From the NCBI RefSeq assembly GCF_002968295.1, contig NZ_CP134399.1, positions 4,960,001 through 5,024,000 of the forward strand: a stretch of 64,000 nt of DNA. Reading direction: 5' to 3'. Shown here piece by piece: positions 1-64,000 of this stretch. The stretch's first letter is position 1. The number at the start of each line of letters is the position of its first letter. Origin of the DNA: Mycobacterium sp. ITM-2016-00317 (GTDB lineage: Bacteria; Actinomycetota; Actinomycetes; Mycobacteriales; Mycobacteriaceae). The notes under the pieces were generated by a model. That model made no database searches. It was not told the DNA's origin and was given only the letters and a program-made list of their open reading frames with translations. A program made the translations under genes and the position numbers.

Positions 1-758
1 GCCGGCTGTTCGGCCAGATCGTGGCGGCCGCCGTCCGCGCCACCGAAGGCACCGACATACCGGTGACGGTCAAGTTCCGGATCGGGATCGACGACGCCCA
101 CCACACGCATCTGGACGCGGGACGCATCGCCGCCGAGGAAGGCGCCGCGGCGGTCGCGCTGCACGCCCGCACCGCCGCCCAGCGCTACTCCGGCAGCGCC
201 GACTGGGACCAGATCGCCGCGCTGAAGGCCCATGTCACCAGCGTTCCGGTGCTCGGCAACGGCGATATCTTCGACGCTCGTGACGCGCTGGCCATGATGG
301 TCGCGACAGGCTGCGACGGGGTCGTGATCGGCCGCGGCTGCCTGGGGAGGCCGTGGCTGTTCGCCGAGTTGTCCGCCGCGTTCAACGGCACCACCCCGGC
401 CACCCCGCCCACCCTCGGGGAGGTCGCGCAGATCATCCGCCGGCACGGCGAGCTGCTGTCCGCCCACTTCGGAGAGGACAAGGCGATGCGGGACATCCGC
501 AAGCACGTCGCGTGGTACCTGCACGGATTCCCCGCGGGCGCGGATCTGCGCAGGTCGCTGGCATTGGTCAAGACGACCTCCGAGCTCGACGAGCTGCTCG
601 ATCAGCTCGACCCCGACGTGCCGTTCCCGCCGGCGGCGAACGGTCCGCGGGGTCGGCAGGGCTCGGCCGCATCGGTGACCCTGCCCGAAGGTTGGCTCGA
701 CGATCCGGACGACTGCACGGTGCCCGCGGGCGCAGACGTCATGCACTCGGGAGGCTGA
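1..758 (+). CDS. dus: tRNA-dihydrouridine synthase (Dus family), 5' truncated by window edge
   Basis: The reading frame is open from base 3, and the true start lies left of the window. It would be an FMN-dependent enzyme reducing uridine to dihydrouridine in tRNA. Visible family motifs are VTVKFRIGID, LHARTAAQRYSG, VLGNGDI and the FMN-phosphate segment GCDGVVIGRG, followed by a helical C-terminal domain. The catalytic Cys region would be upstream and cannot be checked. This is the Rv0823c position in the conserved mycobacterial order, immediately before the LCP gene. Confidence 0.93.
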   Translation, partial: RLFGQIVAAAVRATEGTDIPVTVKFRIGIDDAHHTHLDAGRIAAEEGAAAVALHARTAAQRYSGSADWDQIAALKAHVTSVPVLGNGDIFDARDALAMMVATGCDGVVIGRGCLGRPWLFAELSAAFNGTTPATPPTLGEVAQIIRRHGELLSAHFGEDKAMRDIRKHVAWYLHGFPAGADLRRSLALVKTTSELDELLDQLDPDVPFPPAANGPRGRQGSAASVTLPEGWLDDPDDCTVPAGADVMHSGG

Positions 759-812
759 TCCGGGCATCGAGACGGTTCTGAGACACATCTGACACCAGGG
801 TTCGGCTGGAGG

Positions 813-842
813 TCTCTCAGGATGTCTCAGTACGATGAGAGA
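813..842. promoter_or_regulatory. Inverted repeat TCTCTCA-N16-TGAGAGA upstream of the LCP gene
   Basis: Perfect 7-bp arms (813-819 and 836-842) lie in the 218-bp gap before the LCP gene. Further TGAGAC/GTCTC-like words occur nearby. It may be an operator or a transcript hairpin; no regulator is implied by the sequence. Confidence 0.3.
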
Positions 843-976
843 TCAAATGCCTGTCTCCACTGGCGGAGGCGGGCTCGATGCTCTAGACAATGAACAGGCA
901 CTCGGCAGTCTGCGGCCGGTGCGCAACGACGCGCACGGCCCTCATGACGCCGTGACGCTGGGAGGCCGGTAGGAAC

Positions 977-2995
977 ATGAGCGACGGCGACATGGAAGAT
1001 GCCGCTGCCACTCCGGGCCGCGCACGTACCGGCGACGACGGATCGGGCGACCGGTCCGACAGTGACTGGCTTACCCGATCGCGGCGCCCGAAGCCAGGCG
1101 CCGCGCCGTGGGAGCGCGCAGCAGACGCTCCCCCCGACGCCGACTCCCAGGACACGGAGTCCGCGCCGATCACCGTCGCCGACCTGATCGCCAAGATCCA
1201 CGGCGACGCCCCGTCCGTCCCGATCCCCCGGCGGCGCCGCGCCCGGCCCGAACCCGACGACGAAGCAGAGCCCGCCGAGACGCCGCACCCCGCGCCCGGA
1301 CCCGAGGCCGAGCTCTACCCCGACACCGCCGACCTGGACACCACGGTCCTTCCGGCCGTCGACCTGAGCCGCGCCGAACTGCCGGATCTGGCCGCCTTCC
1401 CCGCCCCCGCGCACACGTCCCCGAAGCCCCGGATGCGTCCGTCCCACCGGGTCGCTGTCGCCGGCCGGGTCGCCGCAGCGCTGGTCGCGGTCCTCGCCCT
1501 GGTGCTGACCGGTGGTGCGTGGCAGTGGCAGTCCGCCAAGAACAACCTGCTCAACAGGGTCTCGGCGCTGGACCCGGATTCCCGCGACATCCTCGACGCC
1601 AACGCGCAGTTCGGCGACGAGAACTTCCTGATCGTCGGCACCGACAGCCGCATCGGCGCGAACAGCGAGATGGGTGCGGGATCCACCGACGACGCCGCAG
1701 GCGCGCGGTCGGACACCGTGATGCTGGTCAACATCCCGGCCAACCGCAAACGCGTGGTCGCTGTGTCGTTCCCCCGCGACCTCGAGATCGACCCGATGCA
1801 GTGCGAGCCGTGGAATCCCGAGACCCGCGAGTACGGCACGATCTACGACGAAGAATCGCCGATGTACGGCATGGAGAAGGTCTACACCGAGTACAAGCTG
1901 AACTCGGCGTTCGCCGTGGGTGGGCCGAAGTGCCTGGTCAAGGTCATCCAGAAGCTGTCCGGCCTGCACGTGAACCGGTTCATGGCCGTCGACTTCGCCG
2001 GCTTCTCCAAGATGGTCGACGCACTCGGCGGTGTGGAGGTGTGCAGCACCACCCCGATCGAGGACTACGAACTGGGCACCGTGCTGGCCACCGCCGGCCG
2101 CCAGACGGTCGACGGCCACACCGCGCTGAACTACGTGCGTGCCCGCCAGGTGACCACCGAGACGAACGGCGACTACGGGCGCATCAAGCGGCAGCAGCTG
2201 TTCCTGTCGTCGCTGCTGCGTTCGCTGATCTCCAAGGAGACCTTCTTCTCGCTGTCGAAGCTGAACAACGTGGTCAACATGTTCATCGGCGACAGCTACG
2301 TCGACAACGTCGACACCAAGGACCTCGTCGACCTGGGCCAGTCCGTGCAGGGCGTGAACGCCGGGCGCATCACGTTCGTCACGGTGCCGACGGTCGGCTA
2401 CGCCGACGAGTGGGGCAACGAGATCCCGCGCACCGACGACATGCGGGCGCTGTTCGACGCGATCATCAACGACGATCCGCTGCCCGAGGAACGCAACGCC
2501 GACAACACCCCGGTGTCCGGCCCCGAGGCGCTGGCGAATTCGACAGCGACGCAGCCCGGTCAGTCCGACGACAGCCAGGTCGTCGACGCCATCGCCACCG
2601 ACCCCGAGAGCGTCACCGTGCAGGTGTCGAACTCGACCGGCTCGGCGGGGCTGGGGGCCAGCACGTCCACCGCACTGGAGGCCCACGGCTTCAACGTGGA
2701 GACGCCCGACGACTACCCGGGGCCGCTGTCGCGCACCACCGTGTTCTTCTCCCCCGGCAACGAGGAGGCCGCCGCCACCGTCGCCTCGGCGTTCGGCGAC
2801 GCCGCCATCGAGCGCGCCACCGGGCTGGGCGACGTCGTGCAGGTGGTCCTGGGCACCGACTTCGACGCGGTCAACGCGCCGTCCCCCAGCGGATCGCCGG
2901 TGCAGGTGCGCGTCATCCGCGGCACCAAGTCCCCGGCCACCGCGCTGCCGGAGGATCTCACCGTGACCAACGCCGCCGATACCAGCTGCGACTAG
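977..2995 (+). CDS. LytR-CpsA-Psr (LCP) family protein with LytR_C domain
   Basis: This is a cell-wall ligase-type protein expected to transfer arabinogalactan or related polymers from lipid carriers to peptidoglycan. It has 672 residues. An acidic/proline-rich cytosolic N-terminus of about 155 residues precedes one membrane segment (about 158-183), the extracytoplasmic LCP domain (FLIVGTDSR, then the Arg-rich motif around NYVRARQ) and a C-terminal LytR_C domain from about residue 545. GGAGG lies just upstream of the ATG. Length and position match Rv0822c. Mycobacteria have several LCP paralogues and this is not necessarily the main ligase Lcp1. Confidence 0.9.
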   Translation: MSDGDMEDAAATPGRARTGDDGSGDRSDSDWLTRSRRPKPGAAPWERAADAPPDADSQDTESAPITVADLIAKIHGDAPSVPIPRRRRARPEPDDEAEPAETPHPAPGPEAELYPDTADLDTTVLPAVDLSRAELPDLAAFPAPAHTSPKPRMRPSHRVAVAGRVAAALVAVLALVLTGGAWQWQSAKNNLLNRVSALDPDSRDILDANAQFGDENFLIVGTDSRIGANSEMGAGSTDDAAGARSDTVMLVNIPANRKRVVAVSFPRDLEIDPMQCEPWNPETREYGTIYDEESPMYGMEKVYTEYKLNSAFAVGGPKCLVKVIQKLSGLHVNRFMAVDFAGFSKMVDALGGVEVCSTTPIEDYELGTVLATAGRQTVDGHTALNYVRARQVTTETNGDYGRIKRQQLFLSSLLRSLISKETFFSLSKLNNVVNMFIGDSYVDNVDTKDLVDLGQSVQGVNAGRITFVTVPTVGYADEWGNEIPRTDDMRALFDAIINDDPLPEERNADNTPVSGPEALANSTATQPGQSDDSQVVDAIATDPESVTVQVSNSTGSAGLGASTSTALEAHGFNVETPDDYPGPLSRTTVFFSPGNEEAAATVASAFGDAAIERATGLGDVVQVVLGTDFDAVNAPSPSGSPVQVRVIRGTKSPATALPEDLTVTNAADTSCD

Positions 2996-3020
2996 CATTC
3001 CCATCATTTCGGCAGGTGGC

Positions 3021-3042
3021 ATTCACCTTTCGTTCACCGCCA
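3021..3042 (+). promoter_or_regulatory. PHO-box-like direct repeat upstream of phoU
   Basis: Two adjacent 11-nt units, ATTCACCTTTC and GTTCACCGCCA, match the GTTCACC-N4 direct-repeat design of actinobacterial PHO boxes bound by PhoP/RegX3-type regulators. The pair ends 40 bp before the phoU start. Its partner upstream of pstS (7868-7889) has the same design. Assignment to RegX3 is inference. Confidence 0.55.
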
Positions 3043-3082
3043 GCTCGTGACTGCGGTTCAACGGCCCCGGTAGGGTTTATCC

Positions 3083-3751
3083 ATGCGTACCGCCTACCAC
3101 GAGCAGTTGGAGGCCCTGTCGAACAGGCTCGGCGACATGTGCGAGCTTGCCGGGGCCGCGATGGAGCGAGCCACCCAGGCCCTACTCCAGGCTGACCTGG
3201 CGTTGGCCGAGCAGGTGATCACCGACCACGAACAGATCGCCGCCCTCAGCGTCCGCGCCGAGGAGGAAGCCTTCGTCATCCTGGCGCTGCAGGCCCCCGT
3301 GGCGGGAGACCTGCGCGCGATCGTGAGCTCCATCCAGATCGTCGCCGACGTCGACCGGATGGGCGCACTGGCGCTGCACGTCGCCAAGATCGCCCGCCGC
3401 CGCCACCCCCAGCACGCGCTTCCCGAAGAGGTCAACGGCTACTTCGCCGAGATGGGCCGGGTCGCCGTCGAGCTCGGCCACAGCGCCCAGGAGGTGCTGC
3501 GCACCCGGGACCCGGAGAAGGCCGCCCGGATCCGCGAAGAGGACGACGCGATGGACGACCTGCACCGTCATCTGTTCACGGTGCTGATGGATCGCGAGTG
3601 GAAGCACGGGGTGGCCGCCGCCGTCGACGTGACCCTGCTCGGGCGCTTCTACGAGCGCTTCGCCGACCACGCCGTGGAGGTGGCCCGGCGGGTGATCTTC
3701 CAGGTCACCGGGCGCACCGGCGACGACGAGGAACTGCCCGCCTCGCGCTGA
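3083..3751 (+). CDS. phoU: Phosphate transport system regulator PhoU (PhoY2-like)
   Basis: A 222-residue all-helical cytosolic protein with two PhoU repeats. It begins [16 protein letters not shown] and contains acidic metal-binding-type helices ([14 protein letters not shown]). PhoU proteins link the Pst transporter to the SenX3-RegX3 two-component system and shut down the Pho response when phosphate is ample. It corresponds to Rv0821c (PhoY2). It faces the pstSCAB operon across a shared terminator, so the regulator and its transporter are transcribed towards each other. Confidence 0.93.
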
Positions 3752-3775
3752 CCGCGCGCTCGCGTGAGCTGACGA

Positions 3776-3813
3776 AGAAACCGCCCCATTTCCGGTGGAA
3801 TGGGGCGGTTTCT
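3776..3813. terminator. Bidirectional terminator between phoU and pstB
   Basis: A perfect 15-bp stem (3776-3790 with 3799-3813) closes an 8-nt loop. A-rich and T-rich edges on either side let it serve both convergent transcripts. Confidence 0.8.
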
Positions 3814-3832
3814 CCGTTCGCGCGGGGCCCGG

Positions 3833-4609
3833 TCAGCCGAAGCGCCCCGAGATGTAGTCCTCGGTGGCCTTCTTGGTGGGGTTCGAGAAGATCTTCTCGG
3901 TGTCGTCGATCTCGATCAGCTTGCCCGGCTTGCCGGTGGCCTCGAGGTTGAAGAACGCCGTCTGGTCGCTGACCCGCGCCGCCTGCTGCATGTTGTGCGT
4001 GACGATCACGATCGTGAAGTCCTGCTTGAGCTCGGAGATCAGGTCCTCGATCGCCAGCGTCGAGATCGGGTCGAGCGCCGAGCACGGTTCGTCCATCAGC
4101 AGCACGTCGGGCTGCACCGCGATGGCCCGGGCGATGCACAGCCGCTGCTGCTGACCACCCGACAACCCGCCGCCGGGCTTGTCCAGCCGGTCCTTGACCT
4201 CGTTCCACAGGTTGGCGCCCTTGAGGGAACGCTCGGCGACCTCGTCGAGCGCCTTCTTGTTCCGGACGCCCTGCAGCTTCAGCCCGGCCACCACGTTGTC
4301 GCGAATCGACATGGTGGGGAAAGGATTCGGCCGCTGGAACACCATGCCGATGGTCTTGCGCACGCCGACCGGGTCGACGCCGGCGCCGTAGATGTCCTCA
4401 CCGTCGAGCAGCACCGAACCTTCGACCCGGGCACCGGGAATGACCTCGTGCATGCGGTTGAGCGTGCGCAGCACCGTCGACTTCCCGCAGCCCGAGGGAC
4501 CGATGAACGCGGTGACGCTGCGCGGCTCCACTGACAGCGAGACACCCGCCACCGCGTGGAACGCGCCGTAGTAGATGTTGACGTCCTTGAGGTCGAGACG
4601 TTTGGCCAT
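3833..4609 (-). CDS. pstB: Phosphate ABC transporter ATP-binding protein PstB
   Basis: The 258-residue ATPase energises high-affinity phosphate import. Walker A (GPSGCGKST), the signature LSGGQQQRL, Walker B (VLLMDEP) and the switch His (VTHNM) are all present, and the length is normal. It is the last gene of pstSCAB, 22 bp after pstA. In M. tuberculosis the gene at this place is phoT (Rv0820). Confidence 0.97.
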
Positions 4610-4631
4610 GAGGGGTTTCTCCTAAACCTGC

Positions 4632-5549
4632 TCAAACCTTTTTAGGGGCGAAGAATTTTGCGAGGAAGCGGGCGCCGATGTTCAGCGCGGCGATGAGCAC
4701 GACGAGGGTGAGCGCCGCACCCCACAGCCGGTCGGTCGGCACCGGGTTCGCGCCGGCGCCCGCGGAGGTCTGGTCGAACATCATGCCGGGCAGCGAGCCC
4801 ATGAAACCGCTGAACATGTCGAAGTTGATGGCCTGCGAATAGCCCACCAGGATCAGCAGCGGCGCCGTCTCGCCCATCACCCGCGCCAGCGACAACAGGA
4901 TTCCGGTCACGATGCCCGACAGTGCGGTCGGCACGACGATCTTGGCGATCGTCTTCCACTTCGGGACGCCGAGCGCGTAGCTGGCCTCGCGCAGGTCCAT
5001 CGGCACGATCCGCAGCATCTCCTCGGTGGAGCGCACGATCACCGGGATCATCAGCAGCACCAGCGCCAGCGACACGGCGAAGCCGGACCGCTCGAACCCG
5101 AACGTCGCCACCCACAGCGCGTAGATGAACAGCGCGGCCACGATGGACGGCACACCGGTGAGGATGTCGACCATGAAGGTCGTCACCTTGCCCATCCGGC
5201 TCCCGCCGGCGTACTCGACCAGATAGATGCCGACGAACACCCCGACCGGGATCGAGATCACCGCGCAGACGGCGGCCTGCAGCAGCGAACCGACGATGGC
5301 GTGGTAGGCGCCGCCACCCGCGGCGAACGCCGTCATGCCCGACTGCGAGTACAGCCACCAGGTGCTCGACGTGACCGCGCCGATCCCCTTGGCGACCACG
5401 GTGTAGAGCACCCACACCAGCGGCACGAGCGCCACCACCACCGAGGCGGTGACCAGGACGGTCGCGAAGTGGTCGGTCAGCTTGCGACGCGTGCTGACGC
5501 CCTGAAACGTCGGCGCTTTGACCGGCTGGTCCAGCGTTGCGGAGGTCAT
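4632..5549 (-). CDS. pstA: Phosphate ABC transporter permease PstA
   Basis: A 305-residue inner-membrane permease with about six membrane segments and the EAA-type cytoplasmic loop (LREASYALGVPKWKTIAKIVVP). The open frame runs much further upstream. I chose the ATG at 5549 because it overlaps the pstC stop as ATGA and gives the usual N-terminus (MTSATLDQPVK). It forms the channel with PstC. Confidence 0.94.
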   Translation of the reverse strand: MTSATLDQPVKAPTFQGVSTRRKLTDHFATVLVTASVVVALVPLVWVLYTVVAKGIGAVTSSTWWLYSQSGMTAFAAGGGAYHAIVGSLLQAAVCAVISIPVGVFVGIYLVEYAGGSRMGKVTTFMVDILTGVPSIVAALFIYALWVATFGFERSGFAVSLALVLLMIPVIVRSTEEMLRIVPMDLREASYALGVPKWKTIAKIVVPTALSGIVTGILLSLARVMGETAPLLILVGYSQAINFDMFSGFMGSLPGMMFDQTSAGAGANPVPTDRLWGAALTLVVLIAALNIGARFLAKFFAPKKV

Positions 5550-6604
5550 GAGGCGGACCTGTCCTTTCCGGAGACCGCGGCGCGGGCCAGCGAGTTGACC
5601 ACGAAGGTCAGGATGAACAGCACCAGGCCCGCGGCGATGTAGGCCCCGGCCTTGTACTGGTCGTTGAACTCCGAAGCGGCGGAAGCGATCTTGCTCGCGA
5701 AGGTGTATCCGCCGTCGAACAGCGACCAGCCGAACGCCTGCTGGGTGCCGCGCAGGATGATCAACAGCGCGATCGTCTCGCCCAGCGCACGGCCGAGGCC
5801 CAGCATTGCGCCGCTGATGTAGCCCGACATGCCGAACGGCAGCACCGTGGTGCGCACCACCTCCCAGCGGGTGGCGCCCAGCGCCAGCGCGGCCTCGATC
5901 TGCCCCCGCGGCGTCTGGACGAACACCTCGCGGGTCACCGCGGTGATGATCGGCAGGATCATCACGGCCAGCACGATGCCCGCGGTGAAGATCGTGCCGC
6001 CGCCGGCCACGGACGCGGTGCCTGTGGCGAACAGGAAGAACCAGCCCAGGTTCTCGTTGAGCCAGACCGCGAACGGTTTGATCACCGGGGCCAACACGTA
6101 CAGGCCCCACACGCCGTAGATGATCGACGGCACCGCGGCCAGCAGATCCACCATGTAGGCCAGCGGGCCCGCGATCCGCTTCGGCGCGTAATTGGTCTGG
6201 TAGATCGCGATGCCCAGCGCGACCGGCATCGCCAGCAGCAACGCGAAGACGGACACGAACACCGTGACCTGCAGCAGATCCAGAATGCCGAACTGCATCG
6301 ACGAGGTGTCGGTGGTCACCCAGTTGCCGCCGAAGAGGAAGAAGTTCTCCTCGTTGCGGGCCAGCGCAGGCACCGCACGCCACAGCAGGAAGATGCCGAT
6401 CGCGGCGATGATGGCGACGATCAGGACGCCCGACCCCTCGGCCAGGGTGCGGAAGATACGGTCCCCGACACGCTCTTTGGCGTTCCTGGACGGATCGGTC
6501 GATATCGGGGTCGGCTCGGGGAAGGGGGCGGCCAAGGCCTCCCCCGACCCCGCGTCCGACGGATTCGGCGTTGTCAATGCGAGCCCATCGCGCTTGTAGG
6601 TCAT
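5546..6604 (-). CDS. pstC: Phosphate ABC transporter permease PstC
   Basis: A membrane permease with about six hydrophobic segments and an EAA loop (QIEAALALGATRWEVVRTTVLP). Two starts are possible. The ATG at 6604 (MTYKRDG, 352 residues) has a purine-rich GAGGATGGG stretch at good distance. The ATG at 6619, five codons earlier, has a Shine-Dalgarno-like run pressed against it. It is translationally coupled to pstA and follows pstS after a 47-bp gap. Confidence 0.93.
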   Translation of the reverse strand: MTYKRDGLALTTPNPSDAGSGEALAAPFPEPTPISTDPSRNAKERVGDRIFRTLAEGSGVLIVAIIAAIGIFLLWRAVPALARNEENFFLFGGNWVTTDTSSMQFGILDLLQVTVFVSVFALLLAMPVALGIAIYQTNYAPKRIAGPLAYMVDLLAAVPSIIYGVWGLYVLAPVIKPFAVWLNENLGWFFLFATGTASVAGGGTIFTAGIVLAVMILPIITAVTREVFVQTPRGQIEAALALGATRWEVVRTTVLPFGMSGYISGAMLGLGRALGETIALLIILRGTQQAFGWSLFDGGYTFASKIASAASEFNDQYKAGAYIAAGLVLFILTFVVNSLARAAVSGKDRSAS

Positions 6605-6651
6605 TCGGTCAGAACCCATCCTCGCCGCTGCCCGTCAGTTGCGCCAATAAC

Positions 6652-7785
6652 CTAGGCGCTCGACCCGATGGCCTCGATCGAGGTCAGCAGGCGCTCTTTG
6701 AACTTCTCCGGGAGCGGCACATAGCCGGCCGCCGACAGATCCGCCTGGCCGTCGTTGGCCGCGACGGTGAGGAACGACTTCACCGCGTCGGCGGTCTCGG
6801 CGTCGTACCCGTTGGAGCACACGATCTCGTAGGTGGCCAGCACCAGCGGGTACGCGCCGGACTCCTGGGTGCCGTACAGCGAGCCCAGATCCAGCGCGAG
6901 ATCGTTGCCCTCGGCGGCGAACTGGGCGGCGTCGATCGCCTTGCCCGCGGACTCGTCGGTCAGCGCGACCGGTCCGCTGCCGTTGTCGATCTGGGCGTAG
7001 GGGATGCCGGCCTGATCGGCGAAGCCCTTCTCGACGTAACCGATGGCGCCGGGGGTGGACTGCACCGCCTGCGCGACACCGGCCGACTTCTGGGCGCCCT
7101 CACCGGCGCCGCCCTGGAACTCGCTGCCGTCACCCTTGGTCCACGCGCCGCCCGAAGCGGCTTCCAGGTACTTCTGGAAGTTGTCGGTGGTGCCGGACGA
7201 GTCGGAGCGGAAGATCGGCGTGACCTTGCTGTCCGGCAAGGTCTTTCCGTCGTTGAGCGCGGCGATCGCCGGGTCGTTCCAGGTGGTGATCTGGCCCTGG
7301 AAGATCTTGGCCAGTGTGTCGCCGTCGAGCACCAAACCCTCGACACCCTCGAGGTTGTAGGCCATCGCGATCGGGCCGAACACCAGCGGCAGGTTCCACG
7401 CCGGGTTGCCGCCGCACCGCTGCGCGGCTTGGGCGGCCTGCTCCTCCTTGATCGCGGAGTCCGAGCCGGCGAAGTCGACGTTGCCTGCGACGAACTGCTC
7501 GCGGCCCGCGCCGGAACCGGTCGGGTTGTAGGACAGGTTCTTGCCCTGACACTTCTGAGACCACACCTGGTTGAACAGCGCGATCGCGTTCTGCTGGGCG
7601 GTCGACCCCTCGGCGGTCACCGAGTTCTTGCCGGAGCAGTCGGCGGCGGAGGCAGGGGCGGCACCGGTGTTGGAGGATCCCGCAGGCACGTTGTTGTCAC
7701 TGCCACAGCCGGCGAGCGTCAACGCGGTGATTGCTGCGACCGAGACGGTCGTACCAAACGTCCTGCCGAACATGTTCAGCTTCAC
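6652..7785 (-). CDS. pstS: Phosphate-binding lipoprotein PstS
   Basis: This is the extracytoplasmic phosphate receptor of the Pst importer. The protein is a lipoprotein (lipobox LAGC, Cys27) with PBP phosphate-binding signatures (GSTAQQNAI, TGSGAGREQFVAG, FRSDSSGTTDNF). The open frame allows a start at 7836. The GTG at 7785 is preferred because AGGAAAG sits 8 nt upstream and it gives a clean signal peptide (377 residues). It is the first gene of pstSCAB and carries a PHO-box-like repeat 82 bp upstream. Confidence 0.94.
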   Translation of the reverse strand: MKLNMFGRTFGTTVSVAAITALTLAGCGSDNNVPAGSSNTGAAPASAADCSGKNSVTAEGSTAQQNAIALFNQVWSQKCQGKNLSYNPTGSGAGREQFVAGNVDFAGSDSAIKEEQAAQAAQRCGGNPAWNLPLVFGPIAMAYNLEGVEGLVLDGDTLAKIFQGQITTWNDPAIAALNDGKTLPDSKVTPIFRSDSSGTTDNFQKYLEAASGGAWTKGDGSEFQGGAGEGAQKSAGVAQAVQSTPGAIGYVEKGFADQAGIPYAQIDNGSGPVALTDESAGKAIDAAQFAAEGNDLALDLGSLYGTQESGAYPLVLATYEIVCSNGYDAETADAVKSFLTVAANDGQADLSAAGYVPLPEKFKERLLTSIEAIGSSA

Positions 7786-7867
7786 TGATCCCACTTTCCT
7801 GTTGGGGTGCCCAGACGGCTCCGAACTCTCCGGCAACGTATGCGGCCGGAGTGGACGGATCGGGGAT

Positions 7868-7889
7868 GGTGGGTTAACGCGAAGTGAAC
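7868..7889 (-). promoter_or_regulatory. PHO-box-like direct repeat upstream of pstS
   Basis: On the minus strand the sequence reads GTTCACTTCGC then GTTAACCCACC, two 11-nt units like those before phoU. It lies between the mshD stop and the pstS start, where a phosphate-starvation promoter is expected. Confidence 0.55.
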
Positions 7890-7902
7890 AGGTGCGGTGA
7901 TC

Positions 7903-8820
7903 TCACAGGTCGGCGGGTGCGGCCTGTGCGTAGGCCACGTCGGTGTTGGCCACCTCGAAACCCAGTCGACGGTAGGTCTTCACCGCGGCGGTGTTGTCGG
8001 CCTCGACGTACAGCATCACCTCGGCGGATCCGCCGGTGCGCAGCAACCGTTCGGCCAGATGGTGCACACCGATCAACGTCAGTAGTCCGCCGAGTCCCCG
8101 GCCCTGCGCGGACGGGTCGACACCGACCACGTACACCTCGCCCAAGGTCGCGGAATGCGTCTTGGTCCAATGGAATCCGAGCAACCGCCGGTCGGTCTCG
8201 TCGAACGCCAGGAAGAAGCCGGCCGGGTCGAACCACGGTTCGGCGCGGCGGGCGGCGATGTCGTCGGCGGTCCAGCCGCCCTGTTCGGGGTGCCAGGAGA
8301 ACGCGGCGTTGTTGACCCGCAGCACCTCGGCGTCGTCCTGTGGTCCGGAGTACGTGGTCACGCGCACCCCCGGGGCCGACGGCACCGGCGGCAGGTCCCG
8401 CAGCGACCGCCGCATCTGCAGCAACTCCCGGACCGGTTCCAGGTCCAGGGCGCGCGCAGTGGCCTGTGCCGGCGCGAGATTGCCGTGCGCCCACAGCCTG
8501 GTGTCGGGTCCGCCCGCCTCCAGCGCAGCGCGGATCATCTGCGAGCCGATGCCGCGACGCCGGGCGTCCGGGTGGACCACGAGTTCACCCATCGGCGGGG
8601 CGTCCTCCCCGGGCGGTGTGAGGTTCAGATAGCCGCGGAGCCGGCCGTCGGCGACGGCCACCAGGTGCCGGGTGCGCTGCCCACCCAGTTCGCGCAGCAC
8701 CTGATCACCGACAGGCGCGATCGAGTCGTGCGCGGCGGCGTCGGCGATCAACTCGCGGATGTGTTGCTGGTCGGCTTCGGACAGGGTGTCCTGCCACCCG
8801 ACCGAGGGCTGCGCGGTCAC
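7903..8820 (-). CDS. mshD: Mycothiol synthase MshD
   Basis: The acetyl-CoA-dependent enzyme adds the acetyl group to Cys-GlcN-Ins in the last step of mycothiol synthesis. The 305 residues form two GNAT domains; acetyl-CoA loop motifs are visible in both ([13 protein letters not shown] and [14 protein letters not shown]). The GTG start at 8820 overlaps the glnR stop (GTGA), so the two are translationally coupled. It is the Rv0819 orthologue by sequence and position. Confidence 0.95.
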
Positions 8821-9611
8821 TGACTGCGCAGCGCGTCACCGAGCGCTTCCGGCACCTCGTCGGGCGCCAGCGCCCCGATCCCGTCGTCGTAAGGGTCCTC
8901 GCCGTCGAGATCGTCGGGGATGTCCGCGGCGGGGGCCCGTCCCCGGGCTGGCCGCACGGCCTTGTAGCCGACATTGCGGACCGTGCCGATCAGCGATTCG
9001 TACTCGGGGCCCAGTTTCGCGCGAAGACGCCGCACGTGGACGTCGACGGTGCGCGTGCCACCGAAGAAGTCGTAGCCCCACACCTCCTGCAGCAACTGCG
9101 CGCGGGTGAAGACGCGTCCGGCGTGCTGCGCGAGATATTTCAGTAGCTCGAACTCCTTGTAGGTCAGGTCGAGCGGGCGCCCGCGCAACCGCGCGGTGTA
9201 CGTGCCCTCGTCGATGACGAGCTCGCCGAGGCTGATCTTGCCGACGTTCTCCTGGCTGGCCACGCCGCCCCGGCGTCCCACCAGCAGCCGCAACCGGGCG
9301 TCGATCTCCGCGGGCCCGGTGCTGGGCAGCAGGATCTCATCGAGGCCCCATTCGACGTTCACGGCGACCAGCCCGCCCTCGTTGACCACCGCGACGACCG
9401 GCACCGATGTGCCCGTGGTGCCCAGCAGACGGCACAGGCCGCGGGCGGCCGCCAGATCCGTGCGCGCGTCGACGATCGCCACATCCGCGGTCCCGGCTTC
9501 GAGCAACGACGAGACCTCGGTCGGCGCGGTCCGGACAGTGTGCGCCAGCAGGGACAGCGAGGGCAGCACCGACTCGGGACGCGGGTCAACCGTCAGTAGC
9601 AAAAGATCCAA
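8817..9611 (-). CDS. glnR: OmpR-family response regulator, nitrogen regulator GlnR
   Basis: An orphan response regulator controlling nitrogen-assimilation genes in mycobacteria. The receiver domain is atypical. The candidate phospho-acceptor is Asp48 (IVDARTDL), and the winged-helix DNA-binding domain is typical ([20 protein letters not shown], then [17 protein letters not shown]). The frame extends to 9854. A TTG at 9611 with AGGGGT upstream gives the N-terminus LDLLLLTV, which matches Rv0818, so I used it. An acidic tail ends in LRSQ. Its gene overlaps mshD. Confidence 0.9.
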
Positions 9612-9710
9612 CTGACCCCTCCAACCGCTGTGGAGTGCTCTCCCGGACAACGATGTCGCGTGGTGATATTCCAGATTCATGGCCGACACACGGCTGTTAC
9701 CCAGCCGATA

Positions 9711-9726
9711 GCTATCTAACGATAGC
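9711..9726. promoter_or_regulatory. Inverted repeat GCTATC-TAAC-GATAGC in the glnR-lmeA intergenic region
   Basis: A perfect 6-bp dyad sits between the divergent glnR and lmeA genes, about 100 bp before glnR. It does not fit the GlnR consensus half-sites well, so any regulator is unknown. Confidence 0.3.
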
Positions 9727-9789
9727 GCGCCACCTGCCGGTAAGCCGCGCGGAACCGTGCCTTGCTTTCGCGTCGGCAACAATGACCGG

Positions 9790-10584
9790 GTGCGCAAGCT
9801 CGTAATCAGTGCCCTCGGGACCCTCGTCGTCGTCGCCCTCGGGTTGGTCGGCACCGACTTCGGCGCCGCGATCTACGCCGAATACCGCCTGGCCAGGAGC
9901 GTTCGCAGCTCCGCGGACCTCGACTGGGACCCGTCGGTGGCGATCCTGGGATTCCCGTTCATCCCCCAGGCGCAGCGTCACCACTACGACGAGGTGGAGA
10001 TCAAGGCCAGTGGTGTAGATCACGGGGTCGTGGGTAAGGCGTCCCTGGAGGCCACCATGCACTCCGTCGGGCTCGGCGACTCGTGGCTGGTGCAACCGGG
10101 CGCGACCCTCACCATCGAGAAGCTGGAGAGCCGGATCATCATCGACTCCACGCACATGGGCCGCTACATGGGCATACCGGACCTGCTGATCGAGGCCCCG
10201 ACCCGGGAGACCGAGGACTCCACGGGCGGGACCACCGAGTCGGGCATCTCCAGCAATCGCGGCGTCGTGTTCACCGGCACCCCGGACAAGGCGGGTTTCG
10301 ACGAGCGGGTCAGCATCGCGGTCGACCTGTCGGTCACCGGACCGGAATCGACGACGCTGGTGGTGACCGCGACCGGCGTGCTCACCGAGCCGGGCACCGC
10401 CGACCAGGCCGTCCCCGACGACAAGCTGCCCGCGGTGCTGGCGGCGTTCTCGACGACTCTGCCGGGACAGAAGCTGCCGTTCGGCGTCGCCCCGACGACC
10501 CAGGGCGCGCGCGGATCCGACGTCATCATCGAAGGCATCGCCGAGGGAGTAACCGTCGACCTCGACGAGTTCCGTATGTCATGA
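9790..10584 (+). CDS. lmeA: LmeA-type lipid-binding protein (DUF2993)
   Basis: A periplasmic phosphoinositide-binding protein linked to mannan-core elongation of lipomannan and lipoarabinomannan. It has an N-terminal signal anchor ([18 protein letters not shown]) and the DUF2993 fold ([10 protein letters not shown] near residue 55, many beta segments). A GTG at 9790 gives 264 residues with Arg/Lys directly before the hydrophobic segment. The upstream frame to 9757 adds only a non-conserved leader. Rv0817c orthologue; overlaps the next gene by ATGA. Confidence 0.85.
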
Positions 10585-11012
10585 GCGCCTCCTGGATCGC
10601 CGTCATCGCGGTGCTGATCGCCGCGTTCGGACTCGCCTTCGTGATCGGCAGGCTGTTGATGCTGCGCGACGGGTTGAAGAAGGGCGCCGCGCAGTGGCCC
10701 GCGCTGGACGACTCCGACGTCGAGGAACTGGGGCTGTCGCGGTCCGGGCCGACGGTCCTGCACTTCACCGCGGTGTGGTGCGGGCCGTGCGCGGGGGTGC
10801 GCCGGGTGGTCGATCAGGTGTGCGCGGACCTGCCCGGCGTCTCACATGTGGAGATCGACCTGGACGCCAAACCGGAGGCGGGACGCAAGCTTTCGGTGCT
10901 GTCGCTGCCGACGACGTTCATCTTCGACGCCGACGGCAGGCAGCGCTATCGGAGCTCGGGCGTGCCGACCGCCGCTGACCTGCGGGCAGCCCTGCAGGAG
11001 CTGTTGGCCTGA
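10581..11012 (+). CDS. thiX: Membrane-anchored thioredoxin-like protein (ThiX)
   Basis: A 143-residue protein with one N-terminal membrane segment (about residues 4-28) and a thioredoxin fold outside it. The redox motif WCGPC is intact (Cys67, Cys70), and the cis-Pro loop is SLPTTFIF. It probably exchanges disulfides in the envelope. The ATG overlaps the lmeA stop. Rv0816c orthologue, just upstream of the sulfur operon. Confidence 0.88.
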   Translation: MSASWIAVIAVLIAAFGLAFVIGRLLMLRDGLKKGAAQWPALDDSDVEELGLSRSGPTVLHFTAVWCGPCAGVRRVVDQVCADLPGVSHVEIDLDAKPEAGRKLSVLSLPTTFIFDADGRQRYRSSGVPTAADLRAALQELLA

Positions 11013-11028
11013 GCACCCCGTCGTTGGG

Positions 11029-11041
11029 TAAGCTGTCAGCC
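11029..11041 (+). promoter_or_regulatory. -10 element of the cysteine-leader transcript
   Basis: TAAGCT (11029-11034) fits the mycobacterial TANNNT -10 box. Seven bases follow before the GTG at 11042, placing the transcription start at or next to the start codon, as expected of a leaderless mRNA. Confidence 0.65.
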
Positions 11042-11134
11042 GTGTCAGCCCGCCTTGAGCTTCTGCTCACCAAGCGCCGCGCAGTGGATCTGTGCCGCGT
11101 CGCGGGTTGTTGCTGTTGTTGTTGTAGCTGCTGA
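11042..11134 (+). CDS. Leaderless poly-cysteine leader peptide (cysteine-responsive attenuator uORF)
   Basis: A 30-codon ORF begins GTG TCA GCC at the predicted transcript 5' end. It ends with a Cys run: one Cys at codon 18, six consecutive Cys at codons 23-28, then Ser-Cys-stop. Five of the six run codons are TGT, the rarer Cys codon in this GC-rich genome, which would sharpen stalling when charged Cys-tRNA is scarce. Poly-Cys leaderless uORFs ahead of sulfur-assimilation operons are known cysteine-sensing attenuators in mycobacteria. The operon here (DUF4395, cysA2, sseC) starts 89 bp downstream. The peptide itself probably has no other role. Confidence 0.85.
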   Translation: MSARLELLLTKRRAVDLCRVAGCCCCCCSC

Positions 11135-11223
11135 GTAGCCGCGCCGTCCTTTCGCGCCACGCTCTGCGATCGGCCCTGTCGGGTCTGCCGCATCCAGCCA
11201 TTCCAGACAACAGGAGCACGACT

Positions 11224-11679
11224 TTGTCCAATCTCACCGCAGCGGACGCGTCCGTCGACGTGCGCGGCCCACGGTTCGTCGCGTGGGTCACCACAGCGGT
11301 CCTCGTCGGCGCGCTGCTCGTGTCGACGCGCAGCGCAGTCGCGGCCGCGGTCATCCTCGCCGTGCAGACGGCGGTGTTCGCCGTCGGAGCGCTGCTCGGC
11401 CCGCGTCGGCACCCCTACGGCGTGGTGTTCGCCGCGCTGGTCGCGCCGCGACTGGCCGCGACGACGGAACGCGAACCGGTCGCCCCACTGAGGTTCGCGC
11501 AGTTGGTCGGGTTCGTCTTCGCCGCCGCCGGCGCCCTCGGGTTCGCCAGCGGTCTCGTGCCGCTGGGTTTGGTCGCCACGGGCTTGGCGCTCGTGGCAGC
11601 ACTGCTCAACGCAGCCTTCGGTATCTGTCTGGGCTGTCAGCTCTATCCCCTCCTCATGCGCTTGACCCCCACCCGATAG
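11224..11679 (+). CDS. DUF4395 integral membrane protein
   Basis: A 151-residue protein with about four hydrophobic segments (for example VLVGALLVSTRSAVAAAVIL and LVGFVFAAAGALGFASGLV). A conserved Cys-containing end (CLGCQLYPLLMRL) is typical of DUF4395. The TTG start has AGGAG 8 nt upstream. It sits between the cysteine attenuator and the rhodanese, so a role in sulfur compound transport or membrane sulfur chemistry is plausible but unproven. Confidence 0.85.
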   Translation: MSNLTAADASVDVRGPRFVAWVTTAVLVGALLVSTRSAVAAAVILAVQTAVFAVGALLGPRRHPYGVVFAALVAPRLAATTEREPVAPLRFAQLVGFVFAAAGALGFASGLVPLGLVATGLALVAALLNAAFGICLGCQLYPLLMRLTPTR

Positions 11680-11699
11680 CAACCGAAAGGATCCACCAC

Positions 11700-12533
11700 A
11701 TGGCACGCTCCGACGTCCTGGTCTCCACCGACTGGGCCGAGAGCAATCTCGACGCGCCGAACACCGTGTTCGTCGAGGTCGACGAGGACACCAGCGCCTA
11801 CGACACCGGTCACATCCCGGGCGCCATCCGGCTCGACTGGAAGAAGGACCTGCAGGATCCGGTGAGGCGCGACTTCGTCGACGCCGCGCAGTTCTCGAAG
11901 CTGCTCTCCGAGCGCGGCGTCTCCAACGACGACACCGTGATCCTGTACGGCGGCAACAACAACTGGTTCGCCGCGTACGCGTACTGGTACTTCAAGCTGT
12001 ACGGCCACGAGAACGTCAAGCTGATCGACGGCGGCCGCAAGAAGTGGGAACTCGATGCCCGCCCGCTGTCCAAGGATCCGGTGAGCCGACCGCAGACCAG
12101 CTACTCGGCCAAGGAGCCCGACCTCAGCATCCGCGCGTTCCGCGACGAGGTGATCGCCGCGATCGGCACCAAGAACCTGGTCGACGTGCGCTCCCCTGAT
12201 GAGTTCTCGGGCAAGATCCTGGCCCCGGCCCACCTCCCGCAGGAGCAGAGCCAGCGTCCCGGCCACGTCCCCACGGCGATCAACGTGCCCTGGAGCAAGG
12301 CTGCGAACGAAGACGGCACCTTCAAGTCCGACGAGGAACTGGCCAAGCTGTACGGCGAGGCCGGCCTGGACGGCTCCAAGGACGTCATCGCGTACTGCCG
12401 CATCGGTGAGCGCTCGTCGCACACCTGGTTCGTGCTGCGGGAGCTGCTGGGCCACAAGAACGTCAAGAACTATGACGGTAGTTGGTGCGAATACGGTTCC
12501 CTGGTGGGAGCCCCGATCGAGTTGGGAAGTTGA
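11700..12533 (+). CDS. cysA2: Thiosulfate sulfurtransferase (rhodanese) CysA2/SseA type
   Basis: A two-domain rhodanese of 277 residues, the exact size of mycobacterial CysA2/CysA3. The active-site loop CRIGERSSH with Cys233 is intact in the C-terminal domain; the N-terminal domain is catalytically inert (DTGHIPGAIRLDW). It moves sulfane sulfur from thiosulfate to an acceptor. The longer open frame upstream is not coding: AAAGGAT precedes the ATG at 11700. Regulation by the upstream cysteine leader is expected. Confidence 0.95.
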   Translation: MARSDVLVSTDWAESNLDAPNTVFVEVDEDTSAYDTGHIPGAIRLDWKKDLQDPVRRDFVDAAQFSKLLSERGVSNDDTVILYGGNNNWFAAYAYWYFKLYGHENVKLIDGGRKKWELDARPLSKDPVSRPQTSYSAKEPDLSIRAFRDEVIAAIGTKNLVDVRSPDEFSGKILAPAHLPQEQSQRPGHVPTAINVPWSKAANEDGTFKSDEELAKLYGEAGLDGSKDVIAYCRIGERSSHTWFVLRELLGHKNVKNYDGSWCEYGSLVGAPIELGS

Positions 12534-12534
12534 T

Positions 12535-12837
12535 ATGTGCTCTGCACCCAAGCAAGGACTGACGTTGCCCGCCGGCGTTGACCTGGAGAAGGAGACGGTC
12601 ATCACCGGCCGTGTCGTCGACGGGTCCGGCCAGGCGGTCGGCGGCGCGTTCGTGCGTCTGCTGGACAGCTCGGACGAGTTCACCGCCGAGGTCGTCGCGT
12701 CGGCGACCGGGGATTTCCGGTTCTTCGCCGCCCCCGGCACCTGGCACCTGCGTGCGCTGTCGCCGGCCGGCAACGGCGACGCCAGCGTCGCGCCGTCGGG
12801 TGCGGGGATCCACGAGGTCGACGTCAAGGTCGCCTGA
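12535..12837 (+). CDS. sseC: SseC-like DUF1416 protein
   Basis: A 100-residue protein starting MCSAPKQGLTL with a transthyretin/CarboxypepD-like beta fold (ITGRVVDGSGQAVGGAFVRL). It begins 1 bp after the cysA2 stop, as in Rv0815c-Rv0814c. Proposed roles in sulfur transfer rest on this association. The conserved Cys2 could carry sulfur, which is inference. Confidence 0.9.
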   Translation: MCSAPKQGLTLPAGVDLEKETVITGRVVDGSGQAVGGAFVRLLDSSDEFTAEVVASATGDFRFFAAPGTWHLRALSPAGNGDASVAPSGAGIHEVDVKVA

Positions 12838-12922
12838 CGGAGTTAGGCAGTCAGGCCCCGCCTGACGGAGTCAGGCAGTTTGCAGTCCCGCCCGGCCGGG
12901 CGCCGCGGTATCGGCGCCCGGC
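12832..12922 (+). terminator. Tandem hairpins downstream of sseC
   Basis: A 19-bp word GCCTGACGGAGTTAGGCAG (12832-12850) is repeated at 12860-12878 with one change. The second copy forms GCCTGAC-GGA-GTCAGGC. A perfect 10-bp GC stem follows (12895-12904 with 12913-12922, 8-nt loop) and then a weakly T-rich tail. This probably ends the sulfur operon transcript. Confidence 0.5.
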
Positions 12923-13086
12923 CAGGCGGTTGCTTTCTCACACCACGTGCTGGTCGCACAGTGCCGCTTTTGCTGCGAAAACCCTGCACGTTCTGCTGTT
13001 GTGGGCGAAAATACGGTCAACACCACGACACGGCGAGTCGCACGTCCGCTTTGGCGACCGCCGCGCACAACCGCATAGGACCGACC

Positions 13087-13407
13087 ATGAAGATCACGAT
13101 CGCCTGTGCCACCTCGGCGGCCTTCGCTGCTGTCGCCCTGATCGGCGCACCCGCGGCTCTCGCGGCGCCTGAGGACGACTTCCTCATCAACATCTCCGCC
13201 GCCGGCATCACCTGGCCGACGGACAAGACCCCCCAGGTGATCGAGACCGGCCGCGCGGTCTGCCAGGACTGGGGCACTGGCGCGTCGCTCGACGAGGAAG
13301 TCACAGATCTGACCAGCGTCACCGAATGGTCCGACTACCAGGCCGTCTACTTCATCGGCGCTGCGACCGGCGCGTTCTGCCCCGAGTACGAATGGAAGGT
13401 CAGCTGA
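13087..13407 (+). CDS. Secreted DUF732 protein
   Basis: A 106-residue protein with a Sec signal peptide (AFAAVALIGAPAALAAPEDD) and the DUF732 pattern: the A-G-I-x-W core and two Cys (VCQDW and FCPEYEW), probably one disulfide. Function of the family is unknown. It stands alone between the sulfur operon and the Rv0813c homologue. Confidence 0.8.
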   Translation: MKITIACATSAAFAAVALIGAPAALAAPEDDFLINISAAGITWPTDKTPQVIETGRAVCQDWGTGASLDEEVTDLTSVTEWSDYQAVYFIGAATGAFCPEYEWKVS

Positions 13408-13452
13408 CCTTCGCACCTGACCGGCCGCCGAGAGTTGTTTTCGTCCGGCGGT

Positions 13453-13465
13453 TAAACTTTTCGGC
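13453..13465 (+). promoter_or_regulatory. -10 element for the leaderless mini-gene
   Basis: TAAACT (13453-13458) is a TANNNT -10 box. Seven bases separate it from the GTG at 13466, the same geometry as the cysteine leader. Confidence 0.45.
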
Positions 13466-13564
13466 GTGGTGCTCTTCTTCGAACTTCTTCTCGTCGCGGC
13501 CGTTGTGGTGATCACGTGGTTCGCGCTGTACGCGGTGTATCGCCTCGTCACCGACGAGTCGTGA
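13466..13564 (+). CDS. Leaderless 32-aa single-pass membrane peptide
   Basis: The frame reads GTG GTG CTC TTC and encodes a short protein that is nearly all one membrane helix ([20 protein letters not shown]) with a charged tail ending TDES. A mycobacterial -10 box lies exactly 7 nt before the GTG, arguing for leaderless translation. It ends 22 bp before the nitrobindin-like gene and is probably co-transcribed with it. No family is recognised. Confidence 0.6.
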
Positions 13565-13586
13565 TCCCGCGCCCGCGGACAGCGAC

Positions 13587-14216
13587 ATGACTTCCGGCGA
13601 CGACGCGGTCGCAGCAGCCGCCGAACGGGCCAGGGTGACCGCAGCGCGGAACATCCCGGCGTTCGGCGACCTGCCGGTGCCCGCTGACACCGCCAACCTG
13701 CGTCAAGGCGCCGATCTGGACGACTCGCTGCTGGCTCTGCTGCCGTTGGTGGGTGTCTGGCGCGGCGAGGGTGAGGGCCGCGGCGCGCACGGTGACTACC
13801 GCTTCGGCCAGCAGATCGTCGTGTCTCACGACGGCGGCGACTACCTCAACTGGGAGGCGCGCTCGTGGCGGCTGGACGACGACGGCGAGTACGACCGGCC
13901 CGGCCTGCGCGAGACCGGCTTCTGGCGGTTCGTCGCCGATCCCGGCGATCCCGGTGAGTCGCAGGCGATCGAGCTGCTGCTGGCACACTCCGCGGGTTAC
14001 ATCGAGCTGTTCTACGGCCGTCCGCTGAACCAGTCCTCCTGGGAGCTGGTCACCGACGCGCTGGCCCGCAGCAAGTCCGGCTTGCTCGTCGGCGGCGCCA
14101 AGCGGCTCTACGGGATCATCGAGGGCGGCGACCTGGCGTACGTGGAGGAACGCGTGGACGCCGACGGCGGCCTGGTTCCTCATCTGTCCGCGCGGCTGGC
14201 GAGGTTCGCCGGCTAG
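13587..14216 (+). CDS. FABP/nitrobindin-like heme-binding protein (peroxynitrite isomerase family)
   Basis: A 209-residue Rv0813c orthologue: a ten-stranded beta-barrel related to THAP4/nitrobindin. The family motif GxWxGxG appears as [11 protein letters not shown], and the late His (VPHLSARL) could be the heme ligand. Nitrobindins isomerise peroxynitrite to nitrate; whether this paralogue binds heme or a fatty acid is not settled by sequence. In M. tuberculosis the next gene would be Rv0812; here about 47 kb intervenes. Confidence 0.85.
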
Positions 14217-14476
14217 TGCGTCGTCTTGTGATCGCAGTGATCGCCGCCGCGGGTGCGGTGGCCGGCTGCGCGACACCCGCGGAGTCCCCCGCGCCCTCGA
14301 CGCCGAGTTCGGCGGTGCCCAGCGTCGGTCACGGCTCGTTCGCGTACTGCCTGGGGCAGCACGGGGTGCCCGCAGTGGCCGGTCCGGTGTCCGCCCCGCC
14401 GCCCGGGGTGGACGCGGCCGCGTGGGAACAGGCGATGGCGGAGTGCTCATCCCTGGCGCCCGGTCCCGCCGACTGA
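14216..14476 (+). CDS. Small putative lipoprotein
   Basis: An 86-residue product starts at a GTG overlapping the preceding stop by one base. The N-terminus is a lipoprotein signal with lipobox AVAGC (Cys18). A Pro/Ser-rich linker and a small Cys pair (YCLGQHG and AECSSL) follow. No domain is recognised. Coupling suggests expression with the FABP-like gene. Confidence 0.65.
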   Translation: MRRLVIAVIAAAGAVAGCATPAESPAPSTPSSAVPSVGHGSFAYCLGQHGVPAVAGPVSAPPPGVDAAAWEQAMAECSSLAPGPAD

Positions 14477-14527
14477 ACAGCGTTCGCCACACTCTCCCCC
14501 TGTGGTAGAACAGTAATTCACAATCAC

Positions 14528-14542
14528 TCACCGCAACGGTGA
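14528..14542. promoter_or_regulatory. Palindrome TCACCG-CAA-CGGTGA upstream of SDR1
   Basis: A perfect 6-bp dyad with 3-nt spacer lies 74 bp before the SDR1 start, at the left edge of the accessory block. It is a candidate operator with no known binder. Confidence 0.35.
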
Positions 14543-14616
14543 CTTCGTCGACTTTTCGACAGTTCCTGCGCGAGCCGTGTGGCGCTGATTCAGTTGACAG
14601 ACAGAGGGAGCGATCG

Positions 14617-15402
14617 ATGCCTCAGAATTCATTCGCCGTTGTCATCGGGGGCGCCTCGGGTATCGGTGCGGAGATATGCCGCGAAATGGCCGATCACGGA
14701 TACGCGGTTGTCATCGGCGACCGGAACCTCACCGCAGCGCAGTCGCTGCTCCCCCAGCTCGCCGGCGAGGGTCATGCCGCCGCAGAGCTGGACGTCTCCG
14801 ATGAGGCAAGTGTCGCAACGTTCTTCGAGTCCCTGCAGGATCGGACCGATCGCTTCGAGGTGGCCGTCAACTGCGCGGGCATCACGGCTCTGGGCCTCGT
14901 CACCGAACTGCCGGTGGCCAAGTTTCGCCGGGTGGTCGACGTCTGCCTCACCGGCGCCTTCCTGGTCGTCCAGTACGCCGGGCGCCACATCGCGGACGGC
15001 GGCGCGATCATCTCCCTGAGCTCGCTCAACGCCCGCCAGCCTGCCGTAGGCATGGCCGCCTACTGCTCGGCCAAGGCCGGCCTGTCGATGTTGACCCAGG
15101 TCGCGGCCCTGGAGCTCGGCGCCCGTGGCGTCCGGGTGAATGCGATCGCCCCCGGGCTGGTTCGTACGCCACTGACCTCCGGAGCGCTCGGGGTTCCCGG
15201 GGTCGAGCGCGAGTACGTGGAGAACGTGCCCCTCGGACGACCGGGAACTCCCACCGAGATCGCCGAGGCGGTTCTGTATCTCGCTGGGGCGCAATGGGTC
15301 ACCGGTGAGGTACTGGACATCAACGGCGGCGCCCACATGATGCGCTACCCGAACGTGCACGCCCACTTCGAGCGAGCCACCCAGGTCGCCTCCCCGGCCT
15401 GA
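14617..15402 (+). CDS. Short-chain dehydrogenase/reductase (SDR1)
   Basis: A classical NAD(P)-dependent SDR of 261 residues: cofactor motif GGASGIG, NCAGI, catalytic Ser (SLSSLN) and YCSAK. The frame opens at 14539, but AGAGGGAG precedes the ATG at 14617 and gives a normal N-terminus. It probably oxidises a 3-hydroxyacyl-CoA or alcohol. It is the first gene of the accessory block, ahead of the SCP-x thiolase and MaoC genes. Confidence 0.88.
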   Translation: MPQNSFAVVIGGASGIGAEICREMADHGYAVVIGDRNLTAAQSLLPQLAGEGHAAAELDVSDEASVATFFESLQDRTDRFEVAVNCAGITALGLVTELPVAKFRRVVDVCLTGAFLVVQYAGRHIADGGAIISLSSLNARQPAVGMAAYCSAKAGLSMLTQVAALELGARGVRVNAIAPGLVRTPLTSGALGVPGVEREYVENVPLGRPGTPTEIAEAVLYLAGAQWVTGEVLDINGGAHMMRYPNVHAHFERATQVASPA

Positions 15403-15416
15403 CGCCACCCCGGCAC

Positions 15417-15439
15417 CCCCGGCCACACCCTGGCCGGGG
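15417..15439 (+). terminator. Probable terminator hairpin after SDR1
   Basis: A perfect 9-bp GC stem (15417-15425 with 15431-15439) with a 5-nt loop, followed by CTTCTC. The T-tract is weak, so confidence is moderate. Confidence 0.5.
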
Positions 15440-15572
15440 CTTCTCGCCGCCCGCAACCGGCCTCCAAGTTATCCGCGATATCAGCCGTATCCTGTCAGCA
15501 GTAGTTGCGATTCCCCCGATACTGTTCATATAGTTAGTTTTCATTCTAGTTGTCTCGAACATGAGGGTGGAG

Positions 15573-16763
15573 ATGCAGCGCACTGTATGCGTGGCGGGGG
15601 TCGGCATGACCCCGTTCGCCAAGCCGAGTAAGAGTCGGAACTATCAGGAGATGGGCGCCGAGGCGGCTCGCGCGGCACTCACAGATTCCGGGCTGGACTA
15701 CCAGACCGTGCAACAGGCTTACGTCGGCTACGTCTACGGGGACTCGACGTCCGGCCAGGCGGCCCTGTATCACCTTGGCCTGTCGGGAATTCCGGTACTC
15801 AACGTCAACAACAACTGTTCGACCGGTTCGTCGGCGCTGTGGCTGGCCCGCCAGGCGGTGGCGTCGGGAGCGGCCGAATGCGTTCTTGCACTCGGCTTCG
15901 AGCAGATGCGCCCGGGCGCGCTCGCCGCGGTGTGGGACGACCGCCCGAGCTCTACCGGCAAGTTCGAAGAAGTCGCGTCCAGCCGCCCCGGCGCCGACCC
16001 GTCAGCCCCGATGGCCGCACAACTGTTCGGTGGCGCCGGCGTGGCGCACATGGAGCGTTTCGGCACCAAACCCGAGACCTTCGGCCGCATTTCGGTGAAG
16101 GCCCGCCAGCACGCGGCCCGCAATCCGTTCGCCGTGTTCCGTGATCCGGTCACGCTGGACGAAGTCATGTCCTCCCCGACGATCTGGGGCCCGCTGACCC
16201 GCTTGCAGTGCTGTCCCCCCACCTGCGGCGCAGCCGCCGCCGTGGTGTGCAGCGAGGAGTTCGCCCGTGCGCACGGGATCGATGACACAGTGCGCATCCG
16301 GGCGCAGTCGCTGGTCACCGATCTGCCCGGCGCCTTCGACGGCGACGACATGCGACGGGTCGTGGGCTACGACATGACGGCCAAGGCCGCCGCCGACGTC
16401 TACGAGGCAGCCGGCATCGGGCCCGAGGACATTCCGGTCGTCGAGTTGCACGACTGCTTCACCACCAACGAGCTGATCACCTACGAAGGACTCGGGCTGA
16501 CCCCCGAGGGCACGGCCGAGAAGTTCATCCTCGACGGGGACAACACCTACGGCGGCCGTGTGGTCACCAATCCCTCGGGCGGCCTGCTGTCCAAGGGGCA
16601 CCCGCTCGGCGCGACCGGTCTGGCGCAATGCGCCGAGTTGGTCTGGCAGTTGCGCGGCCAGGCCGGCGACCGTCAGGTGGAGGGCGCTCAGCTCGCCCTG
16701 CAGCACAATCTCGGCCTCGGTGGGGCCTGCGTCGTCACTCTGTATGAAAGGACATCCCGATGA
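15573..16763 (+). CDS. SCP-x/Ltp-type thiolase (lipid-transfer-protein family)
   Basis: A non-decarboxylating thiolase or retro-aldolase of the sterol-carrier-protein-x class, 396 residues. Active Cys82 lies in NNNCSTGSS; the other catalytic loops are HDCF and [10 protein letters not shown]. Relatives cleave branched or cyclic acyl-CoA in side-chain degradation. I chose the ATG at 15573 because AGGG lies 5 nt upstream; the ATG at 15561 lacks a site. It overlaps the first MaoC gene (ATGA). A thiolase next to a MaoC pair resembles steroid side-chain loci, but the substrate is unknown. Confidence 0.88.
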   Translation: MQRTVCVAGVGMTPFAKPSKSRNYQEMGAEAARAALTDSGLDYQTVQQAYVGYVYGDSTSGQAALYHLGLSGIPVLNVNNNCSTGSSALWLARQAVASGAAECVLALGFEQMRPGALAAVWDDRPSSTGKFEEVASSRPGADPSAPMAAQLFGGAGVAHMERFGTKPETFGRISVKARQHAARNPFAVFRDPVTLDEVMSSPTIWGPLTRLQCCPPTCGAAAAVVCSEEFARAHGIDDTVRIRAQSLVTDLPGAFDGDDMRRVVGYDMTAKAAADVYEAAGIGPEDIPVVELHDCFTTNELITYEGLGLTPEGTAEKFILDGDNTYGGRVVTNPSGGLLSKGHPLGATGLAQCAELVWQLRGQAGDRQVEGAQLALQHNLGLGGACVVTLYERTSR

Positions 16764-17209
16764 GCGCCGAGTCCCTCAAGGGCTATCAGTGGCCGGAGAG
16801 CACGGTCGACGTCGAACGCGGCCGGGTCGCCATGTTCGCCAACGCGATCGGTGAGACCGACCCGGTCTACTTCGACGTCGACGCGGCCAGAGCGGCGGGC
16901 CATCCGGATCTGCTGGCACCTCCGACGTTCGTCTTCGGGCTCGACCTGGAGCATTCCGACACCCTCGGCGTCCTCGCCGCTCACGGGGTGGACCTGTCGG
17001 CAGTGCTGCACGGCGAGCAGCGCTTCACCTATCACCGTGACGTGCACGCCGGGGACACATTGTCCCTCAGTGCGGAATTCACCGACTACTACTCGAAACG
17101 CAACGGCGCCCTGGAGTTTCTCGTGCGCCGTTCGCAGCTGACCTCCGGCGGCGATCTCGTCGCCGAGATGGAAAGCGTGTCCGTCATCAGGAATGGAGCG
17201 CCGTCGTGA
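16760..17209 (+). CDS. MaoC-like dehydratase subunit (FAS1-type N-terminal dehydratase domain)
   Basis: A 149-residue single hot-dog domain of the MaoC_dehydrat_N family (FANAIGETDPVYFDV, then LAPPTFVFGLDLE). The family often lacks the catalytic Asp-His pair and pairs with a MaoC partner encoded next door; that partner is the following gene. The pair would hydrate 2-enoyl-CoA. It overlaps genes on both sides by 4 bp, so stoichiometric translation is likely. Confidence 0.87.
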   Translation: MSAESLKGYQWPESTVDVERGRVAMFANAIGETDPVYFDVDAARAAGHPDLLAPPTFVFGLDLEHSDTLGVLAAHGVDLSAVLHGEQRFTYHRDVHAGDTLSLSAEFTDYYSKRNGALEFLVRRSQLTSGGDLVAEMESVSVIRNGAPS

Positions 17210-17622
17210 GCACCGATACCAGCGAGATCCAGGCCGGAACCGAACTGCCCCCGCTGGAGGTGGCCCCGATCTCACGGACCACCTTGGCCTTGTTCGCCGG
17301 CGCTTCGGGGGACCACAACCCGATCCACATCGACATCGACGCAGCGAAGGCAGCGGGTTTCGACGACGTCTTCGCCCACGGCATGCTGTCGATGGCCTAC
17401 CTGGGCCGGCTGGTCACCTCGTGGGTCCCTCAGTCGCGGCTGCGCGCGCTGAGCACCCGGTTCACGGCCATCACCCCGGTTCTCGCGCAACCGACATGCA
17501 GTGGGACGGTGACCGGCGTCGAGGAGGTCGACGGCGAAAAGCGGGCCACGATCGATGTGAAGATCACCCTCGCGGACGGCACGGTCACCCTCAGCGGTGA
17601 GGCGGTCGTCGCGGTCTCCTGA
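17206..17622 (+). CDS. MaoC-like (R)-specific enoyl-CoA hydratase subunit
   Basis: A 138-residue hot-dog protein with the hydratase motif intact: ASGDHNPIHID, then VFAHGMLSMAY, giving the catalytic Asp/His. With the preceding subunit it should form a heteromeric enoyl-CoA hydratase feeding the SCP-x thiolase and an SDR. GTG start overlaps the previous stop (GTGA). Confidence 0.88.
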   Translation: MSTDTSEIQAGTELPPLEVAPISRTTLALFAGASGDHNPIHIDIDAAKAAGFDDVFAHGMLSMAYLGRLVTSWVPQSRLRALSTRFTAITPVLAQPTCSGTVTGVEEVDGEKRATIDVKITLADGTVTLSGEAVVAVS

Positions 17623-17666
17623 TCGCAGCGCACCGCCCCGCTCGGCGTCGCAGTACCGGCACGCCC

Positions 17667-17702
17667 TGGAAGAGTGAACTATAATCTTGGTTCACTCTTC
17701 CA
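17667..17702. promoter_or_regulatory. Operator-promoter of tandem TetR regulator 1
   Basis: Perfect 13-bp inverted repeats (17667-17679 and 17690-17702; half-site TGGAAGAGTGAAC) flank a 10-nt spacer that begins with TATAAT (17680-17685). A bound dimer would cover the -10 box, so this is probably an autoregulatory operator. The regulator starts 45 bp further on. Confidence 0.75.
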
Positions 17703-17747
17703 GGACCGCGCATCCGCCCGACCGGCGGAAAAGGGAGGAACGCCGAC

Positions 17748-18931
17748 GTGGCGCAACCCGTTCGCCAGCACGCGCGAAGTTCGGTACGCAAACTGCAGTT
17801 GTCCCAGGCTGCCGCCCGCCTGTTCACCGACCGCGGCTACCACAACGTGAGCATGGATGATGTCGCCTCGGCCGTGGGGCTCACCGGCCCGGCGCTGTAC
17901 CGCCATTTCCGCAAGAAGCACGACATTCTGGCGCAGGCGATCTCCGAGCAACTCGCCGCTGTCGAAGCGGTGGCGGTGCATGCGGTCGAGTCGGGACTCC
18001 CGCCGGACGAGCGCGCGGCGATGTTCCTGTCCGAGCTCGCCGATCTGGTGCTCGATCGTGAAGAGGTCCTGCTGTGGAAGCGTGAGCGCAGGCAACTGTC
18101 CGAGGATGAGCAGAACCAGTTCCGGGTGAAGCTCAACGAGGTCCTGCGACTGACGGTGCAGGCGCTGGGGATCGGTGACGGCGAACAACCCTCCAGTGAC
18201 GCCGAATTGCGGGCATGGAGCGTGTTGGGGATCTACTCCAGCGTCGCCCCGGCGCGCAAGCGACTCGAGGACGCCGCCGCCAAGCGGCTCCTACAGGCCG
18301 CCGCCCAGGGCGTCCTACTGTGCGACATCGACGGTGCGACAACGGCTTCCAGACTCCCGGTACCCACCCAGCGTCGCCCCCCGGCCGGCGGGAACGCATC
18401 CTGGCCACCGCCACCCGCCTCTTCCACGCCCAGAGCTACCACGCGGTCGGTATCGAAGAGATCGCCGCCGAGTCCGAGACCGCGATCGCGACGTTCTACC
18501 AGTACTTCAACGGCAAGGCCGAGCTGCTCGCGGCGGTCCTCAACCGCGGCGCCGAGGGCCTGCACTACGTCACCAACCACCGGCTGCCGTCGGCGACCAC
18601 GCCGCAGGAAGCCCTCGACGTCATCGCCTGCACCCTGATCGAGTTGGCTCTCGGTCCGCACCAGCCGATCCTGGCCATCCTCGCCGCAGATCTGATCTAT
18701 CTCCCGGAGAAGGCCCAGGAGGCGATCCGGATGAGCGAGCGTGAGTACATCGACGAGTGGGTCGCCGCAATCCTCGGGGTGCGCCCCGAGTTGTCGGCCC
18801 CGTACGCGCGCCTGCTGGCACAGGCCGCGATCGGGCTCGTCACCGACATCACACAGACGCCGAGCATGCGCAACCGGCCTGGCATCGCCAACGAACTGCA
18901 CCGCCTGGTCACCGCCGTACTCGCGGCCTAG
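17748..18931 (+). pseudogene. Tandem-TetR regulator 1 (Mce3R-like), frameshifted
   Basis: Two TetR modules in one polypeptide of about 394 residues, as in M. tuberculosis Mce3R (406). The first HTH (MDDVASAVGLTGPALYRHF) and its ligand domain (LWKRERRQLSEDE, ELRAWSV) are in the frame of the GTG at 17748, which follows GGGAGGAA. The second module (GRRERILATATRLF, IEEIAAESETAIATFYQYF) is one frame over. The shift falls in a run of six C (18377-18382); one extra C would restore the frame and the junction seen in the intact paralogue at 52363-53601. It could be inactive, or the indel could be a sequencing error. Confidence 0.82.
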
Positions 18932-18953
18932 ACACTCGGCAGCGCCGGGCGCC

Positions 18954-19445
18954 TCACCCCAGGATCTGGTGGGTCCCGAATGTCCGGTCGTGGTAGGTCA
19001 GCGGTGCGGTGGAACGACTTTCGACCACCCGCACCTCGCCGATGACGACGACGTGATCGGCCGCCTCGACGGCCTGGGCCACATCGCAGGCGAACCAGCC
19101 CGCGGCACCGGTCAGACGCGGCACACCACCGGCGAGTGACCATTCGACGTCGGCGAACTTTTCCCGCCCCTTGCGGGCGAAGCAGGCGGCGAGGTGCGAT
19201 TGATCGTGTCCGAGCACGTTGACGCCGAAGCTGCCTGACGACTGGATGATCGCCAGCAGGTCAGAGCCCCGGTCGAGACTCACGAGCAATGACGGCGGCG
19301 ACATCGACAGGGACGCAAAGGCACTCACGGTGGTGCCGTGCGGACGCTGTCCGTCCATCGCCGTGATGACAGCCACGGGTGTGCACACCGAGGCCATGGC
19401 GTCCCGGAAAGCGTCCCTGAGCGACTCGATGTCCGTCACGGCCAT
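18954..19445 (-). CDS. Flavin reductase-like protein (HsaB/Rv1939 type)
   Basis: A 163-residue split-barrel flavin reductase: SLSMSPPSLLVSLDRGS, FGVNVLGHDQ and the terminal DHVVVIGEV loop. It would supply reduced FMN/FAD to a two-component monooxygenase, the best candidate being the ACAD-fold enzyme at 44111-45310. The ATG at 19445 has GGAGG 7 nt upstream. The mel2 locus of M. tuberculosis has a similar gene under Mce3R control. It converges on tandem TetR 1. Confidence 0.87.
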   Translation of the reverse strand: MAVTDIESLRDAFRDAMASVCTPVAVITAMDGQRPHGTTVSAFASLSMSPPSLLVSLDRGSDLLAIIQSSGSFGVNVLGHDQSHLAACFARKGREKFADVEWSLAGGVPRLTGAAGWFACDVAQAVEAADHVVVIGEVRVVESRSTAPLTYHDRTFGTHQILG

Positions 19446-19561
19446 GACGGCCTCCTCACCTTGATTCGAGATTGACACGATCGTACATAATCGCAATTAA
19501 CATTTACAGATGGATGACCATGTTGACCGCTTGCGAGACGCGTCATTCGCATATTGAGCGG

Positions 19562-20503
19562 TCACACCGTGCCGGGCGCAGGGATCGCGCCGGCGACGAA
19601 CTCACCGATCTCGCCGACCGCGCGTGCGGCGCGCGGCATGGACGACGCGAACATGGTCCATGCGTGGCACACCCCGGCGTAGACCGACAGCGTCGAGTGC
19701 GACCCGTCCCGCACCATGCCGTAGTGCAGTGCCTTCGCGTCGTCGAGCAGCACTTCACGATCGCTGGCCAGGATGAGCGTCGGCGGCAGCCGATCGAACT
19801 GACCGAACACCGGTGAGACGAGTGGGTCGCGTGGGTCGTGGCCGGCCAGATACGCAGCGGCCAGCGCCTTCACCGAACGGCGGGAAATGGCGACATCCGC
19901 GTCGGCGTGCACGTCGAAACTCTCACCGGAGGCGGTGAAGTCGGCCAATGGCGAGACCAGCACGGCGCCGGCCGGAAGCGGCGTCTGCTCGTCGCGCGCG
20001 CGGATCATCGAGGCGACCGTCAGGCCGCCGCCCGCCGAATCACCGGCCAGCACCCAACGATCGCCGAAGGTCTCGGCGGCCCAGTCCATCACCGCAGCAG
20101 CGTCGGTCAGAGGCGCCGGGAACGGGTTCTCCGGCGCCCGGCGATAATCGGGCACCACGACCGGATGCCCGCACGCCTTCGACACCGCCGCAGCGACGCC
20201 GCGGTACCCGTGCGCGGACCCCATCACGTAGCCGCCGCCGTGCAACCAAACGACGCACGCGCTGTCGTCGCCGGTGCCGGCACACGCGTCGACCCGAACG
20301 GCGGGGACTCCCCCGGCGGACATCTCGACGACCATGACGTCGTCGGCGAGCCCTTGGGCGATCATCATCTCGTCGAGGCTCTCGCGCATCTGAGGCAGTG
20401 GGCGGCGCCCGTCCCCGAAAACCCGGGCGAGTTCCTTCTCCGCATGCTCGAGCGCGTCGGCGTCGGCCTCCGCCCAATCCTCGTCAGCAAGCGATAAACC
20501 CAT
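19562..20503 (-). CDS. Alpha/beta hydrolase, HSL-family esterase/lipase 1
   Basis: A 313-residue carboxylesterase with the oxyanion motif HGGG, nucleophile elbow GDSAGG, an Asp (DREVLLDD) and His in CHAWTMF. The hormone-sensitive-lipase family hydrolyses short or medium acyl esters, and lactones made by Baeyer-Villiger oxidation are possible substrates. AGGTGG precedes the ATG. It is paralogous to the hydrolase at 47001-47897 and divergent from SDR2. Confidence 0.88.
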   Translation of the reverse strand: MGLSLADEDWAEADADALEHAEKELARVFGDGRRPLPQMRESLDEMMIAQGLADDVMVVEMSAGGVPAVRVDACAGTGDDSACVVWLHGGGYVMGSAHGYRGVAAAVSKACGHPVVVPDYRRAPENPFPAPLTDAAAVMDWAAETFGDRWVLAGDSAGGGLTVASMIRARDEQTPLPAGAVLVSPLADFTASGESFDVHADADVAISRRSVKALAAAYLAGHDPRDPLVSPVFGQFDRLPPTLILASDREVLLDDAKALHYGMVRDGSHSTLSVYAGVCHAWTMFASSMPRAARAVGEIGEFVAGAIPAPGTV

Positions 20504-20606
20504 GTCGACACACCACCTGTCCTCGTTGACACCAGGGATATGAGAAGAATTGAAACTAACTCATTTCTCATTCTAACTTGTCAGAGCATCATTGACTGTC
20601 CCCTAA

Positions 20607-20625
20607 CGTGAAGTTAGCCTTCACG
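20607..20625. promoter_or_regulatory. 19-bp operator, copy A (CGTGAAG-N5-CTTCACG)
   Basis: CGTGAAGTTAGCCTTCACG is a perfect 7-bp dyad, 42 bp before the SDR2 start and in the divergent gap with esterase 1. Copy B (61317-61335) matches 16 of 19 bases in the same orientation relative to its gene. Confidence 0.7.
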
Positions 20626-20667
20626 CGAAGCGCATCGCAGCGTGTAGACCGACCGGAAGAGGAAGAG

Positions 20668-21495
20668 ATGTCACGACTGTCCGACAAGATCGCGCTGGTG
20701 ACCGGCGCAACGACCGTGGACCCGGGCGGACTGAACATCGGCGGCGCGGCTGCCACCCGGCTGGTGAGCGAAGGCGCCCGCGTGGTGCTCGCCGACATCA
20801 ACATCGACGGCGCGGCGGCACTCGCCGACCAACTCAACGAGAAGTACGGACCCGACGTCGCGACTGCCGTCCATGTCGACCTCCGCGACGAGACCGCGAT
20901 CCAGGCCCTGGTGGCCACCGCCGTCTCCACCTTCGGTGGACTCAACGTCCTGTTCAACATCGCCGGGGTGTTCCCCGCCGGTGACGGCGATGTGGCCACC
21001 ATGCCGATCGAGGTGTGGGACGACGTGATGGCCGTCAACGTCCGCAGCGCGATGCTCACCACCAAACACGCACTGCCGCACCTGCGGACGGGCGGCGGGT
21101 CCATCGTGAACACGGCATCGACGCATGCGTTCGCCGGCGACACCAGCCTGACGGGTTACGGCGCCACCAAGGCGGCGCTGCTGGCACTGACCAAGTACAC
21201 CGCGACCCAGTACGGCCGCGAGGGTGTGCGGTGTAACGCCATCTGCCCCGGCACCACGACAACCCCGCCCGCGCAACATCTTCCGACGTCCGTCACCGAC
21301 ATCTACCGGCGCCACACGCTGGCGCCGGATCTCAACGCGCCCGACGACCTCGCCAAGGTCTACGCGTTCCTGGCCTCCGATGATTCCCGTGGGATCAACG
21401 GCGAGACGATCCGTGTCGACGGAGGCCTGCTGGCGCATCAGCCGTTCGTCCCCGACATGAACGCGCTCGGCGCCGCCACCGCGACCTCCCAGTGA
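20668..21495 (+). CDS. Short-chain dehydrogenase/reductase (SDR2) with atypical cofactor loop
   Basis: A 275-residue SDR with NIAG, a catalytic Ser (NTAST) and YGATK. The glycine-rich loop is unusual: TGATTVDPGGLNIGGAAA instead of TGxxxGxG, so cofactor binding may be altered. The open frame extends to 20608, but GGAAGAGGAAGAG precedes the ATG at 20668 and the operator overlaps the upstream part, favouring the short start. The shared operator links it to the minus-strand operon at 53.6-61.3 kb. Confidence 0.87.
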   Translation: MSRLSDKIALVTGATTVDPGGLNIGGAAATRLVSEGARVVLADINIDGAAALADQLNEKYGPDVATAVHVDLRDETAIQALVATAVSTFGGLNVLFNIAGVFPAGDGDVATMPIEVWDDVMAVNVRSAMLTTKHALPHLRTGGGSIVNTASTHAFAGDTSLTGYGATKAALLALTKYTATQYGREGVRCNAICPGTTTTPPAQHLPTSVTDIYRRHTLAPDLNAPDDLAKVYAFLASDDSRGINGETIRVDGGLLAHQPFVPDMNALGAATATSQ

Positions 21496-21519
21496 CATCG
21501 CGCCGTGTACGGCCGGCCG

Positions 21520-22014
21520 TCAGTCCGGCCAGCCGTACACGGCGACGACCACCGTGCGGTCCAGGCTGTTCTCCGACCAGACGCCGATCTTCGTGTGCGC
21601 GCAGTCGGCCATGATCGCGTGGTAGGCGGGGTTGTAGTACCAGAGGTTGATCAGCTCGATTCCGCTCATCGCCAGTGCGGGGTGGATCGCCACGGTCTGT
21701 GCGACCGCACCCCGGAAGCCGGCAGCCTCGGCGCGCTGTTGCGGAGTGGACCCGTCCGTGCCGACGTCGGCATTCAGGTTGCGGTTGCCCATCAGGTCGC
21801 GCGCGTGCCATTCGGCGGCCAGCAGCAGCTCCGGACTGACGTTCAGATCGTTCTCACAGCCGGCTTGGCGCTGCACGGCGTACACGTTCTCGACCACGCT
21901 GCTGTTGAACCTTCGATTGTCGGCGGTTGCCGTGGGCATCGTGGCTCCCGCGGCGACCACGAGGCAGGCCGGAAGTGCCATGACAGTCGCGAGTCGGTAG
22001 GTCATCTGCATCAT
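21520..22014 (-). CDS. Secreted CAP/SCP-domain protein
   Basis: A 164-residue protein with a signal peptide (ATVMALPACLVVAAGATMP) and a CAP domain: VYAVQRQAGCENDLNVSPELLLAAEWHARDL is the helix bearing the His, and HAIMADCAHTKIGVW the later conserved segment. The two Cys could pair. GAGG lies 5 nt before the ATG at 22014. It closes the Mce gene cluster. Mce3 operons also end with small secreted proteins after the Mce-associated genes. Confidence 0.78.
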   Translation of the reverse strand: MMQMTYRLATVMALPACLVVAAGATMPTATADNRRFNSSVVENVYAVQRQAGCENDLNVSPELLLAAEWHARDLMGNRNLNADVGTDGSTPQQRAEAAGFRGAVAQTVAIHPALAMSGIELINLWYYNPAYHAIMADCAHTKIGVWSENSLDRTVVVAVYGWPD

Positions 22015-22043
22015 GTCAACCTCGTTCGACGCTGGTGTGGTGG

Positions 22044-22421
22044 TCAGGGGAATGGACGGTAGCGGGCAGCCGAGTTGCGCAGCGCTTGTATGGATTCCGG
22101 GCACAGCTCGTTGGCCGCCTGCCCGAGCAGATACGAGGCCTGATAGTCGTCGGCGGTCCGGAAGTCGGCCCGCACGTCGGCGATGAGCTCGGGGTAGGTC
22201 CGGCCATCGGCGAGCTTGCGACAGATGCCGTGGCCGTATTCGAGCGCGGCGTCGGCGCCGGCGAAGTCGTAGCCGGGCGCGAGCGTGACACTAACCAGGT
22301 AGGCGACGTCGTCAGCATGGGCCGCCGGTGCCGGGCCCGCCACCGCGGCGAGCGCCGAGACACCCAGCGCCATGGCCGCGCCGGAGCGGATCAGACGGGT
22401 TCGAATCCTGCGATCAGCCAT
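22044..22421 (-). CDS. Secreted DUF732 protein (Mce-cluster)
   Basis: A 125-residue protein with a signal peptide (SGAAMALGVSALAAVAGPAPAAHA) and the DUF732 domain (two Cys, GHGICRKLADGRTY). It overlaps the upstream Mce-associated gene by 31 bp, which ties it to the Mce operon. Its size and place resemble Rv1974 of the mce3 operon. Function unknown. Confidence 0.8.
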   Translation of the reverse strand: MADRRIRTRLIRSGAAMALGVSALAAVAGPAPAAHADDVAYLVSVTLAPGYDFAGADAALEYGHGICRKLADGRTYPELIADVRADFRTADDYQASYLLGQAANELCPESIQALRNSAARYRPFP

Positions 22422-22963
22422 GTGTTTCCGACCCTTTCCATCTCGACGTGCGCGCTGGACCGGGTTTCGGTCGGAGGTTCGGTGCCCACCGTCGTCGTCT
22501 GGTCGATGTACACCAACACGCGTGCGCGGTCTGCGTCTGCGGACACCAGCGCGGCCGCAGGCACCGCGGCCACCGCCGAGATTCGTTGTTCCTCGGCCCC
22601 GGGGGCGACGACGTCGTTGATCAACGTGGTGTACTCCGTGCGGAACTCACCGGTCATGCGCTCGCCGGCGGCGGTCAGATCCTCCCGCACGCGGTCCGGT
22701 CGGTAGGACAGCATCGCCACGACGCCTTCCGTGGCCGCCGCCACCGGTGCGGCGGCGGCGCCGCCCGACGGCACGGCCGAATCTAGCTGCCATTTCAGGA
22801 ATCCCACGCCGAGCGCAGCCGCTACCACAATCAGCGGCAAGACCAGGTACGCGACCGCCCGGACCACTGCGGGGTGACGTGCCTGCCCCGCGGCCGCAGC
22901 ATCGTCGACAGGCGCGTGATCGCTGACGGTGTCGTCCCCGATCTCATCGATGCGCGGCGTCAT
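22391..22963 (-). CDS. Mce-associated membrane protein (Mas type) 1
   Basis: A 190-residue protein with one membrane segment (AVAYLVLPLIVVAAALGVGF) after a charged cytosolic start, then an NTF2-like extracytoplasmic domain (YIDQTTT and a final WLIAGFEPV). Mas proteins stabilise Mce complexes. The ATG at 22963 overlaps the upstream stop (ATGA); the longer frame is non-coding. Confidence 0.83.
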   Translation of the reverse strand: MTPRIDEIGDDTVSDHAPVDDAAAAGQARHPAVVRAVAYLVLPLIVVAAALGVGFLKWQLDSAVPSGGAAAAPVAAATEGVVAMLSYRPDRVREDLTAAGERMTGEFRTEYTTLINDVVAPGAEEQRISAVAAVPAAALVSADADRARVLVYIDQTTTVGTEPPTETRSSAHVEMERVGNTWLIAGFEPV

Positions 22964-23499
22964 GAGACGAACTGCACGTCGGACACGCGGGCGCTGTCGC
23001 CGCTCTGTTGCACGCCGATGCGCATCCGCCACACCGTCGGGACCTGTTCCGCTGCCTCGTGACTCGACATCTTTACTGACATGACGACCAGCACTTGGGC
23101 GCCGTCACCCTCGTGCGACTCCAAGGCCGCCGAGGTGACGGACCCTTCGGAGGTGGACCGGGCCTGCCTGACGACCTCGGCGAACGGCTCAGCCCGTTTC
23201 TGGAAGTCGTCGTGGAATGCCCCGGTCGACGAGTCCAGGATCCGTTTGATGTCCTCGTCGACGGTGGCGTGCCGAATCGTGGTCAGGTTGATCGCGCCTT
23301 GGCGTGCGGTCTCGACGAAGCGCCTCTGCTGGGCCACGTCCCGGCGTTCGTCGACCAGCCGATAGCCCATCCAGCCGCCGAGGCCGGCCAGCGCCACCAA
23401 CGCCACTGCACACAGCGCCGCAACCCAGTGCAGCCCCGAAAAGCGGTGCGGCAATGCCGGAGTCACCTTCCCGGCGGGGGGATCATCATGCTCTGCCAT
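22960..23499 (-). CDS. Mce-associated membrane protein (Mas type) 2
   Basis: A 179-residue single-pass protein (WVAALCAVALVALAGLGGWM) with the NTF2-like Mas domain (RHATVDEDIKRILDSSTGAFHDDF is its conserved first helix pair) ending in SDVQFVS. It overlaps mceF by 37 bp and the next Mas gene by 4 bp. Confidence 0.85.
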   Translation of the reverse strand: MAEHDDPPAGKVTPALPHRFSGLHWVAALCAVALVALAGLGGWMGYRLVDERRDVAQQRRFVETARQGAINLTTIRHATVDEDIKRILDSSTGAFHDDFQKRAEPFAEVVRQARSTSEGSVTSAALESHEGDGAQVLVVMSVKMSSHEAAEQVPTVWRMRIGVQQSGDSARVSDVQFVS

Positions 23500-24896
23500 G
23501 TCCTGCCTTCTGTCTGGGGCGCCAGGTCCGCCTGGGTGTAGATCTTGCCGTCCGGCGCCACGTACTCACCGGTGGCCGGGTCGTACTCGGCCACCGCGAT
23601 CGGTGCGGGGTGGGGCGCGGCGGCCGGCGGCGGCAGCTGCGGGATGTCCTGGCCGGACAGCGTCGCGTTCGGGTCGCCCTTCCAGTTGAAGCCGTCGTTG
23701 AGCGGCACGTACTCCTCGTCGCTCTCGCACATCTTCACCGTCGGCGCCCGCTTGCCCGGCCGCGTGATGCACGGGTAGTTCCGGTTGCCGCGCACCACAT
23801 TCCACGAATCCTGCGGTATCCGGCAGTACAGGTCGCCCGGCGGCAGATCTGCGGATGTCTCGACGTTCGGGGTCAGTTGCTGGTCCACCGGCAGGAACCC
23901 GGTGGTGCATGGCGGCGGCAGGTTCAGGTTGAGGTTGAAGCTCACGTACAAGCCGGGTGAGGCGCGCTTGGAGTCCTTGTTCGCCAGCAGCGCGCCCTGC
24001 AGACCGGCGACCAGTTGGGGTTCCAGGACCAGTATCTGTTCGATGGCGGGCTGATAGACGACGGCGACTTCGCCGATGCTGACCAGGTTGGCCAGCAGCA
24101 CGGGCAGGGTCGGCTTGAGTCGATCGAAGAGCTGACGACCTTCCTCGGCCGCGTCGCCGCCGCGTTCGAGCAGTCCCGCCACCGCCGGGTCGGCGTCGCG
24201 CACCTGGCCGGTCAGGTCGGCCAGATGCGACGCCCAGGCATTGATCGAGTCGGCGGTCTGCGCTTGGGAGTCCATCAGCGGCTTGGCCTTGTCGATCAGT
24301 GTGATCAGCGAGTCCAGATTCGCCCTCGCGTCCGAGGCCAATTGCGTGGATCCCTGCACGATTCGGGACAGTTCCGGGCCGAGGCGGCCGACGGCCGTGT
24401 AGCTCTCGTCGACCACGGTCTTGACGTTGTCGCCGGGGATCGCCTGGATTCCCCGGTTCGCCGCGTCGAGGAGTGCGTTGATCGGCGGCGGCGTCGTCGT
24501 GCGGTCGACAGGAATGACGTCGCCGTTCTTCAGTGGTGGCGCACCGGCGCTCCTGGGGACCAGCGCGACGTACTGTTCGCCGATCGCCGACGCGCTGTGC
24601 ACCTCCGCGGTGAGGTCCGACGGGATGTCGGTCCCAGATTCCAGCGACAGCACCGCCTCCACCCCGCCGTCGTCGGTCAGTCGCACCTCCGTGACACGCC
24701 CGATCCCGGTGCCCCGGTACGTGACATTCGCGGTCTGGTACAGACCGGCGGCCTGCGGGAGTTGCACGACGACCGTGTACTGCCCGATCCCGAGCATCGC
24801 CGGCACCTTGATGTAGCCGAACGCCATGACCCCGCCTGCGACGAGCGCAACGAGCGCGAAGACGGCGAGCTGCAACTTGATTCGTCTGGTCAGCAT
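23463..24896 (-). CDS. mceF: MCE-family protein MceF
   Basis: A 477-residue protein with an N-terminal membrane anchor, MCE/MlaD domain (about 38-115: VVVQLPQAAGLYQTANVTYR), long coiled-coil helices and a Pro-rich tail. The six Mce proteins form a heterohexameric periplasmic tunnel delivering lipids to YrbE permeases. The PVDRTTTPPPINALLDAANRG segment is typical of MceF. Last Mce subunit of the operon. Confidence 0.92.
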   Translation of the reverse strand: MLTRRIKLQLAVFALVALVAGGVMAFGYIKVPAMLGIGQYTVVVQLPQAAGLYQTANVTYRGTGIGRVTEVRLTDDGGVEAVLSLESGTDIPSDLTAEVHSASAIGEQYVALVPRSAGAPPLKNGDVIPVDRTTTPPPINALLDAANRGIQAIPGDNVKTVVDESYTAVGRLGPELSRIVQGSTQLASDARANLDSLITLIDKAKPLMDSQAQTADSINAWASHLADLTGQVRDADPAVAGLLERGGDAAEEGRQLFDRLKPTLPVLLANLVSIGEVAVVYQPAIEQILVLEPQLVAGLQGALLANKDSKRASPGLYVSFNLNLNLPPPCTTGFLPVDQQLTPNVETSADLPPGDLYCRIPQDSWNVVRGNRNYPCITRPGKRAPTVKMCESDEEYVPLNDGFNWKGDPNATLSGQDIPQLPPPAAAPHPAPIAVAEYDPATGEYVAPDGKIYTQADLAPQTEGRTWQSMMIPPPGR

Positions 24897-24897
24897 G

Positions 24898-26049
24898 TCA
24901 CGGCCCCTGGTTGAACTGGTAGGGCGCGACGAGCGGGTTCCCAGCGGTGTACGGACTCGGCAGCTGACCGATCGTGCGTCCCCACTGCATCTCCAACTCG
25001 GTGAGATCCCCTTCGAATCGTGTGCCGTTGAGCAGACCGTCCCCTAACCGGCTCAGCGTCAGGTCGAAGATCACGTCGGTGTTGAGATAGTCCCCGCGCA
25101 CGATCGTGTCGATGCTCTCGATCGGCCACGGGAAGGTGGCCAGCAGGCTCAGCGAACGCGTCATGTCCGGTCCGGCGTCGGCGAGGGAACCGAGCACCGG
25201 GCCGATGGCCTTGATCTCGGCCACCAGGTTCTGTTTGGTCTGGTTGACCGCATCCGCGGTCAGTGCGCTGAACTTGCCGAACCCGTCGACCGCGTCGGTC
25301 AGTTCCTCACGGTTGTCGCTGAGAACCTGCAGCGCGTCCGGGATCGTTCGCAATGCGTTGTCCAACACCGGTTTCTGTTCGGCGAGCTGCCCGACCAGGC
25401 TGTTGAAGCTGTCCGTCGCGGCGATGATGTCCTCGGTCTGGGTGTTCAGCCTTCCCACGAACAGGTCCGTCTGTTCGATCAAGCTGCGCAGTTCGCTCTC
25501 CCGGCCCGTGAACGCCGTGGCCAGCGCCGCGGTGATGTCCTGCACCTGGCCGACCCCACCACCGTTGAGGAGCAGCGACAATGCCGCCAGCGTCTGGTCG
25601 GTGCTGGGATAGGTCGCCCCGGCGTCCAGCGGTATCAGAGAACCGTCCGCCAGCCTGCCGTGGGGGGCGGCGTCGGCCGGTGGCGCAAGCTCGACGTGCA
25701 ACGAGCCCAGCAGGCTGGTCTGGCCGACCGTGGCCGTCGTGTTCGCCGGCAGCTCCACGTCGCCGTTGAGCCGCATGGTGACCAGAGCATGCCAGTCCTG
25801 TCGTTCGATCCTGGTGATCGTGCCGACGTTGACGTCACCGACGCGCACCCGCGAGTTGGGTTCGATGGTTCCGATATCGGGCAGTTGGGCCTGCACCACG
25901 TACGAATCGGGGCCGCCGCCTTCGGTACCGGGCATCGGCAGCGAATTCAACCCACGCCATTCACAGCCGGTCAGCACTGTCGCCGCGGTGACTGCGATGA
26001 CCGCGATTCGTCTCATGCGGCGCGCATCTCGGTTAGCAGACACCGTCAT
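24898..26049 (-). CDS. mceE: MCE-family lipoprotein MceE (LprK/LprM type)
   Basis: A 383-residue MCE protein anchored as a lipoprotein: lipobox VLTGC with Cys29, as in LprK, LprM and LprN. The MCE domain follows (YVVQAQLPDIGTIEPNSRVR). The ATG at 26049 overlaps the mceD stop (ATGA); a 98-codon upstream extension of the frame is spurious. Confidence 0.92.
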   Translation of the reverse strand: MTVSANRDARRMRRIAVIAVTAATVLTGCEWRGLNSLPMPGTEGGGPDSYVVQAQLPDIGTIEPNSRVRVGDVNVGTITRIERQDWHALVTMRLNGDVELPANTTATVGQTSLLGSLHVELAPPADAAPHGRLADGSLIPLDAGATYPSTDQTLAALSLLLNGGGVGQVQDITAALATAFTGRESELRSLIEQTDLFVGRLNTQTEDIIAATDSFNSLVGQLAEQKPVLDNALRTIPDALQVLSDNREELTDAVDGFGKFSALTADAVNQTKQNLVAEIKAIGPVLGSLADAGPDMTRSLSLLATFPWPIESIDTIVRGDYLNTDVIFDLTLSRLGDGLLNGTRFEGDLTELEMQWGRTIGQLPSPYTAGNPLVAPYQFNQGP

Positions 26050-27323
26050 TCCCCCGTTCCGGGCAGCAGCAGTCCAGGCAGTCCGGCCGCGGGGTCCGCG
26101 GCGGAGACCGATGCCGGTGAGGGCGCGGGCGACGGCGCCGGCTGCGGTGGGACGTAATCCGGCCGCAAACGGTCCTCGCTGTAGGTCAACTCGTTGGGTC
26201 GGGCCTGCTGACCGACGAACAGGTTCTCGCCCAGCGGCGGGAAGTTCATCTGCCGGTTCTTCACGATCGGGGCGAGGTACTGCGCGCACAACTTCGACGA
26301 GTACACGGCGTTCACCCGTGAGGCGGCCTCGACCGCGCCGCACAGGAATTGCACCGGATCGGCGAGGTTGTTGACCGCCAGCATGCCGGTCAGGGCCGCC
26401 TGGGACGGCTGGTAGACGTTCGCGAAGTTCTGCGCGGCATTCGGAAATGCGTGCAGCGCCTGCTCGATGTCGTCCAGGCCACCGTGGACCGCGGACGAGA
26501 TGGCGGCCAGCTTGTCAGTGGCCAGTCCGGCTGCGTCCCGGTTGTCCCTGACGAACTGGGTCGCCTCGGCCACCACCGCGTTGAGGTCGTCGACGGCATC
26601 GCCGACCGCGCCCGGATCATCGGCGAGCAGTCCGGTGACGGCAGCCATGTTGCGGTTGAGCTGGGCCAGCAGGTCCGAGCTGTCCTCCAGAGCGTTCACC
26701 ACGACCGCCAGGTTCTTCAGTGTCGCGAACGTGTCCTCGCTGTGGTCTCCCAGTGCCGACAGAGCGCGCGCCATCGTCGTGACCGTTTCACGGATGGTGG
26801 CCCCCTGCCCACGCAGGTTGTCCGCCGCGGTGTTGACGAACTCACCGAGGGTGCTCACACCACCCGGCTGGCTCGGCTCCAGCGCGTCGGTCAGCTTTTC
26901 GAGCTGCGCCCGAAGGTCGTCCCATTCCAACGGAACTGCCGTGCGGTCCAGTGGGATGACTGCGTTCTCGGCCATCACCGGGCCGGTCTCGTAGGCCGGG
27001 GTCAGCTGAACGGCGCGCGCCGTAACCAGTTGGGGGGACACGATCACGGCTTTCACGTCGGCCGGGACCTTGTACTTGGCGTCGACCCAAAACGTCACCT
27101 TGACCCGCTCCGGTTCCGGCTCGATGGTCTCGATCGCCCCCACCGGCACGCCGAGGATGCGCACCTCGTCACCGGTGAACAGCCCGTTGCTGTTGTCGAA
27201 GTAGGCGGTGACATGAGTGCGCCCCGCGTGGTCCGCGGCACGCACCACCACCACACCTGCGACGACCACCACCACCGCGAGCGCAGCCATCAACACGGTC
27301 CGCAGCGTTCGCTTGCGCATCAC
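26046..27323 (-). CDS. mceD: MCE-family protein MceD
   Basis: A 425-residue protein: N-terminal anchor (VLMAALAVVVVVAGVVVVRA), MCE domain (THVTAYFDNSNGLFTGDEVR), helical needle region and Pro/Ala-rich C-terminus. The start is GTG at 27323 or ATG at 27320; both overlap the mceC stop. Confidence 0.92.
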   Translation of the reverse strand: MMRKRTLRTVLMAALAVVVVVAGVVVVRAADHAGRTHVTAYFDNSNGLFTGDEVRILGVPVGAIETIEPEPERVKVTFWVDAKYKVPADVKAVIVSPQLVTARAVQLTPAYETGPVMAENAVIPLDRTAVPLEWDDLRAQLEKLTDALEPSQPGGVSTLGEFVNTAADNLRGQGATIRETVTTMARALSALGDHSEDTFATLKNLAVVVNALEDSSDLLAQLNRNMAAVTGLLADDPGAVGDAVDDLNAVVAEATQFVRDNRDAAGLATDKLAAISSAVHGGLDDIEQALHAFPNAAQNFANVYQPSQAALTGMLAVNNLADPVQFLCGAVEAASRVNAVYSSKLCAQYLAPIVKNRQMNFPPLGENLFVGQQARPNELTYSEDRLRPDYVPPQPAPSPAPSPASVSAADPAAGLPGLLLPGTGE

Positions 27324-28630
27324 TGTCCTCCTGCCGAGACCACAGGCGGAGCCTCGTTCGGCGCGGGCACCAGCACAGGCGCCGGCGTGGGCACCGCCGA
27401 CGGCTGCTGTCCGCTCGGCCAGAGCGCGGGCGGTCCGGGGGCCGGGCCGCCGGGCGCAGGCGCCGGATCGGGTTCCCGGTACGGATACCGGGGATCTCCG
27501 GGGTTCCCGGTGATCGCGTCGGGGACCGTCAGGTGAGGCGCTCCGCCCTGGCCGGTGCGGGGGAACGGGACGGGCAGCGCCGGCGTGCCGGGCTGTCCGG
27601 TCTGCGGATCCGAGAGTTGTGAAGGCGGAAGCACATTGGGATCAAGGCCGAGATCGGAGAATGCCGCATCGATGAAGGGTTGCACCAGCTGACCCGGGAG
27701 ATTGGCCAGGTACGCCTTGAAGAACGGCCCCGATCCGACCGTCTCCCCGAGGCCCATCGTGTACTGGTTGAGGTACTTGATCGCCAGCATGACGCGTTCC
27801 TTGCGGTTGTCGACGATCGTCAGCACCCCGTTGAGCTTGTCCAGCGCCGGTCGCATCTGTTCGCGGTTCTCGTCGATGAAGGCCGACAGTTGCTGCGCAA
27901 AGACCGACAGGTTTCGTGAGATCTGCTCCAGCGCGGCGCTCTGCCCGCGAAGTTCGGCCAGCAGCGCGTTGCTGTTGGCGACGAGTCCGGCGATCTCGTC
28001 CGCACGCTCGGACAACACCCCCGTGGCTCTGCTCGCGTTGCTCAGCAGCGTGCGCAGTTGGTCGTCACGCTCACCCAGGGTCTGGGAGAAACGTCCCACC
28101 CCTTCGACGGCCGCCCGCAGATCCGGCGGCGTGTCCTGAAACGTCTCGGCCAGCGTGGCCAGCGCACCGGACACCGAGTCGGTGTCCAACCCGCTGATGG
28201 TGGCCGACAGATCCCCGAGCGCGTCAGGCAGCTGATAGGGAGATCTGGTCCGCGCCAGAGGGATCGGCGCGTCCAGAGCGCCGGAACCACGCGGGGTCAC
28301 CTCCAGGACCTTCGAGCCGAGCAGGCTCTTGGTCCTGATGTGGGCTTCGGTCAGCTCACCGAGGTGGACCTCGTCGTCGACATCGAAATCGACGCGGACC
28401 TGGTTGCCGTCCAGCTCCACCGACGACACCTGCCCGACCCGGAAGCCGGCCACCTGGACCGGGGCTCCGGTGCGCAGGCCGCCTGCCTCGGCGAAGTAGG
28501 CCGAGTAATCGTCGGTCGAGGAACTGAACGGCAGCTTGTCGTACTGCAGGGCCAGTAGCGCCGTGCCTGCCGTGACGGCGATGCCGGCCATACCGATCAG
28601 GAACGGGTTGCGTTCGGCGAAGGGTTTCAT
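27320..28630 (-). CDS. mceC: MCE-family protein MceC
   Basis: A 436-residue protein: anchor (IGMAGIAVTAGTALLAL), MCE domain (YSAYFAEAGGLRTGAPVQV), long helices and a proline-rich tail of about 90 residues typical of MceC/MceD. The ATG at 28630 (MKPFAERNPF) overlaps the mceB stop by ATGA and matches the usual MceC N-terminus, so the 30-codon upstream extension is rejected. Confidence 0.92.
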   Translation of the reverse strand: MKPFAERNPFLIGMAGIAVTAGTALLALQYDKLPFSSSTDDYSAYFAEAGGLRTGAPVQVAGFRVGQVSSVELDGNQVRVDFDVDDEVHLGELTEAHIRTKSLLGSKVLEVTPRGSGALDAPIPLARTRSPYQLPDALGDLSATISGLDTDSVSGALATLAETFQDTPPDLRAAVEGVGRFSQTLGERDDQLRTLLSNASRATGVLSERADEIAGLVANSNALLAELRGQSAALEQISRNLSVFAQQLSAFIDENREQMRPALDKLNGVLTIVDNRKERVMLAIKYLNQYTMGLGETVGSGPFFKAYLANLPGQLVQPFIDAAFSDLGLDPNVLPPSQLSDPQTGQPGTPALPVPFPRTGQGGAPHLTVPDAITGNPGDPRYPYREPDPAPAPGGPAPGPPALWPSGQQPSAVPTPAPVLVPAPNEAPPVVSAGGQ

Positions 28631-29670
28631 CTCGGCGCGCACCGCCCTGTCGTCTGCTCGGCAAGTTTCACGTAGACCGGTTGTCCACCTTTTCCGTTGA
28701 GCTTCAGCGACATCGAGCACAGATACTCGGGGATGAAGTCACCGCGGCTGCCCAGCCGGGAGAGCTTCTTGTAGGCGTCGGGGAGCATGTCGAGCAGTCC
28801 GTCGAAGTACTCGTGATCTGCGAGCACCAGGGAGGTCGTCCGGTCGGATTGCGCGACGGCCTCCTTGAAGGGCTCCCGTGCCTGCATCAGCAGATCGGCG
28901 ACGGTGGCCGACGCCTCGTTGGTGTAGGCGACCGCGTTGGCGACGTCGGCCTTCCGCTCCTCCAGGCCCGCAACCAGTTCCGACAGTGCGTCGACCGATT
29001 TGGCGAACTGCTCGGTCTGCCCACCGAAGGATCCCAGTACCGCGTTGAGATTCCCGATCACCTCGCCGATCAGGGCGTCCCGATCGGCCAGGGTGTTGGT
29101 GACCAGCGCGGCCTGGTTCAGGAAGGACCGGATGGTGACGCCCTCCCCCTGGAAGGCCTGGATCAGGGCCGTCGACAGAGTGTTCACCTGGTCGGGATCG
29201 AGTGCGCGGAACAGCGGCCTGAACCCGCCGAGAAGCGTGTCGAGGTCGAGCGCCGGTTCAGTGCGGTCGACGGGGATCACCTCTGTCGGTTCGAGTTTGC
29301 GTTGCCCGTCCTGTGATCCCTGCAGCAGTGCCATATAGCGATCGCCGATCGGGTTCTCCCAGCGGACCTGGGCTTTGGACCCGTCGGTGAGGTTGACGGA
29401 GGGGTCCGCGGAGAACTCGACCACGGCGTGCGCGCCGGAATCCCCGGAGGCGTTCACCGAGATCTTCTTCACCTGGCCCACCTCGACACCGGCGATCCGG
29501 ACGAAATCGTTGACCTCCAGTCCGCTCACATCGGTGAACTCGGCCCGGTAGATCTGCTCGGTCGAGAAGCGCAGGTTGGCGAAGACGGCCATCAGGCTGA
29601 AGACCGCGACGACACACAGGGCGACGAACACGGTCAGATTGACGACTACACGTCGCAGGCTGGATCTCAC
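28627..29670 (-). CDS. mceB: MCE-family protein MceB
   Basis: A 347-residue protein: anchor (VVNLTVFVALCVVAVFSLMAV), MCE domain (YRAEFTDVSGLEVNDFVRI) and helical region with a conserved Cys-containing end (EYLCSMSLKLNG). The GTG at 29670 has GAGGA 6 nt upstream. That site lies just after the ancestral mceA stop at 29687. Confidence 0.92.
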   Translation of the reverse strand: MRSSLRRVVVNLTVFVALCVVAVFSLMAVFANLRFSTEQIYRAEFTDVSGLEVNDFVRIAGVEVGQVKKISVNASGDSGAHAVVEFSADPSVNLTDGSKAQVRWENPIGDRYMALLQGSQDGQRKLEPTEVIPVDRTEPALDLDTLLGGFRPLFRALDPDQVNTLSTALIQAFQGEGVTIRSFLNQAALVTNTLADRDALIGEVIGNLNAVLGSFGGQTEQFAKSVDALSELVAGLEERKADVANAVAYTNEASATVADLLMQAREPFKEAVAQSDRTTSLVLADHEYFDGLLDMLPDAYKKLSRLGSRGDFIPEYLCSMSLKLNGKGGQPVYVKLAEQTTGRCAPR

Positions 29671-31025
29671 TGCTGTTCCTCGATGCTCATGGCGCCCCGG
29701 GGGCGGGCGGCACACCCGGCCAGAGGGGCGTCCCGTCCGGTCCGTACAGCGCCGCGCCGTACGGTGCGCCGCCGGGATGGGCCAGGCGCCGGTCCGGGTG
29801 CCGGACCTCCGGGGTGACGGATCCTGGGCGGCTCCGGTACGGCCTTGGTGACCGGGTAATAGTTGGCCCAGCCCGGGAATCCGATGCCGGGGTTGGGCCG
29901 GATGTCCAGGCCGGTCCCGAAGCCGGTGTCGGTCACCAGGTATCGCACCGGGAAGTCCTTGCTGACATCGGGCAGGGAACCACAGCCCGGTTTGCCGCCG
30001 GGGCCGCCCTTGGCTGCGACCTTGGGAAGGTGCTGGGGATACCGGTACGGGTCGTCGCCCAGAAGCAGGCCGACGTCCTGCACCACCGACCGGCCGTTGC
30101 CGCCGATGCTGTCGTAGGCGCCGTTGTCGAGCGCGAATTTCGCACCCTGGAGCAGACAGGTGTAGATCGGGTCGTACTTCAGCAGCAGAGTCGTGGTCGG
30201 CTCAAGGATATTGATGCCGTTGATCAGATTGTCCCGGTTGGGGGCGATGAGATCGATTCCGCTGTTCGAGAATCCGATGGAGCTCAGCAAGAGTGCGTCC
30301 AGATCCTGTGCGTGCTCGGTGATGGTCTCGCCGGTGACGGACGCGGCGTCGAGAGTCGCCAGGATGTCCTGTGCCGCCGAACTGTAGGCGTCGCTGACGT
30401 CGCGCAACGACGTCCAGTTCTCCCCGACACGATCCATCCTCGGATTGATCGCCAGCAGAACCTCATTGGCGTCCGTCGTGGCCCGCCCGATGCGCTCGCC
30501 CTGACCGCGGACCCCGTCGGCGACCGCGGTCAGCACCGCGCTGAGCTTCGACACGTCGATCTGATTCAACAGCCCGACCAGATTGTCGAACACCGTGTTC
30601 ACCTCGGTGGGCACGTTGCGTGACTGCAGCACCGCGCCGGCCATGAGCCGTTGCGTGCTGGGCTGATCCGGGTAGATGAGGTCGACGTACTTGGCGCCGA
30701 AGGCAGTGGTGGTGGCGATCTCCGCCTCGACGTTCGCCGGGATGTAGCCGGCCTTGTCCGGGTCGATCTCCAGTTTCAAAGCGACGGTGGGTTTTCCGCC
30801 CGCGATGCCGGCTACCCTGCCCACCTCTACGCCGCGCATCTTCACCTTGGCGCCCGACTCCATGACCAGACCCGAGCGGTCCGAGGTCAGGGTCACCGGC
30901 ACATACCGGCGGAAGGTGCCGGCGAAGGCCGCCGAGCAGACAAGGACCAGACCGATGACCGTCGCGAACAGCGCGGCCGTCCACCACAACGGGTGGATCC
31001 TTCCTCGATGACTACTGTGCGCCAC
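29667..31025 (-). CDS. mceA: MCE-family protein MceA, C-terminal tail frameshifted
   Basis: The anchor, MCE domain (YVPVTLTSDRSGLVMESGAKV) and helical core are intact, up to about residue 415. The open frame then gives an Arg-rich tail (SRRRTVRRGAVRT) and stops inside the mceB start. One frame over, the same DNA encodes the canonical MceA ending YGAALYGPDGTPLWPG with a stop at 29687. Removing one base in the run at 29779-29781 restores it. The change affects only the presumably flexible tail, so function may survive; an assembly error is equally possible. Confidence 0.88.
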   Translation of the reverse strand: MAHSSHRGRIHPLWWTAALFATVIGLVLVCSAAFAGTFRRYVPVTLTSDRSGLVMESGAKVKMRGVEVGRVAGIAGGKPTVALKLEIDPDKAGYIPANVEAEIATTTAFGAKYVDLIYPDQPSTQRLMAGAVLQSRNVPTEVNTVFDNLVGLLNQIDVSKLSAVLTAVADGVRGQGERIGRATTDANEVLLAINPRMDRVGENWTSLRDVSDAYSSAAQDILATLDAASVTGETITEHAQDLDALLLSSIGFSNSGIDLIAPNRDNLINGINILEPTTTLLLKYDPIYTCLLQGAKFALDNGAYDSIGGNGRSVVQDVGLLLGDDPYRYPQHLPKVAAKGGPGGKPGCGSLPDVSKDFPVRYLVTDTGFGTGLDIRPNPGIGFPGWANYYPVTKAVPEPPRIRHPGGPAPGPAPGPSRRRTVRRGAVRTGRDAPLAGCAARPRGAMSIEEQQ

Positions 31026-31029
31026 GGCT

Positions 31030-31884
31030 CTACCCGGCCAGGTGGAAGTTGCCGGACTGGCCGTAGATGGCCAGCGAAAGGAATAGCACGACCAGCACCG
31101 CTGCGATCAGCGAGGTGCGCACCGCACGACCGACCGCCTCGCCGACTCCGGCGGGGCCGCCGGACGCGGTGAACCCGTAGTAGGTGTGCACGAGCATGAT
31201 GACGACCGCCATCACCACGGCTTGGAAGAACGACCAGATGATGTCGGTGCCGTTGAGGAAGGTGGTGAAGTAGTGGTCGTAGACGCCCGAGGACTGTCCG
31301 TAGATCACGATCGTGCCGAACCGTGCCGCCCAGAAGGCCGACAGCACCGCGACGCAGTACAGCGGAATCACCACGATCACGCCCGCCAGGACCCGGCTCG
31401 ACGCCAGGTAGGCCACGGAGCGCACGCCCATCACCTCCAGCGCGTCGATCTCCTCGTTGATCCGCATCGCGCCGAGCTGAGCCGTGGCCCCCGCGCCGAT
31501 GGTGGCGGCCAGACCGATTCCGGCGATCACCGGGCCGATCAGCCGGACGTTGAAGTAGGCGGACGCGAATCCGGTCAGGGCTTCGACTCCGACCTCGGCG
31601 AACTGGTTGTATCCCTGCACTGCGACCAGCGCGCCGGTCGACAGCGTGAGGAAGCCGACGATCACCACCGTGCCGCCGACGACTGCCAACGCACCCACGC
31701 CCAGACTCATCTGGGCTATCAGGCGCAGCAGCTCCTTCTTGTAATGGACGAGAACGTCTTTGGTGGATCCGAGCGTCTGGAAGTAGAACTGCGCCTGAGT
31801 CCCGATCCGGCTCAGGCCGTCCATCCAGCCGGCGAAGGTCCGCTGAAGCCGTGGATTAAGTCTGCTCGGGCTGCCCGCGTTCAC
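31030..31884 (-). CDS. yrbEB: YrbE-type permease subunit B of Mce transporter
   Basis: A 284-residue MlaE-family permease with about five to six membrane segments. The conserved cytosolic coupling loop is ATIGAGATAQLGAMRINEEIDALEVMG and the C-terminus has the GGPAGVGEAVGRAVR motif. With YrbEA and an Mkl-type ATPase encoded elsewhere it powers lipid import. GTG start overlaps the yrbEA stop. Confidence 0.93.
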   Translation of the reverse strand: MNAGSPSRLNPRLQRTFAGWMDGLSRIGTQAQFYFQTLGSTKDVLVHYKKELLRLIAQMSLGVGALAVVGGTVVIVGFLTLSTGALVAVQGYNQFAEVGVEALTGFASAYFNVRLIGPVIAGIGLAATIGAGATAQLGAMRINEEIDALEVMGVRSVAYLASSRVLAGVIVVIPLYCVAVLSAFWAARFGTIVIYGQSSGVYDHYFTTFLNGTDIIWSFFQAVVMAVVIMLVHTYYGFTASGGPAGVGEAVGRAVRTSLIAAVLVVLFLSLAIYGQSGNFHLAG

Positions 31885-32708
31885 AGCGTCGCCTTGATAC
31901 CGACCGCTGACGCGATGATGTTGATCGCGAACAGTGCGACGAACGTGAACACCACGGTCTCGTTGACCGCGTTTCCGACACCCGCGGGTCCTCCGCCGAC
32001 GGAGATGCCCTTGTAGCAGGCGATCAGACCCGCGGCCAGACCGAACAGCGCGGCCTTGATCAGCGAGATGACGACGTCGTCAACGCCGGTGATCACGGTG
32101 AGGCCGCTGACGAAGGCGCCCGGCGTCACGTGCTGGACGAACACCGAGAAGACGAATCCTCCGACCAGTCCCACCAGGATCACCACCGACGACAGCAGGG
32201 TCGCGACGAACGTCGCGGCCAGCACGCGGGGAACCACCAGAGTCTGGATCGGGTCCACACCCATCACCCGTAGCGCGTCGAGTTCGTCGCGGATCGTCCG
32301 TGCGCCGAGATCGGCGCACATCGCCGTGGCACCGGCTCCCGCCACCACCAGCACGGTGACGACGGGACCGATCTGCGTGACGGTCCCGTACGCCGCGCCG
32401 GTTCCGGCGAAGTCGGCGGCACCGAACTCCAGCAACAGGATGTTGAACGTGAAGATCAGCAGCACGGTGAACGGGATCGCCAGCATGAGCGTCGGCACCA
32501 ACGACACCCGTGCGACGAACCAGGATTGTTCGAGAAACTCGCGCCACGCGAACGGTCTACGCGGGATGCACACCAGCGTGTCCAGTGCCATCGCGAAGAA
32601 ATCGCCCAGCGCCCGAACGGGTTTGGCGGCACGCGCCGACGAGACAGCGGTCAGTCCGGCGTCGATGCGTGACCGCGAGGTTGCTTCCGTCTTCTCAGCG
32701 GTGGTCAC
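31881..32708 (-). CDS. yrbEA: YrbE-type permease subunit A of Mce transporter
   Basis: A 275-residue MlaE permease: VVAGAGATAMCADLGARTIRDELDALRVMGVDP is the coupling segment and GGGPAGVGNAVNETVVFTF the terminal motif. First gene of a minus-strand operon of at least twelve genes reaching 21520. The GTG at 32708 follows a weak purine stretch. Transcription probably starts in the 841-bp gap shared with the P450 gene. Confidence 0.93.
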   Translation of the reverse strand: MTTAEKTEATSRSRIDAGLTAVSSARAAKPVRALGDFFAMALDTLVCIPRRPFAWREFLEQSWFVARVSLVPTLMLAIPFTVLLIFTFNILLLEFGAADFAGTGAAYGTVTQIGPVVTVLVVAGAGATAMCADLGARTIRDELDALRVMGVDPIQTLVVPRVLAATFVATLLSSVVILVGLVGGFVFSVFVQHVTPGAFVSGLTVITGVDDVVISLIKAALFGLAAGLIACYKGISVGGGPAGVGNAVNETVVFTFVALFAINIIASAVGIKATL

Positions 32709-32851
32709 GTCAGCTCTGACCCGGCCCTACGGCGGTCACCACGTGAGGCAGCCGGCACGATCCTGGTTGTGAAGAACAGTTCTGCATTCTCTGGATCAAC
32801 CTGGGCCTTTCAATCCTGACCGATCACACGTCGCGGCCTAAGTGGCTTCAA

Positions 32852-32877
32852 TCACATCTGTGATCGGCGATAGCATC
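32852..32877 (-). repeat. 26-bp regulatory element, copy 1 (yrbEA side)
   Basis: Read on the minus strand: GATGCTATCGCC then GATCACA-GA-TGTGA. It matches copy 2 at 23 of 26 positions in the opposite orientation and contains the dyad ATCACA-TC-TGTGAT. It lies 143 bp before yrbEA. Confidence 0.65.
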
Positions 32878-33471
32878 GCACACCCCATTTTTGACCGTCA
32901 AGCAGGGCGACTCGGACGTCACGCCGGGTGTCGAGGTCGGGCAATCGTAGGACCTGCCATATTTGCGGCTTCACCTCGTAATATCGCTCGCCAGCGGCAC
33001 TCCCTCCAGTCTGCTGAGGCCGCGCGGAGAGGTTTGCGGTCGCACCCATCTTGTGAATTTGAGTTCTGCGCAGTCTGGACCCACGTCGGTAGCCGTGCCG
33101 GGGCAGGCCGGCAATCGGCAGTCCCACTCCCCCGGATTTCGTCGGTTAGTAGTGGCTATGGCCCATGCCGAGGGCACACCGGACCCGGACAGCCGTGGGC
33201 CGGAGATCGCCGAGAGACCTGGCCCGATGTTGATCCCCCAGGGCTCGATCCCGGGCCGACACCGAGCCGGGAGCAACGCGCTTCTCAGAACTGCAATTAA
33301 CTGCGGACTGAGCTGACCGTGCCCACCCAGCCGAGCCGATCAATCATCAGCAACCGCCACATCGAAGCTATAATGCCGTTTATCAGCCAATCTATAAAAC
33401 TCGGCAATCTCCTTATCGCGGCGGCTGCGCGATACGTCCGGCCGACCTTGACGGCCGACAAAACTCTATGT

Positions 33472-33497
33472 GATGCTATCGCCAATCACACTTGTGA
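33472..33497 (+). repeat. 26-bp regulatory element, copy 2 (P450 side)
   Basis: Plus strand: GATGCTATCGCC then AATCACA-CT-TGTGA. It ends 52 bp before the P450 start. The paired, outward-facing arrangement suggests one regulator acting on both divergent promoters. Confidence 0.65.
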
Positions 33498-33549
33498 CCG
33501 AGATCATCCGATTCGACGGTGTGGTGCGAACTTCCAAGGAGGACTCAGC

Positions 33550-34773
33550 GTGACGACCAGTGAGCAAACGTCGGAAGTCCAGTCCAGCGCTCCAGAGGCG
33601 GACTCCTCGTCGGCACCGGTATTTCCGTTCACGCGGACCTGCCCCTTCGCGCCCGCGGACGACTACGCCGATGGCGGCTCGATCCGCAAGGTTTCGTTCA
33701 AGAACATCGTCCCGGCCTGGCTGGTCACCGACTACAACGACGTCAAAGCGGTGCTCGGCGATCGCCGCTCCAGTGTCCGGAACATCCCCGACCCATCCCG
33801 GGGCGACGAGGGCGGCGAGCCCCTGCCGGGCTTCTTCGTCGCGATGGATCCGCCGGACCAGACCCGGCTGCGCAAGATGCTCTCCCGCGAGTTCACCCCA
33901 CGACGCATGGAAGCCATGCGGCCCGCGGTGGAGCGGATCACGAACAAGCTGATCGATCAGATGCTCGAGCAGGACGGGCCGGTCGACCTGGTCCAGGCCC
34001 TGGCGCTCCCGTTGCCGTCCTTGGTGATCTGCGAATTGTTGGGAATCCCCTACGACCGGCACGATTGGTTCCAGGAAGAGACAGTGAAGTTCCTGCGTCT
34101 CGACACCACACCGGAAGAGGCGGCCGAGACGGTCGCATCGGTGATGGGGTATCTCGGAGAACTGACCGTCTCCAAGATGGACGATCCCGGCGACGATCTG
34201 ATCAGCTTGCTGCTCAACCACGTTCGCAGCGGCGACCTGACAATCCCCGAGGTGGCCGGCATGGCCGCGTTCCTGCTGATGGCCGGGCATGAGACGACCG
34301 GCAACATGATCTCGCTGAGCACGTATGCCCTGCTGGAGCATCCCGATCAACTCGAACTGCTACGCCAGGACCCATCCCGGGTGCCTGCTGCGGTGGAAGA
34401 GCTGCTGCGCTTCCTCGACATCATCGGAAATCTGCCGCGCTACCTGACCGAGGACATTGAGCTCGCCGGTCAGACCATCCCGGCCGGCGACATCGTCATG
34501 GTGGCCATGGACAAGGCCAACCGCGACCCCAAACAATTCGAGGATCCGGACACGCTGAACATCCTGCGCACGGACGCCAAAGGCCACGTCGCCTTCGGGC
34601 ACGGCATCCACGTGTGCCTCGGCGCCCCGCTCGCCCGCGTGGAATTACAGTCCGTGATCAGCACGCTGTTCAGCCGCATCCCGACACTCAAGGTCGCGGT
34701 CCCCTCCGACGAGATCCAGGTGAAGACCGAAGCCAAGATCTTCGGGCTGAAGTCGCTGCCCGTCACGTGGTAG
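33550..34773 (+). CDS. Cytochrome P450
   Basis: A 407-residue soluble bacterial P450. Oxygen-activating I-helix AGHETTGN (about 245-252), ExxR (EELLRF) and heme loop FGHGIHVCLG with the thiolate Cys355 are intact. It would hydroxylate a hydrophobic substrate. A GTG at 33550 has a perfect AAGGAGG 7 nt upstream; the 77 codons before it are not coding. The neighbouring reductase (34779-35780) starts 5 bp later and is the obvious electron donor. Confidence 0.95.
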   Translation: MTTSEQTSEVQSSAPEADSSSAPVFPFTRTCPFAPADDYADGGSIRKVSFKNIVPAWLVTDYNDVKAVLGDRRSSVRNIPDPSRGDEGGEPLPGFFVAMDPPDQTRLRKMLSREFTPRRMEAMRPAVERITNKLIDQMLEQDGPVDLVQALALPLPSLVICELLGIPYDRHDWFQEETVKFLRLDTTPEEAAETVASVMGYLGELTVSKMDDPGDDLISLLLNHVRSGDLTIPEVAGMAAFLLMAGHETTGNMISLSTYALLEHPDQLELLRQDPSRVPAAVEELLRFLDIIGNLPRYLTEDIELAGQTIPAGDIVMVAMDKANRDPKQFEDPDTLNILRTDAKGHVAFGHGIHVCLGAPLARVELQSVISTLFSRIPTLKVAVPSDEIQVKTEAKIFGLKSLPVTW

Positions 34774-34778
34774 ACCGC

Positions 34779-35780
34779 ATGGCCAGCGTTGACTGCCGGG
34801 AACAGGCAAGCACCGTGCGCCTGGTCATGCGGGAGTACGAGGCCGACGTCATCGTCGTCGACAAGGATGTCATCGCCGACGGCGTCGCCGCCCTGACGCT
34901 GAAAGAGGTCGGGGGCCACCCGCTCCCGGAGTGGACACCCGGTTCACACATCGACCTCATCATGTCCTCCGGCCTGGTACGCCAGTACTCGCTGTGCGGT
35001 GATCCCGCAGATCGGCACACCTGGCGCATCGCAGTGCTCCGCGAGCCCGATGAACGCTCCCGCGGGGGATCGACTTACGTGCACGACATCCTCGAGCAGG
35101 GCGCCGAGATCCGCATTCGGGGTCCTCGCAACCACTTCCAGCTGGCGCCGTCGCCCAACTACCTGTTCATCGCCGGCGGCATCGGCATCACCCCGATCCG
35201 GGCGATGCTGACCGAGGCAGAGGCGGCGGGCGCGAACTGGAAGCTGTTCTACGGGGGCCGCAGCACCGCATCCATGGCCTTCCTCGATGAACTGGCCCCT
35301 TACGGTGACCGGGTCGAATTCTGGGCGCAGGATCAGCGGGGGCTGCTTGATCTGGAGCACATCCTCGGCACCCCGCAAGCGGACACCTTGGTGTATTGCT
35401 GCGGTCCGCAGGGTCTGCTCGCCGCGGTCGAAGACCGCTGCACGGCCTGGCCCGCCGGGGCGCTGCGACTGGAACGCTTCAGCTCCAGCACTGTCGAGAG
35501 CGAATGGGTCAATACCCCCATCGAGGTCGAATTGGCCCAGCAGGGTGTGACGTTGGCCGTGCCCGCGGACCAGTCTGTGCTCGAGGCGATCGAGGCGCAC
35601 GGTGTCGACGTGATGTCCTCGTGCCAGTCCGGCATGTGTGGAACCTGCGAAACACCGGTCATCGACGGCATTCCCGAACACCGCGATGACGTCCTCACCC
35701 ACGAGGAACGCGAACGCAACGACTGCATGATGATCTGCGTGTCCCGCAGCCGTGGGAGCAAGCTGGTTCTCGACATCTGA
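34779..35780 (+). CDS. Phthalate-dioxygenase-reductase-type oxidoreductase (FMN, NAD, 2Fe-2S)
   Basis: A 333-residue reductase in the order FMN domain (RQYSLCG), NAD domain (FIAGGIGITPIRAM, YCCGP) and C-terminal plant-type ferredoxin (Cys282, Cys287, Cys290 in CQSGMCGTC and a fourth Cys in MMICVSRS). This is the domain set fused to P450 in class VII enzymes such as P450RhF; here it is a separate protein directly after the P450. Rv1937 of the mel2 locus is of the same type. A later ATG at 34827 is also possible. Confidence 0.9.
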   Translation: MASVDCREQASTVRLVMREYEADVIVVDKDVIADGVAALTLKEVGGHPLPEWTPGSHIDLIMSSGLVRQYSLCGDPADRHTWRIAVLREPDERSRGGSTYVHDILEQGAEIRIRGPRNHFQLAPSPNYLFIAGGIGITPIRAMLTEAEAAGANWKLFYGGRSTASMAFLDELAPYGDRVEFWAQDQRGLLDLEHILGTPQADTLVYCCGPQGLLAAVEDRCTAWPAGALRLERFSSSTVESEWVNTPIEVELAQQGVTLAVPADQSVLEAIEAHGVDVMSSCQSGMCGTCETPVIDGIPEHRDDVLTHEERERNDCMMICVSRSRGSKLVLDI

Positions 35781-35796
35781 CCCTCATTCATGCCAG

Positions 35797-35836
35797 AACG
35801 CCGGCGGGCCCCGTGGACGGGCTTCGCCGGCGTTTC
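35797..35836 (+). terminator. Terminator after the P450-reductase pair
   Basis: Perfect 10-bp arms AACGCCGGCG (35797-35806) and CGCCGGCGTT (35825-35834) with an inner GC stem in the loop, then TTT. Confidence 0.75.
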
Positions 35837-36003
35837 GCATTCCCCCCTCAATCGCATTCAATAAGAATGCCGACTAACATTTTCGGCCTATATGGCTGTA
35901 TATTGCTATCTAGTAGTCGAGCTTCTCTGAAGTTTGCACTCACGACGGCCGCGGTCGCAGCTACCGAGGAGCGGTCGTGTTCGACCCCGGAAAGGCGCCG
36001 CCA

Positions 36004-37056
36004 ATGCGTATCGGAACCGTCCTGGACTTCGGGAGGCCGATGGCCGACGTCGGAGACGAAATCGCCGCGTGGGAGGAGGCCGGGCTGTCCTCGGTGACCC
36101 TGGGCGAGGCGTACTCGCTCGACGCGCCAACACAACTCGCCTATCTTGCGGCGCGCACGCACTCCGTCGAGTTGGCGACCGGCGTCCTGCCACTCGACAC
36201 CCGCACCCCGTCACTCATCGCGATGACCGCGGCCGGACTGGATTACGTCTCGGCCGGCCGGGCCCGCCTCGGCCTCGGGCCTTCCGGCCCCCAGGTCGTC
36301 GAGGGATTCCACGGGCTGCCCTTCGAAGGTGTCCTCGGTAAGACCCGCGAGACCATCGAGATCCGCCGGTCCGTGTGGCGGCGTGAGGCACTGCAGCATC
36401 GGGGCCGGTACTACCAGGTTCCGCTGGCGCCGGGCCGCGGGACAGGCCTGGGCAAACCGCTCAAGCTCATCAATCGCCCTGTGCGCAACCAGATTCCGAT
36501 CTCCATCGCATCGCTGGGACCGCGGATGGTGGAACTGACCGCCGAGATCGCCGACGGGTGGGAACCGATCTTCTTCTACCCCGAGAAGCTCCACGAAGTC
36601 TGGGGCGAGGCGCTGGGCAACGGCGCCGCCAAACGGTCCGCCGACCTGGCTCCCCTGGAGATCATCGCGCGGGCACCGGTGGCCGTCACCGACGGTGATC
36701 CCTCCCCCTGGGTGCAGGCCGCCAAACCCCAACTGGCGCTGTACGTAGGTGGAATGGGCTCCCGCGAGAAGAATTTCTACAACGAATTGGTGTCCGCGTA
36801 CGGATTCGCCACAGAGGCCGCCACCATCCAGGATCACTTCCTGGCCGGCCGTGTCGCCGAAGCCACCGCCGCGGTGCCCGACGAACTGGTGCACGCCACC
36901 GCGCTGATCGGGAACGCCGACCACATCCGCCAACGGCTCACCGCACTGCAGCAAGCAGGCGTGACCCTGGTCAACATCACCCCCATGGCAACCGACCCCG
37001 ACGAACGTCTCGACGCGGTCAAAACCGTTGCTGCCCTTGGTAAGGAGATCTCATGA
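36004..37056 (+). CDS. LLM-class (F420-type) oxidoreductase
   Basis: A 350-residue TIM-barrel luciferase-like protein (MRIGTVLDFG, LATGVLPLDTRTPSLIAM, LGLGPSGPQVVEGFHG). Mycobacterial members mostly use F420; an FMNH2-dependent monooxygenase cannot be excluded. The ATG at 36004 with GGAAAGG 8 nt upstream is preferred; a GTG at 35977 with GAGGAG is the alternative. First of four closely packed genes (LLM, BVMO, fadA, fadB). Compare Rv1936 in the Mce3R regulon. Confidence 0.87.
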   Translation: MRIGTVLDFGRPMADVGDEIAAWEEAGLSSVTLGEAYSLDAPTQLAYLAARTHSVELATGVLPLDTRTPSLIAMTAAGLDYVSAGRARLGLGPSGPQVVEGFHGLPFEGVLGKTRETIEIRRSVWRREALQHRGRYYQVPLAPGRGTGLGKPLKLINRPVRNQIPISIASLGPRMVELTAEIADGWEPIFFYPEKLHEVWGEALGNGAAKRSADLAPLEIIARAPVAVTDGDPSPWVQAAKPQLALYVGGMGSREKNFYNELVSAYGFATEAATIQDHFLAGRVAEATAAVPDELVHATALIGNADHIRQRLTALQQAGVTLVNITPMATDPDERLDAVKTVAALGKEIS

Positions 37057-38981
37057 GTGAAACCCTCGACGCCAACGTCGCCCTCAATGCCGACGAACTC
37101 CGCGACGCTCTGGTAGAGGCCAATGTGCCCTGCCTGATCGGCGTGCTCTATCAACTGACCGGCGATGGCCGCTGGTTGGAGGAGCCATACCGGATCGCGC
37201 CCACCATGGGGTTCGAAAGCCATGACGACGGCGGGCTGCCCGCCGAGCGTGTCGACGAGATTCGAGCGGCCGCCTTCACCGCGATCACGGACTGGAGCAC
37301 CGGAACCCCGGCCGCTTCCCCGGCGCCGAACGGCGCGGAACTGATCAAGCTGATGTCCGCGGTGATGGGCGAACCGGTCGGCGAGAAGTACGTATCGCTG
37401 GCCGCCGAGCAGCTCGGGTTCGCGCCGTACGTCCCCGACGACGTCACGGATCGCTGTGCGGACACCGGATTCTCGGCCATCGTCGTCGGCGCCGGTTTCT
37501 CCGGTCTGGCGGCGGCTGTTCACCTCAAAAAGGCCGGCATCCCGTTCCGGGTGCTGGAGCGCAACGACCACGTCGGCGGTACCTGGTACGAGGCCAACTA
37601 CCCCGGTGCCCGCGTCGACGTCCCGAACGACCTCTACTCCTACTCGTTCTTCCACCGGGAATGGAGCCAGAACTTCGCCCAACCCGACGAGATCCGGCAG
37701 TACATCGACGACCTCGTCGCGCATTTCGGCCTCGCCACCCACATCGAGACGGGTGTCACCGTCGAGGGGGCCCAGTGGGATGCGGACACCCAGGAATGGG
37801 TGGTCCAGACCAGCCACGCCGGGGGTACCGAGACCATCCGCGCCAAGGCACTGATCACCGCCGCCGGGCTGCACAACACCCCCAACATCCCGCAATTCCA
37901 GGGACTTTCGGACTTCGCTGGCGAGGTGGTGCATTCGGCGCGCTGGACCCCGGAGGCCGAGTACCGCGGGAAGAAGGTCGCCGTGGTCGGTGCGGGCGCC
38001 AGCGCCATGCAGGTGGTGTGCAAGATCGCCGAGGACGTCGAGCACATGGTGGTCGTCCAGCCCGAACCGCACTGGATCACCCCCAACGAACAGTACTTCC
38101 GCAAGCAGCCGGCCAGCCGGCACTGGCTGTACCGCCACGTGCCGTACTACCGGGCGTGGTCACGGTTCCGGCTCTACTGGATCTACACCGAGCGCAACTA
38201 CCCCGCGCTGCGGGTGGACCCGAAGGCGGCGGAGAAGGGCAAGCTGGTCAGCTCGCTCAACGACGCGTACCGGCGGAGCTTCATCGCGTACCTGAGCGAG
38301 CAACTCGAGGGCCGCGAGGATCTCATCGAGAAGTGCACCCCGGCGTACCCCCCGTTCGGCAAGCGCCTGCTGATGGACAACGGCTGGTTCGCCACCCTGC
38401 GCCGCCCCAACGTGACCCTGGTCGCCGAGGGCATCGATCACCTGACCGAACGCACCCTGGTGACCGCGTCCGGCGAGGAGCACGAGGTCGACATGCTGAT
38501 CCTGTGCACCGGGTTCCAGCAGCAGCGCTACCTGTATCCGATGGAACTGCGCGGGCGCGACGGCGTCGAACTCCGGGAGTCCTGGAGCGACGACAACGCC
38601 CGGGCATACCTCGGCATCACCGCGCCGGGATACCCGAACCTGTTCTTCCTCTACGGTCCGAACACCAATCCCCCGGGCGGGAGTTGGTTGACCATCGCCG
38701 AGGCTCAGGTCCGCTACGTCGTGGAGATGCTGACCCAGATGGTGCGCGACGACGTCGCGGCCGTCGAATGCCGGCCCGAACCGTTCGAGGACTACAACCG
38801 CGACCTCGACGACACCAACGACGCCATGGTCTACGCCATGGACGGCGTACAGAACTACTACCGCAACAGCAAGGGCCGCGTCGTCACCAATTCACCGTGG
38901 GCGGTTCCCGATTACTTTGCCCGCACGTCCCAGCCGAACCTGGCGGACTACACCATCACCCGAGGAAGCACACATGTCTGA
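37053..38981 (+). CDS. Baeyer-Villiger monooxygenase (HAPMO-like, with N-terminal extension)
   Basis: A 642-residue flavoprotein. About 135 N-terminal residues precede the FAD Rossmann motif [12 protein letters not shown] (near 144), as in 4-hydroxyacetophenone monooxygenase (640 aa). The BVMO fingerprint FxGxxxHxxxW is present as [11 protein letters not shown] (near 288), with Thr in place of the usual final Pro/Asp, then a second GxGxxG (VVGAGASAM) for NADPH. It would insert oxygen next to a ketone, giving an ester or lactone. ATGA overlap with the LLM gene. Confidence 0.92.
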
Positions 38982-40185
38982 CGAAGCGTTCATCTACGAG
39001 GCGATCCGTACCCCGCGCGGTAAGCAGCGCGGCGGCGCCCTCAACGAGGTCAAGCCGATCAGTCTCGTCGTCGGTCTGGTCAATGAGATGCGAATCCGAT
39101 TCCCGCACCTGGACGAGACCATGATCTCCGATCTGATCCTGGGCGTGGTGTCCCCGCTGGGCGATCAGGGTGCCGTGCTGGCCCGTACCGCCGTGCTGGC
39201 CGCCAAGTTGCCCGACACCACCGGCGGTGTGCAGATGAACCGGTTCTGCGGATCCGGATTGGAAGCCGTCAACACCGCCGCGCAGAAGGTGCGTTCGGGC
39301 TGGGACGACCTGGTGCTCGCCGGCGGCGTGGAGTCGATGAGCCGGGTCCCGATGGGTTCTGACGGCGGCGCCTGGGCCAACGACCCCGAGACCAACTATG
39401 CGGTGTCCTTTGTGCCCCAAGGCATCGGCGCCGACCTGATCGCCACCATCGAGGGCTTCTCCCGCGAGGACGTCGACGCCTACGCGGTGCGCAGCCAGCA
39501 GCGCGCGGCCGCGGCCTGGTCGGGTGGCTACTTCGCCAAATCGATCGTGCCGGTCAAGGATCAGAACGGCCTGGTCATCCTCGACCACGATGAGCACATG
39601 CGGCCTAACACCACCCTGGAGAGCCTGGGCAAACTCAAGCCCGCGTTCATCGACATCGGCGCCATGGGTGGCTTCAACGAAGTCGCGCTGCAGAAGTACC
39701 ACACGGTCGAGAAGATCAACCACGTCCACCACGGTGGCAACAGCTCGGGCATCGTCGATGGCGCCGCCCTGCTGCTGATCGGATCCGAGAAGGCCGGCGT
39801 GGCACAGGGACTGACTCCGCGGGCACGCATCGTCGCGACGGCCACCAGCGGCGCGGACGGCACCATCATGCTGACCGGGCCCACCCCGGCCACCCGCAAG
39901 GTGCTCGACCGGGCCGGGCTGACCGTCGACGACATCGACCTGTTCGAACTGAACGAGGCCTTCGCCTCGGTGGTGCTCAAGTTCCAGAAGGACCTGGGCA
40001 TCCCGGACGAGAAGCTCAACGTCAACGGTGGCGCCATCGCGATGGGCCACCCACTCGGCGCCACCGGCGCCATGATCACCGGAACCATGGTCGACGAACT
40101 CGAACGCCGCGGCGCCAAGCGTGCACTGATCACCCTGTGCATCGGCGGCGGCATGGGCGTGGCCACCATCATCGAGAGGGTTTAA
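38974..40185 (+). CDS. fadA: Acetyl-CoA acyltransferase (thiolase) FadA
   Basis: A 403-residue degradative thiolase: active Cys92 in RFCGSGLEA, His in GHPLGATGA, second Cys in LCIGGGMG. It overlaps the BVMO stop by 8 bp and has GAGGA upstream. It lies 5 bp before fadB, the arrangement of the mycobacterial trifunctional enzyme (Rv0859-Rv0860). Confidence 0.95.
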
Positions 40186-40190
40186 CCGCA

Positions 40191-42338
40191 ATGACCGAGA
40201 ATACGATTCAGTGGGACAAAGATGCCGACGGCATCGTCACCCTGACGTTGGACGACCCGACCGGCTCGGCCAACGTGATGAACGACCATTACCGCGAGTC
40301 GATGCACAACGTGGTGAATCATCTGGAGGCAGAGAAGGATTCGGTCACCGGCGTGGTACTCACCAGCGCCAAGAAGACCTTCTTCGCCGGTGGTGATCTC
40401 AAGGGCCTGATCAAGCTCGGACCCGAGGATGCCGCGGCGGCGTTCGAGCTGGCCGAGTCCGCCAAGCGTGATCTGCGCCGGCTGGAGACCCTCGGCGTGC
40501 CGGTGGTGGCGGCTATCAACGGTGCCGCCCTCGGTGGCGGCCTGGAGATCGCGCTGGCCACCCACCACCGCATCGCCGCCGACGTGCGCGGAGTGGTGAT
40601 CGGCCTGCCCGAGGTGACCCTGGGGCTGCTGCCCGGCGGTGGCGGCGTGGCCCGCACCGTGCGCATGTTCGGTGTGCAGAAGGCCTTCACCGAGATCCTG
40701 TCGACCGGCGCCCGGTTCAGCCCGGCCAAGGCCAAGGACATCGGTCTGGTCGACGAATTGGTCGGCAGCGTCGAGGAATTGGTACCCGCCGCCAAGTCGT
40801 GGATCAAGGCGAATTCGGAGGCGCACACCCAGCCGTGGGATACCAAGGGCTACAAGATGCCCGGCGGCACTCCCTCTTCGCCGGGCCTGGCAGCCATCCT
40901 GCCGTCCTTCCCGGCGACGTTGAAGAAGCAGCTCAAGGGCGCCCCGGTGCCCGCGCCGCGGGCCATCTTGGATGCCGCGGTCGAGGGTGCGCAGGTCGAT
41001 TTCGACACCGCCTCGCGCATCGAGAGCCGCTACTTCGTGCAGCTGGTGACCGGGCAGACCGCGAAGAACATGATCCAGGCGTTCTTCCTCGATCAGCAGT
41101 CCATCAGCGGCGGCGCCTCGCGCCCGGAGGGCATCGGCTCGACCCCGATCACCAAGATCGGCGTACTGGGCGCGGGCATGATGGGCGCCGGTATCGCCTA
41201 CGTGTCGGCCAAGGCCGGCTACGACGTCGTACTGAAGGACGTCACGATCGAGGCCGCGCAGAAGGGTAAGGCCTACTCGGAGAAAATCGAGGCCAAGGCG
41301 GTCAGCCGCGGGCAGACCACTCAGGAGAAGTCCGACGCGCTGCTCGCCAAGATCGCCCCGACCGCGGATGCGGCCGATCTGGCCGGTGTCGATTTCGTGA
41401 TCGAGGCGGTGTTCGAGGACGAAACCCTCAAGCACAAGGTGTTCGGCGAGATCGAGGACATCGTCGAACCCAACGCCATCCTCGGCTCGAACACCTCCAC
41501 GCTGCCGATCACCGGTCTGGCGGCCGGCGTGAAGCGCCAGGAGGACTTCATCGGCATCCACTTCTTCAGCCCCGTCGACAAGATGCCGCTGGTGGAGATC
41601 ATCAAGGGCGAGAAGACCTCTGACGAGGCGCTGGCCCGGGTGTTCGACTACACCCTGGCGATCAAGAAGACCCCGATCGTGGTCAACGACAGCCGCGGGT
41701 TCTTCACCTCTCGGGTGATCCGGACCTTCGTCAACGAGGCCATGGCGCTGCTGGGCGAGGGCATCGAACCCACCACCATCGAGCAGGCCGGCGGACAGGC
41801 CGGCTACCCCGCGCCTCCGCTGCAGCTGCTCGACGAGCTCAACCTGGAACTACTGCAGAAGATCTCGATCGCCTCCAAGGCCGCGGCCGCGAGCGAGGGC
41901 ACGACCTACGTCGAGCACCCGGGTGAGCTCGTGGTCGAGAAGATGATCGAGATCGGTCGTCCGTCGCGCCTGAAGGGTGCGGGCTTCTACGAGTACGTCG
42001 ACGGCAAGCGGGCCGGGTTGTGGCCGGGCCTGCGGGAGACCTTCAACTCCGGCAGCACCACGATCCCGCTGCAGGACGCCATCGACCGCCTGCTGTTCTC
42101 CGAAGCCCTGGAGACGCAGAAGTGCTTCGACGAGGGTGTCCTGAAGACCAGTGCCGACGCGAATGTCGGGTCGATCCTGGGCATCGGGTACCCGGCCTGG
42201 ACCGGTGGTTCCGCGCAGTACATCGTCGGCTACGAGGGTCCCCACGGTGTCGGTAAGGCCGCGTTCGTGGCCCGGGCCAAGGAGCTGGCCGCCCGCTACG
42301 GCGACCGCTTCACCCCGCCCGCCTCGCTGGAAAGCTAG
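40191..42338 (+). CDS. fadB: Multifunctional enoyl-CoA hydratase/3-hydroxyacyl-CoA dehydrogenase FadB
   Basis: A 715-residue alpha subunit of the beta-oxidation complex. The N-terminal crotonase domain has oxyanion segments FFAGGDLKGL and NGAALGGGLEIA. The 3-hydroxyacyl-CoA dehydrogenase has GVLGAGMMGAGIA and the HFFSPVDKMPLVEII catalytic region, then the C-terminal helical domain. The N-terminus (NTIQWDKDADGIVTLT) is close to Rv0860. It may be a second copy of, or the only, FadAB complex in this genome. Confidence 0.96.
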   Translation: MTENTIQWDKDADGIVTLTLDDPTGSANVMNDHYRESMHNVVNHLEAEKDSVTGVVLTSAKKTFFAGGDLKGLIKLGPEDAAAAFELAESAKRDLRRLETLGVPVVAAINGAALGGGLEIALATHHRIAADVRGVVIGLPEVTLGLLPGGGGVARTVRMFGVQKAFTEILSTGARFSPAKAKDIGLVDELVGSVEELVPAAKSWIKANSEAHTQPWDTKGYKMPGGTPSSPGLAAILPSFPATLKKQLKGAPVPAPRAILDAAVEGAQVDFDTASRIESRYFVQLVTGQTAKNMIQAFFLDQQSISGGASRPEGIGSTPITKIGVLGAGMMGAGIAYVSAKAGYDVVLKDVTIEAAQKGKAYSEKIEAKAVSRGQTTQEKSDALLAKIAPTADAADLAGVDFVIEAVFEDETLKHKVFGEIEDIVEPNAILGSNTSTLPITGLAAGVKRQEDFIGIHFFSPVDKMPLVEIIKGEKTSDEALARVFDYTLAIKKTPIVVNDSRGFFTSRVIRTFVNEAMALLGEGIEPTTIEQAGGQAGYPAPPLQLLDELNLELLQKISIASKAAAASEGTTYVEHPGELVVEKMIEIGRPSRLKGAGFYEYVDGKRAGLWPGLRETFNSGSTTIPLQDAIDRLLFSEALETQKCFDEGVLKTSADANVGSILGIGYPAWTGGSAQYIVGYEGPHGVGKAAFVARAKELAARYGDRFTPPASLES

Positions 42339-42350
42339 CGGCACAACGTC

Positions 42351-42380
42351 AAAAGCCCCCGGCACCTGCCGGGGGCTTTT
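42351..42380. terminator. Bidirectional terminator between fadB and acyl-CoA ligase a
   Basis: A perfect 14-bp stem (AAAAGCCCCCGGCA with its complement) and a 2-nt loop, with A4/T4 ends serving both convergent genes. Confidence 0.9.
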
Positions 42381-42396
42381 GCGTTGCTCACGATGC

Positions 42397-43944
42397 TCAG
42401 TTGACGGAGCGGGACTCGCCGTCCCAATAGCGCTTGCGCAGGTCGACTTTCGACACCTTCGCCGCCGCGGTCAGCGGCAGCGCGTCGACGAAATCGACGG
42501 TTCGCGGGGCCTTGTACCGCGCGATCAGCGACCCGCAGTGTTCCCGCAGTTCCTCGGCGGTCGTCGTCGCACCGTCGTGCAGGACGACCACGGCATGGAC
42601 CCGCTCACCCCAGTCGGCGTCGGGCACACCGATCACCGCGCAGGTGGCCACGCTCGGATGCTGTGCCAGCGCGTTCTCGACCTCTGCGGAGTACACGTTC
42701 TCCCCGCCGGTGACGATCATGTCCTTGATCCGGTCGACGATGAACAGATACCCGTTGTCGTCCAGGTAGCCGCCGTCGCCCGTGTGCATCCAACCGCCGC
42801 GCAGCGCCTGCGCGGTCTCCTCGGGCCGGTTCCAGTAGCCGAGCATCACGTGCGGGCCACGCGCTGCGACCTCACCGACCGTGCCGCGCGGCACCTCGTT
42901 GCCGTCCTCGTCGACGATCTTCACCTCGGCGATCGGCACCGCCCGCCCCGCTGATCTCAGCAGCGCGGGATCCAGGTGTTCCTCGGCGGTCAGCACCGTC
43001 GTGGTCGGGGCCAACTCCGTCATGCCGTAGGCCTGGAGCAGCTTCGCCTGCGGTAGCAGCCGCATCGCCCGCTCCAGCACTGCCTGCGAGATCGGCGAAG
43101 CGCCATAGATCAGATGCTTGAGGCTGGACAGATCATGGCGTGCCGCTGCCGGCGAATCGACGAACATCTGAATCATCGTGGGGGCCAGGAACATATCGGT
43201 GATCTGGTGCTGCTCGATCGCCTCCGCGACCGATTCCGGGGTGAAGCCCGGCAGGATGACGTGGCTGCCGCCGACGACGTTGCGGGCCAACCACCCCGAC
43301 CCGTCGGCCAGGTGGAACATCGGCGCACTGTGCAACAGTCGGCCACGCGGTGCGAGGAACTGCCCGGTCGCCAGCGCCCCCAACGCCGCCGCCATCAAAT
43401 TGGCATGGCTGAGCATGACCCCCTTGGGCGTGCCCGTCGTGCCGCCGGTGTAGTAGATCGCCGCCAGCGCGTCCCCACCCCGACGGGCGTCCGGCACCGG
43501 ATCATGCGCGGCGATGATCTCCTCGAAGCCGAGCACACCGTCCGGGCGGGGCCGATCGCCGGTGTGGATGTAGGACCGCACCGTCGGGGCCAGCACCCGC
43601 AAATCGTCCACCATGTCGAGGAAGGCGTCGTCGACCACCAGCACCACGGCACCGGCGTCTTCGAGTGAGAACGCGATCTCGTGGACGCTCCAGCGAGTGT
43701 TCACCGGCACCGCGACCGCGTCCGCCCAGGGCACCGCGAAGAGGAAGTCGTGGTAGGCGTCGTTGTTCTGCGCCAGCAGTGCGACGCGGTCATCGGTCGC
43801 CACACCCAGACCGTGGAACGCCGCCGCCAATCGGGCGGCACGGTCCGCACTCTGGGCCCAGGTCCGGATGCGCTCACCGAAGATCGTGGCCGGCAAATCG
43901 GGGGTCTGCACCACCGCGCGGTGCAAAGCCTGTGTCAGGTACAT
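42397..43944 (-). CDS. Acyl-CoA synthetase (FadD family) a
   Basis: A 515-residue AMP-forming ligase: P-loop YYTGGTTGTPKG, QAYGMTE, GWMHTGDGGYLD and a C-terminal catalytic Lys region (TAAAKVSKVDLRKRYW). It activates a carboxylic acid to its CoA ester. It is transcribed away from the ACAD-fold monooxygenase across a 166-bp AT-rich promoter gap. Confidence 0.93.
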   Translation of the reverse strand: MYLTQALHRAVVQTPDLPATIFGERIRTWAQSADRAARLAAAFHGLGVATDDRVALLAQNNDAYHDFLFAVPWADAVAVPVNTRWSVHEIAFSLEDAGAVVLVVDDAFLDMVDDLRVLAPTVRSYIHTGDRPRPDGVLGFEEIIAAHDPVPDARRGGDALAAIYYTGGTTGTPKGVMLSHANLMAAALGALATGQFLAPRGRLLHSAPMFHLADGSGWLARNVVGGSHVILPGFTPESVAEAIEQHQITDMFLAPTMIQMFVDSPAAARHDLSSLKHLIYGASPISQAVLERAMRLLPQAKLLQAYGMTELAPTTTVLTAEEHLDPALLRSAGRAVPIAEVKIVDEDGNEVPRGTVGEVAARGPHVMLGYWNRPEETAQALRGGWMHTGDGGYLDDNGYLFIVDRIKDMIVTGGENVYSAEVENALAQHPSVATCAVIGVPDADWGERVHAVVVLHDGATTTAEELREHCGSLIARYKAPRTVDFVDALPLTAAAKVSKVDLRKRYWDGESRSVN

Positions 43945-44006
43945 GGTTAGTACTCATTTCAGTCTGATTGGCGTCGCTTTAGGCGTCTGGCCTGCATACA
44001 AGCGAC

Positions 44007-44034
44007 TTGACATTAGCATTAATTTCGTTACTTT
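44007..44034 (+). promoter_or_regulatory. Sigma70-type promoter for the ACAD-fold monooxygenase
   Basis: TTGACA (44007-44012), a 16-nt spacer, and TACTTT (44029-44034) lie 76 bp before the start codon in an AT-rich patch. Confidence 0.55.
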
Positions 44035-44110
44035 AGTCACATGCGGTGCGTTATCGCCTTGATCTTGAGGCATGCGTTCGCTCTGATCGACACCCGCAGA
44101 AAGGCATGAC

Positions 44111-45310
44111 ATGACAGAGACGCTGACCCGTGACGCCGACACCGACTCGCGGCTGGACGACTACCTGCAGCGCGTGCGCGCCATCACCCCGTTGATCCGG
44201 TCCGAAGCCGAGGCCATGGAGCGTGCGCAGACGCTGAGCGACGCCGTCCGCGATGCGCTCACCGAGCAGAACCTGCACCGCATGCTGATCCCGACCGAAT
44301 TCGGCGGCGGCGGATTGCTCCCGAGTGAGGGTCTGCGTGTCTACGAAGAGATGGCCAAGGCCGACGCGTCGACCGCATGGGCGTTCATGGCGACCTCGTG
44401 GTCGACCGCCGAGGTGCTCGGCTACCTCGAGCCCGAGGTGGCCAAGGACCTGATGAGCCGGGACGAGGACTTCCGCGTCGCCGGACAGCTGCTCCCCCGA
44501 TACCCGGCCACGCAGGTCGAGGGGGGTCTGATCGTCGAGGGCAACTTCGCGTTCGCCAGCGGATCGGACCACGCCACCTGGATCGGCGCCGGCGTGTTCG
44601 TCGCCGACGAGGACGGTAACGCGATCCTCGGCGAGGATGGGCAGCCGCAGCCCCGCGTCGCCATGTTCCCCAAGGCCGAGGTCGACCTCAAGCAGAACTG
44701 GGATGTCTGGGGCCTGGGCGCCACCGGCAGCCACGACTACCGGGTGGACAAGAAGTTCGTCCCCAACGAGCACACCATCGTCACCTTCGGCGGCACGCCC
44801 TACCGGTCGGAGACGATCTACAAGCTGTCCAACGAGTTCGTCGGCCCGCTGCCGCACGTCCCGGTCGTGCTCGGTATCGCGACCCGCGCGCTGGAACTGC
44901 TTGCCGCGGTGGCCCTCAAGAAGTTCCGGCCTAACTACGGCGGCCCGATCGGCGAGGCCGACATCTTCAAGATCGAGTTCGCCCGGATGGAGGCGCTGCT
45001 GCACGCCGTCCGGCTCGCGTTCTACGACCTCGTCGAGTCGGCCGAAGCCACTGTGGACGCCGGCCATACCCGCACCCCGGAACAGATGGCCCGGATGCGC
45101 CAGCAGCTGGCCTGGAGCCATGAGGCCATGGACACCATCGTCGGCTTCGCCCACCGCTGGAGCGGCAGCCAGAGCATCGGCCGGACAAGCACACTGGGCC
45201 GGTACGTGCGCGATATGCAGGTGGCTACCCAGCATCTGCTGGTGGATCCGAAGTTCTTGGCCGACGCAGCGACCGACCTGCTGCCCATCTACGCCGCGGC
45301 CGGGGCCTGA
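44111..45310 (+). CDS. ACAD-fold flavin-dependent monooxygenase (HsaA-like)
   Basis: A 399-residue protein of the acyl-CoA-dehydrogenase fold group-D hydroxylases. N-terminal IRSEAEAMERAQTLSDAVRDAL, FGGGGLLPSE, flavin-side WGLGATGSHDY, and a C-terminal Acyl-CoA_dh_2 helical domain (RDMQVATQHLLVD). It lacks the ACAD catalytic YEGT motif. HsaA-type enzymes use reduced flavin from a separate reductase; the candidate is 25 kb away at 18954-19445. Substrate unknown; a dehydrogenase role is less likely. Confidence 0.82.
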   Translation: MTETLTRDADTDSRLDDYLQRVRAITPLIRSEAEAMERAQTLSDAVRDALTEQNLHRMLIPTEFGGGGLLPSEGLRVYEEMAKADASTAWAFMATSWSTAEVLGYLEPEVAKDLMSRDEDFRVAGQLLPRYPATQVEGGLIVEGNFAFASGSDHATWIGAGVFVADEDGNAILGEDGQPQPRVAMFPKAEVDLKQNWDVWGLGATGSHDYRVDKKFVPNEHTIVTFGGTPYRSETIYKLSNEFVGPLPHVPVVLGIATRALELLAAVALKKFRPNYGGPIGEADIFKIEFARMEALLHAVRLAFYDLVESAEATVDAGHTRTPEQMARMRQQLAWSHEAMDTIVGFAHRWSGSQSIGRTSTLGRYVRDMQVATQHLLVDPKFLADAATDLLPIYAAAGA

Positions 45311-46869
45311 GCCCAGCCACGGCGCGCCGAGATTGCATTCCATGCGGCGCTCTGCGCCTGACAAGCGCATGGAATGCAATTTCGGCGAGAGATTGAAGAA
45401 GGCGCCCAATCACCGAGGTGATTGGGCGCCTTCGTCTTTCGGTTTCGGATCTCAGCTCTCGCTGTCGCCGCCGTCTCCGCCGTCGTCCGCTCCGGCGTCG
45501 GTGTCCGCGTCGGACTCCGAGCCGGAATCGTCGGTGCCGGAGTCGTCATCGCCGGTGTCGGTGCCCGTGCCGGTGTCGGCGCCAGCGCGGCCTCGGCTTC
45601 CGCCGTGCCCGAGTCTGCCTCAAGGTCCGCCTCGGAGGCCGGGTCCTCGATGCTGTCCTCGGCCTCGGACTCGTCGGTCGAGTCGACACCGCCGGTCGGC
45701 TCGGTGTCGCCGGACTCCTCGACATCGTCACGAGTCGCCTTGACGGTGCTCACCGCGGCCGTGCGTGCCGACGAAACGACCTCGGGGGCTTCGTCTTCGC
45801 CGACCTCAGGTGTCGCCGCGAGTTCTCGGGGACTCTCGGATTGCGGCGTCTCCGTGGATGCCGTCACCGCCGCCGGAGACGACGCACCGCCTGCCGGCGT
45901 CGACCGCGTGACAGCCTTGGTGACCCGAGCGATCCACTCGGCCCGCACCGCCCGCTTGTACTTGATCACGGAGATCTTCGCATTGCTGATGCCCTGGTTG
46001 AGGGCCGTGCGGATGGTCACGGTGTCCCGCGTCGCGAACGCCTCCCGAATCGACTGGACCACCGCGCTCAGCTGTTTCTTCAGCGTCTGCCGTTGCAGCT
46101 TCACCTCGGCCCGGAACGTGCGCTCGGGGCTGAACTGCCGGCCGTCCCAGCTCACCAGCTTCCAACCGTCCTCGGCATTTCCCTCGATCACCACGTCCGC
46201 GGTGTTTCTCAGCGAGGCTCTCAGCAACTCCATCTTCTGCGCTGCGGTGAGGTTGTCGACGTTCATGAACGTCCAGAACATCATCGCTGCACCGTGCGAG
46301 AAGACAACGGCATTGCGATCACCGTTGTCGTACATGGCTTTCAAGGCCCCGCCCATCCTGGCGTCGAATTCGTGGCCGTCGATGGAACCGGGAATTCGCG
46401 CGTCCAGGTCGCCCTGAAGCGCCCATGCCAGCGGCGCCAGCATGTAGCCGCTGGAAGCCTCGCTTTCCGGTGTCCCTTCGTAGATGCCGGCCTCGATCTC
46501 CTGGAGGCCCGGCAGCACGGTGATGGGCAGGCCCAGGTAGCGCGACATCGGGGCCGCGGTCAGCTGGGTCCTGACCATCGACGACGCGTACACGGCGTCA
46601 TAGTTCTTGTCGCCGAGCCGGGCGGCGACCGCTTCTGCCTGTTGGTAGCCGTTCTCGCTGAGTATCGGCCCCGGCGTGGACGAATCGATGCTGCCGGAGG
46701 CGTTTCCGAGAGACTGACCGTGACGCACGAACGTCACCCGCATCAGTTCCGCGGCGGCGGCCGGGAGCGCCGTGCCCACCAGCAGGGCGAACGCCGTGAG
46801 GACGGCGCCCAGATACACGTACAGCGAACGTCTTCGCACTCCCGGTCTGGTTCCGGATGCAGGGTTCAT
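45289..46869 (-). CDS. Secreted histidine-phosphatase (phosphoglycerate-mutase-like) protein, tail frameshifted
   Basis: A signal peptide (GAVLTAFALLVGTALPAAAA) precedes a histidine phosphatase domain with VRHGQSLGN and the later FSHGAAMMF, then a helical stretch and a long acidic low-complexity tail. AAGGAG lies 6 nt before the ATG. The frame shown turns Pro/Thr/Arg-rich near 45580, reads through the terminator and REP element and overlaps the next gene. The neighbouring frame continues the acidic Asp/Ser/Gly tail and stops at 45452, just before the terminator. One missing base near 45575-45600 explains this. Confidence 0.8.
   Translation of the reverse strand: MNPASGTRPGVRRRSLYVYLGAVLTAFALLVGTALPAAAAELMRVTFVRHGQSLGNASGSIDSSTPGPILSENGYQQAEAVAARLGDKNYDAVYASSMVRTQLTAAPMSRYLGLPITVLPGLQEIEAGIYEGTPESEASSGYMLAPLAWALQGDLDARIPGSIDGHEFDARMGGALKAMYDNGDRNAVVFSHGAAMMFWTFMNVDNLTAAQKMELLRASLRNTADVVIEGNAEDGWKLVSWDGRQFSPERTFRAEVKLQRQTLKKQLSAVVQSIREAFATRDTVTIRTALNQGISNAKISVIKYKRAVRAEWIARVTKAVTRSTPAGGASSPAAVTASTETPQSESPRELAATPEVGEDEAPEVVSSARTAAVSTVKATRDDVEESGDTEPTGGVDSTDESEAEDSIEDPASEADLEADSGTAEAEAALAPTPARAPTPAMTTPAPTIPARSPTRTPTPERTTAETAATARAEIRNRKTKAPNHLGDWAPSSISRRNCIPCACQAQSAAWNAISARRGWAQAPAAA
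45325..45387. repeat. REP-like palindromic element, 22-bp arms
   Basis: Arms at 45325-45346 and 45366-45387 are complementary at 21 of 22 positions (GATTGCATTCCATGCG core) around a 19-nt loop. It lies between two convergent genes, as dispersed palindromic repeats often do. Only one copy is in this window. Confidence 0.6.
45398..45433. terminator. Bidirectional terminator between the monooxygenase and phosphomutase-like genes
   Basis: A perfect 17-bp stem (45398-45414 with 45417-45433) and a 2-nt loop, with AAGAA and TTCGTCTTT edges. It sits 18 bp past the ancestral stop of the minus-strand gene (45452). Confidence 0.85.
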
Positions 46870-47000
46870 ACTTTCTCCTTCGGTTGATGGGCACCACAGT
46901 TCCGCACGGGCACAGGGTGTTTCTGCCCTGAGTCGGGCAGCGTCGGTCGGCCTGCACGCACGCGGCGGCAGGCAGTGCGGTGTTACCGCTGAGGTGTGGG

Positions 47001-47897
47001 CTAGAAGACGAGGTGCTTCCGGATGAACGCCCCTGCTTCATCGGCCGCCTGACGGCCCTCGGGCAGGATCGAGGAGAACAACGGCCACACGTGCACCATG
47101 TCGTCGTACTCGGACACCGCCGCGGTACCACCGGCGGCACTCATCGCGGCCGCCGCGCGGCGCGAGTCGTCGAGCAGCACCTCGGTGGAACCGACGAGGA
47201 AGAGCGACGGCGGGAGTCCGCCCAGTTGGGCGAACACCGGCGAGGCGAGCGGGTCCCGCGGATCGTGACCCTGCAGGTATGCCTCCCCCAGGTTCGCGAT
47301 GGAGCCACGGGAGACGGCGATGTCACTGCCGTCGTACAGGTCGACGCTCGCACCGCTCGCGGTGAAGTCCAGCAGCGGTGAGACAAACACCGCCGCCGCG
47401 GGCAGAGGTGCCCCGCGGTCGCGCAGGACCGTCAGCGCAGCGAGCGTCAGCCCGCCGCCCGCGGAGTCTCCCCCGACCACGACACTGTCCGCGCCGTAGG
47501 TGGACACCAGGTCCGTGAGTGCCGCGACACCGTCGTCGACGGCAGCGGGAAACTTGTTCTCCGGAGCGCGCCGGTAATCCGGCAGCACGACCGTCACCCC
47601 GGAAGCGCGCGACAGGGTGTGGCCCAGCTCCTGGAATCCCCTGGCGCTGCCGAGGACGTATCCCCCGCCGTGGAACCACACGAGCACCTTGTCGCGGGTG
47701 GCGCCGTCGGCGGTGACGGACAGCACCGGGATTCCGCCGGCCATGCCCTCGACGGGTTCGACCCCTGCCGGAAGGGGGAACTGCAGCAGCAGCTCGTCGT
47801 AGGCAGTGCGCAGGTCGTCCACTGTCGCGGTCGCAGGGTCCGGGAAGCCATTCACGTACATGTCCTCGACCCGCGCCAACGCCTCGGTTCTCGCCAT
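47001..47897 (-). CDS. Alpha/beta hydrolase, HSL-family esterase/lipase 2
   Basis: A 298-residue esterase: HGGG oxyanion motif, GGDSAGGG nucleophile elbow, GSTEVLLDD and the catalytic His in MVHVWPLF. It is paralogous to esterase 1 (shared PDYRRAPEN, GHDPRDPL and SPVFAQ-type segments). GGAGG lies 4 nt before the ATG. Divergent from the NDP-forming ligase across 167 bp that contain a CTTCCGGAAG palindrome. Confidence 0.88.
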   Translation of the reverse strand: MARTEALARVEDMYVNGFPDPATATVDDLRTAYDELLLQFPLPAGVEPVEGMAGGIPVLSVTADGATRDKVLVWFHGGGYVLGSARGFQELGHTLSRASGVTVVLPDYRRAPENKFPAAVDDGVAALTDLVSTYGADSVVVGGDSAGGGLTLAALTVLRDRGAPLPAAAVFVSPLLDFTASGASVDLYDGSDIAVSRGSIANLGEAYLQGHDPRDPLASPVFAQLGGLPPSLFLVGSTEVLLDDSRRAAAAMSAAGGTAAVSEYDDMVHVWPLFSSILPEGRQAADEAGAFIRKHLVF

Positions 47898-47973
47898 TGA
47901 TCCTCCGAAGTGAGCTCGCCGTCCCGACGGATCACACCGCCGGGATGACGGCGATGTTAATAGCGAGACCTAA

Positions 47974-47983
47974 CTTCCGGAAG
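47974..47983. promoter_or_regulatory. CTTCCGGAAG palindrome in divergent gap
   Basis: A 10-bp perfect palindrome is located midway between esterase 2 and the acyl-CoA synthetase gene. It could be a short operator; chance is also possible. Confidence 0.3.
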
Positions 47984-48064
47984 CTTTTGCAGGATATTGT
48001 GGCAATTTCAAGCTCAGACGACCATAATCGAAGTTCACTCATTGCAATCGGAGGGCCAGCAGCC

Positions 48065-50191
48065 ATGACCGTCGTCTCCCACGGCGAAGCATCCCGCACC
48101 GGATCGGGCGAGCAGCGCACCCGTAGTCCGCTCGAGCGGCTGATGAACCCCACGACAGTGGCCGTCGTCGGGCTCAGCGACAAGTCCCCGGTGGCCGGGT
48201 TCATCGCCCCGACGCTCAACAGCGAGGCCGAGGTCCACTTCGTCCATCCCACGGCCGAGACCGTGCTGGGAGTGCCCGCGCACCGCACCCTCGGCGACAT
48301 TTCCGGCCCCATCGATGCCGTGCTGTCGGTGATGTCGGCGGAGCGCACCGTGGCACTGGCGGAGGAATGTGCGGACCTCGATTGCGGCGGCCTGGTGGTG
48401 TACGCGGCAGGGTTCTCCGAGCTCGGCGCCGAAGGAGCCGAATTCCAGCGCAGGCTGGTCGAGGCCGCCGAGCGTGGCGGCATGGCCGTCGTGGGACCCA
48501 ACAGTCTGGGCTACATCAGCGTGCCCCGCAGTCTGCACCTGACGGCCTCGGCCGACTACCACCCGAACGCGGGTGGTATCTCGATCGTGTCCCACAGTGG
48601 CGCGATGATCGGCGGTATCGCCATCGCCGCGCGGCAACGCACCGGCGTCGGGATCTCCCGGCTGATCTCGGCAGGCAACGAGGCGACCACGGACATCGCG
48701 GACTACCTCGATTTCCTCGCCACCGACCCGGACACCACCGCGATCGGTCTGGTCGTCGAGGGGATACGGCGCCCGGCGGAGTTCTTCCGCGCCGCCCGCC
48801 GCTGTATCGCCGCGGGTAAGCCGATCGTCGCGGTCAAGCTCGCCCGCAACGCGCGCACGCAGCAGATGGCGGCCTCGCACACCGGCGCGCTGGCCGGCAG
48901 CGCGTGGGCCTATGACGTGTCCTTCGAACACGCAGGCATCCAGCTCGCCTACGACCTCGAGGAACTCGTCGACAGGCTCGCTCTGGTCAGCCAACTGGAC
49001 CCGGCGCTGTGGAACCCGGTGCAGCGCATCGGCGTCGTCGCAGGCACCGGCGGCTTCGCGTCCCTGGCGTTCGACGTCGCCACCGCGGAGGGGCTGACGC
49101 TGCCGCCGCTGGACAGCCTGGCCGAGTGGGTCGCGTCGACCATCCCCGGCATCACGGTCCCGAATCCGTTGGACACCACCGGCTTCGGCGCGACATTCTG
49201 GACCGACATCGTGGACCGCTATGTCGGTTCGGACGAACTCGACGCGGTGGTGTTCGTCAACATGTGGAGCGACTCCCCGCTGTACCGGCGCCTCATCGAC
49301 GACGTCGCCGCCGCAGCCCGGCGCTATCGCAAGCCGGTGGCGATCGCTGCCGGGTCCGGCGCGGTCGGCGAGTTCGCCACCGAGGTGGTCGGCGACGACG
49401 GGGTTGCCGCACTCGGCTACGGGATCCGGGGGACACTGCGGGGCCTGCACACCCTGGGGGCGTTCGTCCGGGCTCGGCAGTCCGCCGGTGACGTCGTCGA
49501 GGCACCCGCCCCGATCGCCCGTCCGGCGACCCACATCACCGATGCCGGTGGCAGCCGGTTCCTGCCGTTCGCCGAAATCATGTCGCTGCTGGACCGTTTC
49601 GGGATCCCCACCGCGCCCTACGCCGTGATCAGCGGAGAGGATCCGGTCAGCGCACCGGCTTTCGCGGGTCCGTACGCGGTGAAACTGGCCGACGTCGCCC
49701 ACCGCACCGAACTCGGCGCCGTGGCGTTGAACGTGTCGGCCGCCGACCTGCCCGAGGCGGTCGCCCGGATGCGCGGCATCGCCGGTGACCACGCGGTGTC
49801 ACCGGTGGTGGCGGTCCAGTCGATGACCGCCTCACGCGGCGAACTGCTGATCGGGATCGACGGCAGCAGCGAGCTGGGTCCGATGGTGATGCTGGGCCTG
49901 GGCGGCATCTTCGTCGAGGTTCTGCAGCGCATCGGTGGGCGGCCGGCGCCGTTGACCAAGGCCGATGCCGAGGCCCTCATCGAGGAGTTCCGCGATCTGC
50001 GGCTGCTGCACGGATTCCGCGGATCGCAGCCGTGGCACCTCGATCAGCTGGCCGAGATACTGGTCGGGCTGGGCAATCTCGCCGCGGCCGGGCACCGGTG
50101 GATCGAATCGCTGGACGTGAATCCGCTGCTGGTCACCGAGGACGGTCTGGTGGCGGTCGACGCGCTGTGCATCGTCCGCGACGACGCCTAG
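48065..50191 (+). CDS. Acyl-CoA synthetase (NDP-forming), fused alpha/beta
   Basis: A 708-residue enzyme: CoA-binding domain (VAVVGLSDKSPVAGF), succinyl-CoA-ligase-like domain with phospho-His segment ASHTGALAG, then ATP-grasp_5 (AVISGEDPVSAPAFAGPYAVK to DVNPLLV). It reversibly makes acyl-CoA or recovers ATP from acetyl-, propionyl- or other acyl-CoA. Unlike FadD it forms ADP. GGAGGG precedes the ATG at 48065; the 56 upstream codons are rejected. Confidence 0.92.
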   Translation: MTVVSHGEASRTGSGEQRTRSPLERLMNPTTVAVVGLSDKSPVAGFIAPTLNSEAEVHFVHPTAETVLGVPAHRTLGDISGPIDAVLSVMSAERTVALAEECADLDCGGLVVYAAGFSELGAEGAEFQRRLVEAAERGGMAVVGPNSLGYISVPRSLHLTASADYHPNAGGISIVSHSGAMIGGIAIAARQRTGVGISRLISAGNEATTDIADYLDFLATDPDTTAIGLVVEGIRRPAEFFRAARRCIAAGKPIVAVKLARNARTQQMAASHTGALAGSAWAYDVSFEHAGIQLAYDLEELVDRLALVSQLDPALWNPVQRIGVVAGTGGFASLAFDVATAEGLTLPPLDSLAEWVASTIPGITVPNPLDTTGFGATFWTDIVDRYVGSDELDAVVFVNMWSDSPLYRRLIDDVAAAARRYRKPVAIAAGSGAVGEFATEVVGDDGVAALGYGIRGTLRGLHTLGAFVRARQSAGDVVEAPAPIARPATHITDAGGSRFLPFAEIMSLLDRFGIPTAPYAVISGEDPVSAPAFAGPYAVKLADVAHRTELGAVALNVSAADLPEAVARMRGIAGDHAVSPVVAVQSMTASRGELLIGIDGSSELGPMVMLGLGGIFVEVLQRIGGRPAPLTKADAEALIEEFRDLRLLHGFRGSQPWHLDQLAEILVGLGNLAAAGHRWIESLDVNPLLVTEDGLVAVDALCIVRDDA

Positions 50192-50206
50192 CCACCGAAG
50201 CCCACA

Positions 50207-50252
50207 CGAAAAAGCGCCGCGGCCGGTTCACACCGGCCGCGGCGCTTTTTCG
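50207..50252. terminator. Bidirectional terminator after the NDP-forming synthetase
   Basis: A perfect 20-bp stem (50207-50226 with 50233-50252), a 6-nt loop and A5/T5 flanks between convergent genes. Confidence 0.92.
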
Positions 50253-50270
50253 TTCAGTGTTGGAGGTCGC

Positions 50271-52118
50271 TCAGAAGGCGGCCTCGTCCAGCTCCATCAC
50301 GAAGTTGTCGACCGTCATCGCGGCTGCCCGTTGGGCGGCGACGGTCGGCAGCACCTCGCGCGCGAAGAAGCGTGCGGCACTGACCTTCCCGCGGTAGAAC
50401 GCAATGTCGGAGGTTCCCGGGGCTGATGCCAGGGCGCTCTCGGCGATGCGGGCGCTGCGCAGCAGCAACCACGCCACGACGACATCACCGAGGACGTAGA
50501 GCAGGCGGGTCGCGTTCAGGCCGACCCGGTAGATGCTATCGGCACTGTCCTGAGCGGCGGCCAGGTCGGCGGTCATCTTGGCGACGATCGCTTCCACGTC
50601 GGCCACCGCCTGGGCCAGCAGTGCGCGTTCGGCGGCCAGATCGCCGGCCGGGTCCGATGAGCCCGCGAAACTCCTGATCTCGGTGAGCAGATGGGACAGC
50701 GCCCGGCTCCGGTCACGAACCACCTTGCGGAAGAACAGGTCCTGCGCCTGGATCGCCGTCGTGCCCTCGTAGACCGTGTCGATCTTGGCGTCGCGGACGT
50801 ACTGCTCGATGGGATAGTCCCGCAGGTAGCCCGACCCCCCGAAGGTCTGCAGCGACTCGGTGCCCAGGATCACCCAGGACCGTTCCGACCCGTAGCCCTT
50901 CACGATCGGCAGCAGAAGATCGTTGACGGACTCGGCCAGACCGGTGTCGTCGCCTGCGGCCGCCTTCACCGCGATCTCGTCCTGCCAGGACGCGGTGTAG
51001 AGGATCAGCGAGCGCATCCCCTCGGCGTAAGCCTTCTGGGTCAGCAGCGAGCGCCGGACGTCCGGATGACGGGTGATCGTCACCCGCGGGGCAGACCTGT
51101 CCGAGGTCTGGGTGAGGTCGGCGCCCTGCACCCGCTGTTTGGCGTACTCCAGCGCGTTCAGGTAGCCGCTCGACAGCGTGGCGACGGCCTTGCAGCCCAC
51201 CATCATGCGCGCATCCTCGATGACCTCGAACATCTGGGCGATACCGTCGTGCACCTCACCGAGGAGCCACCCGCGGGCCGGCTCGTCGTCGCCGAGCGTC
51301 ACCTCGCACGTGGTGGACACGTTCATGCCCATCTTCTTCTCGACGTTCGTGGCGTAGGCGCCGTTGCGCTCACCCGTGAGTTCACCGGTGTCGAGGTCGA
51401 AGTGGTTCTTGGGGACCAAGAACAGGCTCAGACCTTTCGTCCCCGGCCCGCCGACGCCGTCCACCCCCACCGGCCTGGCCAGGACGAGGTGCAGGATGTT
51501 GTCCGCCAGGTCGTGTTCGGCTGCGGTGATGAACCGCTTCACGCCGTGGATGTTCCAGGTGCCGTCCGCGTTGGCGACCGCCCGGGTCCTACCGGCTCCG
51601 ACGTCGGAGCCGGCATCCGGCTCGGTCAGCAGCATCGTTGCGCCCCAACGATTGTCGACGGCGATCTGGGCGATCTTCTTGTCCCGCTCGGTGCCGTGCC
51701 GGTAGATCACCCGGGCTGCGGTCGGGATGCCGACGTACGTCCACAGCGCCGGGTTGGCTCCCAGGACGAACTCGGCCAGCGCCCAGTTGAGCGAGTTCGG
51801 CGCACTGGTGCCGCCCAGTTCGGGCAGCACACGCAGCCGCCACCACTCGGCATCCATCCACGTCTTGTACGTCGCCGCGAACGACGGCGTCATCGTGACC
51901 GTCTTGTCGACCGGGTCGTACACCGGCGGATTGCGATCGGCGTCCTCGAACGACTCGGCGAGATCCTCACGCGACAGCCGTTCGACCTCGCGAAGGATGA
52001 ACTTCGCAGTGTCGAGGTCGATCTCGGAATAGGGGGCAACACCGAAGACTTCCTCCCGTTCGAGCAGCTCGAACAGGTTGAACTCGATGTCACGCAGATT
52101 GGTCTTGTAATGGCTCAT
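50271..52118 (-). CDS. Acyl-CoA dehydrogenase, FadE5-like long form
   Basis: A 615-residue ACAD with N-terminal and C-terminal extensions beyond the usual 380, like FadE5 (Rv0244c). It begins MSHYKTNLRDIEFNLFELL. FAD/substrate segments are MLLTEPDAGSDVGAGRT and FGGSGYLRDYPIEQYVRDAKIDTVYEGTTAIQ with catalytic Glu in YEGT. It introduces the 2,3-double bond in acyl-CoA. Divergent from tandem TetR 2, a possible repressor. Confidence 0.94.
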   Translation of the reverse strand: MSHYKTNLRDIEFNLFELLEREEVFGVAPYSEIDLDTAKFILREVERLSREDLAESFEDADRNPPVYDPVDKTVTMTPSFAATYKTWMDAEWWRLRVLPELGGTSAPNSLNWALAEFVLGANPALWTYVGIPTAARVIYRHGTERDKKIAQIAVDNRWGATMLLTEPDAGSDVGAGRTRAVANADGTWNIHGVKRFITAAEHDLADNILHLVLARPVGVDGVGGPGTKGLSLFLVPKNHFDLDTGELTGERNGAYATNVEKKMGMNVSTTCEVTLGDDEPARGWLLGEVHDGIAQMFEVIEDARMMVGCKAVATLSSGYLNALEYAKQRVQGADLTQTSDRSAPRVTITRHPDVRRSLLTQKAYAEGMRSLILYTASWQDEIAVKAAAGDDTGLAESVNDLLLPIVKGYGSERSWVILGTESLQTFGGSGYLRDYPIEQYVRDAKIDTVYEGTTAIQAQDLFFRKVVRDRSRALSHLLTEIRSFAGSSDPAGDLAAERALLAQAVADVEAIVAKMTADLAAAQDSADSIYRVGLNATRLLYVLGDVVVAWLLLRSARIAESALASAPGTSDIAFYRGKVSAARFFAREVLPTVAAQRAAAMTVDNFVMELDEAAF

Positions 52119-52241
52119 CAGGAGTGCCTCTCACGTTCTGTCGGCCTGCCGGACCACCGAAGACGGTCGCTGAATGGGCCCTGGTACCGGGACGGCGGAA
52201 TCCGTGAACCATAACTCCAGCGCGCGGGGCTGGTCAATATG

Positions 52242-52263
52242 CCGTTATAGTGCAGGTATACGG
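52242..52263. promoter_or_regulatory. Imperfect dyad with -10 box before tandem TetR 2
   Basis: CCGTTATA and TATACGG form an imperfect inverted repeat around TATAGT (52246-52251). It lies in the 244-bp divergent gap with the FadE5-like gene and is a candidate autoregulatory site. Confidence 0.35.
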
Positions 52264-52362
52264 GACGGAGTAAATCTCAAATATGCCCTTCGGGACGCAG
52301 GTGGGCCGGCTGCGCGGGGATGCGAAACTGGACGCATGGTCCAGCCGATCGGAAAGCGTGAG

Positions 52363-53601
52363 ATGACAGGACCGACTGCCGAACGCGTGGAGTCCGTGAA
52401 GGCGACCCTGCGGAAGTCTGCACGCGGCAGCCATCGGACCGAGCAGGTGGCGCGGGCGGCCGCCCACCTGTTCCAGGACTACGGCTACCAGAATGTCAGC
52501 ATCGACCGGATCGGCGCGGCCGTCGGCCTGACCGGCCCCGCGGTGTACCGGCATTTCAAGGGCAAGCACGAGATTCTGGTGCACGCGTTGATGAGCCAGG
52601 TGCGACTGGTCGACGAACTCCACTCCGCGGCGACCGAGCAGGGCACGACACCCGAAGAGCGCTTGCATCTGCTGATTGCCGGACTGGCGGACCTGACGGT
52701 CAACGGCAACGAAGCGACCCTGTGGCGTCGGGAACAGCGCCATCTCGCCGACGTCGAGCGGAAGGTGTTCCGGCGCCACTTCACCGACAACCACGAACGC
52801 ATCGCCGCACAGATCCTGGCCCACAAACCCGACCTCGGCCAGCAGAAGGCCGATCTCCTCGGGTTCGCGGTCCTGGCAATGTATTCCAACACTCCGGACA
52901 TCCGGGGCACCCTGCCTGCCGATCGCCTGCAGGAGATCCAGACCGCCATCGCATGGGCGATCATCGACTGTCCCCTTCCCGATACCGACCCGGCCGCCAC
53001 CGTGACCACGGCGCCGATGCCCCGCCGGCCCGCAGGCCGCCGTGAGCGCATCATCGACGCGGCCGCACGCCTGTTCAACGAGCGCGGCTTCTACGACGTC
53101 CACATCGACGACATCGCCAGAGAGTCCGAGATGTCGACCGCCACGCTGTACCAGCACGTGGCGAGCAAGACGGAGGTGCTGCGCGCCGTCCTGGAACGCG
53201 GTGCGGAGGGTCTGCTCTACGTGACCGCCGACGCCCTGGCCTACGCCACGGGCCCCGAAGAGGCACTCGACGCGCTGATCGAGACCTACATCCGGCAGGC
53301 GGTGGGCCCGTACGGCCGGATCATGCACATCCTCGCAGCGGACCTGCTGTACCTACCCGAAGACGAGCAGCAGGCGCTGCGCAGCGCGCAGCGCGAATAC
53401 CTGGCCGAGTGGGTGGAAGTCATCGAGGCGCTGTCCGGCGGTCTGACGCCCCACGACGCCCGCGCGCTCACGCAGGCCGCCATCGGTGTCGTCACCGACA
53501 TCACCCAGAACCCGGACCTCCGCCGACGGCCTCAGCTCGTCGAGGAGCTCACGGCCGTCGTCCACGCCATGGTGCTGCCGCCCGGACTCGAACCGGCCTG
53601 A
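52363..53601 (+). CDS. Tandem-TetR regulator 2 (Mce3R-like), intact
   Basis: A 412-residue regulator with two complete TetR modules. HTH 1 is IDRIGAAVGLTGPAVYRHF and HTH 2 (about residue 245 on) is IDDIARESEMSTATLYQHV, each followed by a ligand-binding helical domain. The architecture and segments such as LWRREQRHLAD resemble Mce3R, the mce3/mel2 repressor. The ATG at 52363 has GGAAAGC upstream. It converges with the operon end at 53606, 4 bp away. It is the intact template that reveals the frameshift in regulator 1. Confidence 0.9.
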   Translation: MTGPTAERVESVKATLRKSARGSHRTEQVARAAAHLFQDYGYQNVSIDRIGAAVGLTGPAVYRHFKGKHEILVHALMSQVRLVDELHSAATEQGTTPEERLHLLIAGLADLTVNGNEATLWRREQRHLADVERKVFRRHFTDNHERIAAQILAHKPDLGQQKADLLGFAVLAMYSNTPDIRGTLPADRLQEIQTAIAWAIIDCPLPDTDPAATVTTAPMPRRPAGRRERIIDAAARLFNERGFYDVHIDDIARESEMSTATLYQHVASKTEVLRAVLERGAEGLLYVTADALAYATGPEEALDALIETYIRQAVGPYGRIMHILAADLLYLPEDEQQALRSAQREYLAEWVEVIEALSGGLTPHDARALTQAAIGVVTDITQNPDLRRRPQLVEELTAVVHAMVLPPGLEPA

Positions 53602-53605
53602 TGCG

Positions 53606-54010
53606 CTATGCCGGCAGTCCCGGTAGCAGACCCCGCGAGATCTCGACCGCGATGTCGTCGGCGCTGAACGCCGCGACCGCCCGGACGACGGCGGGGTCGA
53701 CGCCGCCGGCATATGCAGCCGCCAAACGCTCTCCGACGATCCGGCGTTCGGTCCGCAGCGCGTCGAGGCCGTCGCCGGAGCCGTCCGGCTGTGCCCCCAC
53801 CGCGGTCGCCAGCTCGCGGGTCCGCGCGACCGACGCCGACACTTCGGCAGCGTCCCAGGACAGCCGCCGGTTCAGGTTGTCCAGCATCTCGATCACCGCG
53901 TGCAACTCGCCGCGGGCGGACTCCGACTCGACCGCGGGCAGCACCTTCTCGACCAGCGTCTGCCGGACGGTCTTCTGCACTTCGTCGAGATCCATTGCGT
54001 ATACGGTCAT
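53606..54010 (-). CDS. Small helical protein, LvaB-like position
   Basis: A 134-residue, mostly helical acidic protein (MTVYAMDLDEVQKTVRQTL, ELHAVIEMLDNLNRRLSWD). No recognised domain. It starts 1 bp after the kinase stop (TGAGATG), so translation is coupled. In Pseudomonas the levulinate kinase LvaA needs a small protein, LvaB, encoded next to it; an analogous accessory role is a positional inference, not a sequence match. Confidence 0.7.
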   Translation of the reverse strand: MTVYAMDLDEVQKTVRQTLVEKVLPAVESESARGELHAVIEMLDNLNRRLSWDAAEVSASVARTRELATAVGAQPDGSGDGLDALRTERRIVGERLAAAYAGGVDPAVVRAVAAFSADDIAVEISRGLLPGLPA

Positions 54011-54011
54011 C

Positions 54012-55082
54012 TCACGCTCCCCATTCTCCGTCACGGAGCATCTGATTGAGCCATCCGAGGCTGTAGTAGATGCTGTGGGCCATGTTCGCGTACCGGAGTT
54101 CGGGACGGTCGCCACGCTCGTAGATCGCCACGGCCTGCAGACATCCGATGGCGGTCTTGGTCAGCGACTGCACCGCCCACCAGGTCAGGCTCGCCGGGTC
54201 CGGACGCCATTCGGCGGCCGCCGCGTACTCGTCGAGGAACTCGTCGATGCCGAGCAGCTTGCACGCCAGCGGCGACCGGCCACGAGAGGTGCGCTGGAAG
54301 AACCAGGCGAGGTCGGCGATCGGATCGCTGAAATGGGCGGTCTCCCAGTCCAGGATGCCGATCAGGCTGCCGTCCTGCGGGTGCACCACCAGGTTGCCTA
54401 CCCGGAAATCGTTGTGCACCAGGGAAACGCGCCCCGACACCTGGTCGGCGCGGTGATCCAGCCAGGCCAGCGCGAGGTCCAGCACCGGGATCCGGACGGA
54501 CGCGACCTCGTCGTAGGTCTGCCGCCATTGCCGGTTCTCGACACGTCCGGTGTCTGCGGCCGCCGGCGGCGGGTCGAGCTCGGGCAGGGTCAACGACTCC
54601 GGTGCGGCGGCGTGCAGCCTGGCCATCTCGCGTGCCACCCGGCGGCCGAGTGCGGCCCGGTCCCCGGGGTCGGTGATGACCCGCGTGACGCTGTGCGGCA
54701 TCGGGACGACGCCGACGAGGCGTTCCATCACGAAGAAGCCGCGGTTGCCCGGTTCCCCGACACGGTGTGCGACCACCCCGGGCACCGGCAGCCCCAGGCC
54801 GGCGGCCGCGCGCAGCAGCGCCACCTCGCGCGCCACGTCGTAGCTGCCCACGATCCCGCTCAGCGGTTCACGTTTGACCGCGAACGACGCGCTCTGGTCC
54901 TGACCCCACGTGGCGGTGACCAGATAGGTCTCCCACGAGTTGCCCTCGCCGCGCTGGTCGACGTCGACCAACTCGACCTTGCGTCCCCCGGCCACCTGCG
55001 CCGCGAGCACCGCCGTCAGTTCCGCCAGGAACGCCGATGTGCCGTCAGTCATGGCGGTCTCGCCTTCCACCGTCGCTGTCAT
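54012..55082 (-). CDS. APH-family phosphotransferase (ACAD10/11- or LvaA-like acyl-CoA kinase)
   Basis: A 356-residue aminoglycoside-phosphotransferase-fold kinase. Nucleotide-side segment SASFAVKREP, hinge FFVMERLVG, catalytic loop LVHNDFRVGN and metal-binding LDWETAHFSDP are all present. Relatives fused to ACAD domains (ACAD10/11) or beside them (LvaA) phosphorylate the 4-hydroxyl of 4-hydroxyacyl-CoA. Its place between an SDR/ACAD/ligase group and a small helper favours that over antibiotic resistance. GGAGG lies upstream of the ATG. Confidence 0.85.
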   Translation of the reverse strand: MTATVEGETAMTDGTSAFLAELTAVLAAQVAGGRKVELVDVDQRGEGNSWETYLVTATWGQDQSASFAVKREPLSGIVGSYDVAREVALLRAAAGLGLPVPGVVAHRVGEPGNRGFFVMERLVGVVPMPHSVTRVITDPGDRAALGRRVAREMARLHAAAPESLTLPELDPPPAAADTGRVENRQWRQTYDEVASVRIPVLDLALAWLDHRADQVSGRVSLVHNDFRVGNLVVHPQDGSLIGILDWETAHFSDPIADLAWFFQRTSRGRSPLACKLLGIDEFLDEYAAAAEWRPDPASLTWWAVQSLTKTAIGCLQAVAIYERGDRPELRYANMAHSIYYSLGWLNQMLRDGEWGA

Positions 55083-55101
55083 GATGATCGTCCTCCAGGT
55101 C

Positions 55102-55876
55102 CTAGACGACGCTGACCGAGCGGCCGCCGCCGTCCACGGTGATGCGCTGGCCCGTCACATATTCCGCGTCGGCGGACACCAGGAAGGCCACGGCGCCCGC
55201 CACGTCGGCGGGCGTGCAGACCCGGCCGAACGGATAGCGCGCCGCCAGGTCCTCGATCGACCCGCCGCCGGTCGCGGCCTTCACCAGGCGCCGACCCATC
55301 TCGGTCTCCACCAGGCCGGGCGCGACGATATTGGCCCGGATGTTGTGTGCGCGTTCTTCTTGCGCGAGCGTGCGGACGCACATCTCCATCGCGGCCTTGG
55401 CCATCGTGTACGGCGCCGACAGAGCAGGCGCCTCGCCGACGGTGCTGCTGGAGATCATCACCACGTCGCCGCGGCCCGCCGCGCGCATGTCGGGCAGCAC
55501 CCGCTGGATCAGATGGATGGGACCCAGCGCGTGCACCCGGAGCAACGACATGAAGTCGGCCACCGGAGTGTCGGCGACAGGCTGCCCCTTGCTCGCGGTG
55601 CCCGCGTTGCTCACCACGAGGTCGACCGGACCGAGGTCGGCGCGCACCGCATCGACCATCGCGTCGACGGCGGCCTCGTCGTCGATCGCCGCGCCGTAGG
55701 CCTTGGCCCCCCCCGGCGGAAACGATCTGGGCCACAACCTCGTCAGCGGCACCGGAATCGCGCCGGTAGTTCACCGCCACTGCGGCGCCATCGGCCGCGA
55801 GGCGTAGCGCGATACCGCGCCCGACGCCGCGCGAGCTGCCGGTCACCACTGCCACACGTCCGTCCAACCGGGACAT
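55102..55876 (-). pseudogene. Short-chain dehydrogenase (SDR3), frameshifted in a G8 run
   Basis: The first about 50 residues (VAVVTGSSRGVGRGIALRLA) are in the frame of the ATG at 55876. From AKAYGAAIDDE onward, with the NAG motif (VVSNAGT), SSSTV, the YTMAK active site and the C-terminal VTGQRITVDGGG, the protein is one frame over, ending at 55102. The shift sits at eight C on the plus strand (55707-55714); seven would restore SAGGAKAY. In the Lva comparison it takes the LvaD place, reducing a 4-oxoacyl-CoA or oxidising a hydroxyacyl-CoA. Confidence 0.85.
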
Positions 55877-57015
55877 CAACCCACCACCGCTCGTCCGACG
55901 AGGTCCTTCATGACCTCGTTCGCTCCGCCATAGATCCGCTGGATGCGCGCATCACGCCACATCCGGGCGATCGGATACTCCTCCATGTAGCCGTAGCCAC
56001 CGAACATCTGCAGCACCCGGTCCAGGACGTCCCATTGCAGATCCGTCGCCTTGTACTTCGCGCCGGCCGCTTCGGCCGCGGTGAGTTCACCGTCGTTGAG
56101 CGCGAGCACACAACGGTCGACGTACTCCTGCAGGATCGCGATATCGGTGTGCATCTCGGCGATCTGCATGCGGACCGACTGCAGCTGCGCCAGCGGTCCC
56201 CCGAACGCGTTGCGCTGGCGGGCGTGGTCGAGCCCCAACTCCAGGGCATGCCGGGCCGATGCCACGGCCGCGACCGCGATCGACAGCCGTTCCCGAGGCA
56301 AATTGGCTATCGCGCAACCGAATCCGCGTCCCGGTTCGCCGACGATGTTCGACACCGGCACCCGGCAGTCGTCGAAGAACAGTTCCGCGGTGTCCTGCGC
56401 CTTGCGGCCGATCTTGTGCATGGGCCTGCCCCGCTCGAACCCGGGCGTCCCGTTCTCGACGGCCACGAAGGTGGTGCCCCGGCCGTCACGCTCCCCGGTG
56501 CGCACCAGCACGATCGCCAGATCGCAGGTCGCCCCGCTGGTGATGAATGTCTTCTGCCCGTTGATGACCAGGTGGTCGCCGTCGCGCCGCGCGCTCGTCG
56601 CGATCGCCGCCAGGTCGGACCCGGCACCGGGCTCGGTCAACCCGAGCGCGGTCACGCACTCGCCACCGGTGAACGCCGGCAGCCACCGTTGTTGCTGCTC
56701 GGGGGTGGCCAGGTCACGCAGGTACGGCACGATGATGTCGTTTTGCATCGAGAAGAGGTCGCCCGCCATGCCGGAGGCGACGACTTCTTCGGTCATCACC
56801 GCGTTGTAGCGGAAGTCCTCGATGCCAAGACCGCCGTACTCCGGGGCGAACTCGAAGCCCAGGAAGCCGTTCTCACCGGCGGCGCGGATGAACTCGCGGG
56901 CCACGGTGCCTGCGTCCTCCCACTCCTCGATGTGGGGGACGGCGGCGTGGTCGATGAACGCGCGGAACGCTTTCCGGAACGCCTCGTGTTCCTCGGTGTA
57001 GAGGGTCCTACGCAC
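55876..57015 (-). CDS. Acyl-CoA dehydrogenase-family protein (LvaC-like candidate)
   Basis: A 379-residue ACAD: LGLTEPGAGSDLAAI, ITSGATCDLAIVLVRTG, RNAFGGPLAQLQSVR and QMFGGYGYMEEYPI for FAD and substrate. The usual YEGT catalytic Glu is replaced (IYGGANEVM). A Glu in NLPRERL could act, as in isovaleryl-CoA dehydrogenase, or the enzyme may catalyse a different reaction such as 4-phosphoacyl-CoA elimination. The GTG start overlaps the ligase stop by 8 bp and its stop overlaps SDR3. Confidence 0.88.
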   Translation of the reverse strand: MRRTLYTEEHEAFRKAFRAFIDHAAVPHIEEWEDAGTVAREFIRAAGENGFLGFEFAPEYGGLGIEDFRYNAVMTEEVVASGMAGDLFSMQNDIIVPYLRDLATPEQQQRWLPAFTGGECVTALGLTEPGAGSDLAAIATSARRDGDHLVINGQKTFITSGATCDLAIVLVRTGERDGRGTTFVAVENGTPGFERGRPMHKIGRKAQDTAELFFDDCRVPVSNIVGEPGRGFGCAIANLPRERLSIAVAAVASARHALELGLDHARQRNAFGGPLAQLQSVRMQIAEMHTDIAILQEYVDRCVLALNDGELTAAEAAGAKYKATDLQWDVLDRVLQMFGGYGYMEEYPIARMWRDARIQRIYGGANEVMKDLVGRAVVG

Positions 57016-58563
57016 TCGACTTCTCCTCCTGCTCCTGCCAGTACTTGTCGCGCAACTGACGCTTGTACAACTTGCCGGTCGGCAGCCGGGGCATCTCTTC
57101 GATGAAGTCGAACGACTTGGGGCACTTGAACCTGGCCAGGTGATCCAGGCAGAACGCGCGCAACGTCTGCGCGAGTTCGGGAGTTCCGCCGCGCGGGTCG
57201 ACCGGCTGGATCACCGCTTTCACGGCTTCCCCGAAGTCCTCGTCGGGAACTCCGAAGACCGCGGCGTCCATCACATCGGGATGGGTGATCAGCAGGTTCT
57301 CGATCTCCTGCGGGTAGATGTTCACCCCGCCGGAGATGATGACGAAGGCCTGGCGGTCGGTGAGGAACAGGTAGCCCTCTTCGTTCAGGTATCCGATGTC
57401 GCCGATCTTGGACATGGTGCCGCTGGGATCCTGGGCTTCGGCGGTCTTCTCGGGATCGTTGAGGTACTCGAAAGAGCTGTTGCCGCCGCGGAACCAGATG
57501 TTCCCGGCAGCGCCGACAGGCAGCTCGTTGCCGCCGTCGTCGCGGATCACGATCTCGCCGAAGAACGCCTTGCCGACCGTCCCGGGGTTGGCCAGCCACT
57601 CCTGCGGGGTGCAGCCGCACGTGCCGTTCGCCTCGGTCCCGCCGTAGTACTCGTAGATCACCGGACCCCACCAGTCCAGCATGTCCTGCTTGACCTGCCG
57701 GGGACACGGCGCTGCTCCGTGCACGACCGCCTCCAGCGAGGAGTAGTCGTACTTTTCCCTGATCTCCGTCGGCAACTTCAGGATTCGCGAGAACATCGTC
57801 GGCACGACCATGGTATGGGTGGCCCGGAACTCCTCGATCAGGGACAGGAACTGTTCGGTGTCGAAGCGTTCCATCACGATGTTGGTGGCGCCCAGTCGCA
57901 GACCGATCGAAATGCTCGACTGCGGCCCGGAATGGTAGAGCGGCGCAGTGGACAGAAACGTCATGCCCTCGCGCATCCGGAACAGGCGTTTGCCCATCTC
58001 CTCGATGCCGAGTTGCTCGTCGGGGGATACATCGGGGAGGTGACGTTTGACGGCCTTGGGTCGGCCCGTGGTGCCCGACGAGTAGAACATCGGAGTGCCG
58101 AGACGTTCGCCGTCACCGGGTGTCGGCGGATACTGCTCGATCACCGCGGAGAGACTCTCGAAGGGCGCCGGTGGCGCGTCGGCACCGATCACCAGCCACT
58201 GCTCGACCTTCGGGCACAGCTCCGGGAAATGCTGGGCCACAGCGAATTTCGCCGCAGTGGTGATCACCAGCCGTGCACCACAGTCATCGACGATATAGGC
58301 CGCTTCCTCCACCGAGAGGAAGGAGTTGATCGGCGTGTAGTACAGCCCGCACCGTTCCGCGGCCGGCATCGTCACGATCATGTCGAGGTGGTTCTCGGCG
58401 AAGAGCGCGATGTGGTCGCAGCGTTTGAGCCCGAGTGCGCGGAAGTGGCGGCCACCCGATTGGCGCGCTCGTCGAACTCGCGGTAGGTGAGGGTCTCCCG
58501 ACTGCCCGCCATGATCAGCGCGGGACGATCGGGATTCTCGCGAACGTTGCGTGAGGGATACAT
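57008..58563 (-). pseudogene. Acyl-CoA synthetase (FadD family) b, frameshifted near the N-terminus
   Basis: The N-terminal 40 residues (MYPSRNVRENPDRPALIMAG, LTYREFDERANRVA) are in one frame. The rest (FRALGLKRCDHIALF, FYSSGTTGRPKAVKR, YEYYGGTEANG, terminal PTGKLYKRQLRDKYW) is in another, open from 58381 if an internal start is used. Adding one base at the GG of 58447-58448 joins them (VAA-HFRALGL). Full length would be about 518. It would activate the acid that the downstream ACAD/SDR/kinase genes process. Confidence 0.86.
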
Positions 58564-58580
58564 GTCGGCTCCGGCTCCCG

Positions 58581-59564
58581 CTAGCTGAGGGGGCGCAGGA
58601 ACTCGGCGATGCCCCAGCCGCCCTGGCCGTTGGCGTACCGGACCGACATCTGGCCCATTCGCGCGGCGCGGTCGGCGGTGCGCTGGGTCACGGGGACGAA
58701 GTGGTTGATCGTCCCGTCGAGCACCATCGTCGGCAATCCGTCAGCGGTGATCACCGCGGTGTTGCGGCCGGAATATGTTGCCTCTCCGGCATAGTCGGTG
58801 TAGACGGTGTAATCCCGGATCGGATGGAACACGCCGTCAGGCGTGATGACGACCCCGCCCGATGCCCGTACACCGTTGGGCTCGAACTCGCCGTATGCCG
58901 TGATCGCCGTACCGTCGACCAGCCAGGCGGCCAGCCATTCGCCGTTGTAGGACGCCCACTCCCGTGGTCCCCACGAATGGTCCCGGAACGACGTGGCCTT
59001 GTCCACCTGCCAGGTCGTCCCCCCGACGCGTACCGACCCGCTGACGTGACCGAACTGTTCGTAATGGTCGGTGGCGATCTGCGAACTGCCGGGGGTGCAG
59101 TCACCGTCTTCGGCAATGGTGAACATCGGCACCGAGGCCTCGAACGTCAGCGCGATCTCACACTCCAGCGACGGCGAGTTCTTCAGCGCCTGCCTGCCCC
59201 GCTCGGCCAGCAGCGACGGGGTGCTGATCAGCGCAACGGTGTTGCGGTAGTTCACCTCCCACGTGCGCGTGGCCTCCTTGGGCACGATCTCAAGCCCCTG
59301 GGTCGCCCAGCGGTCGTTGGTCTCGTTCGGCTGACGACCGGCGCGCAGGGCGATCCGGCCGCCGGGCAGTGTCAGCTGCACCGTCGCCTCGGAGTAGCCC
59401 ATCGTCGGCCGGTTCCCGATACGCATGAGCGCGCTGACTTCGCTGACGGGGTCGACGAAGTTGACGTAGACGCTCTCGTTGTAGTTGGCGATGCCCGCCG
59501 GATCGTGGGTGAATTCGGCGTCTGTGCCGTACTGGCATGCGGTGAACGGCGCTGTTGAGTCCAT
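58581..59564 (-). CDS. DUF7064/CrtC-like lipocalin-fold protein
   Basis: A 327-residue protein rich in beta strands with the conserved segment KATSFRDHSWGPREW, seen in hydroxyneurosporene synthase (CrtC)/AttH-like proteins often found beside mycobacterial acyl-CoA genes. It may bind or hydrate a lipid. Exact function unknown. It lies 22 bp after the ECH gene and 17 bp before ligase b, clearly in the operon. Confidence 0.75.
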   Translation of the reverse strand: MDSTAPFTACQYGTDAEFTHDPAGIANYNESVYVNFVDPVSEVSALMRIGNRPTMGYSEATVQLTLPGGRIALRAGRQPNETNDRWATQGLEIVPKEATRTWEVNYRNTVALISTPSLLAERGRQALKNSPSLECEIALTFEASVPMFTIAEDGDCTPGSSQIATDHYEQFGHVSGSVRVGGTTWQVDKATSFRDHSWGPREWASYNGEWLAAWLVDGTAITAYGEFEPNGVRASGGVVITPDGVFHPIRDYTVYTDYAGEATYSGRNTAVITADGLPTMVLDGTINHFVPVTQRTADRAARMGQMSVRYANGQGGWGIAEFLRPLS

Positions 59565-59586
59565 GCGGGCCTCCGGTTCGGAATGG

Positions 59587-60456
59587 TCAGAAGTAGTCGG
59601 CGGGATCGTCGTCCAGCGGCGGGAAGACCGCGGGACGGCGTTCCAGAAACGACATCACGCCTTCGTGGACGTCGGCGGTGCGCAATCGACTGGCGTACAC
59701 CCTTGATTCGTCCTCACATGCCGACCGCGGCGTCGCATGCCCCCAGCTGCGGCCGAGCAGCCGGCGCGACAGCGCGACCGAGGCCGGCGACGTGTCGGTG
59801 ACGAAGACCCGCGCATAGGCCATCGCCTCGTCGAGCACGGCGTCGGCCGCGACGACGCGGGTCAGCAGCCCGGCCTCGTAGGCCTCGGCCGCGCCGAAGA
59901 CCCGCCCGGACAGCACCCAGTCGGTGGCTCTCGTCAGGCCGACCAGCCGCGGCAGGAACCACGACGACGCGCTCTCGGGGACCACGCCGCGCCGGGTGAA
60001 CACGAACCCGAAACGCGAGCGCTCGCCGGCGATGCGCACGTCGGTGGCGGCCATGATCGACGCTCCCCCACCGACCGCGTCGCCGTTGACGGCGGCGATC
60101 ACCGGGGTACGCATGTCGAACAGCCGCTCACTGACCCGGCCGCCCGGTTCGCGGTAGCCCGTCGGCGTGTGTCCGGGGGCGTCCTCCTGGAGCGCCTCCA
60201 GCAGGGTGTCCGGGCCGGTGAGTTCCGCGCCGACGCAGAAGTGGTCCCCGGCTCCGGTCAGCACCACCGCACGGACTGCCGGATCCCGGTCGGCGATGTC
60301 GAGGGCATCCCAGAGATCACGCAACATCTGGTTGCGCAACGCGTTTCGGCGATGGGGTGCGTTGAAGCTGATGACCGCGACACCGTCGTCGAACCGGTAG
60401 TCGATCTCCTCGTAGGCCGGCGGTTGCCGATGGTCGGTCACCGCTGCCCCGCTCAC
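59587..60456 (-). CDS. Enoyl-CoA hydratase/isomerase family protein
   Basis: A 289-residue crotonase: ISFNAPHRRNAL, oxyanion segments HFCVGAELTG and NGDAVGGGASIM, then FVFTRRGVVPESASSWFLPR, where a Glu lies in the second catalytic loop. It hydrates or isomerises enoyl-CoA, e.g. the 3-enoyl product of a 4-hydroxyacyl-CoA route. The GTG at 60456 overlaps the SDR4 stop (GTGA); the longer frame is rejected. A GTG six codons later is possible. Confidence 0.9.
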   Translation of the reverse strand: MSGAAVTDHRQPPAYEEIDYRFDDGVAVISFNAPHRRNALRNQMLRDLWDALDIADRDPAVRAVVLTGAGDHFCVGAELTGPDTLLEALQEDAPGHTPTGYREPGGRVSERLFDMRTPVIAAVNGDAVGGGASIMAATDVRIAGERSRFGFVFTRRGVVPESASSWFLPRLVGLTRATDWVLSGRVFGAAEAYEAGLLTRVVAADAVLDEAMAYARVFVTDTSPASVALSRRLLGRSWGHATPRSACEDESRVYASRLRTADVHEGVMSFLERRPAVFPPLDDDPADYF

Positions 60457-61280
60457 GCTCCGCCGCTGCAGACCAGCGTCTGCGCGGTGATGTAGCTGGA
60501 CTCGGGAGCGCACAGCAGGTACACCGCGCCGGCGGCCTCTTCGACCTCGCCGCCGCGACCCAGGGCGATGCCCGCCGTGACGGTCTCGTAGACCGCCGGG
60601 TTGACGCCGACCTTGATCTCACGCCCGGCGACGTCGATGGTCTTGGCCTCGGTGGTCACCGCGGTCAGCCGGGTGTTGATCACGCCGTAGGCGATGGCGT
60701 TGACGGTGACGTTGTAGCGGCCCCACTCCTTGGCCAGCGTCTTGGTCATGCCGAGCAGGCCGGCCTTGGCGGTGGAGTAGTTGACCTGACCCGGGTTGCC
60801 CTGCATGCCCGAGATGGACGAGGTGTTGACGATGGCGCGCCGCGACGCGGTGCCGTTCTCGGCCTTCTCCTTCTTGGCCAGACCGGAGATCACCGGCTGG
60901 GCGGCCCGCAGGATGCGGAACGGCGCGGTGAGGTGCACGTCGATGATGTCGTTCCACTGCTGGTCGGTCATCTTCTGGATGACGTTGTCCCAGGTATAGC
61001 CGGCGTTGTTGACGATGATGTCCAGCCCGCCGAAGTTGTCGACGGCGGTTGCGACGAAGCGGTCGGCGAACTCGGGATCGGTGACGCTGCCGGTGCACGC
61101 GACGGCCTGCCCGCCCGCTGCCTCGATCGCGGCCACGACTTCCTGGGCGGGGTCGGCATCCAGATCGTTGATGACCACCCGGGCGCCCTCGGCGGCCAGC
61201 TTCTCGGCGACTGCGCGCCCGATTCCACGCCCCGATCCGGAGACCAGCGCTACCTTGCCGTCGAGCTTTCCTGCCGCCAC
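60453..61280 (-). CDS. Short-chain dehydrogenase SDR4 (FabG/3-hydroxyacyl-CoA dehydrogenase-like), operon leader
   Basis: A 275-residue SDR: GSGRGIGRAV, NNAGY, NTSSISGMQ and YSTAKAG. First gene of an eight-gene minus-strand operon down to 53606: SDR4, ECH, DUF7064, ligase b, ACAD, SDR3, kinase, small helper. Operator copy B ends 36 bp before the GTG start. Confidence 0.92.
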   Translation of the reverse strand: MAAGKLDGKVALVSGSGRGIGRAVAEKLAAEGARVVINDLDADPAQEVVAAIEAAGGQAVACTGSVTDPEFADRFVATAVDNFGGLDIIVNNAGYTWDNVIQKMTDQQWNDIIDVHLTAPFRILRAAQPVISGLAKKEKAENGTASRRAIVNTSSISGMQGNPGQVNYSTAKAGLLGMTKTLAKEWGRYNVTVNAIAYGVINTRLTAVTTEAKTIDVAGREIKVGVNPAVYETVTAGIALGRGGEVEEAAGAVYLLCAPESSYITAQTLVCSGGA

Positions 61281-61316
61281 TTCAGCGTCCTCTCATCACC
61301 AACACAACAAATGTGA

Positions 61317-61335
61317 AGTGAAGATTAACTTCACG
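61317..61335. promoter_or_regulatory. 19-bp operator, copy B
   Basis: On the minus strand: CGTGAAGTTAATCTTCACT, identical to copy A (20607-20625) at 16 of 19 positions. Both keep the GTGAAG-N5-CTTCAC dyad and face their gene in the same orientation. Confidence 0.7.
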
Positions 61336-61596
61336 ATGACGAAGGGTCAACCACCATCTGTACTGGCTGTTTAGCAAGCACGTAAATCTTGACTATGGAA
61401 TCTGTCGGCGCCCGAACGCGCGTGGGAACAGTTCACCGGGCACGCAGGCGCCGCCAACAGGGCCGATGCGGATCTCGCTATCGTCGGGGGATCGTCACCC
61501 GACGGACAGGCCGGGGGTCGGGTCTCCGTACGCGCGCGGCCCCGGGCATGGCCGATCACCCACGTCGAGGCATTTATGCAGGTCCTGACATGGAAC

Positions 61597-61648
61597 GGCC
61601 CCCGAGCTTTTGTTCCTCGGTCGGACAAGACCGAGGGGCTCGGGGGCC
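61597..61648. terminator. Two-tier hairpin, probable pabC terminator
   Basis: Outer 11-bp arms GGCCCCCGAGC/GCTCGGGGGCC (61597-61607 and 61638-61648) enclose an inner 8-bp stem CCTCGGTC/GACCGAGG. It lies downstream of pabC on the minus strand. It could instead be part of a structured RNA. Confidence 0.5.
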
Positions 61649-61822
61649 GGGTGACTGCGGGGAATTCGCCAGCGCGCACAGGTGCGTCGAGCGCTTTCCC
61701 TGGTGCTGCTAGCTCGCAGCCACCTCACATGTCCATAAGTCAATCAATTTCTCGGACCACCTCCTTCCCTGTGTACAGGCGACCGTACTCGCGGTTGAGG
61801 TGGGCGACAAGGGATTTAGCGC

Positions 61823-62704
61823 TCAGCGATCGCTGTGGATGGCCGCGTCGATCAGCGCGGCGAGTTCACCGTCCAGCGGTGCTGCAGGTAACGGCGCGCC
61901 GTCGAGGGTGTGTACCCGTGCGGCCAGCGTGATACTGGAGACCAGCCAGACCCCTTGGGCGGCGACCAGGTCGGCGGGCCGCAGAGCCTGGTAGTCGCAG
62001 TCGTAGCCCTTGTTGCGCGCGACCTCGAACAGCGCCTGCTGGGTGGTACCGCGCAAAATCGGATACCACGGGGGCGGTGTCAGCAGGCACGTCCCGCCGT
62101 CAGGCGATGCCGTCGCGATGACGACGGTCGAGCGGGGCCCCTCGAGGATGTGCCCGTCGGTGCTGACGAAGATGACGTCGCCGGCGCCGTGCCGTTCTGC
62201 GTGCCGCAGCGCCGCCATGTTCACCGCGTACGACAGCGTCTTCGCGCCGGCCAGCAGCCACGGCATCGCGTCGATGCCGTCGGCGGGCAGGCTGCGTTGC
62301 AGGGTCATCGCGGCCACCCCGTCGCGTCGCACGGCGGCGACGCGTGACGGCAGCGGGCCGACCGTCGCATATGCGGTGGGCGTCGAACCGTGTTCGCGGC
62401 CCCGGCTGTACACCAGCCGCAGCACGCCCTCGTCCGGTCCCGCGGCCAGCCAGCAGTCCACCGCGACAGCCACCGCCGCCCGCCACTGCCCGGCGTCCGG
62501 CTCGGGCAGATCGAGGAGTCGGGCGGAGTGCGCCAGCCGGTCCAGGTGGGCACCCAGCAGGCACGGCCCGCCGTCGCGCACCAGCAACGTCTCGAAGATT
62601 CCGTCACCGCGCACCGCCGCGAGGTCGTCGGCGAACAGCAACGGCGCCTGCGGGTCGTGCAGCTGCCCGTCGAGGGTGACGACGACGCCCGGATGGTCAG
62701 CCAT
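61823..62704 (-). CDS. pabC: Aminodeoxychorismate lyase/branched-chain aminotransferase-like (PabC, Rv0812 type)
   Basis: A 293-residue fold-type IV PLP enzyme. GDGIFETLLVRDG, the Schiff-base Lys in AGAKTLSYAVN, Glu in GHILEGPRSTV and PILRGTTQQAL are typical. It should release pyruvate from 4-amino-4-deoxychorismate to give p-aminobenzoate for folate; D-amino-acid transaminase activity is a family alternative. Divergent from ygfZ, as in M. tuberculosis. Confidence 0.88.
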   Translation of the reverse strand: MADHPGVVVTLDGQLHDPQAPLLFADDLAAVRGDGIFETLLVRDGGPCLLGAHLDRLAHSARLLDLPEPDAGQWRAAVAVAVDCWLAAGPDEGVLRLVYSRGREHGSTPTAYATVGPLPSRVAAVRRDGVAAMTLQRSLPADGIDAMPWLLAGAKTLSYAVNMAALRHAERHGAGDVIFVSTDGHILEGPRSTVVIATASPDGGTCLLTPPPWYPILRGTTQQALFEVARNKGYDCDYQALRPADLVAAQGVWLVSSITLAARVHTLDGAPLPAAPLDGELAALIDAAIHSDR

Positions 62705-62757
62705 GGGGCATCAGCGTAGCCGCGCTTCGCTCCGCCGCCGACTCGTACAGTTGGATC

Positions 62758-63843
62758 ATGTCTGCCGTTCCCGCCCCCGATCCAGGACCCGACGCCGGAG
62801 CGGTCTGGCACTACGGAGACCCGCTCGGCGAGCAGCGCACCGCCGCCGAGGGGGCCGTCGTGGTCGACCGGTCCCACCGCGCGGTGATCACGATCACCGG
62901 CGCCGAGCGCCGGTCGTGGCTGCACACCGTGTCCAGCCAGCACGTCAGCGAGCTCCCCGCTGGCGCGGTGACCGAGAATCTGAGCCTGGACGGGCAGGGC
63001 CGTGTGGAAGATCACTGGCTGCAGACCCAGCTCGACGGGCGCACAGTGCTCGACACCGAGCCTTGGCGCGGTGAGCCGCTGCTGACCTTCCTGCGCAAGA
63101 TGGTGTTCTGGGCCGACGTCGCCGTGGAGTCCGCGGACCTCGCAGTGTTGTCCCTGCTGGGCCCCGGTGTCGCCGATCCTTCGGTGTCCGCCGCGCTCGG
63201 CCTGTCGGCACTGCCCGACCCGGCGACCGCGGTGGAACTGCCCGGCGGCGGCTTCGTCCGGCGCCTGCCCGGCACGTCGGTCGAGGTCGACGTCGTGGTG
63301 CCCAGGTCCGAGCTCGCCGGGTGGCGGGACAAGCTGGTCGCGGCCGGGGTTCGGCAGGCCGGCGTGTGGGCCTACGAGGCGCACCGGGTCGCGGCCCGCC
63401 GACCCCGCCTGGGCCTCGACACCGACGAACGCACCATCCCGCACGAGGTCGGCTGGATCGGCGGCCCGGGTGTCGGAGCCGTGCACCTGGACAAGGGGTG
63501 CTACCGGGGCCAGGAGACCGTGGCACGCGTGCACAACCTCGGCAAACCGCCGCGGATGCTGGTCCTGCTGCACCTCGACGGCTCCGCCGACCGGCCCGCC
63601 ACCGGGGATCCGCTGCTCGCCGGTGGCCGCACCGTCGGCCGGTTGGGCACCGTCGTGGACCACGTCGACGAGGGCGTGATCGCATTGGCTCTGCTCAAGC
63701 GCGGCCTGCCGACGGACACCGCATTGACGACGGGCGGGGACGTCGAGGTGCCCGCAGCCATCGACCCCGATTCGGTGGCCACAGTCGACGGAATGGGCGC
63801 CGGACGTCTCGCCGTGGAGCGGCTGCGCGGCGGCGCGAGGTGA
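62758..63843 (+). CDS. ygfZ: Folate-dependent protein YgfZ (GcvT-like)
   Basis: A 361-residue aminomethyltransferase-fold protein with the YgfZ signature KGCYRGQE (Lys246-Gly-Cys248). YgfZ uses tetrahydrofolate to help assemble or repair certain Fe-S enzymes. Rv0811c orthologue; next to pabC it forms a folate-linked pair. Confidence 0.92.
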   Translation: MSAVPAPDPGPDAGAVWHYGDPLGEQRTAAEGAVVVDRSHRAVITITGAERRSWLHTVSSQHVSELPAGAVTENLSLDGQGRVEDHWLQTQLDGRTVLDTEPWRGEPLLTFLRKMVFWADVAVESADLAVLSLLGPGVADPSVSAALGLSALPDPATAVELPGGGFVRRLPGTSVEVDVVVPRSELAGWRDKLVAAGVRQAGVWAYEAHRVAARRPRLGLDTDERTIPHEVGWIGGPGVGAVHLDKGCYRGQETVARVHNLGKPPRMLVLLHLDGSADRPATGDPLLAGGRTVGRLGTVVDHVDEGVIALALLKRGLPTDTALTTGGDVEVPAAIDPDSVATVDGMGAGRLAVERLRGGAR

Positions 63844-63989
63844 TCGCGCACGACAGGCGGCGCGCTCCCGTAGGGCCTGCCAGCACCACACCGCGAAGCA
63901 CGGTAAGCTGACCGCAGGACAATAAACACACTCAGATCGGAGCCGCCTAGTAATTGGGCCGCTCCGTTATTGCGCGAGGGGGTTCCCCC

Positions 63990-64000
63990 ATGGGCCGCGG
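63990..64000 (+). CDS. DUF3073 protein, first codons only
   Basis: ATG GGC CGC GG at the window end encodes MGRG, the start of the DUF3073 (Rv0810c) family. Synteny after ygfZ supports it. GAGGGGG precedes, inside a GGGGG-TT-CCCCC inverted repeat abutting the ATG. Confidence 0.7.

What the first reader, a model, noticed from the sequence alone, without database searches (positions are those of the whole stretch)
53606..61280. Lva-like 4-hydroxyacyl-CoA catabolic operon in a mycobacterium
One operon holds a FadD ligase, an SDR, an ACAD-family enzyme lacking the usual YEGT Glu, an APH-fold kinase and a small helical protein coupled to the kinase. That is the gene content of Pseudomonas lvaABCDE, where 4-hydroxyacyl-CoA is phosphorylated at C4 and converted to enoyl-CoA. 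An enoyl-CoA hydratase, a second SDR and a DUF7064 protein extend it. This could be a route for gamma-hydroxy acids released from lactones made by the Baeyer-Villiger enzyme in the same island.
Basis: partly seen in the sequence, partly recalled or inferred. Interest (0 to 1): 0.75.

Follow-up and report, generated by a model that had tools for sequence, protein, structure and literature searches.

The report
Hydroxyl kinase paired with phosphate-removing lyase
A mycobacterium carries a gene cluster that probably activates a hard-to-remove hydroxyl group with ATP and then strips it off with a second enzyme of a kind recently seen at work on steroids, not with the enzyme used in the well-known levulinic-acid pathway.

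The parts
58581..59564 (-). DUF7065/DUF7064 protein, candidate phospholyase (25-phosphosteroid-lyase fold); Q170, R194, D195, S197, W198, G199, R201 shared with 25-PSL
54012..55082 (-). APH-fold kinase, candidate hydroxyacyl-CoA kinase (HNDFR..N and LDWE present)
   Evidence: PF01636; ACAD11 kinase; invariant H223, D225, N230, D245 in 17 rows; tree
53606..54010 (-). small all-helical protein, positional counterpart of LvaB; 1 bp after the kinase
   Evidence: no Pfam family; 13 homologs; helical model; downstream of the kinase in 9 of 9 related loci, within 10 bp in 8 and about 1.2 kb away in L121
55102..55876 (-). SDR 1, reading frame broken near 55.7 kb
   Evidence: single-frame in relatives
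55876..57015 (-). LCAD-type acyl-CoA dehydrogenase, predicted base E242
57008..58563 (-). FadD4-like acyl-CoA ligase, reading frame broken near 58.4 kb
   Evidence: NF038341 below its cut-off; single-frame in relatives
59587..60441 (-). enoyl-CoA hydratase
   Evidence: PF00378 and NF006109 above its cut-off
60453..61280 (-). SDR 2 (FabG-like)
61318..61334 (.). palindrome GTGAAG-N5-CTTCAC upstream of the operon, candidate TetR operator
   Evidence: a second perfect copy at 20608-20624
52174..53601 (+). regulator with two TetR_N matches, convergent to the operon, conserved in the Rhodococcus island (69%)
50271..52118 (-). ACAD of 615 aa (same island, 73% in Rhodococcus)
47001..47897 (-). alpha/beta hydrolase (Abhydrolase_3), candidate lactone or ester hydrolase
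44111..45310 (+). ACAD-like protein of 399 aa (same island, 63%)
38917..42338 (+). thiolase and FadB-like protein (same island, 71% and 55%)
35977..38981 (+). LLM F420-dependent oxidoreductase and 642-aa Baeyer-Villiger-type monooxygenase (same island, 66% and 57%)

Best explanation
The operon encodes an ATP-dependent dehydration step for a hydroxylated acyl-CoA made in a terpenoid- or alicyclic-type catabolic island. FadD makes the CoA ester (inferred). The APH kinase, with the small helical protein as partner, phosphorylates a hydroxyl that beta-oxidation cannot handle (inferred from homology to ACAD11's kinase). The DUF7065/7064 protein then eliminates phosphate to leave an alkene, as 25-phosphosteroid lyase does (inferred from fold, profile homology and motif). 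The LCAD-type ACAD, enoyl-CoA hydratase and SDRs, with the island's thiolase and FadB, complete beta-oxidation (inferred). Shown here: gene content, homologies, residue tests, conservation, and kinase-DUF7065 linkage and fusion. Not shown: substrate, position of the hydroxyl, and every activity.
Confidence: 0.6

Rival explanations
1. Lva/ACAD10-11-type route with the elimination enzyme supplied in trans: kinase plus small protein phosphorylate 4-hydroxyacyl-CoA, and an LvaC-type ACAD encoded elsewhere removes the phosphate. The DUF7065 protein binds or reshapes the substrate.
For: Kinase nearest to ACAD11's among solved structures; LvaC-type ACADs with DGP and GRIHH(C/A)MR motifs at 157034 and 4052702 of the genome; relatives of the 157034 protein at E <= 1e-70 in 7 of 7 cluster-bearing genomes; Sulfitobacter and Prosthecomicrobium keep an LvaC type beside kinase and small protein.
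Against: No LvaC type found in the 20-31 kb read at nine related loci although most of the rest is kept; one genomic LvaC-type copy sits beside another kinase (4054036), so it may have its own partner; it leaves the kinase-DUF7065 fusions unexplained.
Confidence: 0.2
2. Kinase and DUF7065 act on a free, bulky tertiary alcohol (terpenoid or sterol-like) before CoA activation, as 25-HSK and 25-PSL do in Sterolibacterium.
For: 25-PSL homology; mce uptake genes, P450 and BVMO in the same window; a lipid-transfer-protein gene with two MaoC genes in the Rhodococcus island.
Against: The kinase matches the acyl-CoA kinase ACAD11 (5e-17) better than 9fsg (7e-8), which I take, without proof, for 25-HSK; the alphaC Glu preceded by Arg is as in ACAD11, where 9fsg has Leu-Gln; FadD and ACAD are in the same operon.
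Confidence: 0.12
3. DUF7065 is a hydratase, isomerase or cyclase of the CrtC/AttH type unrelated to phosphate, and the kinase serves another step.
For: Kievitone hydratase, AttH and Diels-Alderases share the fold.
Against: Fusion and linkage with kinases; only 25-PSL and, weakly, AttH are found by the sequence profile.
Confidence: 0.08

Closest known systems
25-hydroxysteroid kinase / 25-phosphosteroid lyase (Sterolibacterium denitrificans; PMC8449060; PDB 9fzn, 9g2i, 9g4c)
   Same: phosphotransferase-like kinase plus a separate double-beta-barrel lyase; shared RD-SWG motif; ATP-dependent dehydration logic
   Different: Here the genes sit in one operon with CoA ligase, ACAD, ECH and a small helical partner; the kinase is nearer to ACAD11; in S. 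denitrificans the 2021 paper found no lyase candidate near the kinase gene
Pseudomonas putida lvaABCDE
   Same: kinase, small protein, SDR, CoA ligase and an ACAD-family gene in one operon
   Different: ACAD is LCAD-type without the LvaC residues; small protein not detectably DUF6285 by Pfam; a DUF7065/7064 protein and ECH are added
ACAD10 / ACAD11
   Same: related kinase domain; 4-hydroxyacyl-CoA chemistry is the nearest demonstrated one
   Different: those are kinase-ACAD fusions; here no fusion and no such ACAD. This genome has instead a kinase-DUF7065 fusion elsewhere (3348222-3350225)
Rv3168-Rv3169 operon of M. tuberculosis
   Same: kinase (3ats, taken for Rv3168 from recall; profile E 1e-36) next to an Rv3169-family protein (NF053593 hits the window protein at 1.3e-11, below its cut-off); operon under TetR Rv3167c (PMC5340868 passages)
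   Different: described there as a two-gene operon; 3ats has His-Gln where the window kinase has Arg-Glu

Membership tests
lva operon (lvaABCDE) | hydroxyacyl-CoA kinase of the LvaA/ACAD10-11 family | tested here: met
   ACAD11 kinase homology. LvaA's own sequence was not fetched; neither LvaA nor ACAD11 was in the tree
lva operon (lvaABCDE) | LvaB-type small partner (DUF6285; that LvaB is DUF6285 is recalled) | tested here: inconclusive
   No DUF6285 hit; hhalign probability 1-4% with small sets, 60% with larger sets, 39% with mostly-gap columns removed; that score was reached by 0 of 150 column shuffles and 0 of 100 reversed ones, but by 13 of 100 block shuffles, so the signal is local, about one N-terminal helix
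lva operon (lvaABCDE) | LvaC-type ACAD with catalytic Asp and R/H/R helix | tested here: not met
   G, N, I, A in place of D753, R626, H634, R637 (numbers mapped by me onto 8v3u); LCAD Glu present
lva operon (lvaABCDE) | SDR (LvaD) and CoA ligase (LvaE) with levulinyl-CoA activity | tested here: inconclusive
   Both present but generic families and frame-broken in this assembly
lva operon (lvaABCDE) | 4-hydroxyacyl-CoA phosphorylation | not testable with these tools
   needs an enzyme assay
25-PSL-like phospholyases | double beta-barrel fold of 25-PSL | tested here: met
25-PSL-like phospholyases | sequence-level relationship and conserved RD-SWG Asp | tested here: met
   profile E 4.1e-9, best single stretch 6e-4; D195. 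A single-sequence search found nothing
25-PSL-like phospholyases | phosphate elimination from a phosphoester | not testable with these tools
   needs an enzyme assay
LCAD-type acyl-CoA dehydrogenase | catalytic Glu on helix G (human Glu291) | tested here: met
   E242 aligned with Glu291; the same in 7 of 7 cluster ACADs aligned, window included
ACAD10/ACAD11 | kinase fused to ACAD | tested here: not met
   separate ORFs

The most novel reading that the evidence does not exclude
DUF7065/7064 proteins are a widespread family of phospholyases that work with APH-fold hydroxyl kinases, as operon neighbours or fused to them. Together they form a general ATP-driven dehydration module for hydroxyacyl-CoAs and terpenoid alcohols that stands beside the LvaC/ACAD10-11 solution. 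M. tuberculosis Rv3168-Rv3169 would be one such orphan pair.
Probability: 0.5. Interest if true: 0.78.

Novelty: new variant of a known kind. Interest (0 to 1): 0.64.

Why it matters
Bacteria and mammals need special chemistry to degrade acids whose hydroxyl blocks beta-oxidation. Two solutions appear in the papers I saw: kinase plus LvaC-type ACAD, and kinase plus a C-O lyase on sterols. This cluster looks like a third combination, an ACAD11-related kinase with a sterol-lyase-type partner. It gives a testable function to two domains of unknown function, to an M. tuberculosis gene of that family and to a kinase-DUF7065 fusion found in several mycobacterial relatives, and it suggests what large catabolic islands on Rhodococcus plasmids do.

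Tried and rejected
LvaC identity of the ACAD: rejected by residues. LvaC replaced by another ACAD of the island: the 615-aa ACAD has the ordinary Glu loop and the 399-aa one does not align at the site. Small protein as a member of a known family: no Pfam hit at E 0.001 and three irrelevant weak ones at E up to 10, no NCBIfam hit, Foldseek best E 3.7 on a modest model, so no fold claim is made. DUF6285 elsewhere in the genome: one match, 1789405, beside another kinase. Own-genome kinase-DUF7065 gene as Rv3168 ortholog: not supported, the Rv3168 piece gave no match there at E 1e-4; it is a fusion protein. Substrate from literature: the listings (8 papers; 10 of 185 listed) showed no paper on this cluster by title or abstract start; a fit to cineole- or limonene-like routes is only recalled chemistry and is not claimed. 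In print: (68 papers held at least one term, 20 listed) shows no occurrence of DUF7064 in the 20 listed; one search found the 25-HSK papers; one search was too broad to count (3,605 papers). The held 2021 and 2024 papers call the lyase unknown or putative (passages; sections); 2026 PDB titles were the only trace of the solved lyase that I saw. The linkage test used 23 of 29 distinct DUF7065 places (the window's own and five weaker ones left out); one stretch was only 3.6 kb and two began at a contig end.
Full report
What is there. The window lies at 4960001-5024000 of a 6.06-Mb single-contig genome; close homologs are named Mycolicibacterium and Mycobacterium. On the minus strand, 61280 to 53606, run SDR 2, enoyl-CoA hydratase, DUF7065/7064 protein, FadD, ACAD, SDR 1, APH kinase and a small protein. 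Spacing is tight; kinase and small protein are 1 bp apart. FadD and SDR 1 are each split over two frames in this assembly.

The island. In the rest of the window lie an mce operon, a P450, an LLM F420-type oxidoreductase, a 642-aa Baeyer-Villiger-type enzyme, thiolase, FadB-like protein, a second FadD, ACADs, an Abhydrolase_3 protein and a regulator with two TetR matches. A Rhodococcus plasmid (pRZP2) carries orthologs: SDR 2 78%, ECH 67%, DUF7065/7064 68%, FadD 70%, ACAD 81%, SDR 1 68%, kinase 64%, small protein 41%, BVMO 57%, LLM 66%, thiolase 71%, FadB 55%, TetR 69% (FadD and SDR 1 by their larger pieces). The kinase is patchy: 8 of 301 family genomes at E <= 1e-70, this one included, as expected for an accessory island. 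The small protein lies downstream of the kinase in 9 of 9, within 10 bp in 8 and about 1.2 kb away in L121. DUF7065/7064 is there in 8 of 9, the ninth (L119) being cut by its contig end. In six loci thiolase and FadB genes stand between DUF7065 and ACAD; L120 lacks ACAD and SDR 1 there, and L122 lacks FadD 1 there.

The ACAD is not LvaC. ACAD10/11 and LvaC use a catalytic Asp and a helix with Arg, His and Arg (PMC12440821 passages). In the window enzyme these four places read G, N, I and A (residue numbers mapped by me, the R626 place read from the aligned rows). Human LCAD's base Glu291 (PMC11153573 passages) is matched by E242. The seven cluster ACADs aligned agree, with A or S at the last Arg place. 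Best PDB matches are 2pg0 and LCAD. So the missing YEGT Glu is explained by an LCAD-type base, not by phosphate chemistry.

The kinase. ACAD11's kinase is its best match among solved structures. In a tree of 98 kinases (without ACAD11 and LvaA), the six rows labelled as having the small partner form one side of a branch against the 32 with a DUF6285 partner, and the reverse (both 100/99; 60 rows unlabelled, root for drawing only). The window clade with the Sulfitobacter group (13 rows, 98/89) joins 20 other kinases (33 rows, 99/87), many of which neighbour LvaC-type ACADs; some DUF6285-type kinases do so too. R85 matches ACAD11's R86, a residue tied to CoA in that paper. It is Arg in 6 of 12 small-type rows, in 17 of 17 rows of an ACAD10/11-like group (ACAD11 and 16 of those 20) and in 3 of 32 DUF6285-type rows.

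The small protein. No Pfam family; 13 homologs in the large protein database. A relative follows the kinase in Sulfitobacter, Bradyrhizobium, Prosthecomicrobium and one MAG: 3 of 80 distant loci, against 28 with DUF6285 and none with both. Profile comparison with DUF6285 rises to 60% with larger sets, but controls show that the signal is local, about one N-terminal helix. I leave LvaB kinship open.

Kinase and DUF7065 belong together. In Actinomycetota 9 of 23 DUF7065 places have such a kinase within about 6 kb, against 1 of 17 stretches of the same genomes (p 0.018, several places from one genome). Of the 9, four are one continuous ORF with an APH kinase first and DUF7065/7064 second, including this genome's 3348222-3350225; two others pair DUF7065 with a kinase and DUF6285 (L184, L185). 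In 101 family genomes the fusion matches in one open frame over at least 566 of 668 residues in 11. The Rv3168-Rv3169 operon appears to be the same pairing. Such fusions parallel ACAD10/11, where a kinase is fused to its eliminating enzyme.

How it most likely works. CoA activation, phosphorylation of an obstructive hydroxyl, elimination by DUF7065/7064, then beta-oxidation. The steps are inferred; the homologies and linkages are shown. The published precedent is 25-HSK with a separate C-O lyase that removes a tertiary hydroxyl at the cost of ATP (PMC8449060, sections 4 and 9).

Against this. No activity is shown; two loci (Sulfitobacter, Prosthecomicrobium) keep both an LvaC-type ACAD and DUF7065; LvaC-type ACADs exist elsewhere in this genome, and relatives of one, residues unchecked, in 7 of 7 relatives. 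These keep the trans-LvaC rival alive at about 0.2.

Noticed in passing
window 61318-61334 and 20608-20624: Two perfect copies of GTGAAG-N5-CTTCAC, one before the operon and one between a divergent hydrolase and SDR; with up to 2 mismatches 10 matches against 1.7 expected, 0 of 100 shuffles as many, though most of the imperfect ones lie in coding sequence. Possible shared TetR operator.
   Followed up: partly
G000:C1:3348222-3350225 (L209:6223-8226, minus strand): A 668-codon ORF joins an APH kinase and a DUF7065/7064 domain; the fusion matches in one frame in 11 of 101 family genomes.
   Followed up: partly
window near 55.7 kb and 58.4 kb: Frame breaks in SDR 1 and FadD; relatives have single-frame copies. 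Real decay or assembly error cannot be told.
   Followed up: partly
L010 (G000:C1:1783000-1797000): A second kinase with the genome's only DUF6285 match and an ACAD that has Glu, not Asp, at the catalytic loop.
   Followed up: no
L124 (G000:C1:4048000-4060000): An LvaC-type ACAD (DGP, GRIHHAMR) next to another APH kinase, a candidate true 4-hydroxyacyl-CoA pair of this genome.
   Followed up: no
window 45292-46869: Long ORF with a histidine-phosphatase domain; histidine phosphatases also sit beside LvaA-like kinases in Azoarcus and P. citronellolis.
   Followed up: no
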